From NCBI GenBank assembly GCA_030144965.1, contig JAMPUU010000024.1:186001-250000 (forward strand): 64,000 nucleotides of DNA, read 5' to 3'. A program made the translations under genes and the position numbers. Each line of letters opens with the position of its first letter. The stretch's first letter is position 1. Below are positions 1 to 64,000 of this stretch, piece by piece. The notes under the pieces are model-generated. The model saw only the letters and a list, made by a program, of their open reading frames with translations, had not been told where the DNA came from and did not search any database. Source of the DNA: Nitrospira sp. BO4 (GTDB lineage Bacteria; Nitrospirota; Nitrospiria; Nitrospirales; Nitrospiraceae).

Positions 1-869
1 TTGCGCAGGTCTTTTTGTGTGGCACACACGAGCCGCACATCCGTTTCGATCGGCTCATTGCTCCCGACGCGTTCAAAGGTGCGCTCCTGCAGGACGCGCA
101 AGAGTTTCACTTGCACCACCGTCGAAATTTCCCCGATTTCATCGAGAAAAAGGGTGCCCCGGTTGGCCATTTCGAACCGTCCCCGGCGCTGACGCAGCGC
201 ACCCGTAAACGCGCCTTTTTCGTGGCCGAACAGTTCCGCTTCCAGCAGCGTTTCAGGCAACGCGGCACAGCTGACTTTGATCAGCGGGTATCCGTTCCGC
301 GAGCTGTTTTGGTGCAGCGCGTTGGCGACGAGTTCCTTGCCCGTTCCGCTTTCCCCGACGATCAGGACGGTCGAGTCGGTCTCAGCCACCAGCTTGATCT
401 TGTCCAATACCGCGCGCATCTGACTGTTCGCCCCTAAAATACCATTGAAACAAAACTTGTCCTCGAGTTGGTGCTTGAGGTCCTGATTTTCCCGACGCAA
501 CGCAATCACGCCGCTGACTCGTTCGACGATCAGCAGCAATTCGTCCATCTGAAACGGCTTCGTAATGTAATCAAACGCGCCTAGTTTCATGGCTCCGACG
601 GCTGTTTCCACGGATCCATGCGCGGTGATCACCAATACCTCGGTCCGGGGCTCTTTGTCTTTGGCCGCTTTGAGCACCGTCAATCCATCGGCACCCGGCA
701 ACCGGAGATCAGTGATGACCAAATCAAAAGTCTTCTCCCGAATCGCTTCGATCCCTTCCGAGCCGGAAGACGCCGCTCGAACCTCACAGCCTACGGCCTC
801 CAATGCATCGGTCATCGAGAGGCGCATCAAGGGCTCATCGTCGACCAGCAAAATGCTCAAGCCTTTCAT
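1..869 (-). CDS. Sigma-54-dependent NtrC-type response regulator (3' end cut by window edge)
   Basis: Two-component response regulator that would activate sigma-54 promoters when phosphorylated. The 289 visible residues hold a receiver domain (acidic pair D10/D11, phospho-acceptor D54, K104) followed by an AAA+ domain with Walker A GESGTGKE at 172-179, the sigma-54 contact motif GAFTGA at 219-224 and Walker B LFLDEI near 240-245. The rest of the AAA+ domain and the expected Fis-type DNA-binding helix lie outside the window. Its ATG overlaps the stop of the upstream histidine kinase (ATGA), so the two are translationally coupled and almost certainly a cognate pair. Target genes cannot be told from this window. 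Confidence 0.93.
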
Positions 870-3800
870 GCCTCCTTCTCCGCCAAGGAACGCTCTCGCG
901 ACACGGGCAGGCACAGCGTGAATGTCGTGCCTTTCCCGACCTCGCTCTCAACCAAGATTTTTCCACCATGGCGCTCCACGATGCCAAGATTGACCGAGAG
1001 CCCAAGTCCCGTCCCTTCCCCCTCACCTTTCGTCGTAAAGAAGGGATCGAAGACACGTGGGAGGACTGACGCGGGAATCCCCGATCCTGTGTCCTGCACG
1101 TCCACACGGCAAACCCCCTCGGCCACGGATGTCCGAATCGTCAGAACTCCTCCATTTTTCATCGCTTGCACCGCGTTCAAGGTCAAATTCATCAAGACCT
1201 GTTCAATCATATGCCGATCGACCATCACATTGGGCAAGCCATGACCTGGGAAGGTTTCCAATCGAATCTGGTTGGGAGCAAAGAGATGGGTGGTCAGCGC
1301 CAGCACCTGCTCTACAATGCGATTGATATCGGCAGGGCTGTATTCGGGTTCGTGCTGCTGTGAGAAATCGAGCAACTGGCGAACGATCTTCTGCACACGC
1401 CGGACACCATGTTCCATAGAAGCCCAGTATTCTTCTTGGCGTGCCGGCGACGGAGTGCCTTTTCGGAGGTTGTAGAGACAGTTGAGGATTCCGCCGAGAG
1501 GATTGTTGATTTCATGGGCCACACCCGCCGCGAGTTTCCCGATAGAGGCCAGTTTTTCCGCATTCCGAATCTGTCGCTCCAGCTTTTTGGTCTCCGTCAT
1601 ATCGCGCGCGATGCCGAGCACTCCTAGGATCTCGCCGTCGGCCCCTTGCAGAGGGGAGACGCTGACCATGACGGCACGCGCCTCGCCCAGCCGAGTGACG
1701 ACCTCGACCTCGTACACCTGCTTGGCACCGATATCCAACGTATTCTTGAGGCGACGCCCCCGATGACGCCGCGACAGGAGGGAGAGATACGGACGGCCGA
1801 TCAGATCATCTTTGCGATACCCCCAGGCATTGACCTTGCTATTAACATAGGTGAACTGCTGATCCAGATCGAGCGTATAGATGACGTCATTGGCATTCTC
1901 AAGCAGATTCTCCAAATACTGCTTTGTGTCTTCGATTTCTCTGGTGCGCTCTCTGACTTTCAGTTCGAGGTCTTCGCGGTATGATTGGAGTTGGCGCTCG
2001 AGCTTTTTTCGATCGGTAATATCTCGGAGCTGCACCATCACGAGCCCTTGTTCGGTCCCACCTACCCGAATCAAGTCCATTTCCACCGGAATCTCATGCC
2101 GATCGGCGTGGTACACAGTGATTTCCTGGGTAGCGACTTGCCGCTGCTCCGTGCTCACATCGCACAACCAGTCATTGAAAGCCTGATGATAGGCATCCGG
2201 CACGATGTCGAGAATGTGTTTCCCGATGATCTCCGATTCGCCATAGCCCAGCACTTGCGCTTCCCGCTCATTCACGGCGACAACCGACCCCGTGGCACTC
2301 ACCATAAACACTGAATCAGCCACGAAATCGAATAGAGCCTTGTACCGTGCCTGGGATACCGTCAGCTGCCGTGTGCGCTCGGAAACCGCCTGTTCCAACC
2401 CGACCGTGTACCGCTGCAGCTCCTGTTCCAACCGGCGCCGTTCGGTGACATCCCGCACGAAGGCACGGGAGTGGACCAGCCCACCTCGCGCTTGATCGAA
2501 GAGCGCGGTCGCATGAATTTCCACATCGATCGGCCGACTATCCTTGGCCAACAAGACCGTCTCCATTGAACTTTGCCCCTGCGAGACGAGCCGCTCGAGA
2601 TAATGCAACACCTGCGATTCCCGTCCGCTGGGAACTAACTCCCATAGCTTCATGCCCATCATTTCGTCGTGCGTATACCCCAGTTTATCGAGCCCGGTTT
2701 TATTGATGTGAACCAGCCGACCGCCTCGATCCAGTTGGCAGATCATCTCCGGCGCATGTTCGATCAGATCGCGATATTTCTCCTCCAACTGTCGGACTTC
2801 GGTCATTCGCTGCTCCAGCTGCCCGAACGAACGTTGGAGATTGTGCGCCATCTGATTGAAGGCCTGGGCAAGTCCTTCGATTTCATCGCCGGTCTTCAAC
2901 TCCAATCGCTGCTCCAAGCGGCCACTCCCGATCTGCTGCACGCCCTCCTGCAGTAACCGAATCGGCCTTGCGATTCGGCGGGCAACGACGACCCCAATTC
3001 CTCCAAGCCCGATCAGCACCACTGCGCCGAGCGACAAGACCTTGGCCATCAACTCACCTAGCGGGGCAAACGTTTCCCCTGGATCCTGACGCACGACCGT
3101 GCTCCAATGTTTCCCGCCGAGACTACCGTTTGCGAGCTGATCGGCAAATCGCACCGGCGCAAACCCGATGAGGGCATTCTTGCTGCCATGCGAATCGTCG
3201 GCAGCCAGGGCCCATCCTGGTTTCGTCCCGCTCAGCGCGTTGATCAATTCCGCGTCGACGAAGTGGGCCTCAGGCCCGAGCACAGGACAAATGACGACGC
3301 CCCCGTCTGAAGCCAACAGCATGGCATGACCCGTCGCACCGAACGACGCTTCGGCAATGGACTGAAACAATGTGTCGCGCCGAAGCAGGATGGCCACGGT
3401 TCCGATCACGGACCGGCGTTGATCATCAAGGATCGGCGCCGCGACGACGACCACGTGCGTGCCAAAGGCGGGATCAAAGGCGATTTCGCTCACGTAGGGC
3501 TGCTGGCTGCCGCCCCTCACCACCGCCTGCCACCAGGCTGTCTTGGCATAGGAGTATTCAACCTGGGGAATAGAACTGACGACCAACGCGCCTTGTCCAT
3601 CGGCAACCAAAATGCCGACATAGTCAGATTTTCGAATCTCGTGCCATCGGATCAAGTAATTGGTCACAATTCGGTTGACGAAGAGCGGGAACTCGCTTCG
3701 CTTGTCACGCTGTCCCCACCGCTGTTGCCAATCCTTGATGATCTCCGAAATACTCTGAGCATCCTTGCCTTCGTACGTCCGGTTGGCTTCCGAGACGGCG

Positions 3801-4045
3801 GTACGAAGGAAGGGCGTGGTCGCAAGCTGCTGGGCTTCGTTCATGCCCCGGGTGACGTGCATTTCGATCCGACGGGCGGCTTCGACAGCCACTTCCTTGA
3901 AATTCGTCCCCGTCGACTCACGCAAGGCACGCCGTTCTTCTACATAGATCAGGGCCAGCAGGAGGGTAAGCGGCAGGAGACCGACCATCACAATCGCTGC
4001 GATGATCTTCTGCTGGAGACTGTGAGACCGGCTCCAGAGTGCCAT
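866..4045 (-). CDS. Membrane-bound multi-PAS sensor histidine kinase
   Basis: Sensor kinase of about 1059 residues, cognate to the overlapping NtrC-type regulator. Order of domains: N-terminal membrane helix, a ~300-residue extracytoplasmic sensory region of Cache type, a second helix, HAMP ([12 protein letters not shown]), three PAS domains (each with the typical LGYxxxE/IIGK-like pattern), HisKA with the phospho-acceptor in [14 protein letters not shown], and a HATPase domain with GTGLGLS near the C terminus. The HEINNP form of the H-box is typical of NtrB-like kinases paired with NtrC regulators. A GTG 30 nt further upstream (4075) is an alternative start; neither has a strong ribosome binding site. 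The signal sensed is unknown. Confidence 0.9.
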
Positions 4046-4099
4046 GATTACACCACGGAGAGATAGGAGCGACACACGACGCTCTATTCCACCATTCGC

Positions 4100-5017
4100 T
4101 CAGCTGCGTTTCAAGAGTCGACCCGGCGTTCCTGGCCACAGGAGCAGGAGTGGGCTCGCGACGAAGACGGAAGAATACGTGCCGAAGATCACCCCCCAGA
4201 GTAGCGCAAGCGAAAAATCATGCAAAACTTCTCCGCCGGCGAGAGTCAAGGGAATGAGGACAATCACGACAGTCAAACTCGTAACGATTGTGCGGCTTAA
4301 CACTTGATTGATGGCGCTGTTGATTGTCGCTTCTTCGCTCTCACGGCGGCGCAACTTCAGATTCTCTCTGATTCGGTCGAACACGACGACGGTATCGGTC
4401 AGGGAATATCCGGCCAGGGTCAAGAGCGCCGTCACGATCAAGAGGGTAATTTCTTTGTCCAGGATGTAGAAGGCTCCGATCACGGCCAGGACGTCATGAA
4501 ACGTCGCCAGCGCCGCCGCGACACCGAATCGAAGTTCGAAACGCGCCGCAATGTACAGAATAATACCCGCAAATGAGACGACGATGGCCACAAGCGCATC
4601 TTCTTGAAGCTTCTTCCCGATGGCCGGCCCGATTTCAGTCGTCGAGTCCACCACGAACTTGTTGTTTGGAAACTCCTTGCTGAAGATTCCCACCACACGT
4701 TCCGCAATCTTCTCTTCGATCGTCGTTGAAGCCTTCACTCGGATCAGCAGCTTGTTGTCCTGTCCAAATTCCTGCAACTCCGCATCGTTCAACCCGCTCG
4801 TTTCCAAGGCCTTACGCGCCTCATCGATCCGAATCGGCTGTTCGAACTTGAGTTGGACGGCTGTCCCCCCGGCAAAGTCGATCCCCAAATTGGCCGCGCC
4901 CCGAGCAATTTGGACGAGGGCAATGAGCCCAAGCACGACCATGATCCCTGAAAAGAGAAAGGAGAACTTGCGCTTGCCCATGAAATCAATGTTGGTTTTC
5001 CCGAGAATCTCTAACAT
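4100..5017 (-). CDS. secF: Protein translocase subunit SecF
   Basis: RND-type accessory subunit of the Sec translocon; with SecD it uses the proton gradient to pull exported proteins through SecYEG. About 305 residues with six predicted membrane helices, a first periplasmic domain (LGIDFAGGTAVQLKF) and the conserved DTVVVFDRIRENL motif after helix 4. The start at 5017 is chosen because GGGAG lies 6 nt before that ATG; an in-frame ATG at 5077, 2 nt after the secD stop, would add 20 residues without family support. It follows secD directly, as in most bacteria. Confidence 0.96.
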   Translation of the reverse strand: MLEILGKTNIDFMGKRKFSFLFSGIMVVLGLIALVQIARGAANLGIDFAGGTAVQLKFEQPIRIDEARKALETSGLNDAELQEFGQDNKLLIRVKASTTIEEKIAERVVGIFSKEFPNNKFVVDSTTEIGPAIGKKLQEDALVAIVVSFAGIILYIAARFELRFGVAAALATFHDVLAVIGAFYILDKEITLLIVTALLTLAGYSLTDTVVVFDRIRENLKLRRRESEEATINSAINQVLSRTIVTSLTVVIVLIPLTLAGGEVLHDFSLALLWGVIFGTYSSVFVASPLLLLWPGTPGRLLKRS

Positions 5018-5079
5018 GCGCGCTCCCTTTTGATAACCTTGGGCTTCCCCATCAACGCTGATTGCCGACGGCTTCATGG

Positions 5080-6717
5080 TTAGATGCTCAGCGCTTCGAC
5101 TTTCTGCCGCTGATACAACACATCAAATATCACTTTTGTCCCGACCAATGCCGTGAAGAGATTGATGGCAATACCCAAACACAGGGTCACGGCAAACCCC
5201 TTGATGGGACCGGTTCCAAATAGAAACAGAGCAACGCCGGTGATCAGCGTCGTGACGTGTGAGTCGATGATCGTCAGCAACGCTTTGTCGTACCCCGCAT
5301 CGATCGCTGATCGCACCGCCTTGCCCCCACGCAGTTCTTCTCGAATGCGCTCGAAAATCAAGACGTTGGAGTCGACACCCATTCCGATCGTCAGCACGAT
5401 GCCGGCGATGCCCGGCAGGGTCAACGTGGCGGTCAACGCGGACAGCGCACCCATCAGGCACACCAGGTTCAAGATTAGGGCAAAATCCGCGATCAGCCCG
5501 GACAAGCGGTAGTACACGATCATGAAGACGACGACCATAGCCCCCGCGATCAGAGTCGCCCTGACGCCTTTGTCGATGGAATCCTGTCCGAGCGACGGCC
5601 CGACTGTGAGGTCTTGGACGATCTTCAGCGGCGCTGGCAACGCGCCGGCCCGCAGAACGATCGCCAAATCATTGGCTTCCTGCGTCGTAAAACTCCCGGT
5701 AATCTGAGCGCGTCCCCCCGAAATACGCTCTTGAATGACCGGCGCCGAATAGATGTTGTTATCGAGAACGACCGCCATGCGCTTTTTGACGTTTTCACCT
5801 GTAATCCGTTCGAACTCCTGCCCGCCTTTGGAATCAAAGGTGATGGACACGTACGAATCGTTGAATTGGCCGATGGCGACCCGCGCATCGCTCAGCACAT
5901 CGCCGGTCAGCATGACCCGCTTTTTGACCACATAGGGAACGTGATATTCGAAGCCCGTGTCCTTATCGACCACTCGTTCGAACAAAATCTCGTCTCCCTC
6001 AGGCACTTTGCCTGCAAATTGCTGGAGCACCTCAGCTTCTTTATCCTTTGGAATGCGGACCGGCAGATCGAGCCGAATATCTTCATCCAACATTTTGAAC
6101 TCGAGCAGCGCCGTTTCCTTGATCAAGTCCTTGGCGCGTTTCGGGTCCTTGACACCGGGCAGCTGAACAACGATTTGCTTCAACCCCTGTCGCTGAACGA
6201 TCGGCTCCGCAACGCCGAATTGATCGATCCGATTTCGGATGGTTTCCAATGCTTGGTTGATAGCCGAATCCTTAATCCGCTTGGTTTCCGCCTCACGAAG
6301 CTCCCACACGATGGTCGCAGTCGACCCTGCTGATTCCTTCTCAGCGAAAATGGGAAAGTTGTCGACGACCTTTTGAGCCGGAGCCTTTGCGTCGGCATTC
6401 TGCAGCTGAATCGTGATTTGGTCATGACCGGTTCGCTTGACCGAGGCGACCGCGATGGACTTCTCGGCGAGGAGATCCTGCAACGCGGTGACAGAACGGT
6501 CCACGGCGATCTCCACGGCACGGTCCTCATCCACTTCCAGCACCATATGAATACCGCCCTGCAGATCCAAACCCAGCGTAATGCCCTTGTTCGGCAATAC
6601 TCCCTTCAGCCAACCGGGCAACGCTTGATAGAAAGGCTGATATGACGGAAGACATGCCACGACCGACCCCACAAGCACCAGGATCAACAACCATAAGCGC
6701 CCACCTACTTTTTTCAT
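5080..6717 (-). CDS. secD: Protein translocase subunit SecD
   Basis: Partner of SecF in the SecDF-YajC complex. 545 residues, usual family size: N-terminal helix, a large periplasmic region containing LGLDLQGGIHMV, and a C-terminal five-helix bundle with the signature GIVLTIGMGVDSNVLIFERIR. It sits between yajC (upstream) and secF (downstream) in the classical order, with 31 nt from yajC. Confidence 0.97.
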   Translation of the reverse strand: MKKVGGRLWLLILVLVGSVVACLPSYQPFYQALPGWLKGVLPNKGITLGLDLQGGIHMVLEVDEDRAVEIAVDRSVTALQDLLAEKSIAVASVKRTGHDQITIQLQNADAKAPAQKVVDNFPIFAEKESAGSTATIVWELREAETKRIKDSAINQALETIRNRIDQFGVAEPIVQRQGLKQIVVQLPGVKDPKRAKDLIKETALLEFKMLDEDIRLDLPVRIPKDKEAEVLQQFAGKVPEGDEILFERVVDKDTGFEYHVPYVVKKRVMLTGDVLSDARVAIGQFNDSYVSITFDSKGGQEFERITGENVKKRMAVVLDNNIYSAPVIQERISGGRAQITGSFTTQEANDLAIVLRAGALPAPLKIVQDLTVGPSLGQDSIDKGVRATLIAGAMVVVFMIVYYRLSGLIADFALILNLVCLMGALSALTATLTLPGIAGIVLTIGMGVDSNVLIFERIREELRGGKAVRSAIDAGYDKALLTIIDSHVTTLITGVALFLFGTGPIKGFAVTLCLGIAINLFTALVGTKVIFDVLYQRQKVEALSI

Positions 6718-6748
6718 CTCGTCCGCGACCTCTTATCCCGTTTTTGAC

Positions 6749-7123
6749 CTACGCGTCCTTCTCTTTCTCTTTGTCTTTCTCTTTCTCTTTGTCTTCATCT
6801 TCTCCGCGCACTCGCGCGATATTTTCACGCTGCATCTTGACCTTGGTATTATCGGCTATCTGCAGGGTGACCGTCTCCTTCCCGAGGTTGGTGATCGTTC
6901 CCCAGATTCCAGACGTCGTCACGACCTTATCGCCTTTCTTCAAAGCGTCCAACAATGCCTGTTGCTGCTTCTGTTTCTTCTGCTGAGGCCGGATCAGGAG
7001 AAAATAAAAAATGACAAAGATCAGGAGGAACGGGATCAGCGACAAGATCCCTCCAGCCCCTCCGCTGGCGGCCGATCCGCCTCCGCCCGTTCCTTCAGCC
7101 CACGCGATCGATTCCATCAACAT
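6749..7123 (-). CDS. yajC: Preprotein translocase subunit YajC
   Basis: Small single-helix subunit of the SecDF-YajC complex, 124 residues. The helix (IPFLLIFVIFYFLLIRPQQK) and the GDKVVTTSGIWGTI motif are diagnostic. The start at 7123 has AAGGGG about 11 nt upstream. The C-terminal 17 residues are a charged low-complexity tail (repeated KEKEKD), encoded by a near-perfect CTTTCT-type hexamer repeat at about 6755-6800 that may vary in length between strains. The gene lies between tgt and secD, a common arrangement. Confidence 0.95.
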   Translation of the reverse strand: MLMESIAWAEGTGGGGSAASGGAGGILSLIPFLLIFVIFYFLLIRPQQKKQKQQQALLDALKKGDKVVTTSGIWGTITNLGKETVTLQIADNTKVKMQRENIARVRGEDEDKEKEKDKEKEKDA

Positions 7124-7138
7124 CGAACGAATCCCCTT

Positions 7139-8317
7139 CTATGTGTGACAGCTCCTATGCCATTGGCTGTATGGTTCAAACTCGCCATTCGCCGCTTCAG
7201 TTATCATCTCTGACTGCCGATCTTGATGACGATAGAACGCCTCGCGGAATGCGGAAAACCTTCCTTCCACCAGTGCTTCCCGCATCCGGCGCATCAAATC
7301 GGAAAAATACCAAAGGTTGTGAATCGTATTGAGCCGTGCCCCCAACATTTCTTTCACCACGAACAAGTGGTGGAGATAGGCCCGCGAATACCGACGGCAC
7401 ACCGGACAAGCGCAAGCGGGATCCACCGGTCGTTCATCATCGGCGTATTGCGCCTGCTTGATGACCACCCGACCTGACGCGGTAAACAGAGAGCCAGTTC
7501 TGCCATGACGAGATGGGACGACGCAATCAAATAGATCGATACCCCGAGCCACGCCTTCGACTAAGTCCTCAGGAAGTCCGACACCCATAAGGTAACGAGG
7601 CTTCTCCTCTGGCAACTCCGGAACCGTGATATCGAGCATGGCATACATGTCGGTTTTTCCTTCTCCGACTGAGAGCCCACCGACCGCGTAGCCCTCGAAC
7701 CCCAATGTCGCCAACTCCCTCGCTGAGGCAATGCGCAAGTCGGGATCCAACCCACCTTGCACGATGCCGAACAACGCCTGATCGGTTCTTCGCCGGCTCG
7801 CCTGACAGCGCTCGGCCCAGAGCTTGGTTCGGCGCACACCTTCTTGAATCACCTCGTGGCCGGTGGGAAGCGCGACACATTGATCGAGGACCATGATGAT
7901 ATCGGCCCCTAACGCCTCCTCGATCTCTATCGCCTTTTCAGGCGAAATAAAATGGCGTGACCCGTCAATGTGTGACTGAAACGTGACGCCGTCGTCGGTC
8001 ACTTCACAGAGCTTCGCCAAACTAAAAATCTGAAATCCTCCGCTGTCGGTGAGAATCGCTCCCGGCCAGCCGGTGAAGGCATGGAGCCCCCCCATGTCAG
8101 CAACGATCTTGTGCCCAGGCCGCAAATACAGGTGATAGGCATTATTGAGCATCAACTGGAAGCCCAATTCCTGAAGATCTTCAGATTCGAGCCCTTTGAC
8201 TGGGCCCAACGAACCCACCGGCATGAAGGCGGGAGTCTGAACCTCCGCGTGATTGGTGGTCAGCAGACCGACACGGCCCTTCGAGCATGAATCTGGTTGT
8301 TCGACCTGATACTGCAT
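7139..8317 (-). CDS. tgt: Queuine (preQ1) tRNA-ribosyltransferase
   Basis: Exchanges guanine-34 of GU(N)-anticodon tRNAs for preQ1 in queuosine synthesis. 392 residues with the substrate-binding segment DSGGFQIFSL, the catalytic-region motifs VLDQC and GGLSVGEGK, and the zinc site CxCxxC followed by LHHL near residue 310-325. Length is normal for bacterial Tgt. It is first of the conserved tgt-yajC-secD-secF string. Confidence 0.97.
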   Translation of the reverse strand: MQYQVEQPDSCSKGRVGLLTTNHAEVQTPAFMPVGSLGPVKGLESEDLQELGFQLMLNNAYHLYLRPGHKIVADMGGLHAFTGWPGAILTDSGGFQIFSLAKLCEVTDDGVTFQSHIDGSRHFISPEKAIEIEEALGADIIMVLDQCVALPTGHEVIQEGVRRTKLWAERCQASRRRTDQALFGIVQGGLDPDLRIASARELATLGFEGYAVGGLSVGEGKTDMYAMLDITVPELPEEKPRYLMGVGLPEDLVEGVARGIDLFDCVVPSRHGRTGSLFTASGRVVIKQAQYADDERPVDPACACPVCRRYSRAYLHHLFVVKEMLGARLNTIHNLWYFSDLMRRMREALVEGRFSAFREAFYRHQDRQSEMITEAANGEFEPYSQWHRSCHT

Positions 8318-8340
8318 TAGATTCCGTAAGATGTCATCCG

Positions 8341-10065
8341 CTACATATGCTCAGGCGCTGAAATACCCAGCACGTCAAGCCCATTCCTGATCACTTGCTG
8401 GACCGCCCCCATCAGGACCAATCGCGCCGCAGTTCGCTTTGGCGTGAGGGCTTCGATGGGTGCCGACTCGTCATGCTCTTGATCAGTCGCCGCAGGCAAC
8501 ACACGGTGTTTGTTATAAAACGTATGGAGCAGCGCCGCCAATTGCTGAAGGTAATACGTCACACGATGCGGTTCAAAGGCCACGGCACTCGCCTGGATGA
8601 CCTCAGGATAGGAGGACAGCTTTTTGATAATCCCCAATTCATCGGGATCCGTCAAAACCGAGAGATCGGTCTCTACTGCGGATGGGCGGGCAATTCCTCG
8701 TGCGGAGGCCACACGCCAGAGGCTGCAGATTCGAGCATGGGCGTACTGGACGTAATACACCGGATTGTCGGCGGATCGCTGTTTCGCCAACTCCAGATCA
8801 AATTCAAGATGCGTTTTGGAATCTCGCATTAAGAAAAAGAACTTTGCGGCATCCGCTCCAACTTCGTCGATGACTTCCCGCATCGTAATGAATTCCCCGG
8901 TCCGCTTGGACATCTTCACTTCGGCCCCGTCCCGCAAGAGCTTGACTAACTGGACGAGCACCACTTGAAGACGCTCTTTTGGAGATCCGTACGCCTGCAT
9001 CACGGCTTGCATGCGGGGAATGTACCCATGGTGGTCGGCGCCAAAGACATCGATCAGCAGATCGTAGCCGCGCCGGAGCTTATCGTGATGATAGGCGATA
9101 TCGGAGGCGAGATAGGTGTACTCACCGTCCTGCTTCTTGACTACGCGGTCTTTTTCATCGCCGTACAGCGACGCCCGAAACCACCACGCCCCTTCCTGTT
9201 CGAACAAAAGCCCGCGCGCCTTCAATTCATCCAAAGCCTGCTCGATCGCCTTGGATTCCAGCAGTGAGGCCTCGCTGAACCAGGATTGAATCTCGATACC
9301 AAATGCCGTGAGGTCATCACGGATGAGTCCCAGCAGTTCCTGATACGCAAGTGCTCGGCAGCGAGCCTCAAGATCGGCAGGAGCGAGATGACTTGCTTCA
9401 CGATCAAGTTGTTCCTTGATCTGGTGAGCCACGGCCGTGATGTAGGTACCATGATAGCCATCCTCAGGAAAATTGATGGTCTGCCCGGACAACTCTTGGT
9501 AACGGGCATAGACGGACGCGCCCAACAATTTCATCTGCCGTCCTGCATCGTTGACGTAGTACTCACCCACCACCTCGTACCCGATCGCTCTCAGTAATCG
9601 GATCACTGCCTGCCCGACCGCGGCCCCTCTTCCATGTCCGACATGCAATGGACCGGTCGGATTTGCGCTCACATACTCAACCAGCACACGACGATCGTTA
9701 CCGATGTCTGTTCGACCATAACGGGCCCCCTGTCGTTCAACGTCACGGAGGACCTCCTGCCAGAGAGCGGGTTTGACCGTGAGATTCAAGAAACCGGGAC
9801 GGACGATTTCTACGCGATCGAACAACTGCTCCTGCTCGGACAAGTTCTCCACGATGATGCGGGCAATATCATGAGGGGCCTTGTGCTCGGAGGAAGCTAA
9901 TGACATGGCCACCGTCGATGCCAGGTCCCCCCACTCAGGCCGCTTCGGAGCATCCAGACTCAGTGTCGGCCAGGCCGTTGTCTTCAATTGCCCTTTTTGC
10001 TTCGCCTCATTTAGGGCGCCGAGAATAGCTGTGGTCACCTTTTCCTGCACAACGCCTTGCGACAC
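8341..10065 (-). CDS. argS: Arginyl-tRNA synthetase
   Basis: Class I aminoacyl-tRNA synthetase that charges tRNA-Arg. 574 residues with the HIGH-type motif HVGHG, the KMSKR loop (VKMSKRTGEF) and the C-terminal DALR anticodon-binding domain ending in GLDVLGI. The start is GTG at 10065, supported by TAGGAGAG 5 nt upstream. It lies 23 nt upstream of tgt on the same strand. Confidence 0.97.
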   Translation of the reverse strand: MSQGVVQEKVTTAILGALNEAKQKGQLKTTAWPTLSLDAPKRPEWGDLASTVAMSLASSEHKAPHDIARIIVENLSEQEQLFDRVEIVRPGFLNLTVKPALWQEVLRDVERQGARYGRTDIGNDRRVLVEYVSANPTGPLHVGHGRGAAVGQAVIRLLRAIGYEVVGEYYVNDAGRQMKLLGASVYARYQELSGQTINFPEDGYHGTYITAVAHQIKEQLDREASHLAPADLEARCRALAYQELLGLIRDDLTAFGIEIQSWFSEASLLESKAIEQALDELKARGLLFEQEGAWWFRASLYGDEKDRVVKKQDGEYTYLASDIAYHHDKLRRGYDLLIDVFGADHHGYIPRMQAVMQAYGSPKERLQVVLVQLVKLLRDGAEVKMSKRTGEFITMREVIDEVGADAAKFFFLMRDSKTHLEFDLELAKQRSADNPVYYVQYAHARICSLWRVASARGIARPSAVETDLSVLTDPDELGIIKKLSSYPEVIQASAVAFEPHRVTYYLQQLAALLHTFYNKHRVLPAATDQEHDESAPIEALTPKRTAARLVLMGAVQQVIRNGLDVLGISAPEHM

Positions 10066-10174
10066 AACAGCTCTCCTAAGTCCTTACCAATGAAAGGAAA
10101 TTAACGCGCCACTCTAACATATGAGGTAGGCAGAGACAAGGCGGTTTACCTGGAATTACGAGGGCTTGTGACTT

Positions 10175-11161
10175 TTATACCCGTGTTTCAGGTCCCAATG
10201 CAGGCAGCATCTTCTCAATCGGTACGTCAAGGCAGGGCTTCTCGTGACACCCTTTTACAGCCTCCCATGATGGACAGACACAAGGTGCCCCTCGCAAGAT
10301 CGTCACATGATCACCGATGGGTGCCCAGCGAGCATGGTCTGTCGGACCGAATACTGCGATCGTATGCACACCCAGCAATGCAGCTAGATGCGTAATACCG
10401 GAGTCATGACCCAAATAGAGCACAGTGCCCGCAAGGATTCCTGCAAGCAGAGGTAGGTCAAGATTTCTGAGGACAGGAGGCGTCTTACTAGCTAATTTCA
10501 GCACCGCCTCCACCGCATCATGATCGGCTGGCCCCTCTAAGACCAGTGGACACATCTCTCCTCGCTGCAACTGCTGGAGTATCAAGGCTACTTTCCCTGG
10601 GCCAAGACACTTGTGCATGCTTCCACTTCCGGGGTGCACAAGCGCCAGCGGTCGATCAGGCATAATTCCAATGGACTCAAGGTAGATTCTCCCTTGTTCC
10701 ACGAGATCGTGGGGAATCTCGATCGTCCACGCGCTAGAAACTTCTTCTTCGGTCCGACCGATTGTTTCAAGAAAGCGATCGCGCTGATGGCTTGCTCGCA
10801 ATCGCGGCGAAAATGGTGAGTGGATGTGCGCCTCCGCTACACCCCATCGCTGCACAAGGGCGGCCAGAGCCCCATCCTTGTCTTCTGTCCATGCCACGAC
10901 GACATCGCATCGCTGTAGCCACGACTGTAGCTCCTCAGAGAGGTGAGCGGATCCACCAAACAACCCCGCGCATGCCCGCCCTTCTACGGACATCCAATCA
11001 TCGACCAGTCGACATAGGTGAAGAAGGCGACTGACGGTGGCGTCTGCGACTAGCAAGATTTCGTGCTGCGGGAACCGTATCCCAAGGTTTCGTATCGCAG
11101 GGACAGCCAACAAAACATCACCGAGCGCGCCAGGGTGAAGTATCACAATCGTGCGTTTCAT
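10175..11161 (-). CDS. Glycosyltransferase family 9 (heptosyltransferase-like)
   Basis: Probable ADP-heptose:LPS heptosyltransferase-type enzyme of family GT9, acting at the inner face of the membrane in lipopolysaccharide core or surface glycan synthesis. 328 residues. Seen: N-terminal HPGALGDVLLAVPAI, the central VHPGSGS nucleotide-sugar region and the C-terminal LGHDSGITHLAA and AVFGPTDHARWAP motifs of the family. A Cys-rich stretch (CVCPSWEAVKGC) near the C terminus is also common in GT9. The exact acceptor and sugar cannot be told. It lies between mobA (24 nt) and argS. Confidence 0.85.
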   Translation of the reverse strand: MKRTIVILHPGALGDVLLAVPAIRNLGIRFPQHEILLVADATVSRLLHLCRLVDDWMSVEGRACAGLFGGSAHLSEELQSWLQRCDVVVAWTEDKDGALAALVQRWGVAEAHIHSPFSPRLRASHQRDRFLETIGRTEEEVSSAWTIEIPHDLVEQGRIYLESIGIMPDRPLALVHPGSGSMHKCLGPGKVALILQQLQRGEMCPLVLEGPADHDAVEAVLKLASKTPPVLRNLDLPLLAGILAGTVLYLGHDSGITHLAALLGVHTIAVFGPTDHARWAPIGDHVTILRGAPCVCPSWEAVKGCHEKPCLDVPIEKMLPALGPETRV

Positions 11162-11184
11162 GAGAACGCCAGGAAACCTCAGAA

Positions 11185-11796
11185 TCAGGAGCCGCTAGAG
11201 CTCTCGTATAGCGATCGAGCCGCTTCAAGATCCGAAGGAGTATTGATATTGCGGAATGATCGCCCATCGTGATCAATTCGGCTCACCTCGGCCTCCATGA
11301 CCATCCGCACGCGAAGAGCGGGATGCGCGGCGACATGTTGAATTTTCACTTCGTGCCTACGAATCATGTCTTCAAGAATCGGCAGACAACGTCGGCTATA
11401 GACAGCATGCGTCGGCTGAAGGCGGTCTTTCCAGAGTGCCATGACGACGTCGGCCTCTTCCTTCAAGGCGACCATATACTGCACAAGGCTAGAGCAGAGA
11501 AACGGCATATCGCAGGCGGCAACAAATATGTGCTGATCTGTAGACTGTCGAAGACCGGTATAGAGCCCGCCGAGGCTCCCACAATTCGGGACAAGATCAC
11601 GCACGACCGGCACGCGTACTGACGGCACCGGGCCATCCTGGGCGATCACAACACACACCTGCTGAAAGAGGGCACACATGACACCGACGCTCCGTTCAAT
11701 CAGGGTACTGCCCCCGATCAAGAGGAATCGCTTATCCTCGCCCATCCGCTTACTTTTTCCTCCGGCAAGCAAAACGCCCGTCACATCGCTGATCAT
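11185..11796 (-). CDS. mobA: Molybdenum cofactor guanylyltransferase
   Basis: Adds GMP to molybdopterin to give the bis-MGD cofactor needed by DMSO-reductase-family enzymes, which include the nitrite oxidoreductase expected in Nitrospira. 203 residues with the nucleotidyltransferase signature LLAGGKSKRMGEDK at the N terminus and CDMPFL (metal-binding Asp) at about 95-100. The downstream GT9 gene follows closely and may be co-transcribed. The cytochrome operon upstream is separated by a strong terminator. Confidence 0.93.
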   Translation of the reverse strand: MISDVTGVLLAGGKSKRMGEDKRFLLIGGSTLIERSVGVMCALFQQVCVVIAQDGPVPSVRVPVVRDLVPNCGSLGGLYTGLRQSTDQHIFVAACDMPFLCSSLVQYMVALKEEADVVMALWKDRLQPTHAVYSRRCLPILEDMIRRHEVKIQHVAAHPALRVRMVMEAEVSRIDHDGRSFRNINTPSDLEAARSLYESSSGS

Positions 11797-11814
11797 GAGT
11801 CCGTCGTTGTCCTA

Positions 11815-11848
11815 TAAAAAAAGAGGGGGTAGGTTTCCCCACCCCCTC
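11815..11848 (-). terminator. Rho-independent terminator of respiratory operon 1
   Basis: Read on the minus strand: GAGGGGGTGG, short loop, CC(T)ACCCCCTC (11823-11848, one bulged base) followed directly by seven T residues (11816-11822). It lies 34 nt after the stop of the cytochrome/EB_dh gene and before mobA, so it ends the oxidase operon. Confidence 0.93.
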
Positions 11849-11881
11849 AGTCTTACTGCACTGATCTTCCTTTGGAGAAGA

Positions 11882-13660
11882 CTACAGTGTCTTACCCTTT
11901 TTCTTGTTTGCACGACGGGTCAGGACCCATCCCTCCAACAGGACGACACCCACCGCAATAACAGCTGGATAGATGTATGTTTCCTGGGGGACCGGCGGGT
12001 TCATAAATGTGTAGAAGAAAGCGGAGACGGCCATCTTTCTCCCGGCATCTCCGTTGTGACCATCCCACGCAAAGAACACCGTCGGAATATATTGCCCGAC
12101 TTCAAAAAATGTGTCTTCGTCGTAATCCTGATCCTTCTTGTTTCCAACGGGTCGCTGAATCATTACATACCAACGACCATTCTTCCACTCTGCCTTTAGG
12201 AGCTTCATGCTCTCTTCATAGTTGTCGCGCTCTTCAAAATCCTTGTCCCAACCCGTGCCCTTGAATGCACGGAGAGAGCCGTCTGCCTCCCATTTGACAA
12301 TGTCGACGGGGAATTGGTCATTGGTACCAAACAGGTAACGAGGCTTGATCGGGGCGGGAAGCTCTTTCCACTTCACTGCTGTTTGAATGGCAATCGCATC
12401 GTTGTAAACCGTGTAGTTATTTTGGTGCGCTGCAATTGACCCTTCCTCACCGGTCTTTGGGTCCTGTTCTTTTACATCGATGTTAACCTGTGTGGGGGCC
12501 CAGGGAAGTTTTGCTTCAGCGACACTCTTCGTTCGGTCATCCCACTCGAGCAGGTAGACAATTGATTTATCATTGTAGAGAGACCGTACCCAGATATCAT
12601 CGATCCGATTGACAAAGTTTCTGGGCTTATGAGTGATCTGTCCGCCCATAGCCACATATCGCTTCGGGGCCTTTTGCCAGGCTTCATGTTCGATGTCGGC
12701 AGGAATTTCCCCCTCAACGAGATCCGACGGGACCACGAAGTTGATTTTAGGCTTATCCGTCAATGGGTCAATGGGAAGCGGATTGCCCAGTGTATCTCTC
12801 TCACAAAGAGAATTGACAAAGTTCGCGATGTCCCACCGTTCATCAACCGTCGTGTTATCTGCAAATGACGGCATCGGAGTGCCATTGACGCCGGTAGAGA
12901 AGGTTCGGAAGATGTTGCTCACGTTATATGGATCTTGACGACTACCTCGGAAGTTCCAGCACTTATGCCAATTGGCCGGCTGAATCGAGAAACCCCAGTC
13001 ATCCTTCAAATTAAAAGCGTTTCCATCACCACGGCCTTCCATTCCATGGCACTCTACGCACTTCTTTTCAACGATGAGCTCGGAACCGCGCTTCTTACTC
13101 TCATCGGTTGCCGGTTTGGGTTTTAGATCAGCCAACTGCAAAATAGTTTGACTTTCAGACTGCTTATCAGTGAACTTCCGATCCTTAACCAGCTGCGTTG
13201 TAACAAAAGACAAAACTTGCAGGCGCTGTTCTTCGGTTAAGATGCCTTCCCAGGGTGGCATCGCAGATCCTGGCAAACCATGGGTAACCGTCTCAAAGAG
13301 ATCGTTTTGGCCAGGGATCGGCTTCTTTGCATCAAAAAGCGGGAGTTCGCCGCTAGCGGTATGACGAATTTTAAACGTTCCTTGATTGAAGTTTCGTGGA
13401 CGAGGCCAAAGCCGATCGGCTCCAGGCCCATCACCGGCGCCATCGACACCGTGACACCAGACGCACTTGGTGAAATAAACACGTTTCCCAGCTTCAATCA
13501 TTTCTGCGGAGGGTTCAGGTGCGAGATCCCCCTTCTTGAAACCTTCGGGGAGCCCTTGTGCTGAAACAATCGAATAGCCCGCACTAGACACCAGAACGAC
13601 TCCGAAGGCAACGACGGCTGTAATTCTGGCCTTCCGAGTTATGCTGTCCATCATGTTCAT
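11882..13660 (-). CDS. Exported dihaem cytochrome c with EB_dh-like haem domain and C-terminal anchor
   Basis: About 592 residues. Signal peptide (residues 10-35, ending VSAQG), first cytochrome c domain with CVWCH at 66-70 and Met-type ligand region GSAMPPW, second cytochrome c domain with CVECH at 201-205, then a region of about 200 residues resembling the ethylbenzene-dehydrogenase/DMSO-reductase gamma-subunit haem-b domain, and a C-terminal membrane helix (about 565-585) followed by basic residues. Such proteins resemble the NxrC-type candidates described for Nitrospira; here the gene is last in an oxidase operon rather than next to nxrAB. It probably carries electrons on the outer face of the membrane. 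Start chosen at 13660 (GGAG 8 nt upstream); in-frame starts also exist at 13690 (TTG) and 13654. Confidence 0.85.
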   Translation of the reverse strand: MNMMDSITRKARITAVVAFGVVLVSSAGYSIVSAQGLPEGFKKGDLAPEPSAEMIEAGKRVYFTKCVWCHGVDGAGDGPGADRLWPRPRNFNQGTFKIRHTASGELPLFDAKKPIPGQNDLFETVTHGLPGSAMPPWEGILTEEQRLQVLSFVTTQLVKDRKFTDKQSESQTILQLADLKPKPATDESKKRGSELIVEKKCVECHGMEGRGDGNAFNLKDDWGFSIQPANWHKCWNFRGSRQDPYNVSNIFRTFSTGVNGTPMPSFADNTTVDERWDIANFVNSLCERDTLGNPLPIDPLTDKPKINFVVPSDLVEGEIPADIEHEAWQKAPKRYVAMGGQITHKPRNFVNRIDDIWVRSLYNDKSIVYLLEWDDRTKSVAEAKLPWAPTQVNIDVKEQDPKTGEEGSIAAHQNNYTVYNDAIAIQTAVKWKELPAPIKPRYLFGTNDQFPVDIVKWEADGSLRAFKGTGWDKDFEERDNYEESMKLLKAEWKNGRWYVMIQRPVGNKKDQDYDEDTFFEVGQYIPTVFFAWDGHNGDAGRKMAVSAFFYTFMNPPVPQETYIYPAVIAVGVVLLEGWVLTRRANKKKGKTL

Positions 13661-13706
13661 CCTCATCTCTCCGTATGTCTGAGTTGTCAATAACGCAATT
13701 TCGTTG

Positions 13707-14744
13707 TTAATCCCAGGTACGGGGATAGTAGCCGGTGTGCCAATATTCGAACAAAATCACCTTCCAGATTTCGTCTACGGTCAAATGCTGTTCCCATGGG
13801 GGCATAACCGATGCCCATGGAAATCCTTCATTCGGCAAGCCGATTCCGCCCTTAGAAACACGCCAGAAGATAAACGTTTCCTGGAGTTGTGCAATCGTCC
13901 CTGGGTCGGTGAAATTGGCGGGAATCGGATTGAATGCAAAGGCGTGGAGGCCACGGCCGTTGAGATTGTCACCATGACAGAAATGACAATTTTGGAAGAA
14001 TATCTCGCCTCCCTCTCGCACGTACTTCAAATACCCCGTATTCTTGTCGTCCCACGGATTGGCATTCGGCTTCATCAAACGCCCCATACCTTGCTCAACA
14101 ATATTGGCGTTCGAAAACTCCTGATCGTACTTTCCCTCTGGATTCACGCGATAAGGATTTTGCGAAGTCTGTAATGTATACGTTTTACCATGAACTTTTG
14201 TGCTTGCTGGCGGTGCCGGGTGAACCGTCCTCAATTCGATCGGCTCTTCCGATTTTGGCATCATGGCATTGAACGAAAATCCACCAATAAGGATCGGGAG
14301 GATTACAAGATACGCATAACGCAGAAGTTTATTCATCCCCGTTTGTGCGTCGAGCACATTCATAATTGGCTGTTTAAATTTTCTCCAGTCCTCTTCATTT
14401 GCAGAGACCCACATGAACACCGCGACGAGGCTTACCGTGCCATACATGGCTCGCACACTGAAGGGGATCGGTGGATATACACGGTATTTCAGATAGAGCA
14501 TGAAGAATACCCAGAAGCCGATTCCCTGCCAGAATCTCGGCATAGGCATGCCCATGGCACTGAGCATGTAACTCAACCCTGCAAAGCCGATCACATAACA
14601 CGTCACTTCAAGCAGCATCTGGATCGGCATGTAACCTTCGATCAACCGTATGGTAGTGGATGGAACGATGTCGAAAGTCATCCCACCAAGAAGGAGAATT
14701 CCCGCTACTCCCACCAAGGCACCGAGTGACATCAACGCTTTCAT
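13707..14744 (-). CDS. Membrane-anchored monohaem cytochrome c
   Basis: 345 residues: five predicted membrane helices (about 7-23, 43-62, 72-87, 100-114, 143-158) followed by a periplasmic cytochrome c domain with CHFCH at 253-257 and a Met-ligand region ASVMPPW near 315-321. Likely an electron-transfer subunit of the bd-like complex encoded in the same operon. The start at 14744 has GGGAG about 6 nt upstream; a TTG 6 nt earlier is less likely. No close named family is recognised for the helical part. Confidence 0.82.
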   Translation of the reverse strand: MKALMSLGALVGVAGILLLGGMTFDIVPSTTIRLIEGYMPIQMLLEVTCYVIGFAGLSYMLSAMGMPMPRFWQGIGFWVFFMLYLKYRVYPPIPFSVRAMYGTVSLVAVFMWVSANEEDWRKFKQPIMNVLDAQTGMNKLLRYAYLVILPILIGGFSFNAMMPKSEEPIELRTVHPAPPASTKVHGKTYTLQTSQNPYRVNPEGKYDQEFSNANIVEQGMGRLMKPNANPWDDKNTGYLKYVREGGEIFFQNCHFCHGDNLNGRGLHAFAFNPIPANFTDPGTIAQLQETFIFWRVSKGGIGLPNEGFPWASVMPPWEQHLTVDEIWKVILFEYWHTGYYPRTWD

Positions 14745-14791
14745 CGGCAACTCCCTTTACTCTCCGCAATACAGGCAATTGGAGGCAGCTA

Positions 14792-16096
14792 TCAAATCTT
14801 TGGCGGCGGCGCTCCAGTTTTAACCTGTGATAAATAGTCGACAATTTTCTTTAAGGCACCCGCGCTTAGCTTTTGTCCAAAGACCTTGGGCATGGTGTTA
14901 TCAGGAAACGGCTTCACCACAAACGCACTGGGATCCACGATTGATTCCATAATATATTCAGTTGGTGATTTGGCAGTTCCCTTATAGGTAGGATCTTTGA
15001 TTCGCTGCGCTGCGGTTGTACCTTCTTCAAGTTTAGGACCGATGGTCCCCATTGCTCCGGGGATCCCTGGAATTGTATGACAGGAGACACATTGCGCCTT
15101 AGCAAAAATCTGGTCCACCGGTTCCGACCCATCGGCCATCAGTGAAGTAGCCCCTGCTGGTTTGTCCTCGGCCATCTTAGGACGGTCGGCTTCAGGGATA
15201 AACTTTTCGTAGGACTTGACGATTTCTTCGAAGGAGGGAGCATCAATCCCTTCACGCACATACATCCACGTATCTACAGCCGCAAGTTCTGGGAGGCTGA
15301 GCGAGATGGGTGGTTTATGGATAGCCGGCATCGGACTTTGTTTGTCATTCGTTCCCTTCACACCATATCCCGCAACCACATAGCAACTTGGACAAGCATG
15401 TGATTCCGCGATATACTCCTGTGCGTTTTCTGCAGTTCCTGAACCAGCGAATGCTTCCTTAACTTCGTATTCCCGCTTGGCTGGATTACCTTTGGAATAT
15501 TTTGGATCTTCCAATCGTTCCTTCCCGCGACCGGGAAGTCCCGCCAAGTTAGGCGCACGTTCGCCGAGCATACCGGCATGGAACGCATGACAGAGAGGGC
15601 ATTGCCCCTTGCCAATTGCTCCCTGCTCCTTGTTCTTCCCGATCCCGCCAAAGATGATCTTTTCGCCTTCGTCAGCAAGTTGCTGCGGCGTCATCGAGCT
15701 AAAATCAAGCTTTTCTTCCTTGGGAGGGAAACCACCTTCGACCTGCGGAAGCCAGTTCCCATAGCCGGAAAGAAAGGCAGCCACAAAGAACATGAAACCA
15801 CCAATCTTTAAAAGTGCGCTAAGATTAGTGAAGTACAAGGCCATCACGAAAGTTGTGACGGTGATCATCACAAGCGAGACCGGCAACAACCGATTTTCGC
15901 CATAGAAGTTGTTTGCGTAATTCGCAATGGCAGCGAACAGCAAAAACGTCGCCACAAGACCGATAAAAGTCTTAAACACCGCGCGCTTCTTTGCGGCAGG
16001 ATCACTGATGGACACCTGAAAATAGACCATCAGACCTGCAACGATGGCCAGAGCCATCCAACCCATTGAGAGTGCTTCAGCAATCAGGTTACCCAA
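14792..16096 (-). CDS. Membrane-anchored dihaem cytochrome c with an extra cysteine pair
   Basis: 434 residues: four predicted N-terminal membrane helices (about 10-29, 42-60, 71-90, 95-111), then two tandem cytochrome c domains with CPLCH at 166-170 and CVSCH at 336-340. The two domains are internal repeats (each continues with EYIxES and a Met-ligand segment, SPMP or NTMP). In domain 1 the repeat position 235-238 is CPSC, where domain 2 has DPSA (388-391): an additional cysteine pair, not a haem motif. Start is TTG at 16096, supported by AGGAGGT 7 nt upstream. Placed between the bd-like gene and the monohaem cytochrome; probably the electron donor arm of the complex. Confidence 0.85.
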   Translation of the reverse strand: MGNLIAEALSMGWMALAIVAGLMVYFQVSISDPAAKKRAVFKTFIGLVATFLLFAAIANYANNFYGENRLLPVSLVMITVTTFVMALYFTNLSALLKIGGFMFFVAAFLSGYGNWLPQVEGGFPPKEEKLDFSSMTPQQLADEGEKIIFGGIGKNKEQGAIGKGQCPLCHAFHAGMLGERAPNLAGLPGRGKERLEDPKYSKGNPAKREYEVKEAFAGSGTAENAQEYIAESHACPSCYVVAGYGVKGTNDKQSPMPAIHKPPISLSLPELAAVDTWMYVREGIDAPSFEEIVKSYEKFIPEADRPKMAEDKPAGATSLMADGSEPVDQIFAKAQCVSCHTIPGIPGAMGTIGPKLEEGTTAAQRIKDPTYKGTAKSPTEYIMESIVDPSAFVVKPFPDNTMPKVFGQKLSAGALKKIVDYLSQVKTGAPPPKI

Positions 16097-16173
16097 GGTC
16101 TTGACCTCCTACAGCTTCAACGGCGGTGGAAAGCTTCCTCGCCCCGTTGAGCCAACTGTCAATAAGGCACCGA

Positions 16174-18090
16174 TCAGTGACTAGCGGCCGGCTGCGGGAC
16201 ACTGCCCGGGATACCCGCCTTTGCCTCCACCGGAACTTTCTTCGCAGTCAAGCTGCCGAGCCAAAAGACAAAGAGAATAGTGATCCAGAAAAACAACACA
16301 TTAAATGAAATCATGTTAGCGGCAAATCCGACGGTATGCGTATAGGCCCAAGGGGAATTGTCACGCATGATCTCATTGACATGCCAAAACAGACGGACCG
16401 AGGAGCGAATATAGCCCATTAAACCCATCATCCAGGTAAATGCCGTCGCCAGCATAATAAGGGCATACTGAGAGCGAGCGGAAATCTTACCCCACTCTAT
16501 CGGCCCCATTTGCTTGGCGCCCCTCATCATCACGCTGTTGAGCGCGAACATGAAGAAGAGACAAGACAATGTTGTTGCCACTTGGGGGACAGATAAACCG
16601 ACTCGTACGTTTGCCGGAATGTAATACCCGTAAATAGCAAGCCAAATGATGTTGACGTAGGCGCAGGCAAAAAATACTCCCATGAAAATATTACCGAACT
16701 TCGCCCACGATACCGTGGAGACCTTATTTCCTCTCATGTACCAAACGAAGCTCAGCACGGTCGTCGTAATAATAACGTTGATCCCGCCGTTCTTCGCGGA
16801 CATGACTCCGTAGTTCCCCAGTACGGGATGTTGTTGGCCTCCCATGGCCTTCAATTCAGCCGGGGTCATAACCATCGTGTGGGGAGTAATAAACACCATA
16901 TACCCACAGGCGAGTAGGAACACCAGGTACTTGATGTACCGTTGGTATTTTTCAGCACCGCGCATGCGGCCCATTGCCTGCCACAGGTAGTAGTTAGTGC
17001 TCAGAAAGAGAATGCCGATCATCGTGGCCTGAATAATGAACAGCCAGGCAAGCAAACCGCCCATCAGGGTGATCCCCATCTGTTGGCGATAGGCATACAC
17101 TTCACGCATAAGCCAATAGCCAGCAAAAGGTAACGGGATCAAGAAGGCGACACCCAGTGCCATGGCAATGTAGCCCATCCAATCGTAGTGCGCGCGGTCC
17201 TCATCGGTCTTTGCCGCCAGGAACTTATATGCGGCGTAGGCAGCGACAACTCCTCCACCAAACGCCATGTTGCCCAGAATGCGATGGAGATTAAGCGGAT
17301 TCCACAGAGCAGTGTGGATCACGTGCCAGATATTTCCGAGATATCGGCCCTGCTCATCGACTCCGGCCGGCGACATCATGAAGCCGATCCAGGAATTGGC
17401 CAAGAACATGAGCAGAGTACCAATAATGTTCAGGATCACCGACATGCTCAAATGAATCCACTTGAGGAACCCTTCCTTCATCTTGTCCCAACCGTAATAG
17501 TAGATGTAGAGAGTACCGCTCTCCGCCACGAACATCAGCGCATAGATGTGCATGACGGGACGGAATATGCCGGACAAGTAGGAGAAGAAGGCAGGGTACA
17601 AGGTCAGAAACGTGAAGATCAGAATGCCGCCTAGAATAGCCGTAAGCGAGTAGGCCGTGAGACTGATCTTGATGAAATCATACGCCAGCTGGTCGTAACG
17701 CTTCGCAAGTGCCTTATCTTTAGTGACCACGCCCATGAACTCAATGATCATACAAAAGATCGGTACCGCTAGGACGAAGCTGCCATAGTAGAGATGTTGC
17801 TGATTGGCAAACCACAGCAGGACACGGCTTTCAAAGTTGTATCGCGGATAGTCCCTGGGACCATCCGTCGTCTTAGGAGCGGGAGCGCCGACTACAATAC
17901 CTTCGGTCTTGTAATAGACATCCCGGCCCTTCTCGACTTTATCTCCATCCTTCTTTGCCGCATCGCCGGCAGGAGCATCCCCACCGATAGCCGGTGAAGG
18001 CAACGCTACGACGATCGGAAGCAGAAGGAGGCCAACCATCATGCAGAGCGCCATGATAGAAAAGACGCGCTTGCCGGTTAAAAGGCCCAT
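16174..18090 (-). CDS. Cytochrome bd-like oxidase subunit (operon 1)
   Basis: 638 residues, about 14 predicted membrane helices, longer than canonical CydA. It matches CydA in order: NQQHLYYG (the N-terminal haem-ligand His region), VAESGTLYIYYYGWDKM (matching the CydA FLESTFxGLFFFGWDRL segment, keeping the glutamate equivalent to E107), ANSWIGFMMSPAGV (CydA ANGWMQNPVG) and NLHRILGN (haem b558 His region). The quinol-loop motif GRQPW of CydA is not found, and no CydB gene is adjacent; cytochromes c are. This suggests oxygen reduction fed by cytochrome c instead of quinol, which is inference. N-terminal 38 residues look like a signal-anchor. Start has AAGGAGG 7 nt upstream. Confidence 0.87.
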   Translation of the reverse strand: MGLLTGKRVFSIMALCMMVGLLLLPIVVALPSPAIGGDAPAGDAAKKDGDKVEKGRDVYYKTEGIVVGAPAPKTTDGPRDYPRYNFESRVLLWFANQQHLYYGSFVLAVPIFCMIIEFMGVVTKDKALAKRYDQLAYDFIKISLTAYSLTAILGGILIFTFLTLYPAFFSYLSGIFRPVMHIYALMFVAESGTLYIYYYGWDKMKEGFLKWIHLSMSVILNIIGTLLMFLANSWIGFMMSPAGVDEQGRYLGNIWHVIHTALWNPLNLHRILGNMAFGGGVVAAYAAYKFLAAKTDEDRAHYDWMGYIAMALGVAFLIPLPFAGYWLMREVYAYRQQMGITLMGGLLAWLFIIQATMIGILFLSTNYYLWQAMGRMRGAEKYQRYIKYLVFLLACGYMVFITPHTMVMTPAELKAMGGQQHPVLGNYGVMSAKNGGINVIITTTVLSFVWYMRGNKVSTVSWAKFGNIFMGVFFACAYVNIIWLAIYGYYIPANVRVGLSVPQVATTLSCLFFMFALNSVMMRGAKQMGPIEWGKISARSQYALIMLATAFTWMMGLMGYIRSSVRLFWHVNEIMRDNSPWAYTHTVGFAANMISFNVLFFWITILFVFWLGSLTAKKVPVEAKAGIPGSVPQPAASH

Positions 18091-18162
18091 GGATTACCTC
18101 CTTGATACACTCTCGTTAAATTGCCGAATCTCACCAGAAGACTTGACTACTTCCTCACAGGC

Positions 18163-18294
18163 CTACTTCCGGAACAGGTACCAGTAGTCCAGCCCCTGCA
18201 TGTCCATCAGATAGTGATCGACCAATGTAAAATAGCCGACCGCGATAATAAGGGAGACAATCACCGCCACCACAGGATTATTTAACGCACTCAT
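18163..18294 (-). CDS. Small membrane protein (43 aa), putative oxidase accessory subunit
   Basis: A 43-residue frame beginning MSALNNPVVAV and ending DYWYLFRK. One hydrophobic helix (about residues 8-25) followed by a polar, aromatic tail. AGAGGAG and AAGGGAA lie just upstream of the ATG. It sits 72 nt before the bd-like gene and on the same strand. Canonical cytochrome bd oxidases carry one-helix small subunits such as CydX (37 aa), so a comparable role is plausible; no sequence similarity to CydX is claimed. Confidence 0.7.
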   Translation of the reverse strand: MSALNNPVVAVIVSLIIAVGYFTLVDHYLMDMQGLDYWYLFRK

Positions 18295-18379
18295 TTCCCT
18301 TTTCTCCTCTTACTTAACCCAGCCATCCGTTGATTGAGCTGTGCGGCCAGACCCCTGGCAGCTAGACGAGATCAGCAAC

Positions 18380-18502
18380 TCAGCAGGGACACTGGATTCC
18401 TGCAAACCAATAGAAAAACCATATTCCAACAGCACAGGTTATGTAGAAAATCATCTTGCCGATTTTTATCTTAATTTCGCTGTCAGGGGTAGCGCTTGCC
18501 AT
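18380..18502 (-). CDS. Small membrane protein (40 aa) heading the oxidase operon
   Basis: A 40-residue frame starting MASATPDSEIKIKIG, with one helix (about 17-35, KMIFYITCAVGIWFFYWFAG) and a C-terminal IQCPC. GGGAG is 8 nt before the ATG. It is 85 nt upstream of the 43-aa gene and probably the first gene of the leftward respiratory operon. The C-terminal CxC and the cysteine within the helix could bind metal or haem, which is speculation. No family recognised. Confidence 0.62.
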   Translation of the reverse strand: MASATPDSEIKIKIGKMIFYITCAVGIWFFYWFAGIQCPC

Positions 18503-18558
18503 CTGTTTTACTCCCGATCAAGATAGTTTGGTGGGCGATTCAGAATTACTGCATTTTC

Positions 18559-18587
18559 TTGACAGGTACCAAACCCTGTGTTATCAA
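18559..18587 (+). promoter_or_regulatory. Sigma-70-type promoter of the 34-aa small gene
   Basis: TTGACA at 18559-18564, a 17-nt spacer and TATCAA at 18582-18587, in the divergent interval between two small genes. Transcription would start near 18594, about 30 nt before the GTG start. Confidence 0.65.
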
Positions 18588-18624
18588 ACTTTAGTCGCTA
18601 GTGCGCGAATCAACAGGAGAAACC

Positions 18625-18729
18625 GTGACGAAGAACTCAAAAGTGTTTGACATTATAGTTTTGGCCGGTATGGTTGTCAACATCATTTTGGCCGTGTTTT
18701 TGATCCTTTACTACTTTGATTTTCTCTAG
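18625..18729 (+). CDS. Small membrane protein (34 aa) with own promoter
   Basis: A 34-residue frame with GTG start (18625) and AGGAGA at 18615-18620. After a polar start (MTKNSKVFD) one long hydrophobic helix fills residues 9-30, ending LYYFDFL. It lies on the plus strand, divergent from oxidase operon 1 and convergent, 5 nt apart, with the end of operon 2. A good promoter is placed just upstream. Size and topology are like CydX/CcoQ/CcoS-type oxidase peptides; function unproved. Confidence 0.62.
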   Translation: MTKNSKVFDIIVLAGMVVNIILAVFLILYYFDFL

Positions 18730-18734
18730 GTTCA

Positions 18735-19631
18735 TCAGCTTTTTTTCTCTCCCGCTTCTGTCGTTCCCGTCTTCGAAATTGCGCAGCGAAATCCGATCGT
18801 TTCATCTCGAAAATCCGGCATCATCTTGCTTCGGCTGGTAATCCGGATATCACCGCCGGTCGTCGTATACCCTCCCCCCCTGAGTACCCGATAGGTGCCA
18901 TGCTCAGGGCTTGGAGGGTTCTGCTCCGGCGAATCCTTGTAATAGGTCTCGTTGTACCAATCAGCTACCCATTCGATGACATTGCCGGCCCCATCCATGA
19001 CTCCATAGGGGCTCTTATCGGCCTGAAAAGTTCCCACGCGTGCAGATACCTCGTGACCGTCCTGCACACGCGCCCAATTGGCGCCCTGAGGCTGCTCTAT
19101 GTTTCCCCATGGCCAGAGCCTCCCGTCCGTACCGCGCATAGCCTTTTCCCACTCGGCTTCGCTCGGAAGCCGCTTACCTTTCCAGCGACAGTATTCCTCA
19201 GCGTCGTCCCACGAAACATAGACAGCCGGTTGGTTGACGCCACGCACTCTGCTGCCACTTTTTGCATAGCGCGAGGGCAATCCTGGCTTTCGATGGCCGG
19301 TGGCCACAACAAATTGCTGATACTGATGGTTGGTCACTTCATATCGATCGATCGAAAAGGTATCGAGGGAAATAGCGCGCTGCGGCTGCTCATCGAATCC
19401 ACCATCCTTCGTTCCGCGAATGAACGGCCCTGCCGGAATCGTCACCATGTCCTCCGGAATAGGCTCCTCTCCGGAAACACTCTCCTGCTCCGGTTCAACC
19501 TCGGCAATGTTTTCGGACACCGGCTTTTCATACGGCGTGAGGGTGGTGCCTCGCAAAATGGCTGTGATGGGCATGGCGGCGCACACCAGCACCACGAGCA
19601 GGAAGATCAATTTAAATTTGGTTTCGAGCAT
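18735..19631 (-). CDS. Membrane-anchored FGE/SUMF1-fold protein without catalytic cysteines (1)
   Basis: 298 residues: N-terminal membrane helix (about 7-25), an acidic linker and a formylglycine-generating-enzyme-sulfatase domain (IPAGPFIRGTKDGG, YVSWDDAEEYCRWKGKRLPSEAEWEKA, GAGNVIEWVADWY, RVLRGGGY, GFRCA). By alignment to the conserved GFRCA end, the two active-site Cys of true FGE (in the YCYRYRCAARS region of the human enzyme) are replaced by Gly and Ile here. It is therefore unlikely to convert Cys to formylglycine and more likely a structural or ligand-binding relative, exposed outside the membrane. Last gene of the operon and a tandem paralogue of the next gene. Confidence 0.85.
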   Translation of the reverse strand: MLETKFKLIFLLVVLVCAAMPITAILRGTTLTPYEKPVSENIAEVEPEQESVSGEEPIPEDMVTIPAGPFIRGTKDGGFDEQPQRAISLDTFSIDRYEVTNHQYQQFVVATGHRKPGLPSRYAKSGSRVRGVNQPAVYVSWDDAEEYCRWKGKRLPSEAEWEKAMRGTDGRLWPWGNIEQPQGANWARVQDGHEVSARVGTFQADKSPYGVMDGAGNVIEWVADWYNETYYKDSPEQNPPSPEHGTYRVLRGGGYTTTGGDIRITSRSKMMPDFRDETIGFRCAISKTGTTEAGEKKS

Positions 19632-19637
19632 ACCCGT

Positions 19638-20555
19638 CTACGGCTCTGGAGTGGCCACCGCTAGATCCAGATCGCTTGCGCATCGAATACCGATCGTGAC
19701 ATCTGTCCGCCAATGTTTGGCCGCAAATCGCTTGGACAACCTCGCATTATGCTCGGTCTCCCGCCATGAGCCTCCACGCACGACTTTAAGATCCGCATTC
19801 GCTGGCCCCTTCGGGTCACGAAATGGAGATTTCTTGTAGTAGTGTTCGTCATAGGAGTCCTCCACCCACTCCGCAACGTTGCCTGTCATGTCATAGAGAC
19901 CATAAGGACTTCGTCCCACATCGAATGAGCCGGGCGGAGCCAGATACTTATACCCGTCTTCGCTGCCATCGACATTGGCGGCATTGGTGACAAACTTATC
20001 TCCCCATGGATATTTTCTCTTACTCTCACCACGACCGGCTTTTTCCCACTCGGCTTCGGTAGGAAGTCGCTTGCCGGCCCACTTGCAGTAGGCCGCCGCT
20101 TCGTCCCAGGAGACACTCATCGCCGCGAAGTCCGGTTTTAAGATCTTGGACTGATCGTCGTCAAACACTTCGATTCTGGGCATCGCACGTTTGGTCATCT
20201 TCGCGAACCGCACATATTCCTCTTGTGTCACTTCCTTTCGATCCAGAAAGAACCCCTTCAGGTAGACTTGATGTTCCGGGGCCTCATCCGGATCACCCTC
20301 ATTGCTTCCCATGGTAAAGGGACCTTCCGGGATCTGTACCATTTCCCGACCTTCATCCCCTATTTTGGTCTTGTACATCGAGAAATCCTGAGCCGGCAGG
20401 TTACTCGCTGTCGGTCGGGCTTCTGACTTGACCGACAGAGCCAGCTGTTTCATTTGCTTGGCCTTATAGGATTCATAGGCCAGCAGGCCGATCATGAGAA
20501 TGAACGATGCAAACACAAAAATGATGGACCCGACTAAGACACCCTTGTTTTCCAC
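19638..20555 (-). CDS. Membrane-anchored FGE/SUMF1-fold protein without catalytic cysteines (2)
   Basis: 305 residues: N-terminal helix (about 6-27), linker, then an FGE-sulfatase domain (IPEGPFTMGSNEGDPDEAPEH, AVSWDEAAAYCKWAGKRLPTEAEWEKA, YDMTGNVAEWVEDSY, VVRGGSW, GIRCASD). The positions of the catalytic Cys pair of FGE are Glu and Leu by alignment. Only 6 nt separate it from its paralogue downstream. FGE-fold proteins without the Cys pair occur beside redox enzymes in other bacteria (for example NirV near nitrite reductase); a role in the maturation or stability of the bd-like complex is inference. Confidence 0.85.
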   Translation of the reverse strand: MENKGVLVGSIIFVFASFILMIGLLAYESYKAKQMKQLALSVKSEARPTASNLPAQDFSMYKTKIGDEGREMVQIPEGPFTMGSNEGDPDEAPEHQVYLKGFFLDRKEVTQEEYVRFAKMTKRAMPRIEVFDDDQSKILKPDFAAMSVSWDEAAAYCKWAGKRLPTEAEWEKAGRGESKRKYPWGDKFVTNAANVDGSEDGYKYLAPPGSFDVGRSPYGLYDMTGNVAEWVEDSYDEHYYKKSPFRDPKGPANADLKVVRGGSWRETEHNARLSKRFAAKHWRTDVTIGIRCASDLDLAVATPEP

Positions 20556-20588
20556 AGAAACCTCTTTGATCGAGAGAATACCTACCGA

Positions 20589-20945
20589 TTAGAGCGGCAA
20601 CGTCTCGGCCTGTTCCGCCGCCGCCTTCTTTGCAGCACGCACATCGAGCAACATCGATATCTGGACGCCTAGAAAACCACCCATGGCCGCACCCGCGCCA
20701 GCGCCGACCCAGATCCTCTCGGCACCAGCCATCAGCCAAGCTAACACGCCACCCAACACGGTGCCGACCAGGATACTCACAAGAAATCGGCGGCCGCCGA
20801 GAAACCCGATGACAACACCGAGACCAAGCCCAACAGAGATCGCGACAGGCATCAGCCCACCGCCCATGGTGAGCCCAATCAGCGTACCCACGGTACCCAT
20901 CACGCCGAGTCCTAGTGCGATGTCAAACACCTTGTTCCTCCCCAT
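20589..20945 (-). CDS. Small glycine-rich membrane protein
   Basis: 118 residues, mostly hydrophobic and glycine-rich, with GxxxG-type repeats ([45 protein letters not shown]) that suggest four closely packed membrane helices, and a short charged C terminus. The start at 20945 has GAGGAG 10 nt upstream; GTG at 20948 is equally possible. Function unknown; it sits inside the second oxidase operon. Confidence 0.7.
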
Positions 20946-20980
20946 CACACGAGTCCTCCTCAAACTGAGAAGACCGATCT

Positions 20981-21643
20981 CTACTTGGCCGGAGTCGCAA
21001 TTAATGGGCCAAAATCGATTTCGACACCAGGTGCCGCGATGATGGAAATGCCCCATGCCTTCGCCGCGGGCTCATGCTGATGGATCCGCTTGAAGTCTTC
21101 GTACACATTCACCCGCTCTTCAAACCACTGCCCGATCTCCTTCGTCCCAGCCTGCACAACAATCTCGGAGCCGCTAAACATGCCGCCTTCCGTCAGCGTG
21201 CCATCCGGTTTCGACCCGCTCCACACATATTTCGTGAACACCGGAATAAAGAGGAGATCAGTATCCAACGACGCATAGACCGCAGCAAGCGGCTCGTTCC
21301 CAGTGGCCGCCTTATTCAGACGCCAGCGCCAGGTCAGAATGGGATAGGCCTTAGGATCCCAATCGATTTTCTTTTTCTTAATGCGCTGACCTGCATCCTT
21401 GGCCGATAAGAAATTGGCGCCGTTCTCGGATCGTACTTTATAGGCTTCACGACCTTTCGATTGACTTCGCTGATTTTCGTGATCCCACTGCGAAGGGAAT
21501 CCATCTGCTTCCTTCGCTTGAAAATCTTCCAGCACCAGCGCCTGCCCCTGAGCCCCGACGGGAACCTGCCACACAAGTATGCCCGCTAGGATGCCGAGAA
21601 CTGCCGCTGCACGCATCGACGCACGGTACTCCATGAGTATCAT
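20981..21643 (-). CDS. DUF3047 family exported protein
   Basis: 220 residues with a signal peptide (about 1-31, ending VGAQG) and the features of DUF3047: [18 protein letters not shown], a segment with [16 protein letters not shown] and [12 protein letters not shown] near the C terminus. The family has no known activity. It is 8 nt downstream of the bd-like gene of operon 2, so a periplasmic role linked to that oxidase is possible. Confidence 0.82.
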
Positions 21644-21651
21644 TCCCTTTC

Positions 21652-23526
21652 TTATGTTTCTTGCGACGGAACCGGCGAGAGTAAGGGAGCCTGTTCCTTT
21701 CGGAATTCTTCACCCATCACCGGCTGCTGCCCGCGCTGGCACATCCAGAACAGCGCGAGGACTGCCGCCCAAAATACCACCATGTTCAATGTCACCATTT
21801 TTGCGGCGAACTGGAGATCCGGCGTAAAAGCCCACGGCGAGACATCGGCCATCAGTTCACTGACATGCCAAGACAAGCGGCCCGAAGAACGGATGTAGCC
21901 CATCAGGCCCATCACCCAACTGAAGGACGCCGCCAGCCCAAACAAGCCGACCATGCCACGCAGCGGAATTTTTCCCCATTGAATCGGGCCATGCACCACA
22001 GCCCGTCTGAGCATGAGACGGTTGATCACCACCCCGACCACAATGACCGTTAATGTCGTGAAGGCTTGCGGGGCGGAGAGACCGACACGAACTTTCGCCG
22101 GCAAATAGAACCCATAGATTGATAACCACACAATATTCAAAGCACCCACCACATACAGGACCGTGAGAATCGTGTTACCAGTTTTGATCCACGAGATGGT
22201 CATTGTTCGATTCGCTCGGCGGTAGTACAAAAAGCTGAGCGCGGTAACGAGAATCAGAATATTGATGGCGCCGTTCTTGGCCGACATGACTCCGTAGTTG
22301 CCGATCACGGGATGCTGAGCGCCTCCCATCGCTTTCACTTCACTCGCAGACATCAGCAAGGTATGCGGCGTCAGCCAAATAAAGAGCGCCAGCATCAGAA
22401 TAGCCAACAAGACTTGGTAATACGGCTGATAGCGTTCCCCCCCTTTGATCCGCGCCATACTTTGCCAGAGATAGTAGTTAATTCCCAAGAACAGGACGCC
22501 GATTAACAGGGCCTGGACGACAAACAGCCACGTGAGCAATCCTCCCATCATCGTCACGCCCATGGTCTGGCGAAACACGAACACCGATTTCATCAGCCAG
22601 TAACCGGCGATCGGCATAGGAATGAGCGCACAGACCGTGACAAATAGAAAGACATATCCGACCCAGTCGAAATACGCCCGCTCCTCATCGGTCTTGCTGG
22701 TAAAGAATCGATAACAGGCATAGGCCAGCACGACCGCTCCCCCGGACATGATGTCAGCGAGGAAACGATGGACGTTCAGCGGATTCCAGAGAGCCGAGTG
22801 CAACAGATGCCAGACATTTCCCAAGAATCGTCCCTGGGCATCGACGCCGGCCGGGGACATCATGAAGGCAGACCAAGCATTCGCCATCATCAGCAACGCA
22901 GTTCCCACGATGTTCGTCAGAATGCCGATCGCCGCATGGATCCACTTCATGCCCCGCTCAGCCATCCGGTTCCAACTATAGTAATAGATGATCAGCAGCA
23001 GCGCTTCCCCCACAAAGACGGCGGCGTAGAGCGGCATGAAATCCTTGAACGTGCCGCCCATATACTTCATAAAACTGGGATAGAGCATAATGAACATTGT
23101 CAGCATCAGACTGCCGATGAGCGCCGTCGCCGACATGGCCAAGACCGCCACCTTCGCCAGGTCCCTCGCGAGGCCATCGTAGCGAAGCGCCAAAGCCGGT
23201 TTTCTTGTCGTCAATCCGAGGAACTCGATCAGTGCACAGAACAAGGGAAGGGCGAGCACAAACCCGCCGAAGTAGGTATGCTGCTGCGTCACGAACCACA
23301 CCACCAGACGACTGTCCAATGAGCCGATTCGCGGATACGTCGTCTCATCAGGAGCGGGAGCCGCCGGTCCTTCGGGAGCTCCGTCGGTTCCAAAGTAGAT
23401 GTCCGTCGATGATTCTGCAAAAGACACATCGGATCCGTGCCACGAGTATCCAAGCGCAACTAAGACAAACGCGACGTACAGTACAAGACTGATCACGGAA
23501 CGTGTTCCTCGAAATTCTCGCTCCAT
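21652..23526 (-). CDS. Cytochrome bd-like oxidase subunit (operon 2 paralogue)
   Basis: About 624 residues, paralogue of the 638-aa protein of operon 1 along the whole length. It keeps TQQHTYFG, VGEALLLIIYYYSWNRM (Glu retained), ANAWSAFMMSPAGV, NVHRFLAD, TPHTLLM, AQHPVIGNYGVMSAKNG and SFSWVMGLMGYIRSSGRLSWH. As in its paralogue the CydA GRQPW quinol loop is missing. Unlike operon 1, no cytochrome c gene is in this operon. The start at 23526 has GGGGTAGG directly upstream; an in-frame upstream start (23589) lies inside the preceding gene and is less likely. Confidence 0.86.
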   Translation of the reverse strand: MEREFRGTRSVISLVLYVAFVLVALGYSWHGSDVSFAESSTDIYFGTDGAPEGPAAPAPDETTYPRIGSLDSRLVVWFVTQQHTYFGGFVLALPLFCALIEFLGLTTRKPALALRYDGLARDLAKVAVLAMSATALIGSLMLTMFIMLYPSFMKYMGGTFKDFMPLYAAVFVGEALLLIIYYYSWNRMAERGMKWIHAAIGILTNIVGTALLMMANAWSAFMMSPAGVDAQGRFLGNVWHLLHSALWNPLNVHRFLADIMSGGAVVLAYACYRFFTSKTDEERAYFDWVGYVFLFVTVCALIPMPIAGYWLMKSVFVFRQTMGVTMMGGLLTWLFVVQALLIGVLFLGINYYLWQSMARIKGGERYQPYYQVLLAILMLALFIWLTPHTLLMSASEVKAMGGAQHPVIGNYGVMSAKNGAINILILVTALSFLYYRRANRTMTISWIKTGNTILTVLYVVGALNIVWLSIYGFYLPAKVRVGLSAPQAFTTLTVIVVGVVINRLMLRRAVVHGPIQWGKIPLRGMVGLFGLAASFSWVMGLMGYIRSSGRLSWHVSELMADVSPWAFTPDLQFAAKMVTLNMVVFWAAVLALFWMCQRGQQPVMGEEFRKEQAPLLSPVPSQET

Positions 23527-23530
23527 AGAC

Positions 23531-24601
23531 CTACCCCTTGGTTCCATCTTTTCCAAAGACCAATTCCCCTCCGGCACTGTCCGCCGCATTCACGGTCTTG
23601 CCGAGAATCCCCATCACGAAGGGGCAGCGCAACATTCCACTCGACAGTTGTGGAGATTGTTCGTCTTCAATATGACGCCGATCACCCAGATAATAGCCAT
23701 ACAACACCATCATCGCCGTAACCAGCGCGCCCATCACGGCCGCTGAGCTTAACGTAATCGTCGGTTGCCGTGCGACAAACAACAACAGTCCCATCGTCAC
23801 CAGATAATAGGTGGAGGCAAAGGCCATCCCAGGCCACCACCAATACTTCAGCAATTCACCGGGTGCGGTTTGACGGAGCGTGTGAACCCAGGGTATGGAA
23901 GGATAGAGTCCGGCAAAATACGCGCAGAGGGCAAGACCACCGCCGAGGAGTGTCACACTCAGCAATTGAGTCAGAGCGGCTGCCTGCTCATCGGCGATCG
24001 CCACCCCAGCCAGCGACGCCATTGCACCAACACCCAATGCTGTCAGAACCCACGGTCCCAATTGCGAAGCCCGATGCTGCACCAGGACGCGGAACTCCTC
24101 TCCATCAGGGAACGTCAGAAATGGCCTCCCCATGACGGAGAGCTTGCGTACATGGCCGATTTCAAATGCGTCGCGAGCGACAGCCGTACAGGAGATAATG
24201 ATCGCCATCATTGCCGGCCCATCGGGATGTTGGAGGTAACTGTAATTCATAATCCAGAGTAGGGTCAGTACCAACAACGAGAGCTGAATGCCATAGACCG
24301 CTCCGATCCATCCGGCAAGCCAACCGAGACGACGCGCTCCGTCTTGGCGGACAATCAAAGACCATGGTGAAGCCCGCCCAATCTTGTACGCGAGGAGCGA
24401 AGTGACAGCCGCCACTACACTGCTGACCGTCAACAGCACAAGCGGGTCCGCAATCGGAACGAGATGCTTAGCCAGGCGATACACCCCGAAGGCGATCAAC
24501 CCGGGGACGAACATCACGATCCGCTTTTGCTTGCGCACGGCATGTTCCGTGACCGCCAGACTCAAGCTCGGAAGCACCCGCAAGGCCATTCGATGCAACA
24601 T
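23531..24601 (-). CDS. Polytopic membrane protein of unknown function
   Basis: 356 residues with roughly eight predicted helices, a cytoplasmic loop containing FLTFPDGEEFRVLVQHR between helices, and a soluble C-terminal tail (LSSGMLRCPFVMGILG). No family is recognised. Its stop is only 4 nt before the start of the second bd-like gene, so the two are made together. Confidence 0.72.
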   Translation of the reverse strand: MLHRMALRVLPSLSLAVTEHAVRKQKRIVMFVPGLIAFGVYRLAKHLVPIADPLVLLTVSSVVAAVTSLLAYKIGRASPWSLIVRQDGARRLGWLAGWIGAVYGIQLSLLVLTLLWIMNYSYLQHPDGPAMMAIIISCTAVARDAFEIGHVRKLSVMGRPFLTFPDGEEFRVLVQHRASQLGPWVLTALGVGAMASLAGVAIADEQAAALTQLLSVTLLGGGLALCAYFAGLYPSIPWVHTLRQTAPGELLKYWWWPGMAFASTYYLVTMGLLLFVARQPTITLSSAAVMGALVTAMMVLYGYYLGDRRHIEDEQSPQLSSGMLRCPFVMGILGKTVNAADSAGGELVFGKDGTKG

Positions 24602-24618
24602 TCCCGTTCCTGCCTCAC

Positions 24619-25110
24619 CTAACCTTTTTGAGTCCCCATCCCAAAATACTTCGCTTTGATCTCTTCCATCAGAGAGACCGTGACACGAGATAGCCCGCGA
24701 TCCGCCGCCGTGCGCTCGAGCTCGGTCCGAGCCATTGCGCGAACCGGTGCCGGCACCCGTTCCAATCGCCGCTCTGCGTCAGGATCCCATTCTACCCGCT
24801 CCCCTACGGAAGGATGCAGGACCGTCTCATCGGTGACCACTTGGAGCCCTCGAGCACGAACACCCCGGTTCACCTCTTCCCGAACGAGTGCGGCCACATA
24901 GGGCTGCATACGATCCAACCGATGCAAGGCCTCATCGGTCCATATCAAGCGGTCAACGAGTCCCTGTGTCTGGCCCTCCGGTACATCGACACCGACTTTC
25001 AGGCCGCAACCGCGACATTCCGATCGGACAAACCACTGGGGCATCTCGCCGCTCATACGTTCTTCGATCCCCTCGGTATGCATCCAGCGACCACACCCGC
25101 AGGTCAACAT
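24619..25110 (-). CDS. Zinc-ribbon protein with two PCP_red-type domains
   Basis: 163 residues. N-terminal CxCxR...CRGCG pattern (residues 4-6 and about 33-36) suggests a metal-binding ribbon. Two helical repeats follow that match the PCP_red domain of light-independent protochlorophyllide reductase: one around MQPYVAALVREEVNRGVR and a second around VRAMARTELERTAADRG with EIKAKYFGM. The family also occurs in non-phototrophs. A link to haem or iron-sulfur handling for the neighbouring oxidase is inference; the true role is unknown. Confidence 0.72.
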   Translation of the reverse strand: MLTCGCGRWMHTEGIEERMSGEMPQWFVRSECRGCGLKVGVDVPEGQTQGLVDRLIWTDEALHRLDRMQPYVAALVREEVNRGVRARGLQVVTDETVLHPSVGERVEWDPDAERRLERVPAPVRAMARTELERTAADRGLSRVTVSLMEEIKAKYFGMGTQKG

Positions 25111-25151
25111 GACACCGCACCGTGAAGCGTGTCGACATGTCTACGCATATC

Positions 25152-25865
25152 CTAGCCGATCTTCCCGGGGTACAGGATATACAGCATGGTGTAGGTGAAA
25201 CTCCCCGTGACGAACAACACGCAGTAGATGACCATCGTGAACCGGCCAAGCGCTCGATGACGCCGTGCTCCATTGGGCCATATCCGTTGAATCGTCAGCT
25301 CAATCGCGAAGACGAATGCGACTAATAGGAGAAACGCCAGGTACACCTCCAGCTTCCGCATCGAAAACCCTGCCGTCGCCACACGCGAGAAAAATAATCC
25401 GAGTACCACCACGGCAATTCCACCAAAAATAAGCCCGATCTTCCGCCAGGTCGTCTGCAGGAGTGATTCTCGGAGAGACCGGACCCCATCGACGAACTGT
25501 TGAGAACGAAAGCCCAGCACGATCATGTACACCGCCATGACCAGACCAATGATGACCAGAATGATATGGAGCGTGAGTACCGGAATAAAGACGTAATCAT
25601 AGAGTGATTGAGAGCCGCCGAATCCTTCTTTCCCCTCGAAGGCCAACACGCCCAGCTGCCGGAACAGATAGTAGGCGATGAAGAAACTGAGCATCGAGAT
25701 CATCCCGCCCAGCATCAACCAGTGGTGTGCATCTGCTTTTCGCTTGCGCGCTTGAAACCATCCAATGACGAAGAGAGTGGTGAATAACGTGGCCATCAAC
25801 TGGCTGAGATCCGCGCCGGTTGTTGCATGAGTTCCGAAGAACCCCGGTTCTCTTAACCAATCCAT
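25152..25865 (-). CDS. DUF420 membrane protein (CtaM/YozB-like)
   Basis: 237 residues, about six helices, with the DUF420 pattern: conserved His in HHWLMLGGM, YDYVFIPVLTLHIILVI and HRALGRFTMVIYCVLFVTGSFTY. The family member CtaM of Staphylococcus is needed for activity of a haem-copper oxidase, so a role in oxidase assembly is likely. It is probably the first gene of operon 2. Confidence 0.83.
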   Translation of the reverse strand: MDWLREPGFFGTHATTGADLSQLMATLFTTLFVIGWFQARKRKADAHHWLMLGGMISMLSFFIAYYLFRQLGVLAFEGKEGFGGSQSLYDYVFIPVLTLHIILVIIGLVMAVYMIVLGFRSQQFVDGVRSLRESLLQTTWRKIGLIFGGIAVVVLGLFFSRVATAGFSMRKLEVYLAFLLLVAFVFAIELTIQRIWPNGARRHRALGRFTMVIYCVLFVTGSFTYTMLYILYPGKIG

Positions 25866-25937
25866 CGCTCTTCTTTTCGTCGCTCGTATCTCGTGAATCG
25901 TATCTCGAAATTAGGTTCGCGCTTCACGAACGATGCT

Positions 25938-26927
25938 TCACGCTTCACGAGATTTCAGACCTTGCACGACCGCTGTCTTTTCCAACTCCGTGACGGATAC
26001 AAATCCGGCGGCGGTCAACCATTGAATTGCATCGTCCGTTCGGTAACAACTGCCTCGCTGCGTATTCACGAGTATGTGGACCGCAAATGCAGTCGTCCAA
26101 GCCGGACCCGCGCCGGATTCTTCCAGAAACCGATCCTTGATCACCAGCCGCCCATCCGATGCAAGGGAGGCAAAGACTTTCTCAACCAACCCTTGATTCA
26201 TCTGAAAGGTTTGATAATGCAGGATATCGGACATGAGGACGATATCGTACGGGCCGCCGAGCGGATCTGCGTTGAAATCACCAGGCAGCAGCCGAATCCG
26301 CGACTCCAATCCGGCTTCCTTCACAGTTTTTTCAGTCAACCTGAGCGTCGCCGGAAGATCAAAGACCGTGGCGGTCAATTCAGGATACACCTGACAAAAT
26401 GCGATCGCGTTGGTTCCTGCGCCACCGCCCAGATCCAACATCCGCTCCGACCCTGTGAGTTTCAATCGTCTGGCAAAATCAGGTCCGCTTTGCTGTCCGA
26501 TGCGATTGAGGACCGTCAACACATTGCTTCCCAACTCCGGATCGGTCTCGAAGACATGCCGATCGACTGCCCGACGTCCCGTTCGAATCGTCTCTTCCAA
26601 TTGTCCCCAGTTGTTCCATTCAGCATCATGCAAGAGCAGAAGATGACCGACATATTGGGACGAAGGCCGAACGAGGTACGTCAGTGCCGTGGAGGAATTA
26701 CCATATAGTTCAATACTCTTGGTCAACAGCTTCATCGCTACAAGCGCGTTCAATAAAATACCGAGCGTGGAGACATCCGCGCCGATGCGACTCGCGATCT
26801 CTTGGGCTGTCTTTGGTTTTGTGTCTATGGCGGAAAATACGTCCAGTTTCACTGCCGTCAGCAGGATCTTGGTCTCCCAGTAGTAGCCAAGCTGGAAAAC
26901 TTCCGCCAGCGAGAGTTCTCGTGACAC
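25938..26927 (-). CDS. SAM-dependent methyltransferase (O-methyltransferase type)
   Basis: 329 residues. N-terminal winged-helix dimerisation domain (ELSLAEVFQLGYYW, AQEIASRIGADVSTLGILLNAL), then a class I SAM-binding domain with motif I MLDLGGGAGTNAI, FDLPATL and the acidic region DIVLMSDILHYQ. This is the plant-type/hydroxyneurosporene-type O-methyltransferase layout; the substrate is unknown. GTG start with GGGAG 4-5 nt upstream. A second gene of the same type is at 55645-56697. Confidence 0.83.
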   Translation of the reverse strand: MSRELSLAEVFQLGYYWETKILLTAVKLDVFSAIDTKPKTAQEIASRIGADVSTLGILLNALVAMKLLTKSIELYGNSSTALTYLVRPSSQYVGHLLLLHDAEWNNWGQLEETIRTGRRAVDRHVFETDPELGSNVLTVLNRIGQQSGPDFARRLKLTGSERMLDLGGGAGTNAIAFCQVYPELTATVFDLPATLRLTEKTVKEAGLESRIRLLPGDFNADPLGGPYDIVLMSDILHYQTFQMNQGLVEKVFASLASDGRLVIKDRFLEESGAGPAWTTAFAVHILVNTQRGSCYRTDDAIQWLTAAGFVSVTELEKTAVVQGLKSREA

Positions 26928-27024
26928 ACCACTCCCTTCAGCTTTGCGCTTAAAAGAGGCATCTTACCCACTGAGGAAATAGAAAGGCAAGGCGACGAAC
27001 TCGACTGGAATGACTCCGAAAACA

Positions 27025-27056
27025 CGAAGGGCAGCGGATTGCTCCGCTGCCCTTCG
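27025..27056 (-). terminator. Rho-independent-type terminator
   Basis: Perfect 14-bp stem CGAAGGGCAGCGGA / TCCGCTGCCCTTCG with a 4-nt loop, 31 nt after the stop of the 264-aa exported protein. On the minus strand it is followed by TGTTTTC, a weak T-tract. Confidence 0.8.
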
Positions 27057-27086
27057 CTGGCAGATAACGTCCGACTGAACGGTCGT

Positions 27087-27881
27087 CTACTTGATTTCGG
27101 CCTTGAGGTTGGCAGTGCCGCCATCGGTCACATCCACCTCAAACTCGACCTTCTTGGCTTTTCCTGCAAAAGGATGCCAGGCCACAATCTTGTGCTTGCC
27201 GGCCGGCACATCCTTGAGCTCGAACGAACCGTCGTCCTTCACAACGGCAAAATGGGGGTTCGACACAGGCAGGAAGAACGATTGCATAAACTCATGCTGG
27301 TCGCACTGTAAGCGCAAGTACCCTTCTTTTTCTGCACCGCCACGGAACGTCACCGGCTTATCAAGCTTGTCGCCCTTCTTGGCGAGACCGATGTTGAAAC
27401 CGGTCGCCGACGAAGTGCCCTTTACGGTGAAGCTATGTGGGTTATGGAGTACACCCTGAACGGATTTAGGATCATCTGGGTCGGCATCCGTGTTCTCAAC
27501 TTTGAAGGGACGGGTGTTGACGACTACGCCACTGAACGGCAAAAATTCGCAGAACGCAGCCGTCACTTCCGTCCCAGCGAATCCATCCATCCACGCCTTG
27601 TCTTCGATGTCCGCCACGGCAACGACCGCGCCCTTCAAACCACCGTCTTTCCCAACTTCGATCTGTTTCAGAAACCGCTTGTCCCCGTCCATCAAGCTCT
27701 TATTCGGGTTCTGGGGACAGAACTTCGGATTCGGGAACTTGGAAAAGAGGAACTCTTTCTGCTCCGCCTTACCAGCATACGTCACCTTGCCGGTGATCGT
27801 TCCACCCGCATAGGAGGTGAGAGGCGCCGCGACCAATGCGGCGGCTGCTACACCAAATACTATTGTTAACGCACTCTTCAT
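27087..27881 (-). CDS. Exported cupredoxin/carboxypeptidase-regulatory-like protein
   Basis: 264 residues with a clear signal peptide (1-26, ending TSYAG). N-terminal beta segment GTITGKVTYAGKAE, central VENTDADPDDPKSVQGVLHNPHSF and a C-terminal QCDQHEFMQSFFLPVSNPHFAV region with DDGSFELKDVPAGKHKIVAWHP, which is the carboxypeptidase regulatory-like fold; the CDQHEFM segment resembles copper-ligand loops. Likely a periplasmic protein, possibly copper-binding or redox-linked. The start at 27881 has AAGGAGG 7 nt upstream. It is expressed alone from a tandem promoter and closed by its own terminator, suggesting high independent expression. Confidence 0.78.
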   Translation of the reverse strand: MKSALTIVFGVAAAALVAAPLTSYAGGTITGKVTYAGKAEQKEFLFSKFPNPKFCPQNPNKSLMDGDKRFLKQIEVGKDGGLKGAVVAVADIEDKAWMDGFAGTEVTAAFCEFLPFSGVVVNTRPFKVENTDADPDDPKSVQGVLHNPHSFTVKGTSSATGFNIGLAKKGDKLDKPVTFRGGAEKEGYLRLQCDQHEFMQSFFLPVSNPHFAVVKDDGSFELKDVPAGKHKIVAWHPFAGKAKKVEFEVDVTDGGTANLKAEIK

Positions 27882-28033
27882 GGGACTGCCTCCTTGTAGT
27901 AATAGACCAACCATCCTGATTCCTGACCTGCTCTCTCCGAGTTTTCCTCTCGGCCAGGAGAACTCTTCGTAATGACAGCTCCTACCATGGACACGATAAA
28001 CGACCATTTGGCGAGGCTGACTTAGACCGAGTA

Positions 28034-28069
28034 TGTATATGAAATATTACCGCCCGCTGTCAATGTCAA
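28034..28069 (-). promoter_or_regulatory. Tandem sigma-70-type promoter for the 264-aa exported protein
   Basis: On the minus strand two TTGACA boxes lie back to back (64-69 and 58-63 of 28000+). The first gives TTGACA-N17-TATTTC, the second TTGACA-N18-TATACA. The leader would be about 145 nt. Together with the plus-strand promoter at 28113-28142 this accounts for the 338-nt divergent interval 27882-28219. Confidence 0.55.
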
Positions 28070-28112
28070 ACAAGAGGCTGCCGTTGGCCGTTCCACAGTA
28101 GCTATTTTCCCC

Positions 28113-28142
28113 TTGTCCTGATACAGTCCAAGAAATTAATAC
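28113..28142 (+). promoter_or_regulatory. Possible promoter of the desaturase gene
   Basis: TTGTCC, 18-nt spacer, TAATAC, about 78 nt before the desaturase start. Confidence 0.35.
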
Positions 28143-28219
28143 CATCGATTCGAACCCTATCTATCGACGAAAACATCTGCCTTACATGAACGCATGCTCT
28201 TCCCTCTAGTAGCATCCTT

Positions 28220-29110
28220 ATGATACCCGCACAGTCTGCCATCGTGCTCAAACGTACGTATCCCCTCTATATCACAGTGTTCCTGTTCACGCTTATTGTA
28301 GGGAGCGCACTCATAGGCGTTCCCGCTTTCGGCCTTGTCTATGGGTATACCTGGTTAGACTGGACCATGTTCGGACTGTTGTATATCGTCACCGGACTCG
28401 GCATTACGGTCGGCTACCATCGCCTGATTTCACACAGGAGTTTCACGTGTCCCGAGTGGGTCAAGGCTGGATTATTGATCGCCGGCGGATGGGCATTGCA
28501 AAACTCTGCCCTGAAGTGGGGAGCCGATCACATCCGCCACCATGCGGCGTGCGACCAAGATGCCGATCCCTACAACGCGCAGCGTGGATTCTGGCACAGT
28601 CACTGCGGATGGCTCTTCTCCAACCAGCAGTACGCGGACGAGAAATACGCCACACGGCTGCGACAAGATCCGGTGGTCATGTGGCAGCACCGATATTACG
28701 TGCCTATTTTCCTTGCAGGATTGGCACTCCCGTTCCTAGTAGGCTTTCTCTACGGCGGCTGGGGTAGTGGGGTCGGCTGCTTTATGCTCGCCGGCGTCGG
28801 TCGGACCTTTGCCGTGCTGAATTCGACCTTTTGTATCAATTCCGTGTGCCATCTCTGGGGAAGCCAACCGCACGGCCAAGCGGATTCGAGCCGAGATAGC
28901 TGGCTGGTTTCGTTAATCACGTTCGGTGAGGGGTATCACAACTACCATCACACGTACCAAAGTGACTACCGAAACGGGCCTCGCTGGTATAATTTCGATC
29001 CCTCGAAATGGCTGATTTTCACGCTCTCCCTATTCGGACTAGCCTGGTCGCTCCGCACTGCCAATGCTGCCGAAACGAGGGTTTCAGATCTTCCGACTCC
29101 TTCGGCATAG
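28220..29110 (+). CDS. Membrane acyl desaturase (delta-9 type)
   Basis: Di-iron desaturase that would introduce a double bond into acyl chains to tune membrane fluidity. 296 residues, four predicted helices in two pairs, and the three histidine boxes HRLISH, HIRHH and HNYHH at about residues 68, 111 and 238. The only plus-strand gene in a long minus-strand stretch; it converges on ureD with 39 nt between the stops. Confidence 0.92.
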   Translation: MIPAQSAIVLKRTYPLYITVFLFTLIVGSALIGVPAFGLVYGYTWLDWTMFGLLYIVTGLGITVGYHRLISHRSFTCPEWVKAGLLIAGGWALQNSALKWGADHIRHHAACDQDADPYNAQRGFWHSHCGWLFSNQQYADEKYATRLRQDPVVMWQHRYYVPIFLAGLALPFLVGFLYGGWGSGVGCFMLAGVGRTFAVLNSTFCINSVCHLWGSQPHGQADSSRDSWLVSLITFGEGYHNYHHTYQSDYRNGPRWYNFDPSKWLIFTLSLFGLAWSLRTANAAETRVSDLPTPSA

Positions 29111-29149
29111 CCCGCAGCAACCTGCCTGGTATCGACACGCGTCTAGTTT

Positions 29150-30091
29150 TTAATATTTTCGTAAAGACACTGGCGGGAGATTCCACAATTCTTGGCGAAC
29201 GGCCGCCCATAGTGCTTCGAGCATCTGAATGAGGTCAGGGGCAGTCCTAGTCAGCAGTTTAATTGCGATACCGGGAATAGCCGGCGTTGAAACTCCGCCC
29301 AGTACCTGTCCAGGGATTTGGTCAAGTATGCCGGCCACCTTCCCTTCCAATCGTTTCCAGACATCGGATGATACCGCATCGTTCACGACATATAGTGAGG
29401 CGACATAATCCCATTCGTCTGCAAGCCCGACACAACCTAAGTCCGTCGCTGGGTCGAGGACGTAACGCTCCACAAGCGAACCTCTCGAGGCCGTCGTGAT
29501 TTGGATCTCGTTCTCCAAGTCTGTAAACGCCCATCGTTCGCCTCGCGCAATTCGCCCCGACGCGATGGCATCCCACAAGACGATGGTCGCACCCGGCTCT
29601 AATTGCGCATGAAGTGTCTGTCGGAATCGTGATCCGGCAAACGGAATCGTATGTTCCGGCAACCACTCAAGAACCGCACCGGACCCGACGGTAATCTTGA
29701 TATGCTGTTCGGAGAGCTTTCCCTCAGAGCGGTAGACACGGTTGGCGGAAGGGGCGGAAATAAGGACATGTGCGTCCCTATTCAGATTCATATCTATGGT
29801 GAGAGAGTCGCCCCCAACCAAGCCGCCTGAAGGGTTGACCAGTAGCGTGTAGGCGGCACCTGTGTCATCAAGATAAATGGGAGGAAGCAGCTTCCACGGG
29901 GTCGTGAAGTATGAGTGCGCAATAACGGTTCTGTGCTCAACCTTGGCATAGTCAAGCTTGAGTTCACCGACCCGTCCAACGAGTTCGGTCGCAAACCGTC
30001 CTGGCGGGTTTCTCCTCCGAGAGGTTTTTCTTGTTGGAGAAACACTGGCTTTCCTGGACGTTTTTTTTCGCTGTGCCCCAGGAGCCGCCAC
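29150..30091 (-). CDS. ureD: Urease accessory protein UreD
   Basis: Scaffold protein of the UreDFG complex that loads nickel into apo-urease. 313 residues; conserved LLVNPSGGLVGGDSL, SAPSANRVYRS, WLPEHTIPFAGSRF and LWDAIASGRIARGE. The first ~30 residues are very basic (several Lys/Arg clusters), unlike most UreD. GTG start two bases after the ureG stop; last gene of the urease operon. Confidence 0.95.
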   Translation of the reverse strand: MAAPGAQRKKTSRKASVSPTRKTSRRRNPPGRFATELVGRVGELKLDYAKVEHRTVIAHSYFTTPWKLLPPIYLDDTGAAYTLLVNPSGGLVGGDSLTIDMNLNRDAHVLISAPSANRVYRSEGKLSEQHIKITVGSGAVLEWLPEHTIPFAGSRFRQTLHAQLEPGATIVLWDAIASGRIARGERWAFTDLENEIQITTASRGSLVERYVLDPATDLGCVGLADEWDYVASLYVVNDAVSSDVWKRLEGKVAGILDQIPGQVLGGVSTPAIPGIAIKLLTRTAPDLIQMLEALWAAVRQELWNLPPVSLRKY

Positions 30092-30093
30092 GA

Positions 30094-30765
30094 TTATGAG
30101 CGCCTAGTCCGTTGAGGGATGCGTTCCTCCACCCAGGCTACGACGGAATCCAATCCCTCACCGGAAAGAATGTTGGTAAACGCGAACGGAAGACCACCCC
30201 GCATACGACGGGTGTCGCGATCCATGACGGACAAGTCCGCCCGAACGTGCGGCGCCAAGTCCATTTTATTGATGACGAGAAAATCCGACCGGGTGATGCC
30301 AGGTCCACCCTTTCGCGGAATCTTATCGCCTCCTGCCACATCGATCACATAGATGACATGATCGACAAGCTCGGGGCTGAAGGTTGCTGCCAGGTTGTCC
30401 CCTCCGCTTTCGAGAAAAATCAACTCGACGTCCGGATGACGGCGAAGCAGATCGTCAATAGCCTCTTGGTTATGCGAGGCATCCTCTCGGATTGCCGTAT
30501 GGGGGCACCCACCGGTTTCCACGCCAAGAATCCGATCCATCGGTAAGGCTGCGCGCTTGGTCAGAATTTCTGCGTCGATTTTTGTGAAAATGTCATTCGT
30601 CACCGCGGCCAAACTGAAGCGATCGCGCAATCGTTGGCACAATCCTTCGACGAGAGCCGTTTTTCCTGAACCGACAGGCCCACCGATCCCGATAACCGGA
30701 ATACCTTTTGTTCGAGCTTGAGTCGGACTCCAACTGTGGTTGTGTTGATGATTCAAGTCATGCAT
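30094..30765 (-). CDS. ureG: Urease accessory GTPase UreG with His-rich N terminus
   Basis: SIMIBI-class GTPase that drives nickel delivery to urease. 223 residues with P-loop GPVGSGKT (about 30-37), [15 protein letters not shown] containing the CPH nickel site, [15 protein letters not shown] and NKMDL. The N terminus [12 protein letters not shown] has four His in ten residues, a potential nickel reservoir. This matters because no ureE nickel chaperone gene is present in the operon. Confidence 0.97.
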
Positions 30766-30864
30766 GGCTGTTCGAATAGCGGATCACTGAAGACAACACG
30801 CCATCAGCCGCCGTTCATTTCCTTTCTGTTAGTTGCGACGCTCTCCGGTCATGGACCAGGAAGT

Positions 30865-31551
30865 TTAGGATCGGAAAAGTCTCCATTCCAAAGAACCATG
30901 ACGCATCGCGTAAATATCTTGCACCGGTGACCACGAGCTCATCAATGTCTTTGAATCACTTTCTCGGCTGATCCGCTCAATCAACGGAAGCCATTCACCC
31001 AACACTCGCTGTCCTTCATGTTGGCCAATCGGACTCAGTCGCATAGCCGCAGACACAAAACCCACCGCAGTTTGATAGAGGAATGCCGCGGCTGTTTCCT
31101 CAGGCTTCCAGCCACTCGCACCCATCGTCAGCCCGAACGTCACGGCTAGATGACCAGGAGCTCGTTCAGATTCTACTTCATCGCGATACTCATTCAGCAA
31201 CGGCTTTGCTCTGATCTGATCTGCCGCAACTCTGATAACCTGCCTGCCCATTTGACGGCTCGCCAACCGAGACTCCCGACTCAACTTTGTGGCGTCGAGT
31301 CTTCGATCAATATCGATGGCTGCATAAATTTTCCCTGACGCTCCCGCTCGAGTGGCTATTTTTGTGGCCAGCGCTTCTCGCCGACTCATCCCACCTCGCA
31401 GCAAATCTTCAATGTAGCGGGCGAGTTGATCGGAATTCTTCACGGCCCCGCCTTGCACAGCCGCTTCCAAGCCCGAAGAAAACGCGTACCCGCCAGATGG
31501 AAAGAATGTGTCGATAAACCGCAATCCTTCAAGTAACGCGGGTGTATTCAT
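30865..31551 (-). CDS. ureF: Urease accessory protein UreF
   Basis: Helical accessory protein that couples UreG to UreD during nickel insertion. 228 residues with FFPSGGYAFSSGLEAAV at the N terminus and a C-terminal SPVQDIYAMRHGSLEWRLFRS; both typical. No convincing ribosome binding site precedes either possible start (ATG 31551 or TTG 31566). It follows ureC after about 120 nt that contain a small hairpin (31639-31654). Confidence 0.94.
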   Translation of the reverse strand: MNTPALLEGLRFIDTFFPSGGYAFSSGLEAAVQGGAVKNSDQLARYIEDLLRGGMSRREALATKIATRAGASGKIYAAIDIDRRLDATKLSRESRLASRQMGRQVIRVAADQIRAKPLLNEYRDEVESERAPGHLAVTFGLTMGASGWKPEETAAAFLYQTAVGFVSAAMRLSPIGQHEGQRVLGEWLPLIERISRESDSKTLMSSWSPVQDIYAMRHGSLEWRLFRS

Positions 31552-31672
31552 GCTGAGTAGATGCAAATAGGAACAGCCGGTCAGCTACCACCAGATTTCC
31601 CCGTACTCGTAGCCGAGCCGGCTATTCGATAGGTTCCCCCGTCTTTCCAGACGGATGGTTCTCCCGTTGGAA

Positions 31673-33397
31673 TTAGAACAATTGGTACCGCTGCGCGAGC
31701 GGCAACACAATCGCCGGTTCGCAGGTGAGCGGGACCCCATCGGCCGTCACAATGTAGGTCTCCGGATTCACTTCCACTTTCGGCAGCGCGTCATTCAACT
31801 TGAGATCGCGCTTCTTCACGCTGCGGATGTTCTTCACGGCCGCGATGCGCCGCTGTAACCCAAGCCGCTTGGGGATCTCATGATCCAAGGCAGCCTGTGA
31901 CACGAAGGTAAAGCTCGTGCTGGACAGTGCGCGACCGAACGCACCGAACATCGGCCGACTAATGACAGGCTCCGGCGTCGGAATCGACGCGTTGGGATCG
32001 CCCATTTGCGCTTGAGCGATGAAGCCACTCTTCAACACCATCTCCGGTTTTACACCGAAGAACTCCGGCCGCCAGATGACGAGATCGGCGACTTTTCCAA
32101 CTTCAACCGAACCCACTTCATGAGCGATGCCGTGTGCAATGGCCGGATTAATCGTATACTTGGCCACATAGCGCCGAACCCGGAAGTTGTCGTGCTGCGC
32201 AGAATCTCTTCCGCTGGCTGGTGCAAGGTGGCCACGTTGCGCCTTCATCTTATGGGCGGCCTGCCACGTGCGGGTGATGACTTCTCCGATACGGCCCATG
32301 GCTTGCGAGTCCGATGACATGATGCTGATCGCACCCATGTCATGCAGAATGTCTTCCGCCGCAATGGTCTCACGCCGGATGCGGGATTCCGCGAACGCCA
32401 CGTCTTCGGGGATCCGCGGGTTCAGATTGTGGCACACGATCAGCATGTCGAGATGCTCATCCATCGTGTTCACGGTAAACGGCATCGTGGGGTTGGTTGA
32501 GGACGGCAGCACATTGGGCTCACCGCAAATCTTGATGATGTCCGGCGCGTGACCACCCCCTGCCCCTTCCGTGTGGAAACTATGGATCGATCGTCCCTTG
32601 ATGGCCTTGATGGTGTCCTCAATATACCCGGCTTCATTGAGCGTATCGGTATGAATGGCAACCTGCACGTCATACCGCTCCGCGACGCTCAAACAGGTGT
32701 CGATCGCAGCCGGGGTGGTGCCCCAGTCTTCATGCAGCTTCAACCCGATGGCACCAGCTTCGATTTGCTCGTTCAAACCTTCGGGTCGAGACGCATTGCC
32801 CTTCCCCAAGAAGCCGAGATTGATCGGAATACCCTCAGAGGCTTCCAACATGCGATGAATATTCCATGGTCCAGGTGTACAGGTCGTCGCACTAGTTCCA
32901 CTGGAAGGGCCGGTTCCGCCGCCGATCATCGTGGTGAGGCCGGCAGACAGCGCTTCCCAACATTGTTGTGGACAGATGAAGTGGATATGCGTATCGATAC
33001 CGCCGGCCGTGATGATACGGCCTTCTCCAGAAATCGCTTCCGTTCCGGGACCAATCTCCATGCCCGGCGTGACATTCGGCATCAGATCTGAATTTCCGGA
33101 TTTGCCGATGCCGACGATGCGGCCGTCCTTGATGCCGATGTCCGCCTTGATCACACCGGTGTAGTCGAGGATGAGCGCATTGGTAATCACCGTGTCGAGC
33201 TGACCGCTGGCGCTTGTCGCCCGAGCCGACTGCCCCATCCCGTCACGAATAGTTTTCCCACCGCCGAAAACCGCCTCTTCCCCGGGGACAGTCAAATCTT
33301 CTTCGACCTCGATGATCAAATCTGTATCGGCAAGTCGGACACGATCGCCGGTGGTTGGACCGTACAGAGATGCGTATTGTTTGCGTGGAATTTTCAC
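31673..33397 (-). CDS. ureC: Urease alpha (catalytic) subunit UreC
   Basis: Hydrolyses urea to ammonia and carbamate at a dinuclear nickel site. 574 residues, normal length. Nickel ligands and catalytic residues are seen: H137/H139 in HIHFICPQQ, carbamylated K220 in [10 protein letters not shown]249 in [10 protein letters not shown]275 in [13 protein letters not shown] and the Asp of SSDSQAMGR. The mobile flap has CHNL at 322-325: the flap Cys and the catalytic His are kept, while the following His of the Klebsiella enzyme (CHHL) is Asn. Its start overlaps the end of ureB by 4 nt. Confidence 0.98.
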
Positions 33398-34062
33398 CGG
33401 GCTCCTCCTTTTCCAAATCCGCGATCAGCAGCGAGTGACACTGCCTTGGCTTTGACCTTTGGATCATCCAATGATCCTTCCGTCAATCCGTTCACGCCTT
33501 GTGCAAGTCGGTTGCCGCCAAAGGCCACGAGCGGCACTTTTTTCTCTTCTCCTGGTTCAAACCGAACCGCTGTCCCGGCTGGAATAGCGAGTCGGAACCC
33601 GAATGCCTGTTCACGGTCAAACTTGAGCGCGCGATTGGATTCGAAGAAGTGGCAGTGAGACCCAATCTGGATTGGTCGATCACCCAAATTCTTTACCAGC
33701 ACATCTTTTGTCTCTCGCCCCTTGAACACCTCGATGTCACCAGCCACCGTCATAATCTCACCGGGTATGATCGGAGCCGCCAGCTCGGCTTTCACCGCAG
33801 CGGCTAACGCTTCCTTTGATCTCTGAGGTGCATCCTGCTTCTTCATTTTAGCTCCTCCTGTTCCGCTGACTTTTCTCATCAGCGATTCATTCGCAGCATG
33901 AGCCATTCCTTGTTGACCCGCATTTCCCAAGAGCGAGATCGCCCCGATTCCCGCCGCAACACGTCCACCCTCTGCAAGGAACTCTCGCCTGGATGGTCCA
34001 GCCTTAGGAGCAGCCTCTCCTGCTTTGACGTCCTTCAAACCTCGTGAATCTTTCGCTTTCAT
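33394..34062 (-). CDS. ureB: Urease beta subunit UreB with N-terminal Tat-type leader
   Basis: Structural beta subunit of urease; the C-terminal ~140 residues are ordinary UreB ([57 protein letters not shown]-like end). Unusually, about 84 residues precede it: a polar start, SRREFL at 24-29, a hydrophobic stretch ([12 protein letters not shown]) and an AHAA site near 56-59, that is a twin-arginine-type signal. The start at 34062 has AAGGAG 9 nt upstream. A second in-frame ATG at 33846 is preceded by AGGAGG at 33854-33859 with ideal 7-nt spacing and would give a 150-residue, leaderless UreB. Both products may be made. The leader resembles that of UrtA, encoded 6 kb away. Confidence 0.92.
33854..33859 (-). 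promoter_or_regulatory. Strong internal ribosome binding site within ureB
   Basis: AGGAGG on the minus strand, 7 nt before the in-frame ATG at 33846-33844. It supports an internal start that yields a normal-length cytoplasmic UreB. Confidence 0.7.
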
Positions 34063-34204
34063 GTTCCCTAACTCCTTTTGATACTCGGCAAAACGCAAAC
34101 CTTTTCTGACAATCCCTTGTGTTCAAGAAATCATTCAAGACATCACCCTCTGTCGGCCTTTACCGTTCGGCACAGGTCATATAAGGGCATATACTTGTGC
34201 ATGC

Positions 34205-34507
34205 TTACTGGATTGGATTGTGGACGGTAACGAGCTTCGTGCCATCCGGGAATGTTCCTTCCACCTGAAATTCGCGGATCATCTCAGGAACGCCAGGCAT
34301 CACATCCTTGCGCGAAAGAAGCTGTGTACCATAAGTCATCAATTCAGCGACGGTTTTTCCATCACGAATACCTTCCAACACGGCGGCAGTGAGGTAGGCA
34401 ACCGCCTCGGGGTGATTCAGCTTGAGACCTCGCTTTTTACGGTCGGTTGCAAGCTGGGCTGCAACATAGATCATCAGCTTGTCCTGCTCTCTCGGACTTA
34501 AACGCAT
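34205..34507 (-). CDS. ureA: Urease gamma subunit UreA
   Basis: Small structural subunit of urease, 100 residues, full family length, with [13 protein letters not shown] at the N terminus, [13 protein letters not shown] and a C-terminal [20 protein letters not shown]. First gene of the leftward urease operon; 142 nt separate it from ureB. Confidence 0.97.
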
Positions 34508-34812
34508 AGCTCCTCCTTCCTAAGGTTAAGACTTGAGACGCAACTGCTTTCAAATGGCAAACCGTTACTGTGATGATAAATGTGATGATCTTGGATTTTA
34601 GTACGTTCAGAGAGGGGAGCACTTACTACTGCACCGACGGCTAAACAAAACCAGATACATCAGCCCGTCCCACCTCTCTTAGGTTGGGAATTGTTACCCT
34701 AATCGTCTCGTCTTACAAACAACCAAACATGTATCGAGTGAGCACCGAACTCATCCAGCAACGGGTACTTACCACAGCCCGGGAGATAGAGTCCAGCTTT
34801 CCGGCCTGACTC
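34508..34812. other. Intergenic region between urtE and ureA
   Basis: About 305 nt without a credible gene. It must hold the end of the urt transcript and any promoter of ureA. A weak bulged hairpin (TCCCACCT/AGGTTGGGA, near 34668-34690) is the only structure noticed; no clear terminator or sigma-70 promoter was found, so read-through from urt into ure is possible. Confidence 0.5.
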
Positions 34813-35547
34813 TTATACCGTCAGGTGTTGTCTCACCATGTCCGCATTCAACTCCGTGCTCTTGCCCTGCGCCTTCACTGCTCCTTTGGCCATGACGACA
34901 TACTTCTCCGCAAGTCTGGCAGCGAAGTGGAGGCCCTGTTCGACCAACAGAATCGCGAAGCGCCGAGAATTCTTGAACCCTATGATGACATCCTCAATCT
35001 GGTCGACGATCGACGGCTGAATTCCTTCGGTCGGCTCGTCTAGCAACAAGAGCTTGGGGCTCGATAAAATGGCTCGCCCAATCGCGAGCTGTTGTTGCTC
35101 TCCTCCACTGAGCACACCGCCGGGCCGGTGGAGGATCTGTGTCAACTTCGGGAAGAGATGATAGACCTCCTCGAAGGCTTCCTTCTCGGAGACATCACCA
35201 CTGATGGAGGGCCGGTTCCAGTACCCAAGAAGGAGGTTTTGATGCACCGTCAGGTGGGGGATGATTTCTCGCCCTTGCGGTACATACGCTAGCCCCTTTC
35301 TTGCTCTGATATCTGTACGATCATGCGTGATATCCGAACCATCAAATGTAATTTTCCCTGAACGGGCGGGAAGCAAACCTGTCAACGTCTTTAATGTGGT
35401 CGTCTTTCCCATGCCGTTTCTGCCCATCAGACAAACCACTTCTCCCGCATCAATCGTAAAGGAAACGTTCCGAAGAATATGGCTCTCGCCATAGTACGCA
35501 TTGATGTTTTCAAGTACCAGCGTTACCCGATTCGCCTCTTGTGCCAT
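34813..35547 (-). CDS. urtE: Urea ABC transporter ATPase UrtE
   Basis: LivF-type nucleotide-binding subunit of the urea importer. 244 residues: Walker A GRNGMGKTT, signature LSGGEQQQLAIGRAI, Walker B LLLLDEPTEGIQPS. The sequence INAYYGESHILRN is typical of UrtE. Start at ATG 35547. Last gene of urtABCDE. Confidence 0.96.
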   Translation of the reverse strand: MAQEANRVTLVLENINAYYGESHILRNVSFTIDAGEVVCLMGRNGMGKTTTLKTLTGLLPARSGKITFDGSDITHDRTDIRARKGLAYVPQGREIIPHLTVHQNLLLGYWNRPSISGDVSEKEAFEEVYHLFPKLTQILHRPGGVLSGGEQQQLAIGRAILSSPKLLLLDEPTEGIQPSIVDQIEDVIIGFKNSRRFAILLVEQGLHFAARLAEKYVVMAKGAVKAQGKSTELNADMVRQHLTV

Positions 35548-35572
35548 AGCCAAATGTCTTTCTTTTCCTTAC

Positions 35573-36337
35573 TTAATGCGCGACCTTCGCGCGACCGAGG
35601 TAGATTTCCCGGACATGATCATCAGCCTGAACTTTTTCGACCGTTCCTTCACAAATGACGGTCCCCTCCGCCAAGACGGTGACAATACGCGCGATTTGCC
35701 GGACAAAGTCCATGTCATGTTCAATCACGACGATCGCGTGTTTTTTAGCAAGGGCCATCAGCAATCGGCCGGTCTGTTCCGTCTCCTTATCGCTCATGCC
35801 GGCGACCGGTTCGTCTACTAACAGAAGCGAAGGGTCCTGCAAAATGACCATGCCGATTTCAAGCCACTGCTTCTGACCATGCGATAAGGATCCGGCGCGC
35901 GCATGGGCATGCTCCGTCAATCCTATGGTTTCCAATACTTCACTGATTTGCTCTCGTTCCGCCGGTGACGAACGCCCGACCAACGTTGGGAAGACTCCTT
36001 TGCTCGCCCGCTTCACTGAAAGATCCAAGTTCTGCCAGACCGACAGGTTGCCATAGACCGAAGGGGCTTGGAACTTACGCCCCACTCCGAGCTTTGTGAT
36101 GTCCTCCGCATTCTTGCCGACTAAATTATTGTCCTTGCCGAAAATGACCTTGCCGGACGCCGGTTTGGTCTTGCCGCAAATCACGTCGAGCAACGTGGTC
36201 TTGCCGGCGCCGTTCGGACCGATCACCACGCGGAGCTCATTGTAGTGGACGCTGAAGTTACAATTGTTCAGGGCCTTGAACCCATCGTAGTCGACAATCA
36301 CATTTTCGCAGTTGAGAATTAAGTCCCCGTCCGTCAC
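35573..36337 (-). CDS. urtD: Urea ABC transporter ATPase UrtD
   Basis: LivG-type ATPase of the urea importer, 254 residues: VDYDGFKALNNCNF, Walker A GPNGAGKTTLLD, signature LSHGQKQWLEIGMV and LLLVDEPVAGMSDKE with the Met-Ser-Asp typical of UrtD. Its start overlaps the urtC stop by 4 nt. Confidence 0.96.
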   Translation of the reverse strand: MTDGDLILNCENVIVDYDGFKALNNCNFSVHYNELRVVIGPNGAGKTTLLDVICGKTKPASGKVIFGKDNNLVGKNAEDITKLGVGRKFQAPSVYGNLSVWQNLDLSVKRASKGVFPTLVGRSSPAEREQISEVLETIGLTEHAHARAGSLSHGQKQWLEIGMVILQDPSLLLVDEPVAGMSDKETEQTGRLLMALAKKHAIVVIEHDMDFVRQIARIVTVLAEGTVICEGTVEKVQADDHVREIYLGRAKVAH

Positions 36338-37467
36338 GCTGCGGTACTCCCTTCAGCCTTGATTAAAGGCGAGTGCGAATTCTTTCGAGTACTCAATTTA
36401 CGAATGATGCCGATAAGTCCATCCGGGAACAACGTCACCACGACCACAAAAAGTCCGCCCAGAATGAACGGCCAGGCTTCCGGGAAATAGTTCGTCAACA
36501 CACTGCGGCCATAGTTGACGGCGACGGCCCCCAAGATGGCGCCAACCAACGTGCCGCGCCCTCCGACCGCCACCCAAATGACCACTTCAAGGGACGGCAA
36601 CACTCCGATTTGTGCCGGTGTAATGATGCCGACCTGCGGCACGTACAGCATCCCTGCTAATCCTGCCAGCCCAGCCGCCACGACAAATACGAAGAGCTTG
36701 TAAACCCATGGCGTATACCCCGAAAATGTGACTCGCGATTCGCTGTCTCGTATCGCGATAAGTACTTTTCCCGCTCGCGAGGCGACAATCCAACGGCAAA
36801 AGAGGTAGGAGGCGGCAAGGGCCACGACTGTCAGGATATAAAGCCCGCGCTGCGTCGAGGGATCAGAAAGCCGGAAGCCAAGTAACTGCTTGAAGTCGGT
36901 CAATCCGTTGGTTCCGCCAAGCCGTGTCTCATTTCGATTGAAAACCAGCCAGGCTGCAAAGGCCAACGCCTGCGTGATGATGGCAAAATAAACTCCCTTA
37001 ATTCTGCTGCGGAACGCTAGAAACCCGAAGATCGTCGCGAAGATCACCGGAACAAGCATCGCCCCTAAGAAACCCCCAATAAAACTCTTGAATGGATACC
37101 AAAAGAAGGGCAATTCCTTGACCTGGGTCCAAACCATGAAGTCCGGCAGTTCGCTGCCATACACGCTTTCCTTGCCGATCTGCAGTGCCAGATACATCCC
37201 CATGCAATAGGCGCCGAAGCCGAAAAAGACTCCCTGGCCCAAACTGAGGACGCCGCAATAGCCCCAAATCAGATCCAATCCAAGCGCAAGGATGGCAAAG
37301 GCCAAGAACTTGCCGAATTGATTCAATCGAAAGTCGGAGAGGTGGAACCAAGAGTCTTCGGAAGGCAACACATTCAATAACGGCAGGACCACTAAGAAAA
37401 TGAACCCTGCCGCATAAAAGGCTAGTGTTTCGCGGCTGTCTTGTTGTGGGACCGTTTGTTCAGGCAT
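36334..37467 (-). CDS. urtC: Urea ABC transporter permease UrtC
   Basis: LivM-type inner-membrane permease, about 377 residues and ten helices, with GYCGVLSLGQGVFFGFGAYC and the GRGTLVGAILGA coupling region. The start at 37467 has GGAG 5 nt upstream and overlaps the end of urtB; a start 24 nt further upstream lies inside urtB. Confidence 0.95.
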   Translation of the reverse strand: MPEQTVPQQDSRETLAFYAAGFIFLVVLPLLNVLPSEDSWFHLSDFRLNQFGKFLAFAILALGLDLIWGYCGVLSLGQGVFFGFGAYCMGMYLALQIGKESVYGSELPDFMVWTQVKELPFFWYPFKSFIGGFLGAMLVPVIFATIFGFLAFRSRIKGVYFAIITQALAFAAWLVFNRNETRLGGTNGLTDFKQLLGFRLSDPSTQRGLYILTVVALAASYLFCRWIVASRAGKVLIAIRDSESRVTFSGYTPWVYKLFVFVVAAGLAGLAGMLYVPQVGIITPAQIGVLPSLEVVIWVAVGGRGTLVGAILGAVAVNYGRSVLTNYFPEAWPFILGGLFVVVVTLFPDGLIGIIRKLSTRKNSHSPLIKAEGSTAA

Positions 37468-39037
37468 CAGCGCTCCGTCCTTTGGCTGCAAATAGGCCTT
37501 GAGGGCGCCACTGCAGGAATAAGATCACACCGACCAGAATAAATACCTTTCCGTAGACAGCGCCGCTGACCGGCTCGATCAGCTTATTCAGCCCCCCGAT
37601 TCCCAAAGAAGCCCAGATCGTCCCAGCGAGTTTTCCCACCCCTCCCGTTACCACAACCATGAAAGCATCGACGATATAATTCTGGCCCAGACCCGGATCG
37701 ACGTTCCCGACCATGGTAAGTGCCCAGCCCGCGATGCCCGCCAGTCCCGAGGCAAACGCGAAAGTATAAGAATCGACTTTCCTGGTCGGGATACCGAGAC
37801 ACGAGCTCATATTGCGGTTTTGAGTGACGGCCCGCACCCGTATTCCTAGGTTTGAGCGGAAGAGGAGGAAGTAAATCCCCAGGACGCAGATGATTGAAAG
37901 AATGATGATAAAAATCCGATTGTAGGGAAGATATACTCCGACCATCACCTGGGCCCCGCCACGAAGCGCACCTGGTGCAATGACCGCCGTCAGATCCCCG
38001 AAGTATACTCGGGCGGCTTGCATCAGGATCAAACTGACCCCCCATGTCGCCAACAGGGTTTCGAGTAGGCGCCCATAGAGAAAGCGAATCACAGTGGCCT
38101 CGAGCAGCCATCCGAATGCAGCGGCCGCAAGAAAGGCAACGGGCAACGCCACAGGGAAGTACCAATCGAACGATTCAGGAGAAAACCATGCAATAAAGGC
38201 TTGTTGCGTCACGAATGTGGCATATGCACCGATCATCATCAGTTCGCCATGCGCCATATTGATGACACCCATCAAACCAAAAACGACAGCCAAGCCAAGA
38301 GACATGATCAGCAAGATGGAACTGAGACTGATTCCCCGGAACAGTGTTTCAATGGAGCTTGCCCACCAACTCCAAGAATCAATCTGACTGATCGCTGTTT
38401 CGGCCGCTGCTGCCAAACTCTTCTGCTGCTCGTTCGCCTCACCCTGTGCACCAGCCTGGACTAATTCCTGTAGCGCCGACAGACCGTTCTGGCTTCTGAG
38501 CTCTCCCAGTTTCTTAATAGCCGTCAGACGCACGGCATCATCTTGAGAGTGGAGCTGAATCAATTGCGCGGACTCTTCCATCGTATACTTGACCCACCAC
38601 ACTTGCTCTTTTGCAGCTGCCTGTTCAAGCCATTTAACAGCCTCCGACCTACCCGTGCCCACCAAATCGGCAGCGGCCGACCGTCTTGTATCCGATTGTT
38701 CACTCGTCAGGTTCGCACGGTTCTTGAGCAGATCAATAACCGGCTTGATGGCCTGCCTGGTGGCCCGATCAGCCTCCGCACGAATCGCATCTAATTTGGG
38801 AATAAGGCTCGCATCTCCCTTTTCGATCAGAAGCGCTACCGCATTGCTACGGACAGTCGCGTCTTCACTCTTTATGTCGATGAGTGCTTTCTCGATCGGA
38901 TTTGCCGGCGGAGGAACCGCCGAAGTTGCCGGGATCCCTTCCTCGACTGCCAGCGCCGACGGTAGGTCAAACCCTAAGGGGAGAAAGGTACACAGAATGA
39001 GTACAAGTATTCTCTTCGGGATGCGGCCTAGACTCAT
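37460..39037 (-). CDS. urtB: Urea ABC transporter permease UrtB
   Basis: LivH-type permease, about 525 residues. An exported N-terminal domain of about 200 residues (signal peptide, then helical HEAT-like repeats such as DATVRSNAVALLIEKGDASL) precedes the permease domain with NMAHGELMMIGAYATFV, a layout usual for UrtB. The start at 39037 has GGAGG 9 nt upstream. A hairpin in the 163-nt gap separates it from urtA. Confidence 0.95.
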   Translation of the reverse strand: MSLGRIPKRILVLILCTFLPLGFDLPSALAVEEGIPATSAVPPPANPIEKALIDIKSEDATVRSNAVALLIEKGDASLIPKLDAIRAEADRATRQAIKPVIDLLKNRANLTSEQSDTRRSAAADLVGTGRSEAVKWLEQAAAKEQVWWVKYTMEESAQLIQLHSQDDAVRLTAIKKLGELRSQNGLSALQELVQAGAQGEANEQQKSLAAAAETAISQIDSWSWWASSIETLFRGISLSSILLIMSLGLAVVFGLMGVINMAHGELMMIGAYATFVTQQAFIAWFSPESFDWYFPVALPVAFLAAAAFGWLLEATVIRFLYGRLLETLLATWGVSLILMQAARVYFGDLTAVIAPGALRGGAQVMVGVYLPYNRIFIIILSIICVLGIYFLLFRSNLGIRVRAVTQNRNMSSCLGIPTRKVDSYTFAFASGLAGIAGWALTMVGNVDPGLGQNYIVDAFMVVVTGGVGKLAGTIWASLGIGGLNKLIEPVSGAVYGKVFILVGVILFLQWRPQGLFAAKGRSADA

Positions 39038-39099
39038 TACCAATAACCTCCACGACCAATGACATTATAACCTTACCCAACCACCCGATACCCGCAGGA

Positions 39100-39132
39100 G
39101 GACGGGAATTTCCTCTCTAGAGATTCCCGTCC
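39100..39132 (-). terminator. Hairpin between urtA and urtB (possible attenuator)
   Basis: GGACGGGAAT (39100-39109) pairs perfectly with ATTCCCGTCC (39123-39132) around a 13-nt loop. It lies 69 nt after the urtA stop and has no T-tract. Such hairpins often protect or partly end the transcript of the abundant binding protein relative to the permease genes. Confidence 0.6.
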
Positions 39133-39200
39133 GTTACCTGCAGACAGTGTCCTTCGTCAGAACAGTTCAGGAAATAGAGATACAGCTATGCATCCTGAAC

Positions 39201-40571
39201 TTATTTCTTCTGATAGGTACCTTGATGGTTAATCCAGTCACAGCCCTTCTCAGGATTCGTGTATTCACTCCAAGGCTCAGGCTTCACCAACCCCTTGGAC
39301 CGGTGAACGACCTTAAATTGGCCGTCTTTCAGGATCTCTCCGATCAGCACCGGCTTGTGCGTGTGCTGGTTGCAGCAATCCATCATGATTTCCCCACCCG
39401 GCGCCAGGAACTTCTGGTTGTACACAGCCGCGCGCACCTTGTCGACCTCAATGGCACCAGCTTTCTCGACGGCCTGTTTCCAGACATAGACGCCGAAATA
39501 AGCGGCCTCAATCGGATCGTCGGTGACTCGATTTTCTCCGTCCGGCAGGTTGTTCCTCTTGCAATAGGCCTTGAAATTCGCCACAAACTTCTTGTTCTGT
39601 GGCGTATCCACACTCTGATAATAATTCCACGCCGCCAAATGTCCGACCAACGCGCTGGTATCCATACCACGCAGCTCGTCCTCGGCGACGCTGAAGGCCA
39701 TAATCGGTGCATCTTCTGCGCGAAGCCCCTGGTTGCCGAATTCTTTGTAGAACGGGACGTTGCTGTCGCCGTTGATCGTGCTGATGACAGAGGCGCCGCC
39801 GCCTGCTGCAAACTTTTTGATCTTACCGCAGATGGTCTGATAGTCCTGGTGATGGAATGGCGTGTATTCTTCCGCGATGTTGACCGCAGGCACTCCCTTC
39901 GCCAACAACATGGCGCGCAGAATTTTGTTCGTCGTACGTGGATAGACGTAGTCGGTACCTAAGAGATAAAACTTCTTGTAGGATCCTCCTTCAGGGCTCA
40001 TCAAGTATTCTACCGCCGGCGCCGCCTGTTGATTGACTGCTGCCCCAGTGTAGAACACGTTGCGAGAGCACTCTTCACCTTCGTATTGTACGGGATAGAA
40101 GAGGAGCCCGTTGTTCTTTTCGAAGACCGGTAGCACCGATTTTCGACTGACCGACGTCCAGCAGCCGAATACCACAGACACCTTATCTTCCAAGAGCAGT
40201 TGCTTGGCTTTTTCGGCAAAGAGGTCCCAATTCGACGCAGGGTCGACAACCTTGGCCTCAACCTGCCGCCCCATGACTCCGCCTGCCTTGTTAATCTCCT
40301 CGACCGCCATGAGCACAACGTCGCGCAACGACACTTCGCTGATGGCCATGGTACCGCTCAAGGAGTGCAACACACCGATCTTAATGGGTGGCCCACCGGC
40401 CGCGTAGGACAACACATAGTTGCCCAGGTTGCCCAACAATGCCGCCACGCCGACGCCTGCTGCGACGCGCCCACTCTGTCCAAGAAATTCTCTTCTTGAG
40501 GATCCAGCTGCTTCGGTAGGAACTTCCGTCTCCTTCGCGTTTTCAGAACCCTGTGGCGCTTTCATTTCCAT
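39201..40571 (-). CDS. urtA: Urea-binding protein UrtA (Tat-type leader)
   Basis: Periplasmic binding protein that captures urea for UrtBCDE. 456 residues. Leader: 24 polar residues, SSRREFLGQSGRVAAG and a hydrophobic stretch ending SYAAGG, a twin-arginine signal. Mature part: IKIGVLHSLSGTMAISE, VVFGCWTSVSRKSVLPV, YPVQYEGEE and YAPFH-like EEYTPFHHQD, typical of UrtA. AAGGAG lies 9 nt before the ATG at 40571. First gene of the urt operon, behind a sigma-70 promoter and a ~265-nt leader. Confidence 0.97.
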   Translation of the reverse strand: MEMKAPQGSENAKETEVPTEAAGSSRREFLGQSGRVAAGVGVAALLGNLGNYVLSYAAGGPPIKIGVLHSLSGTMAISEVSLRDVVLMAVEEINKAGGVMGRQVEAKVVDPASNWDLFAEKAKQLLLEDKVSVVFGCWTSVSRKSVLPVFEKNNGLLFYPVQYEGEECSRNVFYTGAAVNQQAAPAVEYLMSPEGGSYKKFYLLGTDYVYPRTTNKILRAMLLAKGVPAVNIAEEYTPFHHQDYQTICGKIKKFAAGGGASVISTINGDSNVPFYKEFGNQGLRAEDAPIMAFSVAEDELRGMDTSALVGHLAAWNYYQSVDTPQNKKFVANFKAYCKRNNLPDGENRVTDDPIEAAYFGVYVWKQAVEKAGAIEVDKVRAAVYNQKFLAPGGEIMMDCCNQHTHKPVLIGEILKDGQFKVVHRSKGLVKPEPWSEYTNPEKGCDWINHQGTYQKK

Positions 40572-40842
40572 GTTGCATCACTCCTTTTCGTATGCTGTGA
40601 GTTGCAAACTTCCGGTTGATGCTTTCCACCTACTGAAACTATTCCAGAACGATCAGCCGCCCGCCACCCTCCTTTCGCAAGAGCGTCAAGACACCACTGG
40701 GAACTATTCCACTAATCAGCGAGAACCGAGGATGAATGTTTTCGTTTGGCGTGATTCGTTGTCTGGAAGGCGTCGTGAGTGATGTGCTGTTGCGCTCGCG
40801 CTTAATTACCATTACAACTCGCTTCCTCCGCAACGCGAGGCG

Positions 40843-40871
40843 ATTGTATACAACCTACGTCGGTGCGTCAA
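40843..40871 (-). promoter_or_regulatory. Sigma-70-type promoter of urtA
   Basis: On the minus strand: TTGACG (40871-40866), 17-nt spacer, TACAAT (40848-40843). Transcription would start near 40836 and give a leader of about 265 nt before urtA. Confidence 0.72.
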
Positions 40872-40888
40872 GACTTCTTTGTTATAGC

Positions 40889-40902
40889 AAAATAATTATT
40901 TT
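40889..40902. promoter_or_regulatory. AT-rich palindrome upstream of the urtA promoter
   Basis: AAAATAATTATTTT, a perfect 14-bp palindrome about 18 nt upstream of the -35 box. Could be an UP-type element or an activator site for nitrogen control; no match to a known operator is claimed. Confidence 0.4.
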
Positions 40903-40920
40903 ACGTTAATGACTTGCAAC

Positions 40921-41390
40921 TAGATTAATGTTGTTAGACCTAAACCGATGGTTGCACCTTTATGACACGCCTTGGAATCGCCTTGCCTGAAAACGAAGCG
41001 TTCTCGATTTCTGGAGAGCTTCGAATCCCTAGGCATCCCAACCAAACTCAGATTTGGGATACGCAAACCATTTCTCCTGCCGATTGAGAGACTGACGACT
41101 TTCATCGACGAGGCGTAAGCGAAGTCGAGAAGTGGGGACACGTCTGCGTTCGTCCCTAGCTCCCTCAGATATGGCATCCAATCTTTGCGCCTGTGTTCTG
41201 TCCTCAACATGTCAGAATAGTCTTCCCTAGCCTATCGGGGAAATCCTGAATGAACGACGGCAGCTCCCTGAGGGACACTGGAGAATCTACTGAAGGCTCT
41301 TAGTAGGATTTGCAAATAGGGAATCTGGGGCGGAATCGCAACGAGATGTAGCCTCCCCGACCTTCCTACTCCGTGAAGCGCACAGCGCAA
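40921..41390. other. Non-coding interval upstream of urtA
   Basis: About 470 nt in which no frame has a convincing ribosome binding site or recognisable protein. Short frames exist on both strands but look random. Together with the transposase relic that follows, it looks like decayed sequence. Confidence 0.5.
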
Positions 41391-41476
41391 CTGGGAACGC
41401 GGACAACTGCCGATCCCATCAAGCCTTCGGCTACTTGACTCCCGCCGAGCTCCTCGAGCACCATGTCGGCTACGGT
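41378..41476 (+). pseudogene. Relic of an IS transposase 3' end (integrase-core type)
   Basis: The plus-strand frame reads RSHQAFGYLTPAELLEHH at 41411-41464, closely matching the RPHQALGYLTPAE C terminus of IS3/IS481-type transposases. No upstream DDE domain can be followed, and the frame runs on into unrelated sequence, so only a fragment remains. Confidence 0.45.
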
Positions 41477-41573
41477 CTACCGTTCTACGTGTCGTACCCA
41501 TACAGTCTTTTGTTTTGCCCGATGTTCCTGCTACACTACACGCGACGTGAGTTCAAGTTCACAACACAAGGTT

Positions 41574-42503
41574 ATGGGTTCCCATCGTTTTTCTATCAAA
41601 CAGACTCTGAGCCTTCTGATGCTTGGGTGCCTGAGCTTCGTAGCCGTCGGCTGCGCCGGCCCTCGACCTCCCACGCCCATTCATGAGGCTGCTCTTGGCA
41701 CAGTATTCCTTGAGAATGTCTCAGCCAACTCCTTCCAGGCCGCACATCCCATCAAGCTGTCGGAGACAACTGTCGCAGACATTTTGCGCGGGGTCCACAC
41801 GAAAGAAAAAACCGGTCTTTTGCTGTTACTCGGCAAGGCGCTGAAGTCAACGAACCTGAACGATATTCGCACTTTCTCTGAGGATGATATTACGTTCCTG
41901 ACTCCGCACATTGTCACCGCCCTCGCTCAAGCGACTCCCAATCAGCGGGTGGGATTCCACGTCTATTCCGCACCGGAAATTTCACAGTCTCCAAAGGTCA
42001 ATCAGAATAGAGAAACCACGTCGGGATATCTTTTCGCAGACGGCCTGTCGCTACATTTCACGCTGACTCAGTACCGATTTCGGCCCGGGAAAAAATCCAA
42101 CACGACTCAGAAAGAACCACGTCCGCTTCCCGATACGGATGGCCTGCGCGACCGGGAAGTCACCTTCGTTCCGGAGGCTGCCGTGCGTCCGGACGTCTAC
42201 GATCGGTCCAGTTGGATCGGACAATCTGAAGATCGGTCGCTCGCGATTGATTATCAGCTATTGGCGAGGGTCCTTGCAGCTCCCCAACCTGTTCCTGCTG
42301 TCCAGCAGATCCCAGCGGCAGTGGCACCAGTCACACCATCGCCCCAATCGAGTCCTGGTCAAGCCGCACCGATTGGGAAACATGATGCCGATCTTCAAGC
42401 CTTTAAAGAAGAGCTGAAGGCGCTCCAGAAAAAAGTGGACGAGCAGAACGCAGAACTCCAACGACTCAAGAACGCCCCGCCCCCGAAAAAGCCGATGCCC
42501 TAG
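41574..42503 (+). CDS. Putative lipoprotein with C-terminal coiled coil
   Basis: 309 residues from the ATG at 41574: basic n-region, hydrophobic stretch and lipobox VAVGC at about residue 26-30, followed by PRPPTP. The middle (about 35-220) resembles no family known to me. A proline-rich linker leads to a short C-terminal coiled coil (LQAFKEELKALQKKVDEQNA) and a basic proline tail. Likely an outer- or inner-membrane lipoprotein. A longer frame from 41463 begins inside the transposase relic and lacks a signal, so the shorter start is preferred. Confidence 0.75.
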   Translation: MGSHRFSIKQTLSLLMLGCLSFVAVGCAGPRPPTPIHEAALGTVFLENVSANSFQAAHPIKLSETTVADILRGVHTKEKTGLLLLLGKALKSTNLNDIRTFSEDDITFLTPHIVTALAQATPNQRVGFHVYSAPEISQSPKVNQNRETTSGYLFADGLSLHFTLTQYRFRPGKKSNTTQKEPRPLPDTDGLRDREVTFVPEAAVRPDVYDRSSWIGQSEDRSLAIDYQLLARVLAAPQPVPAVQQIPAAVAPVTPSPQSSPGQAAPIGKHDADLQAFKEELKALQKKVDEQNAELQRLKNAPPPKKPMP

Positions 42504-42600
42504 CTCTCTCGGGCAGACGGAAGTCAACGATCCGGCCTCAGCCTAGACGGCCAATGGCCTCCCAATCGACCTCGTTTGAGTTTCTTGTGCCGCCCGTTGA

Positions 42601-43398
42601 CTATTGGGTTGCTTGAAGCGGATCGAACATCTCGTCCAGCATGACAGACGCCTGGGGTTCCGCACTCACCGACTGCTCTGCATCCAGCTCGACCGTCTCA
42701 ATCGACTCGTCACCAGATGAAATGTCCCCGCCATCCATCGGAAGAAGTGACTGCTCCGCGTCACCAAGTTCTTTGAACTCACGAAGTGGCGGGAGTTGTG
42801 AAAGATCACTCAAACCAAAATGCTCCAGAAAGAATTTGGTCGTCCCATACATGATCGGACGCCCCGGAACTTCTTTACGCCCGACGATTCGCACCAACTT
42901 TCGCTCCAGCAGGGTTCGCAACACACCGGAAGTTTCCACCCCTCGGATTTCTTCGATTTCTGACCGAACCAATGGTTGTTTGTAGGCAATGATCGCAAGT
43001 GATTCCAAGGCAGACCTCGACAGTTTCGCCGCCGTCTTGGCCTTGTCCAGCCGCTTGATCCAGGGAGCATGCTCCTGTTTTGTGACGAGACGGTACCCCC
43101 CCGCGATCTCGGCCAGCCGCACGCCACGCCCTTCTTGTTCAAACGCTTGACCGAGATTGTGCAACGCTGACTCCACTTCAACCTTTGCCACATTTCCGAG
43201 CACCGCCGTGAGACGCGCCAAGGACAACGGTTCCGAAGAGACGAAAAGCAGCGACTCCAAGATGGCCTGAAGCTCACCCACGCTTCGCGCGCCATCATCC
43301 TCGAAACCCTGATCCTCAGGAGTACCGTTTGCCTCGCCGACCTCTACCGTGCCGGCTTCCGGCATATCCTCAACCAAGTCTACCGTCAGTGGAGTCAT
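42601..43398 (-). CDS. scpB: Segregation and condensation protein B
   Basis: Winged-helix partner of ScpA and SMC in chromosome condensation. 265 residues with AILESLLFVSSEPLSLARL, LSRSALESLAIIAYKQPLVRSEIE and VPGRPIMYGTTKFFLEHFGL. The C-terminal ~60 residues are acidic and not conserved. The start at 43398 has GGAGGGGAG immediately upstream and overlaps the scpA stop as ATGA; an upstream ATG at 43410 is less likely. Confidence 0.95.
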   Translation of the reverse strand: MTPLTVDLVEDMPEAGTVEVGEANGTPEDQGFEDDGARSVGELQAILESLLFVSSEPLSLARLTAVLGNVAKVEVESALHNLGQAFEQEGRGVRLAEIAGGYRLVTKQEHAPWIKRLDKAKTAAKLSRSALESLAIIAYKQPLVRSEIEEIRGVETSGVLRTLLERKLVRIVGRKEVPGRPIMYGTTKFFLEHFGLSDLSQLPPLREFKELGDAEQSLLPMDGGDISSGDESIETVELDAEQSVSAEPQASVMLDEMFDPLQATQ

Positions 43399-44207
43399 GC
43401 TCCCCTCCATTCTACATCGACCTCATCGAGCTCTGCCGGATCAGGCACCAGCGAGAACATCCGTGACACTAGAATCGGCCCGAATGTTTCTGCTTGAAAC
43501 ACGCGTGCAACTCGAAGCCGCATCAATTCAAGCAATGCCAAGAATGTGACGACAACCGTCAACCGATGACTTGGCCCTTCAAACAGCGCACCGAACGAAA
43601 CCGAATCTTTGCCTTCGAGCATTTCCAGAATGAGGTTCATTCGTTCGCGAACCGTGAGGTTGTCGGGAACAATTTCGAGAAGTCGGCTGCTAGGATTCCG
43701 CTCGAGAACCTCCTTGAGGGCATCAACCAGATCGAAAAGCGACACATTCTCCAACGAAAGATCTTCTTCAACTTCAACCTGATCGAATGCTGGAATGTCC
43801 TCACGCCAAAAGATCTCGCGCCACGTTTTTTCCTGGTCGTCGAGCTGACGCGCCGCCTCTTTGTAGGTCTTATACTCGAGCAATCTGCGAACAAGCTCTT
43901 CTCGTGGATCCGGCCCATCTTCCTCGTCGTCAGCCGTCTCATCCACCGGCAGCAGCATTTTGGATTTGATCTGCAACAACGTCGCCGCCATGACCAAGAA
44001 ATCCCCCGCCACGTTGAGATTTAACTCTTCCATGGCTTCCAGATATTCGAGATATTGTTGAGCAATCATCGCAACCGGGATGTCGTAAATATTGATCTCA
44101 TTTTTTCTAATAAGATGGAGCAGGAGGTCGAGTGGTCCCTCGAATTTTTCGACGCGGACCTGGTAGGGAAGCTCTGTTTGCTCAGAACCTTCAGCTGGAG
44201 AATCCAC
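43395..44207 (-). CDS. scpA: Segregation and condensation protein A
   Basis: Kleisin subunit bridging SMC heads. 270 residues with YQVRVEKFEGPLDLLLHLIRKNEINIYDIPV at the N terminus (only part quoted is diagnostic: FEGPLDLLLHLI), EYLEAMEELNLNVAGDFLVMA and a C-terminal winged helix VVTFLALLELMRLRV. Overlaps scpB by 4 nt, so the pair is translationally coupled. Confidence 0.95.
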   Translation of the reverse strand: MDSPAEGSEQTELPYQVRVEKFEGPLDLLLHLIRKNEINIYDIPVAMIAQQYLEYLEAMEELNLNVAGDFLVMAATLLQIKSKMLLPVDETADDEEDGPDPREELVRRLLEYKTYKEAARQLDDQEKTWREIFWREDIPAFDQVEVEEDLSLENVSLFDLVDALKEVLERNPSSRLLEIVPDNLTVRERMNLILEMLEGKDSVSFGALFEGPSHRLTVVVTFLALLELMRLRVARVFQAETFGPILVSRMFSLVPDPAELDEVDVEWRGA

Positions 44208-44276
44208 GGTGTGTTTATACCAACTTATAGGGAAGCGAGCAAGTCGGATTCTATATATTGGGGATCGCCACCGATT

Positions 44277-45365
44277 TTATTTGAGTCTTATCGCGTAGGC
44301 TACCAGCAAAGCTGCCACCACGAGGAAGGCTACGGTAAGGGCATACTGCCCTGTCCTGGTCTGAAGGAGGCCACTTGACTGGTCCTGTTCAAGTCGTTTT
44401 GTTTGGGCCAAGAGAGGTGGCTGGTCGAACCGTGCCTTCACAAGATCGTCTCGTTGTCTGAACTCAGCACTTGAAAAGTCAGTCGGTCCCAGGAACTGGG
44501 CACCGGCGAACACCGCCTCGCTCTCAAAAACTGCAAACCCAAAGAAGGTTTCACGGCTGAAGATCGCGTCGCCGAAGTTGATCCGACTCTTGAAACGACT
44601 TCCGGAGAATCCGGTCCCCGAACCGAATCTCGACCGCTCGAATACCGCCGGTTGCTCGAAACTCACCTCCAGAAACTCCGCCATGCCGTCAAAAAGAGCG
44701 CCGGTACAGTCCACAGAAGCCCCAAACGTGGACTGATGAAATCTGGTGCTGGGTCCAAACCTCGTTTCCCTACAACCCACTTCCCGGGCAAACTGCCCAT
44801 GAACGAAAAAGGCCTCTTTCTCGAATGTCGCACCGGAAAGCTCAACCGGTCCCCGGAATACTGACCGCGAGAGATCCACGCCCTGTTTGAAACGAGACCC
44901 CTGAAAGTCAACAGGCCCTTCAAACCTGAGTGTGCCTTTGGCGGAATGATGGCGTAACGCCCCCAAGACCACAGAGTCCCTTATCCTCAGCACTGCGCGA
45001 ACAAATCGCTGCTCGTCGTCATCAGCATGCCCCCCTTGGTTCCGTGTCTCAGGAACAGCTGTCTGGAGGTTGGAAGGCATATCTACAGCGAGGGTATCGA
45101 AGATGAGATCTCCGCGGACGATCACACCAGTGAGATCGACAGGACGCCCTTTGGCTATCGCATCCATGACCGTTGCACTCGGCACAGCATGGGCTTCACG
45201 TTCAGCCGGCGAACACGTGGGCGAAAGATGAACAACTATCCCCGTCTCGGTCTCGCCAGAGAGCGTCTCGATGACGCATGCTGCACCGGCTTCAGGGAGA
45301 TAAGTTCCGATGACACAGACAACCATCAAGGCTACATACCAGCAACGCGATATGCGCTTTAGCAT
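44277..45365 (-). CDS. Exported pentapeptide-repeat protein with C-terminal anchor
   Basis: 362 residues: signal peptide (about 8-28, ending AGAA), a Cys-containing N-terminal segment, then about 160 residues of pentapeptide-like repeats with Phe every five residues (FQGSRFKQGVDLSRSVF, FERSRFGSGTGFSGSRF), predicted to form a right-handed quadrilateral beta-helix, a short coiled segment and a C-terminal membrane helix (about 340-358). Most pentapeptide-repeat proteins are cytoplasmic or lumenal; one exported and tethered at its C terminus is less usual. Function unknown. Confidence 0.78.
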   Translation of the reverse strand: MLKRISRCWYVALMVVCVIGTYLPEAGAACVIETLSGETETGIVVHLSPTCSPAEREAHAVPSATVMDAIAKGRPVDLTGVIVRGDLIFDTLAVDMPSNLQTAVPETRNQGGHADDDEQRFVRAVLRIRDSVVLGALRHHSAKGTLRFEGPVDFQGSRFKQGVDLSRSVFRGPVELSGATFEKEAFFVHGQFAREVGCRETRFGPSTRFHQSTFGASVDCTGALFDGMAEFLEVSFEQPAVFERSRFGSGTGFSGSRFKSRINFGDAIFSRETFFGFAVFESEAVFAGAQFLGPTDFSSAEFRQRDDLVKARFDQPPLLAQTKRLEQDQSSGLLQTRTGQYALTVAFLVVAALLVAYAIRLK

Positions 45366-45439
45366 GGGAGTCTACGGACGAAACGGGAAGAAGCGAGACT
45401 GGGCACCTGTCGGTACTTCACGGGAGAATGATGAGATGC

Positions 45440-45469
45440 AGCTGCTGGAATTGATCAATTCCAGCAGCT
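45440..45469. repeat. Perfect 30-bp palindrome
   Basis: AGCTGCTGGAATT-GATC-AATTCCAGCAGCT, perfectly self-complementary over 30 bp, in the 221-nt gap between the pentapeptide-repeat gene and the lysine-rich gene. No T-tract on either side. It could act as an operator for a dimeric regulator, or form a cruciform/RNA hairpin downstream of the lysine-rich gene. Confidence 0.8.
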
Positions 45470-45586
45470 CTCAGTGGAAGCAACAAGTGAATCAGACATC
45501 ACCACCCTCGCTCTTGCGATGGGTTGCATGCATCGAATAGCACGGACTCTGGATCTAGCTGGGATACATCGAAGAACGCCTGGTTA

Positions 45587-46051
45587 TCAGTTGTTTCGAT
45601 AATCGTCGTCCAACAAGTCCTCGGACTTATCGATAAGCTCGTCCCCTCCATCATCGGCGTCAAGATCTAATTCTTCTTGAACGTCGTCTTCCTCGATCTC
45701 GCCTTCCATTTCCAGCTCATCCTGAACCATTTCCTCATCATCGAGATCGGTGTCCTCCGGCTCCATAGGCACAGCTTGCTTGGCAGCCAGCGGCTTACGC
45801 GGAGCGGCATCTTCTTCTTGTGCCGCGGCTTTCTTAACGGGCGCGCTTGCTCGGCCGACCTTGGGCGCGGCCTTCTTGGCGGATTTTCCAGCAGCCTTCT
45901 TGATGGCCTTCTTCTTCGAGACCGGCTTGGAGGACTTCACCGCCGCACGTTTCTTCACCGTTGGCTTTGCCGCCTTTTTCTTCGCTGACGGTGCGGCTTT
46001 TTTCTTCTGTGACGCCGTTTTCGTAACGGCCTTTTTCTTCTTGTTCGCCAT
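45587..46051 (-). CDS. Lysine-rich protein with acidic tail (histone H1-like)
   Basis: 154 residues of strikingly split charge. Residues 1-75 are rich in Lys/Ala (KKKKAVTKTASQKKKAA type repeats), like bacterial histone H1-like or KU/AlgP-type tails; residues 95-154 are dominated by Asp/Glu. The ATG at 46051 has GAGGAGG 7 nt upstream. It may bind DNA or RNA through the basic half. Low-complexity composition makes similarity searches unreliable; function unknown. Confidence 0.75.
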   Translation of the reverse strand: MANKKKKAVTKTASQKKKAAPSAKKKAAKPTVKKRAAVKSSKPVSKKKAIKKAAGKSAKKAAPKVGRASAPVKKAAAQEEDAAPRKPLAAKQAVPMEPEDTDLDDEEMVQDELEMEGEIEEDDVQEELDLDADDGGDELIDKSEDLLDDDYRNN

Positions 46052-46347
46052 TCCGATTCCTCCTCTTCGTTTCAGGGCGGCGCAACGGCCTCCATCTAGC
46101 ATGAACGAACAGCCTCTTGCAACCACCCGATTTTTATTTCTCTCGATCGGCCATTGCCCCCTTGAGTAGAATCCAATCAGACAGCTATCTTTGCAATCGA
46201 CGGGAGAAGTTTGAGCAGCAGTCCAGCGCTTTCGAGGGCCCCGTTCAATCCCATGCTAAGATAAATCCATATGGGAAACGCGTCTGATTCCTTCACCCTA
46301 CTCGCGAGGTTTTGTGCTTTGACCGCCTTGTATGAAGTGGTAACACC

Positions 46348-46725
46348 ATGAACCGGTTCTACCTCGTGACGTTTGCCCTATGGCTCGGAGTCGGGTCAAG
46401 TGGGCTGGCTCTGGACACATCCTTTCCCGTGCAGATCATGATGGAGGACGGATCGCCCTATTATATTCCCATCAACGCAACCGTGGTCAGCGGTACACCA
46501 ATCCGCTGGGATAATCCGACACCGACCCATCACACTGTGACACATAACGGCTGCATGGAGGATGGGGGGCAGTGCCTATTCGATTCAGGTGCAGTCCCAC
46601 CGGGATCGTACTTCACTGTGCCGAGCTTGCCAGCCGGTCGATATGCCTATCAGTGCCGGATCCATCCCATCATGCGGGGGCAGTTGACAGTGACCGACAG
46701 TCCTTCAACCCCTTCTCAACTCTAG
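46348..46725 (+). CDS. Exported cupredoxin-like protein
   Basis: 125 residues: signal peptide (1-22, ending GLALD) and a plastocyanin-fold domain. Ligands of a type 1 copper site are visible: a His in THHTVTHNGC near residue 58-62, and the C-terminal YQCRIHPIMRG loop giving Cys, His and Met. Probably a soluble periplasmic electron carrier or copper-binding protein. Monocistronic as far as can be seen. Confidence 0.85.
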   Translation: MNRFYLVTFALWLGVGSSGLALDTSFPVQIMMEDGSPYYIPINATVVSGTPIRWDNPTPTHHTVTHNGCMEDGGQCLFDSGAVPPGSYFTVPSLPAGRYAYQCRIHPIMRGQLTVTDSPSTPSQL

Positions 46726-46804
46726 CCGTATGTCGATCACCATCTTGCAGGATTGTCGATCGCTCCTGTAGTCTGCCAACACCAGATACAGAAAGCCGTT
46801 CGCA

Positions 46805-48295
46805 ATGAAACCCGCTGCCGCCGTCCACTCTCCCCAACGCCTGACCGGCGAGACGCTGCGTCTCCTCACCTGGCGGATTCCCGACCTCGTTGTGTACCAA
46901 CAGGCCGACGATGAGTTCTGGGTGGCCCCGCTCGACGATCAATTGCCGCTGGTGCGATTGAACCGCACCGGCATGGACATGCTTCACGCTATGAACGGCC
47001 ACAACGCCGTGGGCACCCTGCTCGAAACCTATGGCACCCGCATGTGTGGACCCGATGGTCAACCGGGGCAGTGGCACCTCGAACGATGGGCCACACCAAA
47101 CTACTCACTATGCTTTTACGGGGCCGAGCCACCGGGCGGCCACAGACACAAGGCGAAGTGGGATATCTTGCTGCAACAGGTCCGCGAAGGCTGGTCAGGT
47201 CAAGAAGGGTTCGAGGGTGAAGAGCACCTGGAAGAATTCCACCGCCATGAGCTCGCCCACAATGAAGGAGACGATCGTCATTTTGACCTGATAGAGACCA
47301 CCGTCTCCCATCTGTTCCGTGAACCAAGCGAAGCGCTGTCCGGTCTGACCTACGGCCGGCTCCTTATGCGCCAACTACGACGACTGGGGTGGTTCAATCC
47401 CAAGCCGAAAGCCCTGCTGGAAATCGGCGGTGGCCTGGGTTATGTCGCGCAGGAACTGGGCCGAGATCTCTTACCTTTTGAAAAGCAGGGAATCAGATAT
47501 CTGTCGCTCGATATTACGCAGCCATTTCTGAACCTTCAAGTCACTCGGGCTCAAGCAGGTGGATGGAATGCTGCCGGCACACGCGCCAACGCGGAATGTC
47601 TCCCGTTTGCCGATCATTCCATCGATCTCGTGATCGACAATGAGAACATGGCGGACATGACGCCGGTGCAATTGAGCAGAAACGAATTGGCGTGCGGAGT
47701 CGGGGAAACGGCACAACATCAAGAAGCACTGGATTGGATCAGACGTCTTCGCCTTCCGATCGAGGCAAACCTGCCCGAATCCGTGATCTTCAACCTCGGG
47801 CCGATTCGCTTCGTCGCAGAACTGTGGCGGGTACTCAAACCCGGTGGACGGGCGTTTCTCACGGAGTTCGGGGTTGACGAAGGATGGCCGGCCCCAGTGA
47901 AACTGCCCGGGCACACCGAATACGAAGTCCAGTACGGTCACCTCCGGCAAGCGGTGCGCTGGCTCGGCTTCCAAGAACGGTACCTTGTACTTCCCCAGTT
48001 TCTGGGACTGAAGCCGGATACAAAAGTCCTCTGCACCGGTGCCACCTATACGATCCAGAGATTCTGTCAAGCCGTAAACCGGCCCTTCGACGTGCGCGCC
48101 TATACCGAAGAGGAATTACAGCGGGCGTTAGGTGATATGCTCCCCAAGCTGCAAGGCATCCATTACCACGACCTCGCCGATCCAGCCTGGTTCGGCCTCC
48201 AGGACTTCAAGGTGCTGTTGCTGGAAAAGCCCGGCGGCGCGCCGAAAGCCCAATTCACCGAAAGCAAAGGCTATCGCTGGTATTCGCAGAAGTAG
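46805..48295 (+). CDS. SAM-dependent methyltransferase with PqqD-like N terminus
   Basis: 496 residues. Residues ~25-80 (FWVAPLDDQLPLVRLNRTGMDMLHAM) resemble a PqqD-like peptide-binding module. From about 200 a class I methyltransferase domain follows: motif I LLEIGGGLGYVAQELG, LSLDITQPFL, ANAECLPFADHSIDLVIDNE, then an insertion before ELWRVLKPGGRAFLTEFG. The combination hints at modification of a peptide or carrier-bound substrate, which is inference. No peptide gene was found next to it. Confidence 0.75.
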   Translation: MKPAAAVHSPQRLTGETLRLLTWRIPDLVVYQQADDEFWVAPLDDQLPLVRLNRTGMDMLHAMNGHNAVGTLLETYGTRMCGPDGQPGQWHLERWATPNYSLCFYGAEPPGGHRHKAKWDILLQQVREGWSGQEGFEGEEHLEEFHRHELAHNEGDDRHFDLIETTVSHLFREPSEALSGLTYGRLLMRQLRRLGWFNPKPKALLEIGGGLGYVAQELGRDLLPFEKQGIRYLSLDITQPFLNLQVTRAQAGGWNAAGTRANAECLPFADHSIDLVIDNENMADMTPVQLSRNELACGVGETAQHQEALDWIRRLRLPIEANLPESVIFNLGPIRFVAELWRVLKPGGRAFLTEFGVDEGWPAPVKLPGHTEYEVQYGHLRQAVRWLGFQERYLVLPQFLGLKPDTKVLCTGATYTIQRFCQAVNRPFDVRAYTEEELQRALGDMLPKLQGIHYHDLADPAWFGLQDFKVLLLEKPGGAPKAQFTESKGYRWYSQK

Positions 48296-48423
48296 AAGAC
48301 TTGAGGGCAGCCTGCGTACTTACCTTAACTCACCGACCGCACACACAAAGAACCATTACTGTCATAGTCCAAGACGCTGCTCGGTCGACGCGCACAGTCG
48401 CAGCTTCACTCGTGCTTCCTCAC

Positions 48424-49380
48424 TCATAGATTCTCTATTCGCATTGCCAGGTTGAACAATACCCCTTCTCTCAACCCCAAATCGCTCACTAGACACGCTT
48501 GTTGCCCCAGCGTCTCCATGATCGTTCGGATAATGATTGCCCCAGCAGCGATGACTTCTTCGCGGTTTTTCTCCAAGCCCGGCAGACCGATTCGTTCCGT
48601 CTTTGTTCTGCTGAGAAGCGTGCGCTCCAGTTCTCGAACGGTTTCGAGCTTCAGCACATAGTTGTGGATTCTCGCCGGCTCATAGGATGGTAACTGCTGC
48701 GCCATCGCGGCGAGCGACGTAATGGTTCCAGCCGTCCCGACAAACGTGAGCCCCGCAGATCGCGACATATCGGCAACCGCAGCCTCGGTGTCCTTTTGTA
48801 TCCAATGACGAGCGTGCTGTATTTCTTCTTCCGTCGGCGGATCGTGATGCAGAATCCGCTCGCATAATCTGACTACTCCGATATCAATGGAGCGGACGAT
48901 TGAGGGCTGTCCGGGACGATCCAGAATAAATTCCGTGCTGCCGCCACCGATGTCCAACGCGAGAAGGTCCGCTATTCCGGCCGGCAAGCCGGATCGAATG
49001 CCGAGCAACGTCCGTCGAGCCTCCTCGTCCCCCGGAATGATTTCTACCTCGAACCCTGCTTCTCGTTTGACCCGCTGAAGAAACTCGTCTCGATTCGAGG
49101 CGTCTCGGACGGCGCTCGTCGCCACGACCGAAGATCCTTCGACATGATAGCCATCAATGACATTCCGCCACTCACAGAGACAGCGGATGACCCGATCCAT
49201 TGCGGCGGAGCTGAGTCGTTTGGTTTGATCGACGCCTTCTCCCAGGCGAAGGATGCGCCGGTCTGATCGAAGTACTTTAAGAGAAGCACCATGAGGCAAG
49301 TCAGCGATAAGGAGTCGGCAGGTCAGTGTACCAATGTCGATACCAGCCAAGCGGAATGTACGACAGGACGGCGCCGTCAT
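48424..49380 (-). CDS. Exopolyphosphatase / pppGpp phosphohydrolase family
   Basis: 318 residues, the short two-domain form of the Ppx/GppA family (ASKHA fold). N-terminal phosphate loop GIDIGTLTCRLLIADL, catalytic-region DEEARRTLLGI, second loop LLALDIGGGSTEFIL and FVGTAGTITSLAAM. Degrades polyphosphate or the pppGpp 5' phosphate; which one cannot be told. Overlaps the preceding coiled-coil gene by 4 nt. Confidence 0.92.
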   Translation of the reverse strand: MTAPSCRTFRLAGIDIGTLTCRLLIADLPHGASLKVLRSDRRILRLGEGVDQTKRLSSAAMDRVIRCLCEWRNVIDGYHVEGSSVVATSAVRDASNRDEFLQRVKREAGFEVEIIPGDEEARRTLLGIRSGLPAGIADLLALDIGGGSTEFILDRPGQPSIVRSIDIGVVRLCERILHHDPPTEEEIQHARHWIQKDTEAAVADMSRSAGLTFVGTAGTITSLAAMAQQLPSYEPARIHNYVLKLETVRELERTLLSRTKTERIGLPGLEKNREEVIAAGAIIIRTIMETLGQQACLVSDLGLREGVLFNLAMRIENL

Positions 49381-49700
49381 TGCTCGTTCCGAATCTCATC
49401 CATCTCAGCCTCCAGCTTCTTCCGCGACTCTTTGAGCTCTTGAACCTCTTTCACGAGGCGTACGATCTCGGCATCATAGACGACACGTTCCGCCGTTTCG
49501 CCACGCTCCTTCATGTCGATGGCCCGCTCACCGATGTCTTTAAAGAGATCAGAGAGTTGCTGGTCGAGCTTGCGGAGTTCCAGCCTCATTCGGAGCAGTT
49601 CCGTCTCTTCCAGAGCGCGACCGGCCGCATGGACGGTTCCCAGGCGCAGAGTGGCGATCCCGGCTCGCAAATCGTCTTTCAATCGCTGTAGAAGTCCCAT
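49377..49700 (-). CDS. Small coiled-coil protein
   Basis: 107 residues, nearly all helical with heptad character (LRMRLELRKLDQQLSDL, VRLVKEVQELKESRKKLEAEMDEI). The ATG at 49700 has AGGATAT a few nt upstream; a longer frame would run into recG. It lies between recG (7 nt) and the ppx-type gene (4-nt overlap), so it is co-expressed. No family recognised. Confidence 0.75.
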   Translation of the reverse strand: MGLLQRLKDDLRAGIATLRLGTVHAAGRALEETELLRMRLELRKLDQQLSDLFKDIGERAIDMKERGETAERVVYDAEIVRLVKEVQELKESRKKLEAEMDEIRNEQ

Positions 49701-49707
49701 CGATATC

Positions 49708-52257
49708 CTAGCTGATTGAACCCAGTTCGAGCTTCTTCTCCCATTTTCGTAACATTGCCTCACGCAATCCTTCATGCGCCGGCTCTTTCAGGCCTGGATC
49801 CGCTTTCAGTAATGAAAAAGCCTCTTGCCTAGCCTGCTGCAACAAATCACCGTCTCGGACCAGATTGGCCACACGAAATTCCGGCATCCCCCATTGACGT
49901 AAGCCGAAGAACTCTCCCGGCCCTCTGATCCGCAGATCGTCCTCGGCAATCACAAATCCATCGTTGGAGCGGACGAGCGCTTCCAAACGCTCCCTTGCCG
50001 TGGATGGCACTGACTCGTGATTGTCGTCCACTGGACGCCGTCCCAACTGAGTCTTTCTCTGCCCCAAATTCGCCGCCATCAACAGGCAATAGGATTGATG
50101 GCTGCCCCGTCCCACTCGTCCACGTAATTGGTGCAACTGCGCAAGACCAAATCGCTCTGCATGTTCGATCATCATCATGGTCGCATTGGGTACATCGACG
50201 CCGACCTCGATCACGGTTGTCGCCACCAACAACTGGATGTTGCCAGCCTTGAAGTCCGCCATCACCTTTTCCTTCTCAGCTGCCTTCATACGTCCATGCA
50301 GCAGGCCAACGCTGAATTCAGAAAATTCTCCGTTCCGCAACTGTTCGGCACCCTGAATCGCTGCCTGGAGGTCGGTCTTTTCCGATTCCTCCACAAGTGG
50401 ATAGACCACATATGCCTGTCTTTTGTTGCGGAGTTCATCTCGCAAGATCTGATAGGCTCGCCGCCGATGGCCCTCACCGAATAGAAACGTGCGCACCGGC
50501 TTTCGTCCCGGCGGCAGCACATCAATCACCGATACATCAAGATCGCCATACACCGTCATGGCCAACGTCCGTGGAATAGGAGTGGCCGTCAGCACGAGGA
50601 CATCAGGGGTATAACCCTTATCGATCAGGGTCTTCCGTTGCAGCACACCGAACTTGTGCTGCTCATCGACCACCGCCAAACCCAAACTCTTGAATTTCAC
50701 ACCCTGTTGAATGAGGGCATGGGTGCCGATGGCCACCTGAATTTCGCCTGTGGCCAGCTGTTCTGCTTGTGCCCGCTTCACCGAAGCCTTCTCTCCCCCG
50801 CGCACGAGGATCGTTTGAAGGCCCAAGGCCTGAAATGTTCCGGAGAGGTTTCGATAGTGTTGCTCGGCAAGAATTTCCGTCGGTGCCATGAGGGCCGCCT
50901 GATATCCTGATCCGCAGGCCATCACGATGGCGTGCAAGGCGACCGCTGTCTTCCCAGACCCCACATCTCCTTGCACCAAGCGATTCATGGGCTGCGTCGA
51001 GATCATGTCTCGAAATATTTCGCGAATGACACGATCCTGCGCCGTCGTGAGGCGAAAGGGCAAGAGGCGACCTAGCTTCTCTACAAGCGGGGTCCGCAGA
51101 TTGAATCGCAGCTCCTTTGGCTCATCATGCATCAATCGACGTCTCGTCGCTAACGCCACCTGGAGAAGCAGGAGTTCCTCAAACGCCAATCGCCGATGCG
51201 CAGGTGTCCTCCCTCGTTCCAGCAGCTGAGGATCTGTGCCGGTCTTCGGGAAATGGACGTCCTGCAGCGCTTCATGAATTGGGATCAACCGTTGGCGCGC
51301 CCGAAGGGGCACCGGTAAATGGTCATGGAGCTCAAGCCCATGGTCTGCCAACAGGCTCCTCACCAACACCCGCATTTGACGAGAGGTCCATCCTTTGGTT
51401 TCATGATAGATGGGAACGATTCGTCCGACATGCAACGTCGATTCGGTATCTTCTCCGACGATCTCGTATTGGACCACATCCATTCGGGGCACCATCCATC
51501 CCTGCCGACCGGCGATCACCCGCCCGCTCATCATCACCCGAGTCCCAACCGTCAGAATATCTTCCAAATACGGCTGATTGAAAAAGACCACCTGCATTCG
51601 CCCGGACTGATCCTCGACACCGACGTCAAGCACGTTCAACCGTCGATTTCTTGTCCGTTTCGCGTCGCATTTGCCGACCGTCCCGCAAATCGACGCCACC
51701 ATTCCAGGGACGAGGTTCCCGATCGGCGTCATTACTGAACGATCCTCATAGCGCCAAGGGATGGTCCAAAGCGCATCTTCTACCGTCTGAATACGTAACC
51801 GTTGTAGAAGATGGGTCCGCTTGGGTCCGACACCTTTGACGAACCGAACCGCAAGGTTCCAGAGATCAGGACGCCTCACACTTGCCACTTCAGAACCGCG
51901 GGAAGATTGTGCCAACGAATCATTAGGATGGGCAGGCTGCGACCGACCAGCCACTCGGAGTGCCTTGATGAGCAGCATAGCCGCCCGCAATCGTCGATGT
52001 TGCTCGTCGAGAGGTAACGCCGGCAGAAAATCGACGAACAGATCCCGCAACGAAATCAGGCGAGCTTCAATAGCTTTGGGGTAGGTTTCTTGCCGAAGGG
52101 CTGACAAGACTTGTGTGGAGATGAACGCGCTCAGATTTGAGACCGTCTTCAAATGGGCGCAATCATCCCGGCTCGCGAACTCGATAGGTCGCGCGATGCG
52201 TTCTAACAACTCCTGAAACGATGTGTGCGGACCCAATCCTGTAGGACCACCCTGCAT
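49708..52257 (-). CDS. recG: ATP-dependent DNA helicase RecG
   Basis: Branch-migrating helicase that remodels stalled forks and recombination intermediates. About 849 residues: OB-fold wedge domain (VASICGTVGKCDAKRTR), Walker A GDVGSGKT, VVDEQHKFG (DEQH box), TATPIPRTLAM, and the TRG region near HQLRGRVGRG. It is longer than E. coli RecG (693 aa) by an N-terminal helical region of about 150 residues found in several other phyla. Start uncertain: ATG 52257 or GTG 52356; the latter would leave only 36 nt to the divergent gene. Confidence 0.94.
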   Translation of the reverse strand: MQGGPTGLGPHTSFQELLERIARPIEFASRDDCAHLKTVSNLSAFISTQVLSALRQETYPKAIEARLISLRDLFVDFLPALPLDEQHRRLRAAMLLIKALRVAGRSQPAHPNDSLAQSSRGSEVASVRRPDLWNLAVRFVKGVGPKRTHLLQRLRIQTVEDALWTIPWRYEDRSVMTPIGNLVPGMVASICGTVGKCDAKRTRNRRLNVLDVGVEDQSGRMQVVFFNQPYLEDILTVGTRVMMSGRVIAGRQGWMVPRMDVVQYEIVGEDTESTLHVGRIVPIYHETKGWTSRQMRVLVRSLLADHGLELHDHLPVPLRARQRLIPIHEALQDVHFPKTGTDPQLLERGRTPAHRRLAFEELLLLQVALATRRRLMHDEPKELRFNLRTPLVEKLGRLLPFRLTTAQDRVIREIFRDMISTQPMNRLVQGDVGSGKTAVALHAIVMACGSGYQAALMAPTEILAEQHYRNLSGTFQALGLQTILVRGGEKASVKRAQAEQLATGEIQVAIGTHALIQQGVKFKSLGLAVVDEQHKFGVLQRKTLIDKGYTPDVLVLTATPIPRTLAMTVYGDLDVSVIDVLPPGRKPVRTFLFGEGHRRRAYQILRDELRNKRQAYVVYPLVEESEKTDLQAAIQGAEQLRNGEFSEFSVGLLHGRMKAAEKEKVMADFKAGNIQLLVATTVIEVGVDVPNATMMMIEHAERFGLAQLHQLRGRVGRGSHQSYCLLMAANLGQRKTQLGRRPVDDNHESVPSTARERLEALVRSNDGFVIAEDDLRIRGPGEFFGLRQWGMPEFRVANLVRDGDLLQQARQEAFSLLKADPGLKEPAHEGLREAMLRKWEKKLELGSIS

Positions 52258-52392
52258 ACGGTACGGAATCGTAGCATAGTGCCTTCCAGCCCTCAATGAA
52301 CCGCTCAAACGGCATGTCGGGATCCACCGACGGTTTTTGCTCGAATGCTTGGTCACCTTTTCTTAGGGTGCTACACTCGTGGTCGAGCGCCC

Positions 52393-53808
52393 ATGTACCG
52401 CCGGAACATTACACACATTCTCACGCCGCTTGGATTGGGGCTGGCCCTCCTGGTTGGGTACCACCTGTTTCTGAAGCCTGTCATGCCACCACCAACTGCA
52501 CAGCTCGCAGAAACCATGGAGACTGTCGCGCCACCTCCAGCCCCACCACAGACCCGGTCAGCTGAGAGTGAAGCGACACCGGTTCGTGCACTCGACCAAA
52601 GCGTGATACCGCCTACCCCGCACGAGGCACTCCTAGAGGCGATTCGTGATGAGATCGAAAAACATAACCTGGCGCTTGCCGAGACGAGACTCAAAGAGCT
52701 TCCGCCAGCGGTCTTGTCGGACGGAAAATCCAAACCCTTCGTCGCAGTCTTGTGGAACAATCTCGGGTTGCAACAGGAACGGCTCAATGGCACGAAAGCA
52801 TCCATCAAGTTGTTTAAGAGAGCGGCCGAGATTGACGACTCCAACCCTGTGATCCTCTTAAACCTCGCCCATGCCTACTGGGAGCAGCGGGACCGTGCGC
52901 TGAGCATTGAATTCTTAACGAAATTGATGAAGCTAGTTCCGGAAGAGCCGTTCCCACATCTCGCTATGGCCGACTTGTTACAAGAACAAGATGAACTGGC
53001 TGAAGCAGGGAAACATTTACGCCAAGCAGCCGACCGAGCACGGCAGGATCCAGCCCTTCAGTCCTATCTGGCTGCTGTCACCGCGAAGATTCGTCGCACT
53101 CAGTCGGTTGAATCCCATATGACCGTAAGAGGCAGCACTCATTTTGTGGTGAAGTTTGATGGCGAGGAAGACCAGAATACATGGGCCTCAGTTCTGGAGA
53201 TACTTGAAGAAGCCTATCGAGAGATCGGGCAGAAGTTTGGGCATTTCCCGTCGAAGCCGATCATAGTCGTCCTCCACGCCAAGGATACGTTTCAAGGGGC
53301 GACCGGAAGCCCGGCTTGGGCCGACGGCCTTTACGACCCCAACCTTGGACGCATTCAGATCCCCACGCAAGGGGCGACGACAGATAGGAAGTGGCTCACC
53401 AGTGTGCTCCGTCACGAGTATGTCCATGCGCTGCTCCATGACCGTTTGGGGACGAGCAGCGGAGCGCTGCCTACGTGGTTGAACGAAGGTCTTGCCATGC
53501 AATTGGCTGGAGATGCGTGGCCGGAACTTGATCACGTTATGCAAGGAGATATCAAAGTAATTCCGTTGACCTACCTGGAAGGTTCCTGGAGCGCACTACC
53601 GGCCAGCACTTCGACGGTTGCCTATTTAGAAGCGAATTCTGCAACGCGCTACCTAATCGAGCGATGGGGCATGGCCCGTGTCGATGAATTGCTGAATGCC
53701 TTTCAAGAAAAGGCATCAGTGGCAAATGCACTCCAAAACAAACTGTTCGTGTCCTACGAACAGTTCCACCGCCAGTGGCTCGAGAGCTTCGAACACAACC
53801 GCTCGTAG
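52393..53808 (+). CDS. Membrane-anchored TPR protein with peptidase MA-like domain
   Basis: 471 residues: N-terminal membrane anchor (about 9-27), proline/alanine-rich linker, two or three TPR units (LWNNLGLQQERLNGTKASIKLFKRA, LLNLAHAYWEQRDRALSIEFL), and a C-terminal zinc-metallopeptidase domain with HEYVHALLHDR and, 25 residues on, WLNEGLAMQ. This HExxH...E layout is that of the peptidase MA-like superfamily. Probably a periplasmic protease or protease-like protein; substrate unknown. Start chosen at ATG 52393 instead of 52345. Confidence 0.82.
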   Translation: MYRRNITHILTPLGLGLALLVGYHLFLKPVMPPPTAQLAETMETVAPPPAPPQTRSAESEATPVRALDQSVIPPTPHEALLEAIRDEIEKHNLALAETRLKELPPAVLSDGKSKPFVAVLWNNLGLQQERLNGTKASIKLFKRAAEIDDSNPVILLNLAHAYWEQRDRALSIEFLTKLMKLVPEEPFPHLAMADLLQEQDELAEAGKHLRQAADRARQDPALQSYLAAVTAKIRRTQSVESHMTVRGSTHFVVKFDGEEDQNTWASVLEILEEAYREIGQKFGHFPSKPIIVVLHAKDTFQGATGSPAWADGLYDPNLGRIQIPTQGATTDRKWLTSVLRHEYVHALLHDRLGTSSGALPTWLNEGLAMQLAGDAWPELDHVMQGDIKVIPLTYLEGSWSALPASTSTVAYLEANSATRYLIERWGMARVDELLNAFQEKASVANALQNKLFVSYEQFHRQWLESFEHNRS

Positions 53809-53858
53809 CTTCGCTCGCCCATGATCCTGGATCGGTATAGAACGGATGTGGGTTGTCG

Positions 53859-54731
53859 TTACATTAACTCTGCGGCAGACTCTTCCGGCGATTGATTGGG
53901 CCAGGGGGGAAGGAGATGAGCCCGGTCGCTGAACGATTCTTGGCTGCCTTCATCAGCATCCAAGCTGGATAATTGATCCTCCCAAAGAACTTTCTTCCCA
54001 CTGGGATCATACATACGAATTCTGAAGTCAAATGCATGGGAGCTGACTGTTGTGAGCGCGGCCGGCTGGATCGACCGGCTTGCGATCGGCTGTACTCGAG
54101 GAATTCGAGCGCCCACCGTTGTAAATTCATCTTCCCAGACAGATAACCCGGTTATGGCATTCAATGCACGCAGGAAGAACACGGGTTGTTCGGTAACCGT
54201 TGCTACACTGTGTACCTTTGTGACAGTTGCGCGCTGTGGCATCGAAGCCGATATGACGTGTCCCGCTCCTTTCTTGTCGGGCTGAACAAGGTTGAGTCGT
54301 CCCTCCCACTGAAATGCCCCAGTATTTGCGTCGTATACCCGCAATACAAAATTGGAAAGGTCGGTCGCACCAAGTCCGATTCCACCGGCAAAAATCCGTG
54401 GCTCACTAGTCTGGCCCGTCTCCTCACTTTCCTTGACAGCCAGTTCATAAACTTCATCGGATAAAATTGCGCCCGATCCTGCGTCATATATCTTCACAGC
54501 GATCACCGATGAAGAGCCGATTTGGTAACCGAACCCTGCCGCCACAATCGCTCCTTTTTCTCCCGTGCCTACTTCACCCCATGCTTGACCGATAGAAAGC
54601 GAAAGACAAAGCCCCACGACAGCCAGCCAGATCGGCATGTTCGAACGGTCATGACAGAAGACGTTACATTTTCGGTCTGTCCCATGAACGAAACCAGAAA
54701 TGCTCTGCGACACGACCCGCATGTGCGACAT
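53859..54731 (-). CDS. Exported protein of unknown function
   Basis: 290 residues. The ATG at 54731 is preceded by GGAGGAGGG, a strong ribosome binding site, which gives a ~31-residue polar stretch before the hydrophobic signal (MPIWLAVVGLCLSLSIG); an internal ATG at 54638 starts right at the signal but has no such site. The mature part contains repeated beta motifs of the type VRVYDANTGAFQWEGRL / IRMYDPSGKKVLWEDQL, three or four copies, suggesting a small beta-propeller or sandwich. No family named. Confidence 0.7.
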   Translation of the reverse strand: MSHMRVVSQSISGFVHGTDRKCNVFCHDRSNMPIWLAVVGLCLSLSIGQAWGEVGTGEKGAIVAAGFGYQIGSSSVIAVKIYDAGSGAILSDEVYELAVKESEETGQTSEPRIFAGGIGLGATDLSNFVLRVYDANTGAFQWEGRLNLVQPDKKGAGHVISASMPQRATVTKVHSVATVTEQPVFFLRALNAITGLSVWEDEFTTVGARIPRVQPIASRSIQPAALTTVSSHAFDFRIRMYDPSGKKVLWEDQLSSLDADEGSQESFSDRAHLLPPWPNQSPEESAAELM

Positions 54732-54824
54732 ATGCCCTCCTCCAGGAGTGAGCGCATTCTGGAAGAGAGGAGATCGCCGGTAAATTCCCCGCTGTGGGAA
54801 GAATCCCCTCGAAAGAGGGGGGCA

Positions 54825-55265
54825 TCACGAAAGAATGGAATTGCTTGCTTCAGTTCTCTCGACCGGCTTGGCATGGCCAAACCATCGATACCGATGGCGT
54901 GCGACCACACGATAGCCCAATTCGGTCAGCCGCCTTGCGAAAGGGAGTCTTAACCCCCATCGCAGAAGTTTTCCGCCAGGGAGGTTAGGGATGAAGGGAA
55001 GAAAGGCATCGAAGCCTCGGAGCACTTCTCCTGAAGATTGGATTAAGAACGCCATATCAGGGCGACCAGGGCGGTAGTCCTGCCCCAGAGCTTTCATGGC
55101 CTCCTCGCTTTGATACGCAAGAAATCTGACGTTGGTCCCTGCTTGGGCAACTCCTACCCGCTCGAGTTTCGCTTTGGTGGAAACACAAAGTCGGCATTCC
55201 GCGTCATAGATGAGCAGGCAGACCTGCTCGCCTAGACCACTCTCTGTCCGCTCGCTGAAATCCAT
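54825..55265 (-). CDS. DUF393 (DCC family) thiol-disulfide oxidoreductase-like protein
   Basis: 146 residues with the DxxCxxC core YDAECRLCVS near residues 20-29 and the PDMAFLI / GFDAFLPFI segments of the DUF393 family, which has a thioredoxin-like fold. C-terminal part is basic and aromatic. Function not established for the family. Divergent from the plus-strand membrane gene at 55347. Confidence 0.82.
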   Translation of the reverse strand: MDFSERTESGLGEQVCLLIYDAECRLCVSTKAKLERVGVAQAGTNVRFLAYQSEEAMKALGQDYRPGRPDMAFLIQSSGEVLRGFDAFLPFIPNLPGGKLLRWGLRLPFARRLTELGYRVVARHRYRWFGHAKPVERTEASNSILS

Positions 55266-55346
55266 ACAAATCAGGCTAGCATCCCAAAACTGCCGACAAC
55301 AAGGCACCCATTGCCGACGTTTTCCTCTACGGTCTATAGTCTCTGA

Positions 55347-55748
55347 ATGAAACGCACTGCCTTACTGACTCTGTTACTAGGCTTGCTTTTCGTCGAGGCG
55401 GGACTGCTCTTGAATCAGAACGCCATATCTATGGCGCCAGGCTTGGCGTGGAGACTCGGCTTTTTTATCCTGTTCCCACTCGCGCTTGCTGTCTTGGTTT
55501 GGCTAAGGTTGCGATGGGCCGCGATGGTTTGCGTGATCTACGCAACGGTTGGACTAGCCATGGACGTCGCAACGATCATTCAGATGCTCAACATCGATTC
55601 TGACGCGGCTCCGATCATAATGGCGAGCGGAGTCAGCGGGTTCCTCAATTTCCTACTGATCGTGTTCGGCGGGCGGTCGCTCTTAGACCTGGGCCAGGAG
55701 CCGATGCCTCTAAAATCCCATCCTCCCAGTCCCCCGTCCCCTTCTTAA
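55347..55748 (+). CDS. Small four-helix membrane protein
   Basis: 133 residues with four predicted helices (about 4-24, 33-50, 54-77, 87-110) and a short proline-rich tail. No family recognised. Its last 104 nt overlap the 3' end of the convergent methyltransferase gene, so either gene's end may be constrained by the other. Confidence 0.65.
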   Translation: MKRTALLTLLLGLLFVEAGLLLNQNAISMAPGLAWRLGFFILFPLALAVLVWLRLRWAAMVCVIYATVGLAMDVATIIQMLNIDSDAAPIIMASGVSGFLNFLLIVFGGRSLLDLGQEPMPLKSHPPSPPSPS

Positions 55749-56697
55749 GCGCGTGCATCTTGATACCGACGAATCCGGCCTTTTTCAACCACTCCCCCGT
55801 CTCCGAGGCTGAATAGGTGTTTCCACCTTCCGTGAACAGCAGCATCGATCCCGCAAACAGACTTGCTTCCAGTGGATACAACCCTTCGCGATCGTGCAGA
55901 AACGCGTCTTGGATGATGAGTCGACCACCCGGCATCAATGCAGCCAGGGCGCGGCAAAAGATGGCCTGATTATCTTCAGGCGAATAAATATGCAGCACAT
56001 TCGAGTACCAGATGACGTCATAGGCTCCCGTTATCGGGTCCCTTGAAAAATCGAGCGGGAGGTAGGAAAGCCGCCGCCCCGTCCTATGAGTGCTGGCAAT
56101 TTCTTTCGCGACCTCAAGAGCGGCTTCCCGATCACACACGGTGGCACGAAGCTTGGGATTCTTCGCGAGAAATGCCATCGCATACGTGCCGGGCCCTCCG
56201 CCGAGGTCCAGCAGAGTTTTCGCTCGACTCATGTGAAGTTGTGCCGCAATTGCCGGAGCAATCTCCAAGGTCCGGTGATGCATGGCCCACGTAAATTGTC
56301 GGCGGTAGTCTGGACTGTCGGGAGCATCATGATCGATCGGCAACCCGCTCCGCACAGACTCCAACAGTCGCATCCAATCTGCCCAGTGGGTTCGGATGAG
56401 GTTCAAATACCCGCCGCGATAGACGCGATGGTTGGCATTCAGCGCCGTCGCGCCCAGCCGGGTGTTCTTATAGATAGCTCCCTTTTTTTGTAGGACTCCG
56501 GCCGCGGCCAGATTACGACAGAGAATGCTCAGACCTCGTTCGCTGACTTTGAGTTCCTTGGCAAGATCGGGAATCGTCCATGATCGTTCGCCGACCGTCG
56601 TAAAGAGATCCAGTTCCAGCGCCGCCAGCAACACCCGGGGCAAGCGATAGGCCGAAATGGCGTCGCGAAACTCATCGAAGTTCGTAATGCGTTGCAT
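55645..56697 (-). CDS. SAM-dependent methyltransferase (O-methyltransferase type)
   Basis: 350 residues: N-terminal winged-helix dimerisation domain (FRDAISAYRLPRVLLAALELDLF, LAKELKVSERGLSILCRNLA) and a class I SAM domain with LLDLGGGPGTYAMAFL, and DVIWYSNVLHIY. Same architecture as the gene at 25938-26927 but clearly divergent. The start at 56697 has GGAGG 9 nt upstream and overlaps the preceding stop by one base. Substrate unknown. Confidence 0.83.
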   Translation of the reverse strand: MQRITNFDEFRDAISAYRLPRVLLAALELDLFTTVGERSWTIPDLAKELKVSERGLSILCRNLAAAGVLQKKGAIYKNTRLGATALNANHRVYRGGYLNLIRTHWADWMRLLESVRSGLPIDHDAPDSPDYRRQFTWAMHHRTLEIAPAIAAQLHMSRAKTLLDLGGGPGTYAMAFLAKNPKLRATVCDREAALEVAKEIASTHRTGRRLSYLPLDFSRDPITGAYDVIWYSNVLHIYSPEDNQAIFCRALAALMPGGRLIIQDAFLHDREGLYPLEASLFAGSMLLFTEGGNTYSASETGEWLKKAGFVGIKMHALKKGTGDWEDGILEASAPGPGLRATARRTRSVGN

Positions 56698-57131
56698 CAC
56701 GAGGCACCTCCGATTTGTCGGCAACACCATCGAAGAAGGTCTTCCAGTTTGGGGCGATTCTGCAGATCGACGGCACGTGTAAAGGTGACCGCTACAAACT
56801 CGTCGGTCATCTCGGTCTCCTCGACAAACCCAGATTGCAGCAGGAGTGCCCTATACTTGGCCACCGCCGGCTGAAGAAAATACTTGGCCTGCTTCGCAAC
56901 TTCGTCGGTTCCCAAATCCTCCGGCGTTCCTTCCGACATCAGGGCCATGACATCTTCCATTGCCACACCATATTGGCACAGGACCGTGCCTTCCGGCCTG
57001 ACCTCCAAGAGCCAACCATCCTCCCCTAGATCCATCATGAGCGGTCCGTTGGGCTCCAAATCGTAGAACCGGGGGAATGACCGCACCAGTTCAGTGCGAA
57101 GTCGCTCCCATGCTGAAGTCGGCTCACTCAT
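56697..57131 (-). CDS. Hypothetical soluble protein
   Basis: 144 residues, acidic, no signal or membrane helix. It contains GEDGWLLEVRPEGTVLCQYG and a C-terminal KLEDLLRWCCRQIGG with two adjacent Cys. No family recognised. Overlaps the TPR gene upstream by 8 nt and the methyltransferase downstream by 1 nt, so it is part of a four-gene operon 58526-55645. Confidence 0.65.
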   Translation of the reverse strand: MSEPTSAWERLRTELVRSFPRFYDLEPNGPLMMDLGEDGWLLEVRPEGTVLCQYGVAMEDVMALMSEGTPEDLGTDEVAKQAKYFLQPAVAKYRALLLQSGFVEETEMTDEFVAVTFTRAVDLQNRPKLEDLLRWCCRQIGGAS

Positions 57132-57927
57132 GCATGCATCCCTCAGCGAGTCGGGCCTGGAGTATCTTCAGGCGCTGTGTGTTTTCTTCAAGTTTCGGCA
57201 GGCGATATTTGCGGTCCATCGACACAACCTGTTCGAGCAGATCTGCGGCGTCCTGCAGCCGCCCTATCTCCTCATAACATTGAGCGAGCACGTAACGGGC
57301 ACCGCCGGCGCGGAGTTCGTCGCGTAACCGCTCGGAGATTGATTGGCTGGTTTGACAACACGCAATGGCATCGTCATAGCGTTTTCGTATCAAGAACGTG
57401 CGGCCGATCATGCGCCACGCGTCCGCAACGCCGCCCAGATTCCCCAACCGCCGCATCAATGCCAACGACCGCTCGTAAAACTGGATCGCTTCGTCAAACA
57501 GACCGGTTTCCCGGGCCACCAAACCAAGGTCAGAGAACAACACGGCTTGGGCCGCCTCATCGTGTGTCTTGGTCATGAGATCGAGGGCCTCCAGATAATA
57601 GGCTCGTGCCCGGTCCCATTCTCCGGCATCCGCCCGGAGATTCCCCAGATTTGCCAGCGTCGTTCCGATGCCCTTCTCATCGCCAAGGATCTTTTGCAGT
57701 TCCAAAACTTCCTGATAGTGCGCCTGAGCCGCATCCCGCCTTCCGCTGACCGCGCAAATGTTGCCCAGGTTGCCGAGGGTGGCGACGAGGGCTCGCCGAT
57801 CACCGGTAAGCCGATCACACTCCAACGCCTTGGCGTAACAGGTATACGCCTCGGTGTAGTACCCTCGCGAGAAGTGCTCGTTGCCTTGCCGATTCAGTTC
57901 TTCTGAAAGGCCGTTCCGCAAAGTCAT
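57124..57927 (-). CDS. TPR-repeat protein
   Basis: 267 residues of at least five tetratricopeptide repeats in tandem (ALVATLGNLGNICAVSGRRDAA, IGTTLANLGNLRADAGEWDRA, AVLFSDLGLVARETGLFDEAI, VADAWRMIGRTFLIRKRYDDA). A cytoplasmic protein-interaction module. Overlaps both neighbours by a few bases (4 nt with the upstream metallo-beta-lactamase-like gene). Confidence 0.85.
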   Translation of the reverse strand: MTLRNGLSEELNRQGNEHFSRGYYTEAYTCYAKALECDRLTGDRRALVATLGNLGNICAVSGRRDAAQAHYQEVLELQKILGDEKGIGTTLANLGNLRADAGEWDRARAYYLEALDLMTKTHDEAAQAVLFSDLGLVARETGLFDEAIQFYERSLALMRRLGNLGGVADAWRMIGRTFLIRKRYDDAIACCQTSQSISERLRDELRAGGARYVLAQCYEEIGRLQDAADLLEQVVSMDRKYRLPKLEENTQRLKILQARLAEGCMHE

Positions 57928-58526
57928 GGCATCACCGACAGCAGTTGGTCCACCTGCTGCTTGCCACCGACCAGGATGGAGCAGCCGTCTCCAACGAGAA
58001 GACTGTCGAAGCTGTACTTCAAGAGCCGGCGAAGTCCTTCCTTGGCTTTCCCGAGGTCGGCATACTTTTCATCAGGAAGCAGACATACCGCGCCAGGCGG
58101 TTTGCCGATCAATGCATCCCCTACGATCAGAACACCTCGTCCCCGTTCAATAAACAAAGCGGATTCTCCCGGAGACTTCTGATCCCTCAGGTGAATTGCC
58201 CAGATCCCACCTGGCAGAAGTTCACCGTCTTTGTAAGTCCTTGTCGGTTTCACTTCCATCTGGGTTGCGTCAGCCTCCGGCACGTACAATTGGCAATTCA
58301 ACTCAGCTTGATAGGCAGGAGCTTCTCGAAGGTGATCCCGGTTGGTAACAATGATGTAATCGATCGGCTCCTCTCGTCGGACAATCTCTCTCGCTTCGAC
58401 AGTCATCGGAGGGGGATCAACGAGAATCTTGTATTCACCGATCGTCAGTAACAGGCCGTTGAAGTCGAGCTGCTTTTCATCTGAAAACGATGACCACTGC
58501 CAGATACCGGGTAAGATTTGTTTCAT
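57924..58526 (-). CDS. Metallo-beta-lactamase-fold-like protein without HxHxDH motif
   Basis: 200 residues with the strand order of an MBL fold (IWQWSSFSDEKQLDFNGLLLTIGEYKILVDPPPM, then IDYIIVTNRDH and FIERGRGVLIVGDALIG), but the zinc motif HxHxDH is replaced by TNRDHLRE, leaving only its final Asp-His. It is therefore probably not a zinc hydrolase of the usual kind. First gene of the operon with the TPR protein. Confidence 0.65.
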   Translation of the reverse strand: MKQILPGIWQWSSFSDEKQLDFNGLLLTIGEYKILVDPPPMTVEAREIVRREEPIDYIIVTNRDHLREAPAYQAELNCQLYVPEADATQMEVKPTRTYKDGELLPGGIWAIHLRDQKSPGESALFIERGRGVLIVGDALIGKPPGAVCLLPDEKYADLGKAKEGLRRLLKYSFDSLLVGDGCSILVGGKQQVDQLLSVMP

Positions 58527-58558
58527 AGCAAGTACCGGGGCTCACGACACCACAGAGA

Positions 58559-58798
58559 TCACAGAGCGGAGATGGCATCCTTGATCGTCTTGGTGATCTT
58601 TGCCTGAATGCTCGCGTCGTTGGGCAAGTCAATGATATCGTCTTCGGGCACCGTGATGAATTTCCTATTCGTCCCCTTCGTCAACGAGATCAAGAACATG
58701 CTGTTGGAGGAGGTCACGGGAATTACCACTTGCACAGATCCGTCGACCCCTCGTATGATTTCCAGGAACTTTTGTTTCCCTTCGTCGATCTCATCCAT
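58559..58798 (-). CDS. Small hypothetical protein
   Basis: 79 residues from ATG 58798 (GAGGAGA 11 nt upstream): short alpha/beta protein with KQKFLEIIRGVDGSVQVVIPVTSS and a C-terminal helix IQAKITKTIKDAISAL. No family recognised. It lies 32 nt upstream of the MBL-like gene and may belong to the same operon. A longer frame to 58846 lacks a ribosome binding site. Confidence 0.6.
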   Translation of the reverse strand: MDEIDEGKQKFLEIIRGVDGSVQVVIPVTSSNSMFLISLTKGTNRKFITVPEDDIIDLPNDASIQAKITKTIKDAISAL

Positions 58799-58957
58799 CG
58801 CTTGTATGTCTCCTCGCGGTTTCGTCTTAAATTGTCCACAAGTCAATCGCCGAAATTTCTCTCACAGCGCGCATTGACCGACCGCCGCCAACGTTCTTAA
58901 TTCGATAGAGTCTCAGCGGGTGGTCAGCGAGCTCTGAGAAACATCCGACCCCGCCCA

Positions 58958-59488
58958 TTACATCTTGTTTCCACCCGCCAACAGCTTTTCAACCTCTGCA
59001 ACAATTATGTCGGCTGCGGCCAACTCCATATTACCGACCCGCTGCCAACGGATGACTCCGTGTTGGTCGATCACATAAACATTTGGGATAAACCTTCCCC
59101 CACCATAGAGTTTATCGGTAACCTTGGCGGGATCCAGAAGGTAGGGATAGGTGACTTTGACCGGGAAACCAGACAAGAATTCGCCGACCTCCGGCTTACC
59201 GTCACCCGACGAATTGACTCCCAGCACTGCCACGTTCTTGCCTCGCACAGACTCATGGACCTTCTGCAAGGTACTCCCCTGCATCATGCAAGGGTCACAA
59301 ATGTGAAACAGTCCCAACACCACGACCTTGCCCTTGTAGGATTCGAGCGATATGGTTTCGCCGGTCATGGCCGTGAGAGTGAAGGACGGGGCCTTTTCTC
59401 CAACCCGGAATAATCCGGCTGCAAGAACCAGTGAAACACACAGCACCGGGAAGGTCAGCAGTCCACACGCAAATAGTATCCGTTTCAT
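58958..59488 (-). CDS. Exported thioredoxin-like protein (redoxin/TlpA type)
   Basis: 176 residues: signal peptide (1-22) and an AhpC/TSA-redoxin domain (APSFTLTAMTGETISLESYKGKVVVLGLFHICDPC). The redox motif is CDPC at about residue 70-73 and the cis-proline segment is near FIPNVYVIDQHG. Probably reduces disulfides in the periplasm, for example of apocytochrome c. The start at 59488 has GGGAGG 5 nt upstream. Confidence 0.85.
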   Translation of the reverse strand: MKRILFACGLLTFPVLCVSLVLAAGLFRVGEKAPSFTLTAMTGETISLESYKGKVVVLGLFHICDPCMMQGSTLQKVHESVRGKNVAVLGVNSSGDGKPEVGEFLSGFPVKVTYPYLLDPAKVTDKLYGGGRFIPNVYVIDQHGVIRWQRVGNMELAAADIIVAEVEKLLAGGNKM

Positions 59489-59624
59489 CGCAACCTCCCG
59501 TGATCGACAGACCACGATCTTCTGCTTCATGGAAAAGCGTAGCAGCTGCATACGCCTTCAGCTCTTGAAGACTGCATCCTACCATGGCAATTTTTTTGAC
59601 GGCAACCGCATGGCGGGGACAGAA

Positions 59625-59972
59625 CTAGTCTACCGCGTCTCGCTGATTCAGCATGTCCTCGAGCTGTTCCTTCGCCTTGCCTTCAAATCGAACGAACTCG
59701 AGCCCAAATCGATCACCATGCTTCCAACGGACGACGGCGAGGCCAATGATGATCGGGGGCCGAGCGCCCGAAGGATGCACATGGAGACACACATGCGACC
59801 CGACAGGGACCTGGACATGGCTCTCAATCTCACCTCCGGCGAGTGTCAGATTCCTCACCGTCCCATGGCCTGACCCTTCATCTCCCGTAAATAAGACAGG
59901 ATAGTCGACCGGGACTCGGAGTCGACCTCTTGTCTCAGACTCATTCTTGTTGTCGCTGTCGGGAGGTGTCAT
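59625..59972 (-). CDS. PilZ-domain protein
   Basis: 115 residues. A single PilZ domain: RGRLRVPVDYPVLF (degenerate RxxxR), then a N-L-x-x-G-G type segment (RNLTLAGGEIES) in place of DxSxxG, and GLAVVRWKHGDRFGLEF. Family members bind cyclic di-GMP; the changed second motif makes binding uncertain here. Confidence 0.78.
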   Translation of the reverse strand: MTPPDSDNKNESETRGRLRVPVDYPVLFTGDEGSGHGTVRNLTLAGGEIESHVQVPVGSHVCLHVHPSGARPPIIIGLAVVRWKHGDRFGLEFVRFEGKAKEQLEDMLNQRDAVD

Positions 59973-59990
59973 ATCGTCCGTACAGAATGC

Positions 59991-61421
59991 TCAGCGCGCT
60001 GATTCGAACAGGCCCAGCTGAAGCTCTTCTGCGCGGGTAAACGGGATAGGATAGCGCTCTGTGAAACAGGCAGTACAATACTGATCGGGTGTCCTCGGTG
60101 CGGATTTCAGCATACCGTCAAGGCTGAGATACGCCAAACTGTCGGCGGTGATGTACTTGCGGATTTCTTCGATCGAATGATCGGACGCGATGAGTTCCTT
60201 TTTGGTCGGGGTGTCGATTCCGTAGAAACAAGGCGAGAGAATCGGTGGTGAGCTGATCCGCATATGGACCTCTTTTGCTCCGGCTTGTCGGATCATCTTG
60301 ACGATCTTGCGGCTCGTCGTGCCGCGAACCAACGAATCGTCGACGACGACGACTCGCTTCCCATCCAACACTTCGGGCACTGCGTTCAGCTTTACCTTGA
60401 CACCGAAGTGGCGAATCGATTGTTCCGGCTCGATGAACGTCCGTCCGACATAGTGGTTGCGGATCAACCCGGTTTCAAAGCGGATTCCTGCTCCTTCGGA
60501 ATAGCCGAGCGCCGCCGGCACGCCGGAGTCCGGGACCGGAATGACGACATCCGCCGGCACCCACGACTCCTGAGCCAACTGCCGCCCCAACGCCTTGCGC
60601 GTGGCGTAGACAGCGTTGGCCCCGAAAATTCGGCTGTCAGGCCTGGCAAAGTAGACATACTCGAATACGCACATGGCCGGATCCTTCTTGGGGAACGGAT
60701 GGTGGCTGTCGAGCCCTTGATCGCTGATCACGATCAACTCACCCGGTTCAACCTCTCGAACATACTCGGCATCGAGCAAGTCAAACGCGCAGGTCTCCGA
60801 GGCCACAATCCAGCCGCTGCGTAGGCGCCCAATACACAGAGGCCTGAGCCCGTAGGGATCACGCGCGGCGATCAGGCCGTTGTCGGTCATCAACACAACC
60901 GAGAACGCGCCACGCACCTGGTTCAGCGCATCGACGACCCGTGCGAGAAAGGAGTCTGCGCGTGAGTGCGCGATGAGATGGATGATGACTTCGCTGTCCG
61001 ATGTGGACTGGAAGATCGCCCCGTAGGCTTCCAGTTCGTGCCGGAGCATTTGGGCATTGATCAGATTGCCGTTGTGAGCCAAGGCTAAATTGCCGAGCGC
61101 AAAATTTACGGTGAGCGGCTGCACATTCTTCAAATCGTGGCCCCCGGTGGTAGAGTAACGATTGTGTCCGATGGCCATGTGCCCGGGTAGCTTCTCGAGC
61201 ACTGATTTGTGAAAAATATCCGCAACAAGACCCATGCCTTTCTGCATGAAGAACTGTTCCCCATCTCCCGCAACAATCCCGGACGCCTCTTGCCCGCGAT
61301 GCTGCAGCGCATACAACCCCAAATAGGTTAGATTGGCGGCTTCCTCGTGGCCGAAGATGCCGAAGACGGCGCATTCGTCGTGAAACTTGTCGGGGGATAG
61401 GATTGGCAGTTCTTTGTTCAT
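59991..61421 (-). CDS. purF: Amidophosphoribosyltransferase
   Basis: First committed step of purine synthesis: PRPP + glutamine to phosphoribosylamine. 476 residues: a short propeptide before the N-terminal catalytic Cys ([14 protein letters not shown]), as in Bacillus-type enzymes, glutaminase domain with [12 protein letters not shown] and [10 protein letters not shown], and the PRPP site [14 protein letters not shown]. Start at 61421 (ATG) follows the purL stop by 20 nt. Confidence 0.97.
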
Positions 61422-61441
61422 GATCCTCAGCGGTCTCTTGA

Positions 61442-63694
61442 CTAGTCTTGGATCAGTGTTCGCTCCAAGGAAAGGCCCCACCGAGCATGCAGAATCCCAA
61501 CCGGCTGATCAATCACTTGTTCCGTTGAATGTTCATCGTTCATATGGACGATGAGCCGGTCACCAGTGACCGCTCCGATCACTTCCACCGGCACACCGAA
61601 GCGCCTTGCCCGATCGAGAATCGCCTGTTGATGAGCCGGCGGCGCGGAAATCACCACCCTCGATTGACTCTCGCCGAAGAGAACAGCATCTTTTCGAAGC
61701 CGGCCTCTCGTCAATCTTACCACAGCGCCCAGAGTCTGTTCTGGTGCAGAGATGCAACTTTCCGCCAATGTAACGGCTAGGCCGCCTTCTGAACAATCGT
61801 GCGCGGACTGCAAGAGTCCGTCACGGCTTAGTGAAAGTACGCAATCATGCAGCGCCTTTTCCGTATCCAGGCTTAGGTACGGCGGCGATCCCTGTTCGCG
61901 AGCGTGAACGACCTTGACGTACTCGGATCCTCCCAAATCCTCTCGAGTGGAGCCCAGCAAGATAATATCGTCGCCTTCCTGCTTGAACCACTGGGTCAGC
62001 GTTCTTTCGGAATCTTCGATAAGTCCTACCATACCCAGCATGGGCGTTGGATAGATCGATAGCCCGTTGGTTTCATTGTAAAAGCTGACGTTCCCGCTCA
62101 CGATGGGGATCTGGAAGTGCTCGCAGGCGTCTTTCATCCCTTCGATCGCCATGACGAACTGCCACATGATGTCGGGCCGCTCGGGGTTGCCGAAATTGAG
62201 ACAATCCGTCAAGCCGATCGGTACGGCGCCGGAACAGACGAGATTGCGCGCCGCCTCAGCCACGGCCAGACGGGCGCCTTCATAGGGATGCAACAGACAA
62301 TAGCGGCTGTTGCAATCGACCGTCATCGCCACCGCTTTGTTCGTGCCTTTGATCCGCACCACCGCCGCGTCGGATCCGGGACGCACCGTCGTGTTCGTTC
62401 GCACCATATGATCGTACTGTTCGTACACCCACCGCTTGCTGGCGATCGTCGGCGATTCCAACAGCGCCAGCAAGGCCGCATTCGCATCTTTCACATCGGG
62501 GATGGCGTCGTAATTCAGGTTCGTCAACATGTCTTGGTAAGCCGGCGGCTGATAGGGCCGGTCATAACGCGGGCCGTCGTCGGCCAAGGCCTTGGCCGGA
62601 ATTTCCGCGACGACCTTTCCCTGATCCGTCACACGCAAGATTCCATCGGCCGTCACTTTTCCAACCACCGCAACGTCCAGATCCCACTTCCGGCAAATTG
62701 CGATGCATTCGTCTTCCTTGCCGGCTTTCGCCACCATCAACATGCGTTCTTGTGACTCCGACAGCATGATTTCATACGGCGTCATGCCGGGTTCGCGCCT
62801 CGGCACCACGGTCAGGTCCAGCTCGATCCCGTTGCCGGCGCGGGAAGCCATTTCGCAAGAAGAACTCGTCAGACCCGCGGCGCCCATGTCTTGAATTCCG
62901 ACGAGCACATCGCGCTCCATCAATTCCAAACATGCCTCCAGCAGCAATTTCTCGGTAAACGGATCGCCGACCTGCACCGTCGGACGTTTTTGGTCCGACT
63001 GATCGTCGAACGAATCCGAGGCCATTGTTGCACCGTGGATCCCGTCGCGCCCGGTTTTGGAGCCGAAATAAATCACGGGATTGCCGACGCCCGCTGCCGT
63101 GCCGCGGAATATCTTGTCCTTGTGAGCAAGACCCAGACAAAAAACGTTGACCAACGGATTGAGCGCATAGATGTCGTTGAAGACGATCTCGCCTCCCACG
63201 GTAGGGACCCCCATGCAATTGCCGTATCCCGCAATACCGGAGATGACTCCCTTCATGAGATGACGATTCTTCTGCGAATGCAATTCCCCGAACCGCAATG
63301 AATCGAGCAGCGCGATCGGCCGCGCCCCCATGGTAAAGATATCGCGCAGAATCCCGCCGACTCCCGTGGCTGCTCCCTGATAGGGTTCGATGAACGACGG
63401 ATGGTTGTGCGACTCCATTTTAAAGACGACGCACAGTCCTTCGCCGATATCGATCGCCCCGGCGTTTTCGCCGGGTCCTTGCACGACACGGGGCCCGGTC
63501 GTCGGCAGCTTCTTCAAGTGCACACGCGAACTCTTGTATGAACAGTGCTCGGACCACATGACCGAGAACATGCCCAATTCCGTCAGATTGGGTTCGCGCC
63601 CAAGAATGCCGAGGATTTTTTGGTATTCCTCGCCCGTCAGATTGTGCTGTGCGATCAGATCCTTGGTGATATGCGACGTGCCGGTCTGCATCAT
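61442..63694 (-). CDS. purL: Phosphoribosylformylglycinamidine synthase subunit PurL
   Basis: FGAR to FGAM step of purine synthesis. 750 residues, the small PurL that works with separate PurS and PurQ (not in the window). Seen: [43 protein letters not shown], and the second half with [15 protein letters not shown] and [15 protein letters not shown]. Directly upstream of purF. Confidence 0.97.
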
Positions 63695-63796
63695 GCCCTA
63701 AGGGTCACAGCGATAAAGACTTCCATTGGATATTCCAATCTCCCGACTGTTCAGCTCCCGGACATGCATGCCGCAGCCGCAAGCGCTGCAAGCGTA

Positions 63797-63830
63797 ACCG
63801 GCGAGGCACTCGATCGAGTGCCTCGCCGGT
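63797..63830. terminator. Perfect 34-bp palindrome, probable terminator-like hairpin
   Basis: ACCGGCGAGGCACTCGA followed at once by its reverse complement (17-bp arms, no spacer) in the gap between the partial gene and purL. It lies 30 nt after the stop of the partial minus-strand gene. There is no T-tract on either strand, so it may work as a strong RNA hairpin that protects or ends transcripts. Confidence 0.65.
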
Positions 63831-63860
63831 CAGATGATTGAAAGGCAAAACCCGATTGTT

Positions 63861-64000
63861 CTACTGTACTTCCACCTTCACGGCTGATTCAGCGGCTAGC
63901 GTTTGATGATCTTTATCTGCCGCCACGACCTTGATCTCATGGCTGCCCGGTGACATCCCCTTGACCGTCCCTTTCCAGCCCTTCTGGTATTCGCCGTCTA
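63861..64000 (-). CDS. C-terminal end of an unknown protein (5' end outside window)
   Basis: Only the last 46 codons are present, reading DGEYQKGWKGTVKGMSPGSHEIK and ending ESAVKVEVQ. The G-SPGSHEIKVVAADKDH pattern looks like the edge of an immunoglobulin-like or DUF4399-like domain that is often exported, but too little is seen to name it. The stop TAG is at 63863-63861. Confidence 0.6.
   Translation of the reverse strand, partial: DGEYQKGWKGTVKGMSPGSHEIKVVAADKDHQTLAAESAVKVEVQ

Follow-up and report, generated by a model that had tools for sequence, protein, structure and literature searches.

The six genes at positions 11815-18502 of the window (the 64,000-nucleotide stretch of Nitrospira sp. 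BO4 DNA analysed here) form a real respiratory operon, which is strongly conserved and has been described in outline for nitrite oxidisers of the genus Nitrospira. Its most likely role, at roughly even chances, is that of a cytochrome c-linked oxygen reductase, with reverse electron transfer as the next candidate. Three aspects are new: both tiny membrane proteins are conserved parts of the operon, relatives without the nitrite-oxidising enzyme (NXR) keep it, and no other candidate for an oxygen-reducing enzyme was found in one near-complete genome that looks aerobic, which makes a role in oxygen respiration plausible.

All six open reading frames lie on the minus strand, where a preliminary description of this DNA had placed them, and run from the promoter through the genes for the 40-, 43-, 638-, 434-, 347- and 602-aa proteins to the strong terminator that it had also reported (Table 1). 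To judge from the sequence, they are probably carried on a single transcript. The promoter is identical to the consensus TTGACA-17-TATAAT at 12 of 12 positions, and is held within a third conserved micro-ORF, missed by the preliminary description, which is kept at all order-level loci tested and recognisable at four class-level loci. The codons of the promoter boxes are invariant in 24 of 24 distinct relatives, while the adjacent ones vary synonymously.

Table 1. Features of the operon and of the adjoining conserved island, in window coordinates
Feature	Positions	Strand	Basis or characteristics
Intrinsic terminator ending the operon	11823..11848	-	11-pair stem, 8 G-C, T7 tail (TTTTTTT)
602-aa dihaem cytochrome c with EB_dh (NxrC-like haem b)	11882..13690	-	published as alt_NxrC_2
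347-aa membrane monohaem cytochrome c	13707..14750	-	one CXXCH, PF13442/PF00034
434-aa membrane dihaem cytochrome c	14792..16096	-	two CXXCH; homologue of crystallised Kustd1711
bd3, 638-aa CydA-superfamily (OR-N type) core	16174..18090	-	PF01654, AF2, fold comparison
s43, 43-aa single-TM protein	18163..18294	-	synteny, motif hD..LM.MQGL
s40, 40-aa single-TM protein ending IQCPC	18380..18502	-	synteny, homologues, dN/dS
Divergent micro-ORF	18625..18729	+	34 aa, single hydrophobic stretch, GTG start, AGGAG upstream
Operon promoter, sigma-70 type	18652..18680	-	TTGACA-N17-TATAAT, inside divergent micro-ORF
Two FGE-sulfatase (SUMF1-like) genes	18735..20555	-	PF03781, E 3e-57 and 3e-55
bd4, 645-aa bd-like paralogue	21652..23589	-	PF01654, tree, residue table
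PCP_red-domain protein	24619..25110	-	PF08369, E 2.5e-21
DUF420 membrane protein	25152..25865	-	PF04238

The core protein, bd3, belongs to the cytochrome bd superfamily by its PF01654 match, its CydA fold, a His19-type ligand and a Glu107-type residue. The PF01654 match scores 72 bits (E 3.7e-20; gathering score 26.2 bits) and covers only the N-terminal half, residues 88-335. Structure prediction, which had been proposed as a check, gave an AF2 model (pLDDT 83, pTM 0.83) in which the CydA fold spans about 350 residues, including the C-terminus, with Z of 30-34 to ten CydA structures. Matches to bd3 are present in 59 of 59 genus genomes, with 91-97% conservation within the genus.

The CydA haem-ligand regions had been described as kept, which is true of H99 and H269, the equivalents of canonical H19 and H186; these are invariant in the bd3 alignment, as is E190, which aligns with E107 as had been claimed. 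It is not true of the two glutamate ligands, since the E99 position is Tyr183 in all aligned bd-like sequences and the E445 position is Leu557 in the profile alignment (Leu family-wide, Val in three). The standard b595/d pair is therefore not predictable from sequence. E330 of bd3 ('GYWLMREVYAYRQQ') was considered as the E445 equivalent and rejected, the profile alignment placing E445 at L557. The ligand pattern was also discarded as a means of telling an oxidase from a non-oxidase, being uninformative because the proposed oxidase bd2 has the same one. Alignment with the CydA proteins of E. coli, Geobacillus and Mycobacterium confirmed that the GRQPW quinol loop is absent from bd3, and the quinol-site residues K252 and E257 are also gone. 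Thus, bd3 shares the CydA fold, H19, H186 and E107 with canonical CydAB-X/H, but has no Q-loop residues, GRQPW, E99, E445 or adjacent cydB, and differs further by more TM helices and by putative cytochrome c subunits. It fits instead the description of the OR-N proteins of Nitrospirota and Nitrospinota, bd-superfamily members without a quinol site that are associated with cytochromes c and are regarded as putative CydAA' enzymes, proposed to act as cytochrome c oxygen reductases (PMC10839748; PMC12342949).

The locus proposed as complex IV of Nitrospira is a different one, bd-like_2/bd-like_1 (PMC6606698; PMC12342949), a putative OR-N CydAA' cytochrome c oxygen reductase whose bd-like_2 is NIDE0901-like. 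Like bd3, both proteins are of the CydA superfamily without a quinol site and keep H19, H186 and E107, with E99 replaced by Tyr and E445 by Leu, and the three cytochrome genes have remote homologues downstream of bd-like_1. Unlike bd3, they are encoded at a separate locus with complex III, and no s43-like ORF was found upstream. When bd-like_2 (OR-N2, NIDE0901) is equated with the 577-aa protein C12, bd3 is distant from it in the tree and not its ortholog.

Both tiny proteins are real. s40 is 70-100% identical and syntenic in all Nitrospirales operons inspected, has homologues at class level and shows a dN/dS of 0.04. s43 holds the same position in every one of these operons and is recognisable at class level. 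At loci of other phyla, an ORF with the s43 motif lies directly upstream of 32 of 79 bd-like genes, against 2 of 451 control genes (Fisher 3e-27); no such small ORF is found upstream of bd1 or bd2. s43 is an ancient small partner, and both proteins resemble, by analogy, the tiny single-TM subunits CydX and CydH. The subunit make-up had been called less well described, which applies to these small subunits but not to the large ones. The four large genes correspond to the published cluster of bd-like_3, alt_NxrC_2 and two cytochromes c from N. moscoviensis (PMC6606698), and are shared by the nxr-region cluster of Nitrospina and Kuenenia (PMC3578206); the bd-like protein among them has 14 TM helices and no Q-loop, and a bd4 duplicate is nearby. 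The passages of these two sources that were read make no mention of the tiny proteins, the promoter-bearing micro-ORF or the presence in NXR-less genomes.

The cytochromes are as previously described: two membrane cytochromes c, one dihaem and one monohaem, and a dihaem/EB_dh-like protein, with 2, 1 and 2 CXXCH motifs, respectively. The 434-aa protein matches the Kustd1711 structure 7zs0 (E 1.3e-10), and its middle CPSCY is neither a CXXCH nor conserved. Kustd1711 was measured at +350 mV and is located in the anammox nxr cluster (PMC11791136). The 602-aa protein holds two PF00034 domains and an EB_dh domain (PF09459) above cut-off (E 2.4e-10), along with a TIGR03477 match below cut-off and a match to 6h5l (E 1e-40). 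EB_dh is shared with NxrC and the type II DMSO-reductase gamma subunits, but here the same polypeptide also carries two haem c domains and, at its C-terminus, a TM helix. The AF2 model of the 347-aa protein was too poor for use (pLDDT 60).

The EB_dh domain and the place of Kustd1711 in an nxr cluster would agree with an NXR-linked complex, where the NxrC-like subunit docks NXR and the bd-like core drives electrons from nitrite uphill into the quinone pool instead of to oxygen. This has been published for the orthologous cluster, which in the view of the N. moscoviensis authors serves either to anchor NXR or for reverse electron flow (PMC6606698), and for Nitrospina and the strictly anaerobic anammox bacteria (PMC3578206), and both reports count against oxygen reduction. 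The better-placed oxidase locus elsewhere in the BO4 genome, bd-like_2/1 with complex III, points the same way. We nevertheless consider it less likely than oxygen reduction, as no quinol-binding residues are left in the core and the operon persists without the NXR subunit NxrA, which is missing in 11 of 11 class-level Nitrospiria genomes carrying bd3. The four large genes stay together in 9 of 10 operon regions from these NXR-less Nitrospiria (in the tenth, the contig ends), and some module-bearing Pseudomonadota have no NXR-like protein. An NXR-only role is thus disfavored, whereas reverse electron flow from a non-nitrite donor would be compatible with such carriers. The anammox link itself rests on the literature and the Kustd1711 match, and no anammox locus was found among the best 80 matches of the contig scan.

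The same genomes bear on the claim of a cytochrome c-fed oxidase that replaces haem-copper oxidases. The cytochrome c-linked bd-superfamily complex is supported, and the replacement only in part. PF00115 gave no match in the BO4 genome and is missing in 8 of the 11 relatives. In one of them (G179, a single draft genome, 96% complete), searches for PF01654 and PF00115 found bd3 as the sole PF01654 match and no PF00115, and the genome carries an O2-dependent desaturase; under the NXR-linked reading it would have no recognised oxidase. A second such case, G167, was dropped because it holds two more tandem bd-like genes, one of them interrupted. On the other hand, BO4 has a canonical CydAB on another contig and three further bd-like genes, including the bd-like_2/bd-like_1 locus, and outside Nitrospirota the module co-occurs with PF00115 in 22 of 22 genomes, which excludes a general replacement. 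As bd-like_2, the proposed terminal oxidase of Nitrospira, is another paralogue, the replacement claim had been borrowed from a different gene.

Gene order, conservation, the CydA fold, the retained and lost ligands and the occurrence pattern were observed, whereas oxygen as the acceptor is inferred. Oxygen reduction is favored by the fold with invariant H19, H186 and E107 equivalents and no quinol site, by the linkage of the four large genes across Nitrospirota, Nitrospinota, Pseudomonadota and Myxococcota, by the Kustd1711 homology, and by the lack of haem-copper oxidases in BO4 and most NXR-less carriers, G179 above all. The replaced glutamate ligands, the coexistence with haem-copper oxidases elsewhere and the dependence of the G179 argument on one draft genome and two domain searches weigh against it. 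We infer a single membrane complex around the OR-N type core, in which high-potential electrons from a periplasmic donor would enter through the EB_dh/dihaem protein and pass through the two membrane cytochromes c, monohaem and then dihaem, to bd3. There, haems with His99 and His269 among their ligands, together with the proton-path Glu190, would most likely reduce oxygen to water. s40 and s43 may act as structural subunits in the manner of CydX or CcoQ. In Nitrospira, this complex would work alongside bd4, which might be its CydA'-type partner, and alongside bd-like_2/1, proposed as the main oxidase. Some relatives that lack NXR may have no oxidase but this complex.

Proteins of the bd superfamily can also detoxify or sense O2, NO or other small ligands. 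Such a role, with no energy conservation, would suit the occurrence beside haem-copper oxidases and in anaerobic anammox bacteria (PMC3578206), but is very unlikely: the conservation within the genus, and a place among the 40 most transcribed genes on nitrite (PMC6606698), suggest core energy metabolism.

No CydB is encoded in the island, as had been noted, yet bd4 lies about 3 kb upstream of the operon. It is always found upstream on the same strand in Nitrospirales, forms the sister clade of bd3 on a long stem, and has Ser or Ala in 14 of 14 sequences at the position of Glu330, which is invariant in bd1, bd2 and bd3 and in bd-like proteins from other phyla. bd3 and bd4 could thus tentatively be seen as a CydAA'-like heterodimer, with bd3 as the catalytic subunit and bd4 as a degenerate partner replacing CydB, as OR-N1 and OR-N2 pairs have been proposed for the bd-like_2/bd-like_1 locus (PMC12342949). 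This is compatible with the other readings, although G179 has a single PF01654 gene.

The order of the FGE-sulfatase pair and the PCP_red gene relative to the operon is also conserved, and in G179 the DUF420 gene lies near the operon itself. A tetrapyrrole cassette can be proposed, comprising Usp-PCP_red, NirJ/AhbD-like radical SAM-PCP_red and DUF420 proteins, among others. The occurrence of the PCP_red/radical-SAM cassette tracks the bd-like family; a literature search on PCP_red gave nothing relevant. It seems unlikely, but conceivable, that an OR-N core with a non-standard tetrapyrrole from this dedicated cassette, the cytochromes c and the two tiny subunits make up a distinct cytochrome c-fed oxidase, the sole oxygen reductase of some Nitrospiria. 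If the linked genes do serve the complex, an unusual haem may be present.

The operon bears on the route of nitrite electrons to oxygen in Nitrospira, a globally dominant nitrifier. Its role can be tested directly in genomes that have the operon but no NXR, haem-copper oxidases or further bd genes, and a small partner protein common to several phyla offers a handle for purification and structure determination.

The six-gene operon built around bd3, a CydA-superfamily core protein, is real and important, and it has mostly been described before, its large genes being known. According to Mundinger et al. (PMC6606698), bd-like_3 of N. moscoviensis is accompanied by alt_NxrC_2 (one transmembrane (TM) helix, two haem motifs) and a pair of membrane cytochromes c, and bd-like_4 is a duplicate a few genes away from bd-like_3. 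The same gene set, its bd-like protein having 14 TM helices and no quinol residues, is reported for Nitrospina and Kuenenia by Luecker et al. 2013 (PMC3578206). The genome of the window (4.7 Mb, with the NxrA-like nitrite oxidoreductase alpha subunit encoded twice) has the same bd-like gene set as described for Nitrospira, and the gene order of the island is kept in the Nitrospirales loci whose flanks were covered.

Features of the island and of related loci
Feature	Position	Strand	Remarks
Conserved island	28007-11882		includes bd4, two FGE-like genes, DUF3047, PCP_red, DUF420, operon
Six consecutive ORFs	18502 -> 11882	-	40 (s40), 43 (s43), 638 (bd3), 434, 347, 602 aa
Operon promoter	18652-18680	-	
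Divergent micro-ORF	18625-18729	+	34 aa, membrane; kept in all order-level loci
Likely facing promoter	TTGACA at 18559	+	read by eye only
Tandem FGE-sulfatase (SUMF1-like) pair	18735-20555		N-terminal hydrophobic stretch; between bd4 and operon
bd4	21652-23589	-	645 aa, bd-like paralogue
PCP_red-domain protein	24619-25110		
DUF420	25152-25865		
DUF420, conspecific genome G058 (L091)	about 4581-5291		
bd-like_1 locus, contig C12 of the same genome (L006)	4452-8963		
Usp-PCP_red/radical SAM pair, C12 (L186)	3616-7143		
Same pair, G179 (L193)	2190-9952		further PCP_red genes and DUF420; on operon's contig

A perfect -35/-10 pair (TTGACA, 17, TATAAT) lies 150-180 bases upstream of the six ORFs, and the run closes with a terminator of 11 pairs and a T7 tail; a single transcript is therefore likely. 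The promoter sits within the divergent micro-ORF, where 24 of 24 distinct sequences share the same codons under the two boxes (ATT-ATA at -10, GTT-GTC at -35), i.e. codons frozen at synonymous sites, whereas the spacer codon (GGN) and the outer codons vary synonymously, so that peptide and embedded promoter both appear to be under selection. Elsewhere in the island, the DUF420 protein of G058 is only 74% identical to that of the window, its neighbours being 98-100% identical, and a gene replacement is possible. One FGE-sulfatase gene also adjoins bd3 in G179, a class-level Nitrospiria genome.

The small single-TM proteins s40 and s43 hold the same place in every Nitrospirales operon inspected and are recognisable in several class-level genomes; the dN/dS of s40 is 0.04. 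In other phyla, 32 of 79 bd-like genes have an s43-motif ORF immediately upstream, versus 2 of 451 other genes of the same loci (Fisher 3e-27). This marks s43 as an ancient small partner of the core, putatively a structural subunit. The available parts of the published cluster descriptions (PMC6606698, PMC3578206) do not mention it.

The AF2 model of bd3 (41 sequences, pLDDT 83, pTM 0.83) matches CydA chains with Z 30-34 over 347-361 residues, both C-terminal helices included. After CydA, the model (residues 77-616) most resembles ActF of alternative complex III (Z 22-23), followed by PsrC (Z 15), a hint of a shared CydA/NrfD-like ancestry. When 125 bd-like sequences are aligned with 5 canonical CydA sequences, H99, E190 and H269 are the equivalents of H19, E107 and H186, and the E99 position is Y183, invariant among all bd-likes aligned; a profile alignment places L557 at E445. 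The quinol residues and GRQPW are absent from bd3 when aligned with canonical CydA. A new residue, Glu330, never varies in bd1, bd2 or bd3, nor in the bd-like proteins from other phyla. Since bd2, the proposed oxidase, shares this pattern with bd3, the residues are a mark of the family, not of the paralogue that reduces O2.

In bd4, Glu330 is replaced by Ser or Ala in all 14 sequences, and this protein is possibly a non-catalytic partner. The tree makes bd3 and bd4 sister clades (100/99 support), with a longer stem for bd4, which evolves faster than bd3. Downstream of bd-like_1 on C12 come remote homologues of the 434-, 347- and 602-aa genes, which makes this proposed complex IV locus an old paralogue of the operon. 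Extra solitary bd3-like copies, 78-80% identical, occur in two genomes (G038, G003) without small proteins or cytochromes.

A PCP_red domain is found in 111 of 111 phylum genomes with a bd-like match versus 24 of 134 without, and in 23 of 23 positive phylum genomes outside the class, relatedness inflating both sets of numbers. Of 34 full-length loci from other phyla, 22 have a Usp-PCP_red gene close to the module and 17 have a NirJ/AhbD-like radical SAM gene there, which is often a PCP_red fusion. Hypothetically, this cassette might modify or supply haem for these oxidases.

The preliminary description had proposed a cytochrome c-fed oxidase replacing haem-copper oxidases (HCO; PF00115). There is good support for a cytochrome c-linked bd-superfamily complex; the replacement fails as a general rule outside Nitrospirota. 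PF00115 matches, some of them perhaps NO reductases, occur in 22 of 22 genomes outside Nitrospirota, which counts against it, although 8 of 11 class-level Nitrospiria genomes with bd3 have none. Furthermore, it is the NIDE0901-like bd-like_2 that has been proposed as main terminal oxidase of Nitrospira (PMC12342949), and the claim was therefore moved onto the wrong paralogue; a locus fitting this gene, with complex III, is present on C12.

Genes matching bd3 occur in 59 of 59 genus and 111 of 245 phylum genomes, and the four-gene module is also found in Nitrospinota, Myxococcota and many Pseudomonadota, including Gallionella and Mariprofundus. NxrA is absent from all 11 class-level Nitrospiria carriers, which counts against an NXR-only role. 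Kustd1711, a protein of the anammox nxr cluster with haems near +350 mV (PMC11791136), is a homologue of the dihaem subunit (434 aa; E 1.3e-10); such a potential suits electrons at the level of nitrite oxidation, and it serves the oxidase reading and the reverse-flow reading equally. In G179 (one draft genome, 96% complete), bd3 is the sole match to PF01654 (the CydA superfamily) and PF00115 matches are lacking, which leaves the operon as the one candidate oxidase from these two superfamilies; an O2-requiring desaturase is nevertheless present in G179, a sign of contact with O2, not of respiration. O2 as acceptor of the cytochrome c-linked complex is the most likely reading, with about an even chance of being right. 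What this analysis adds that is new and firmer concerns the conserved small partner protein, the promoter inside the divergent micro-ORF, and the carriers that lack NXR and HCO.
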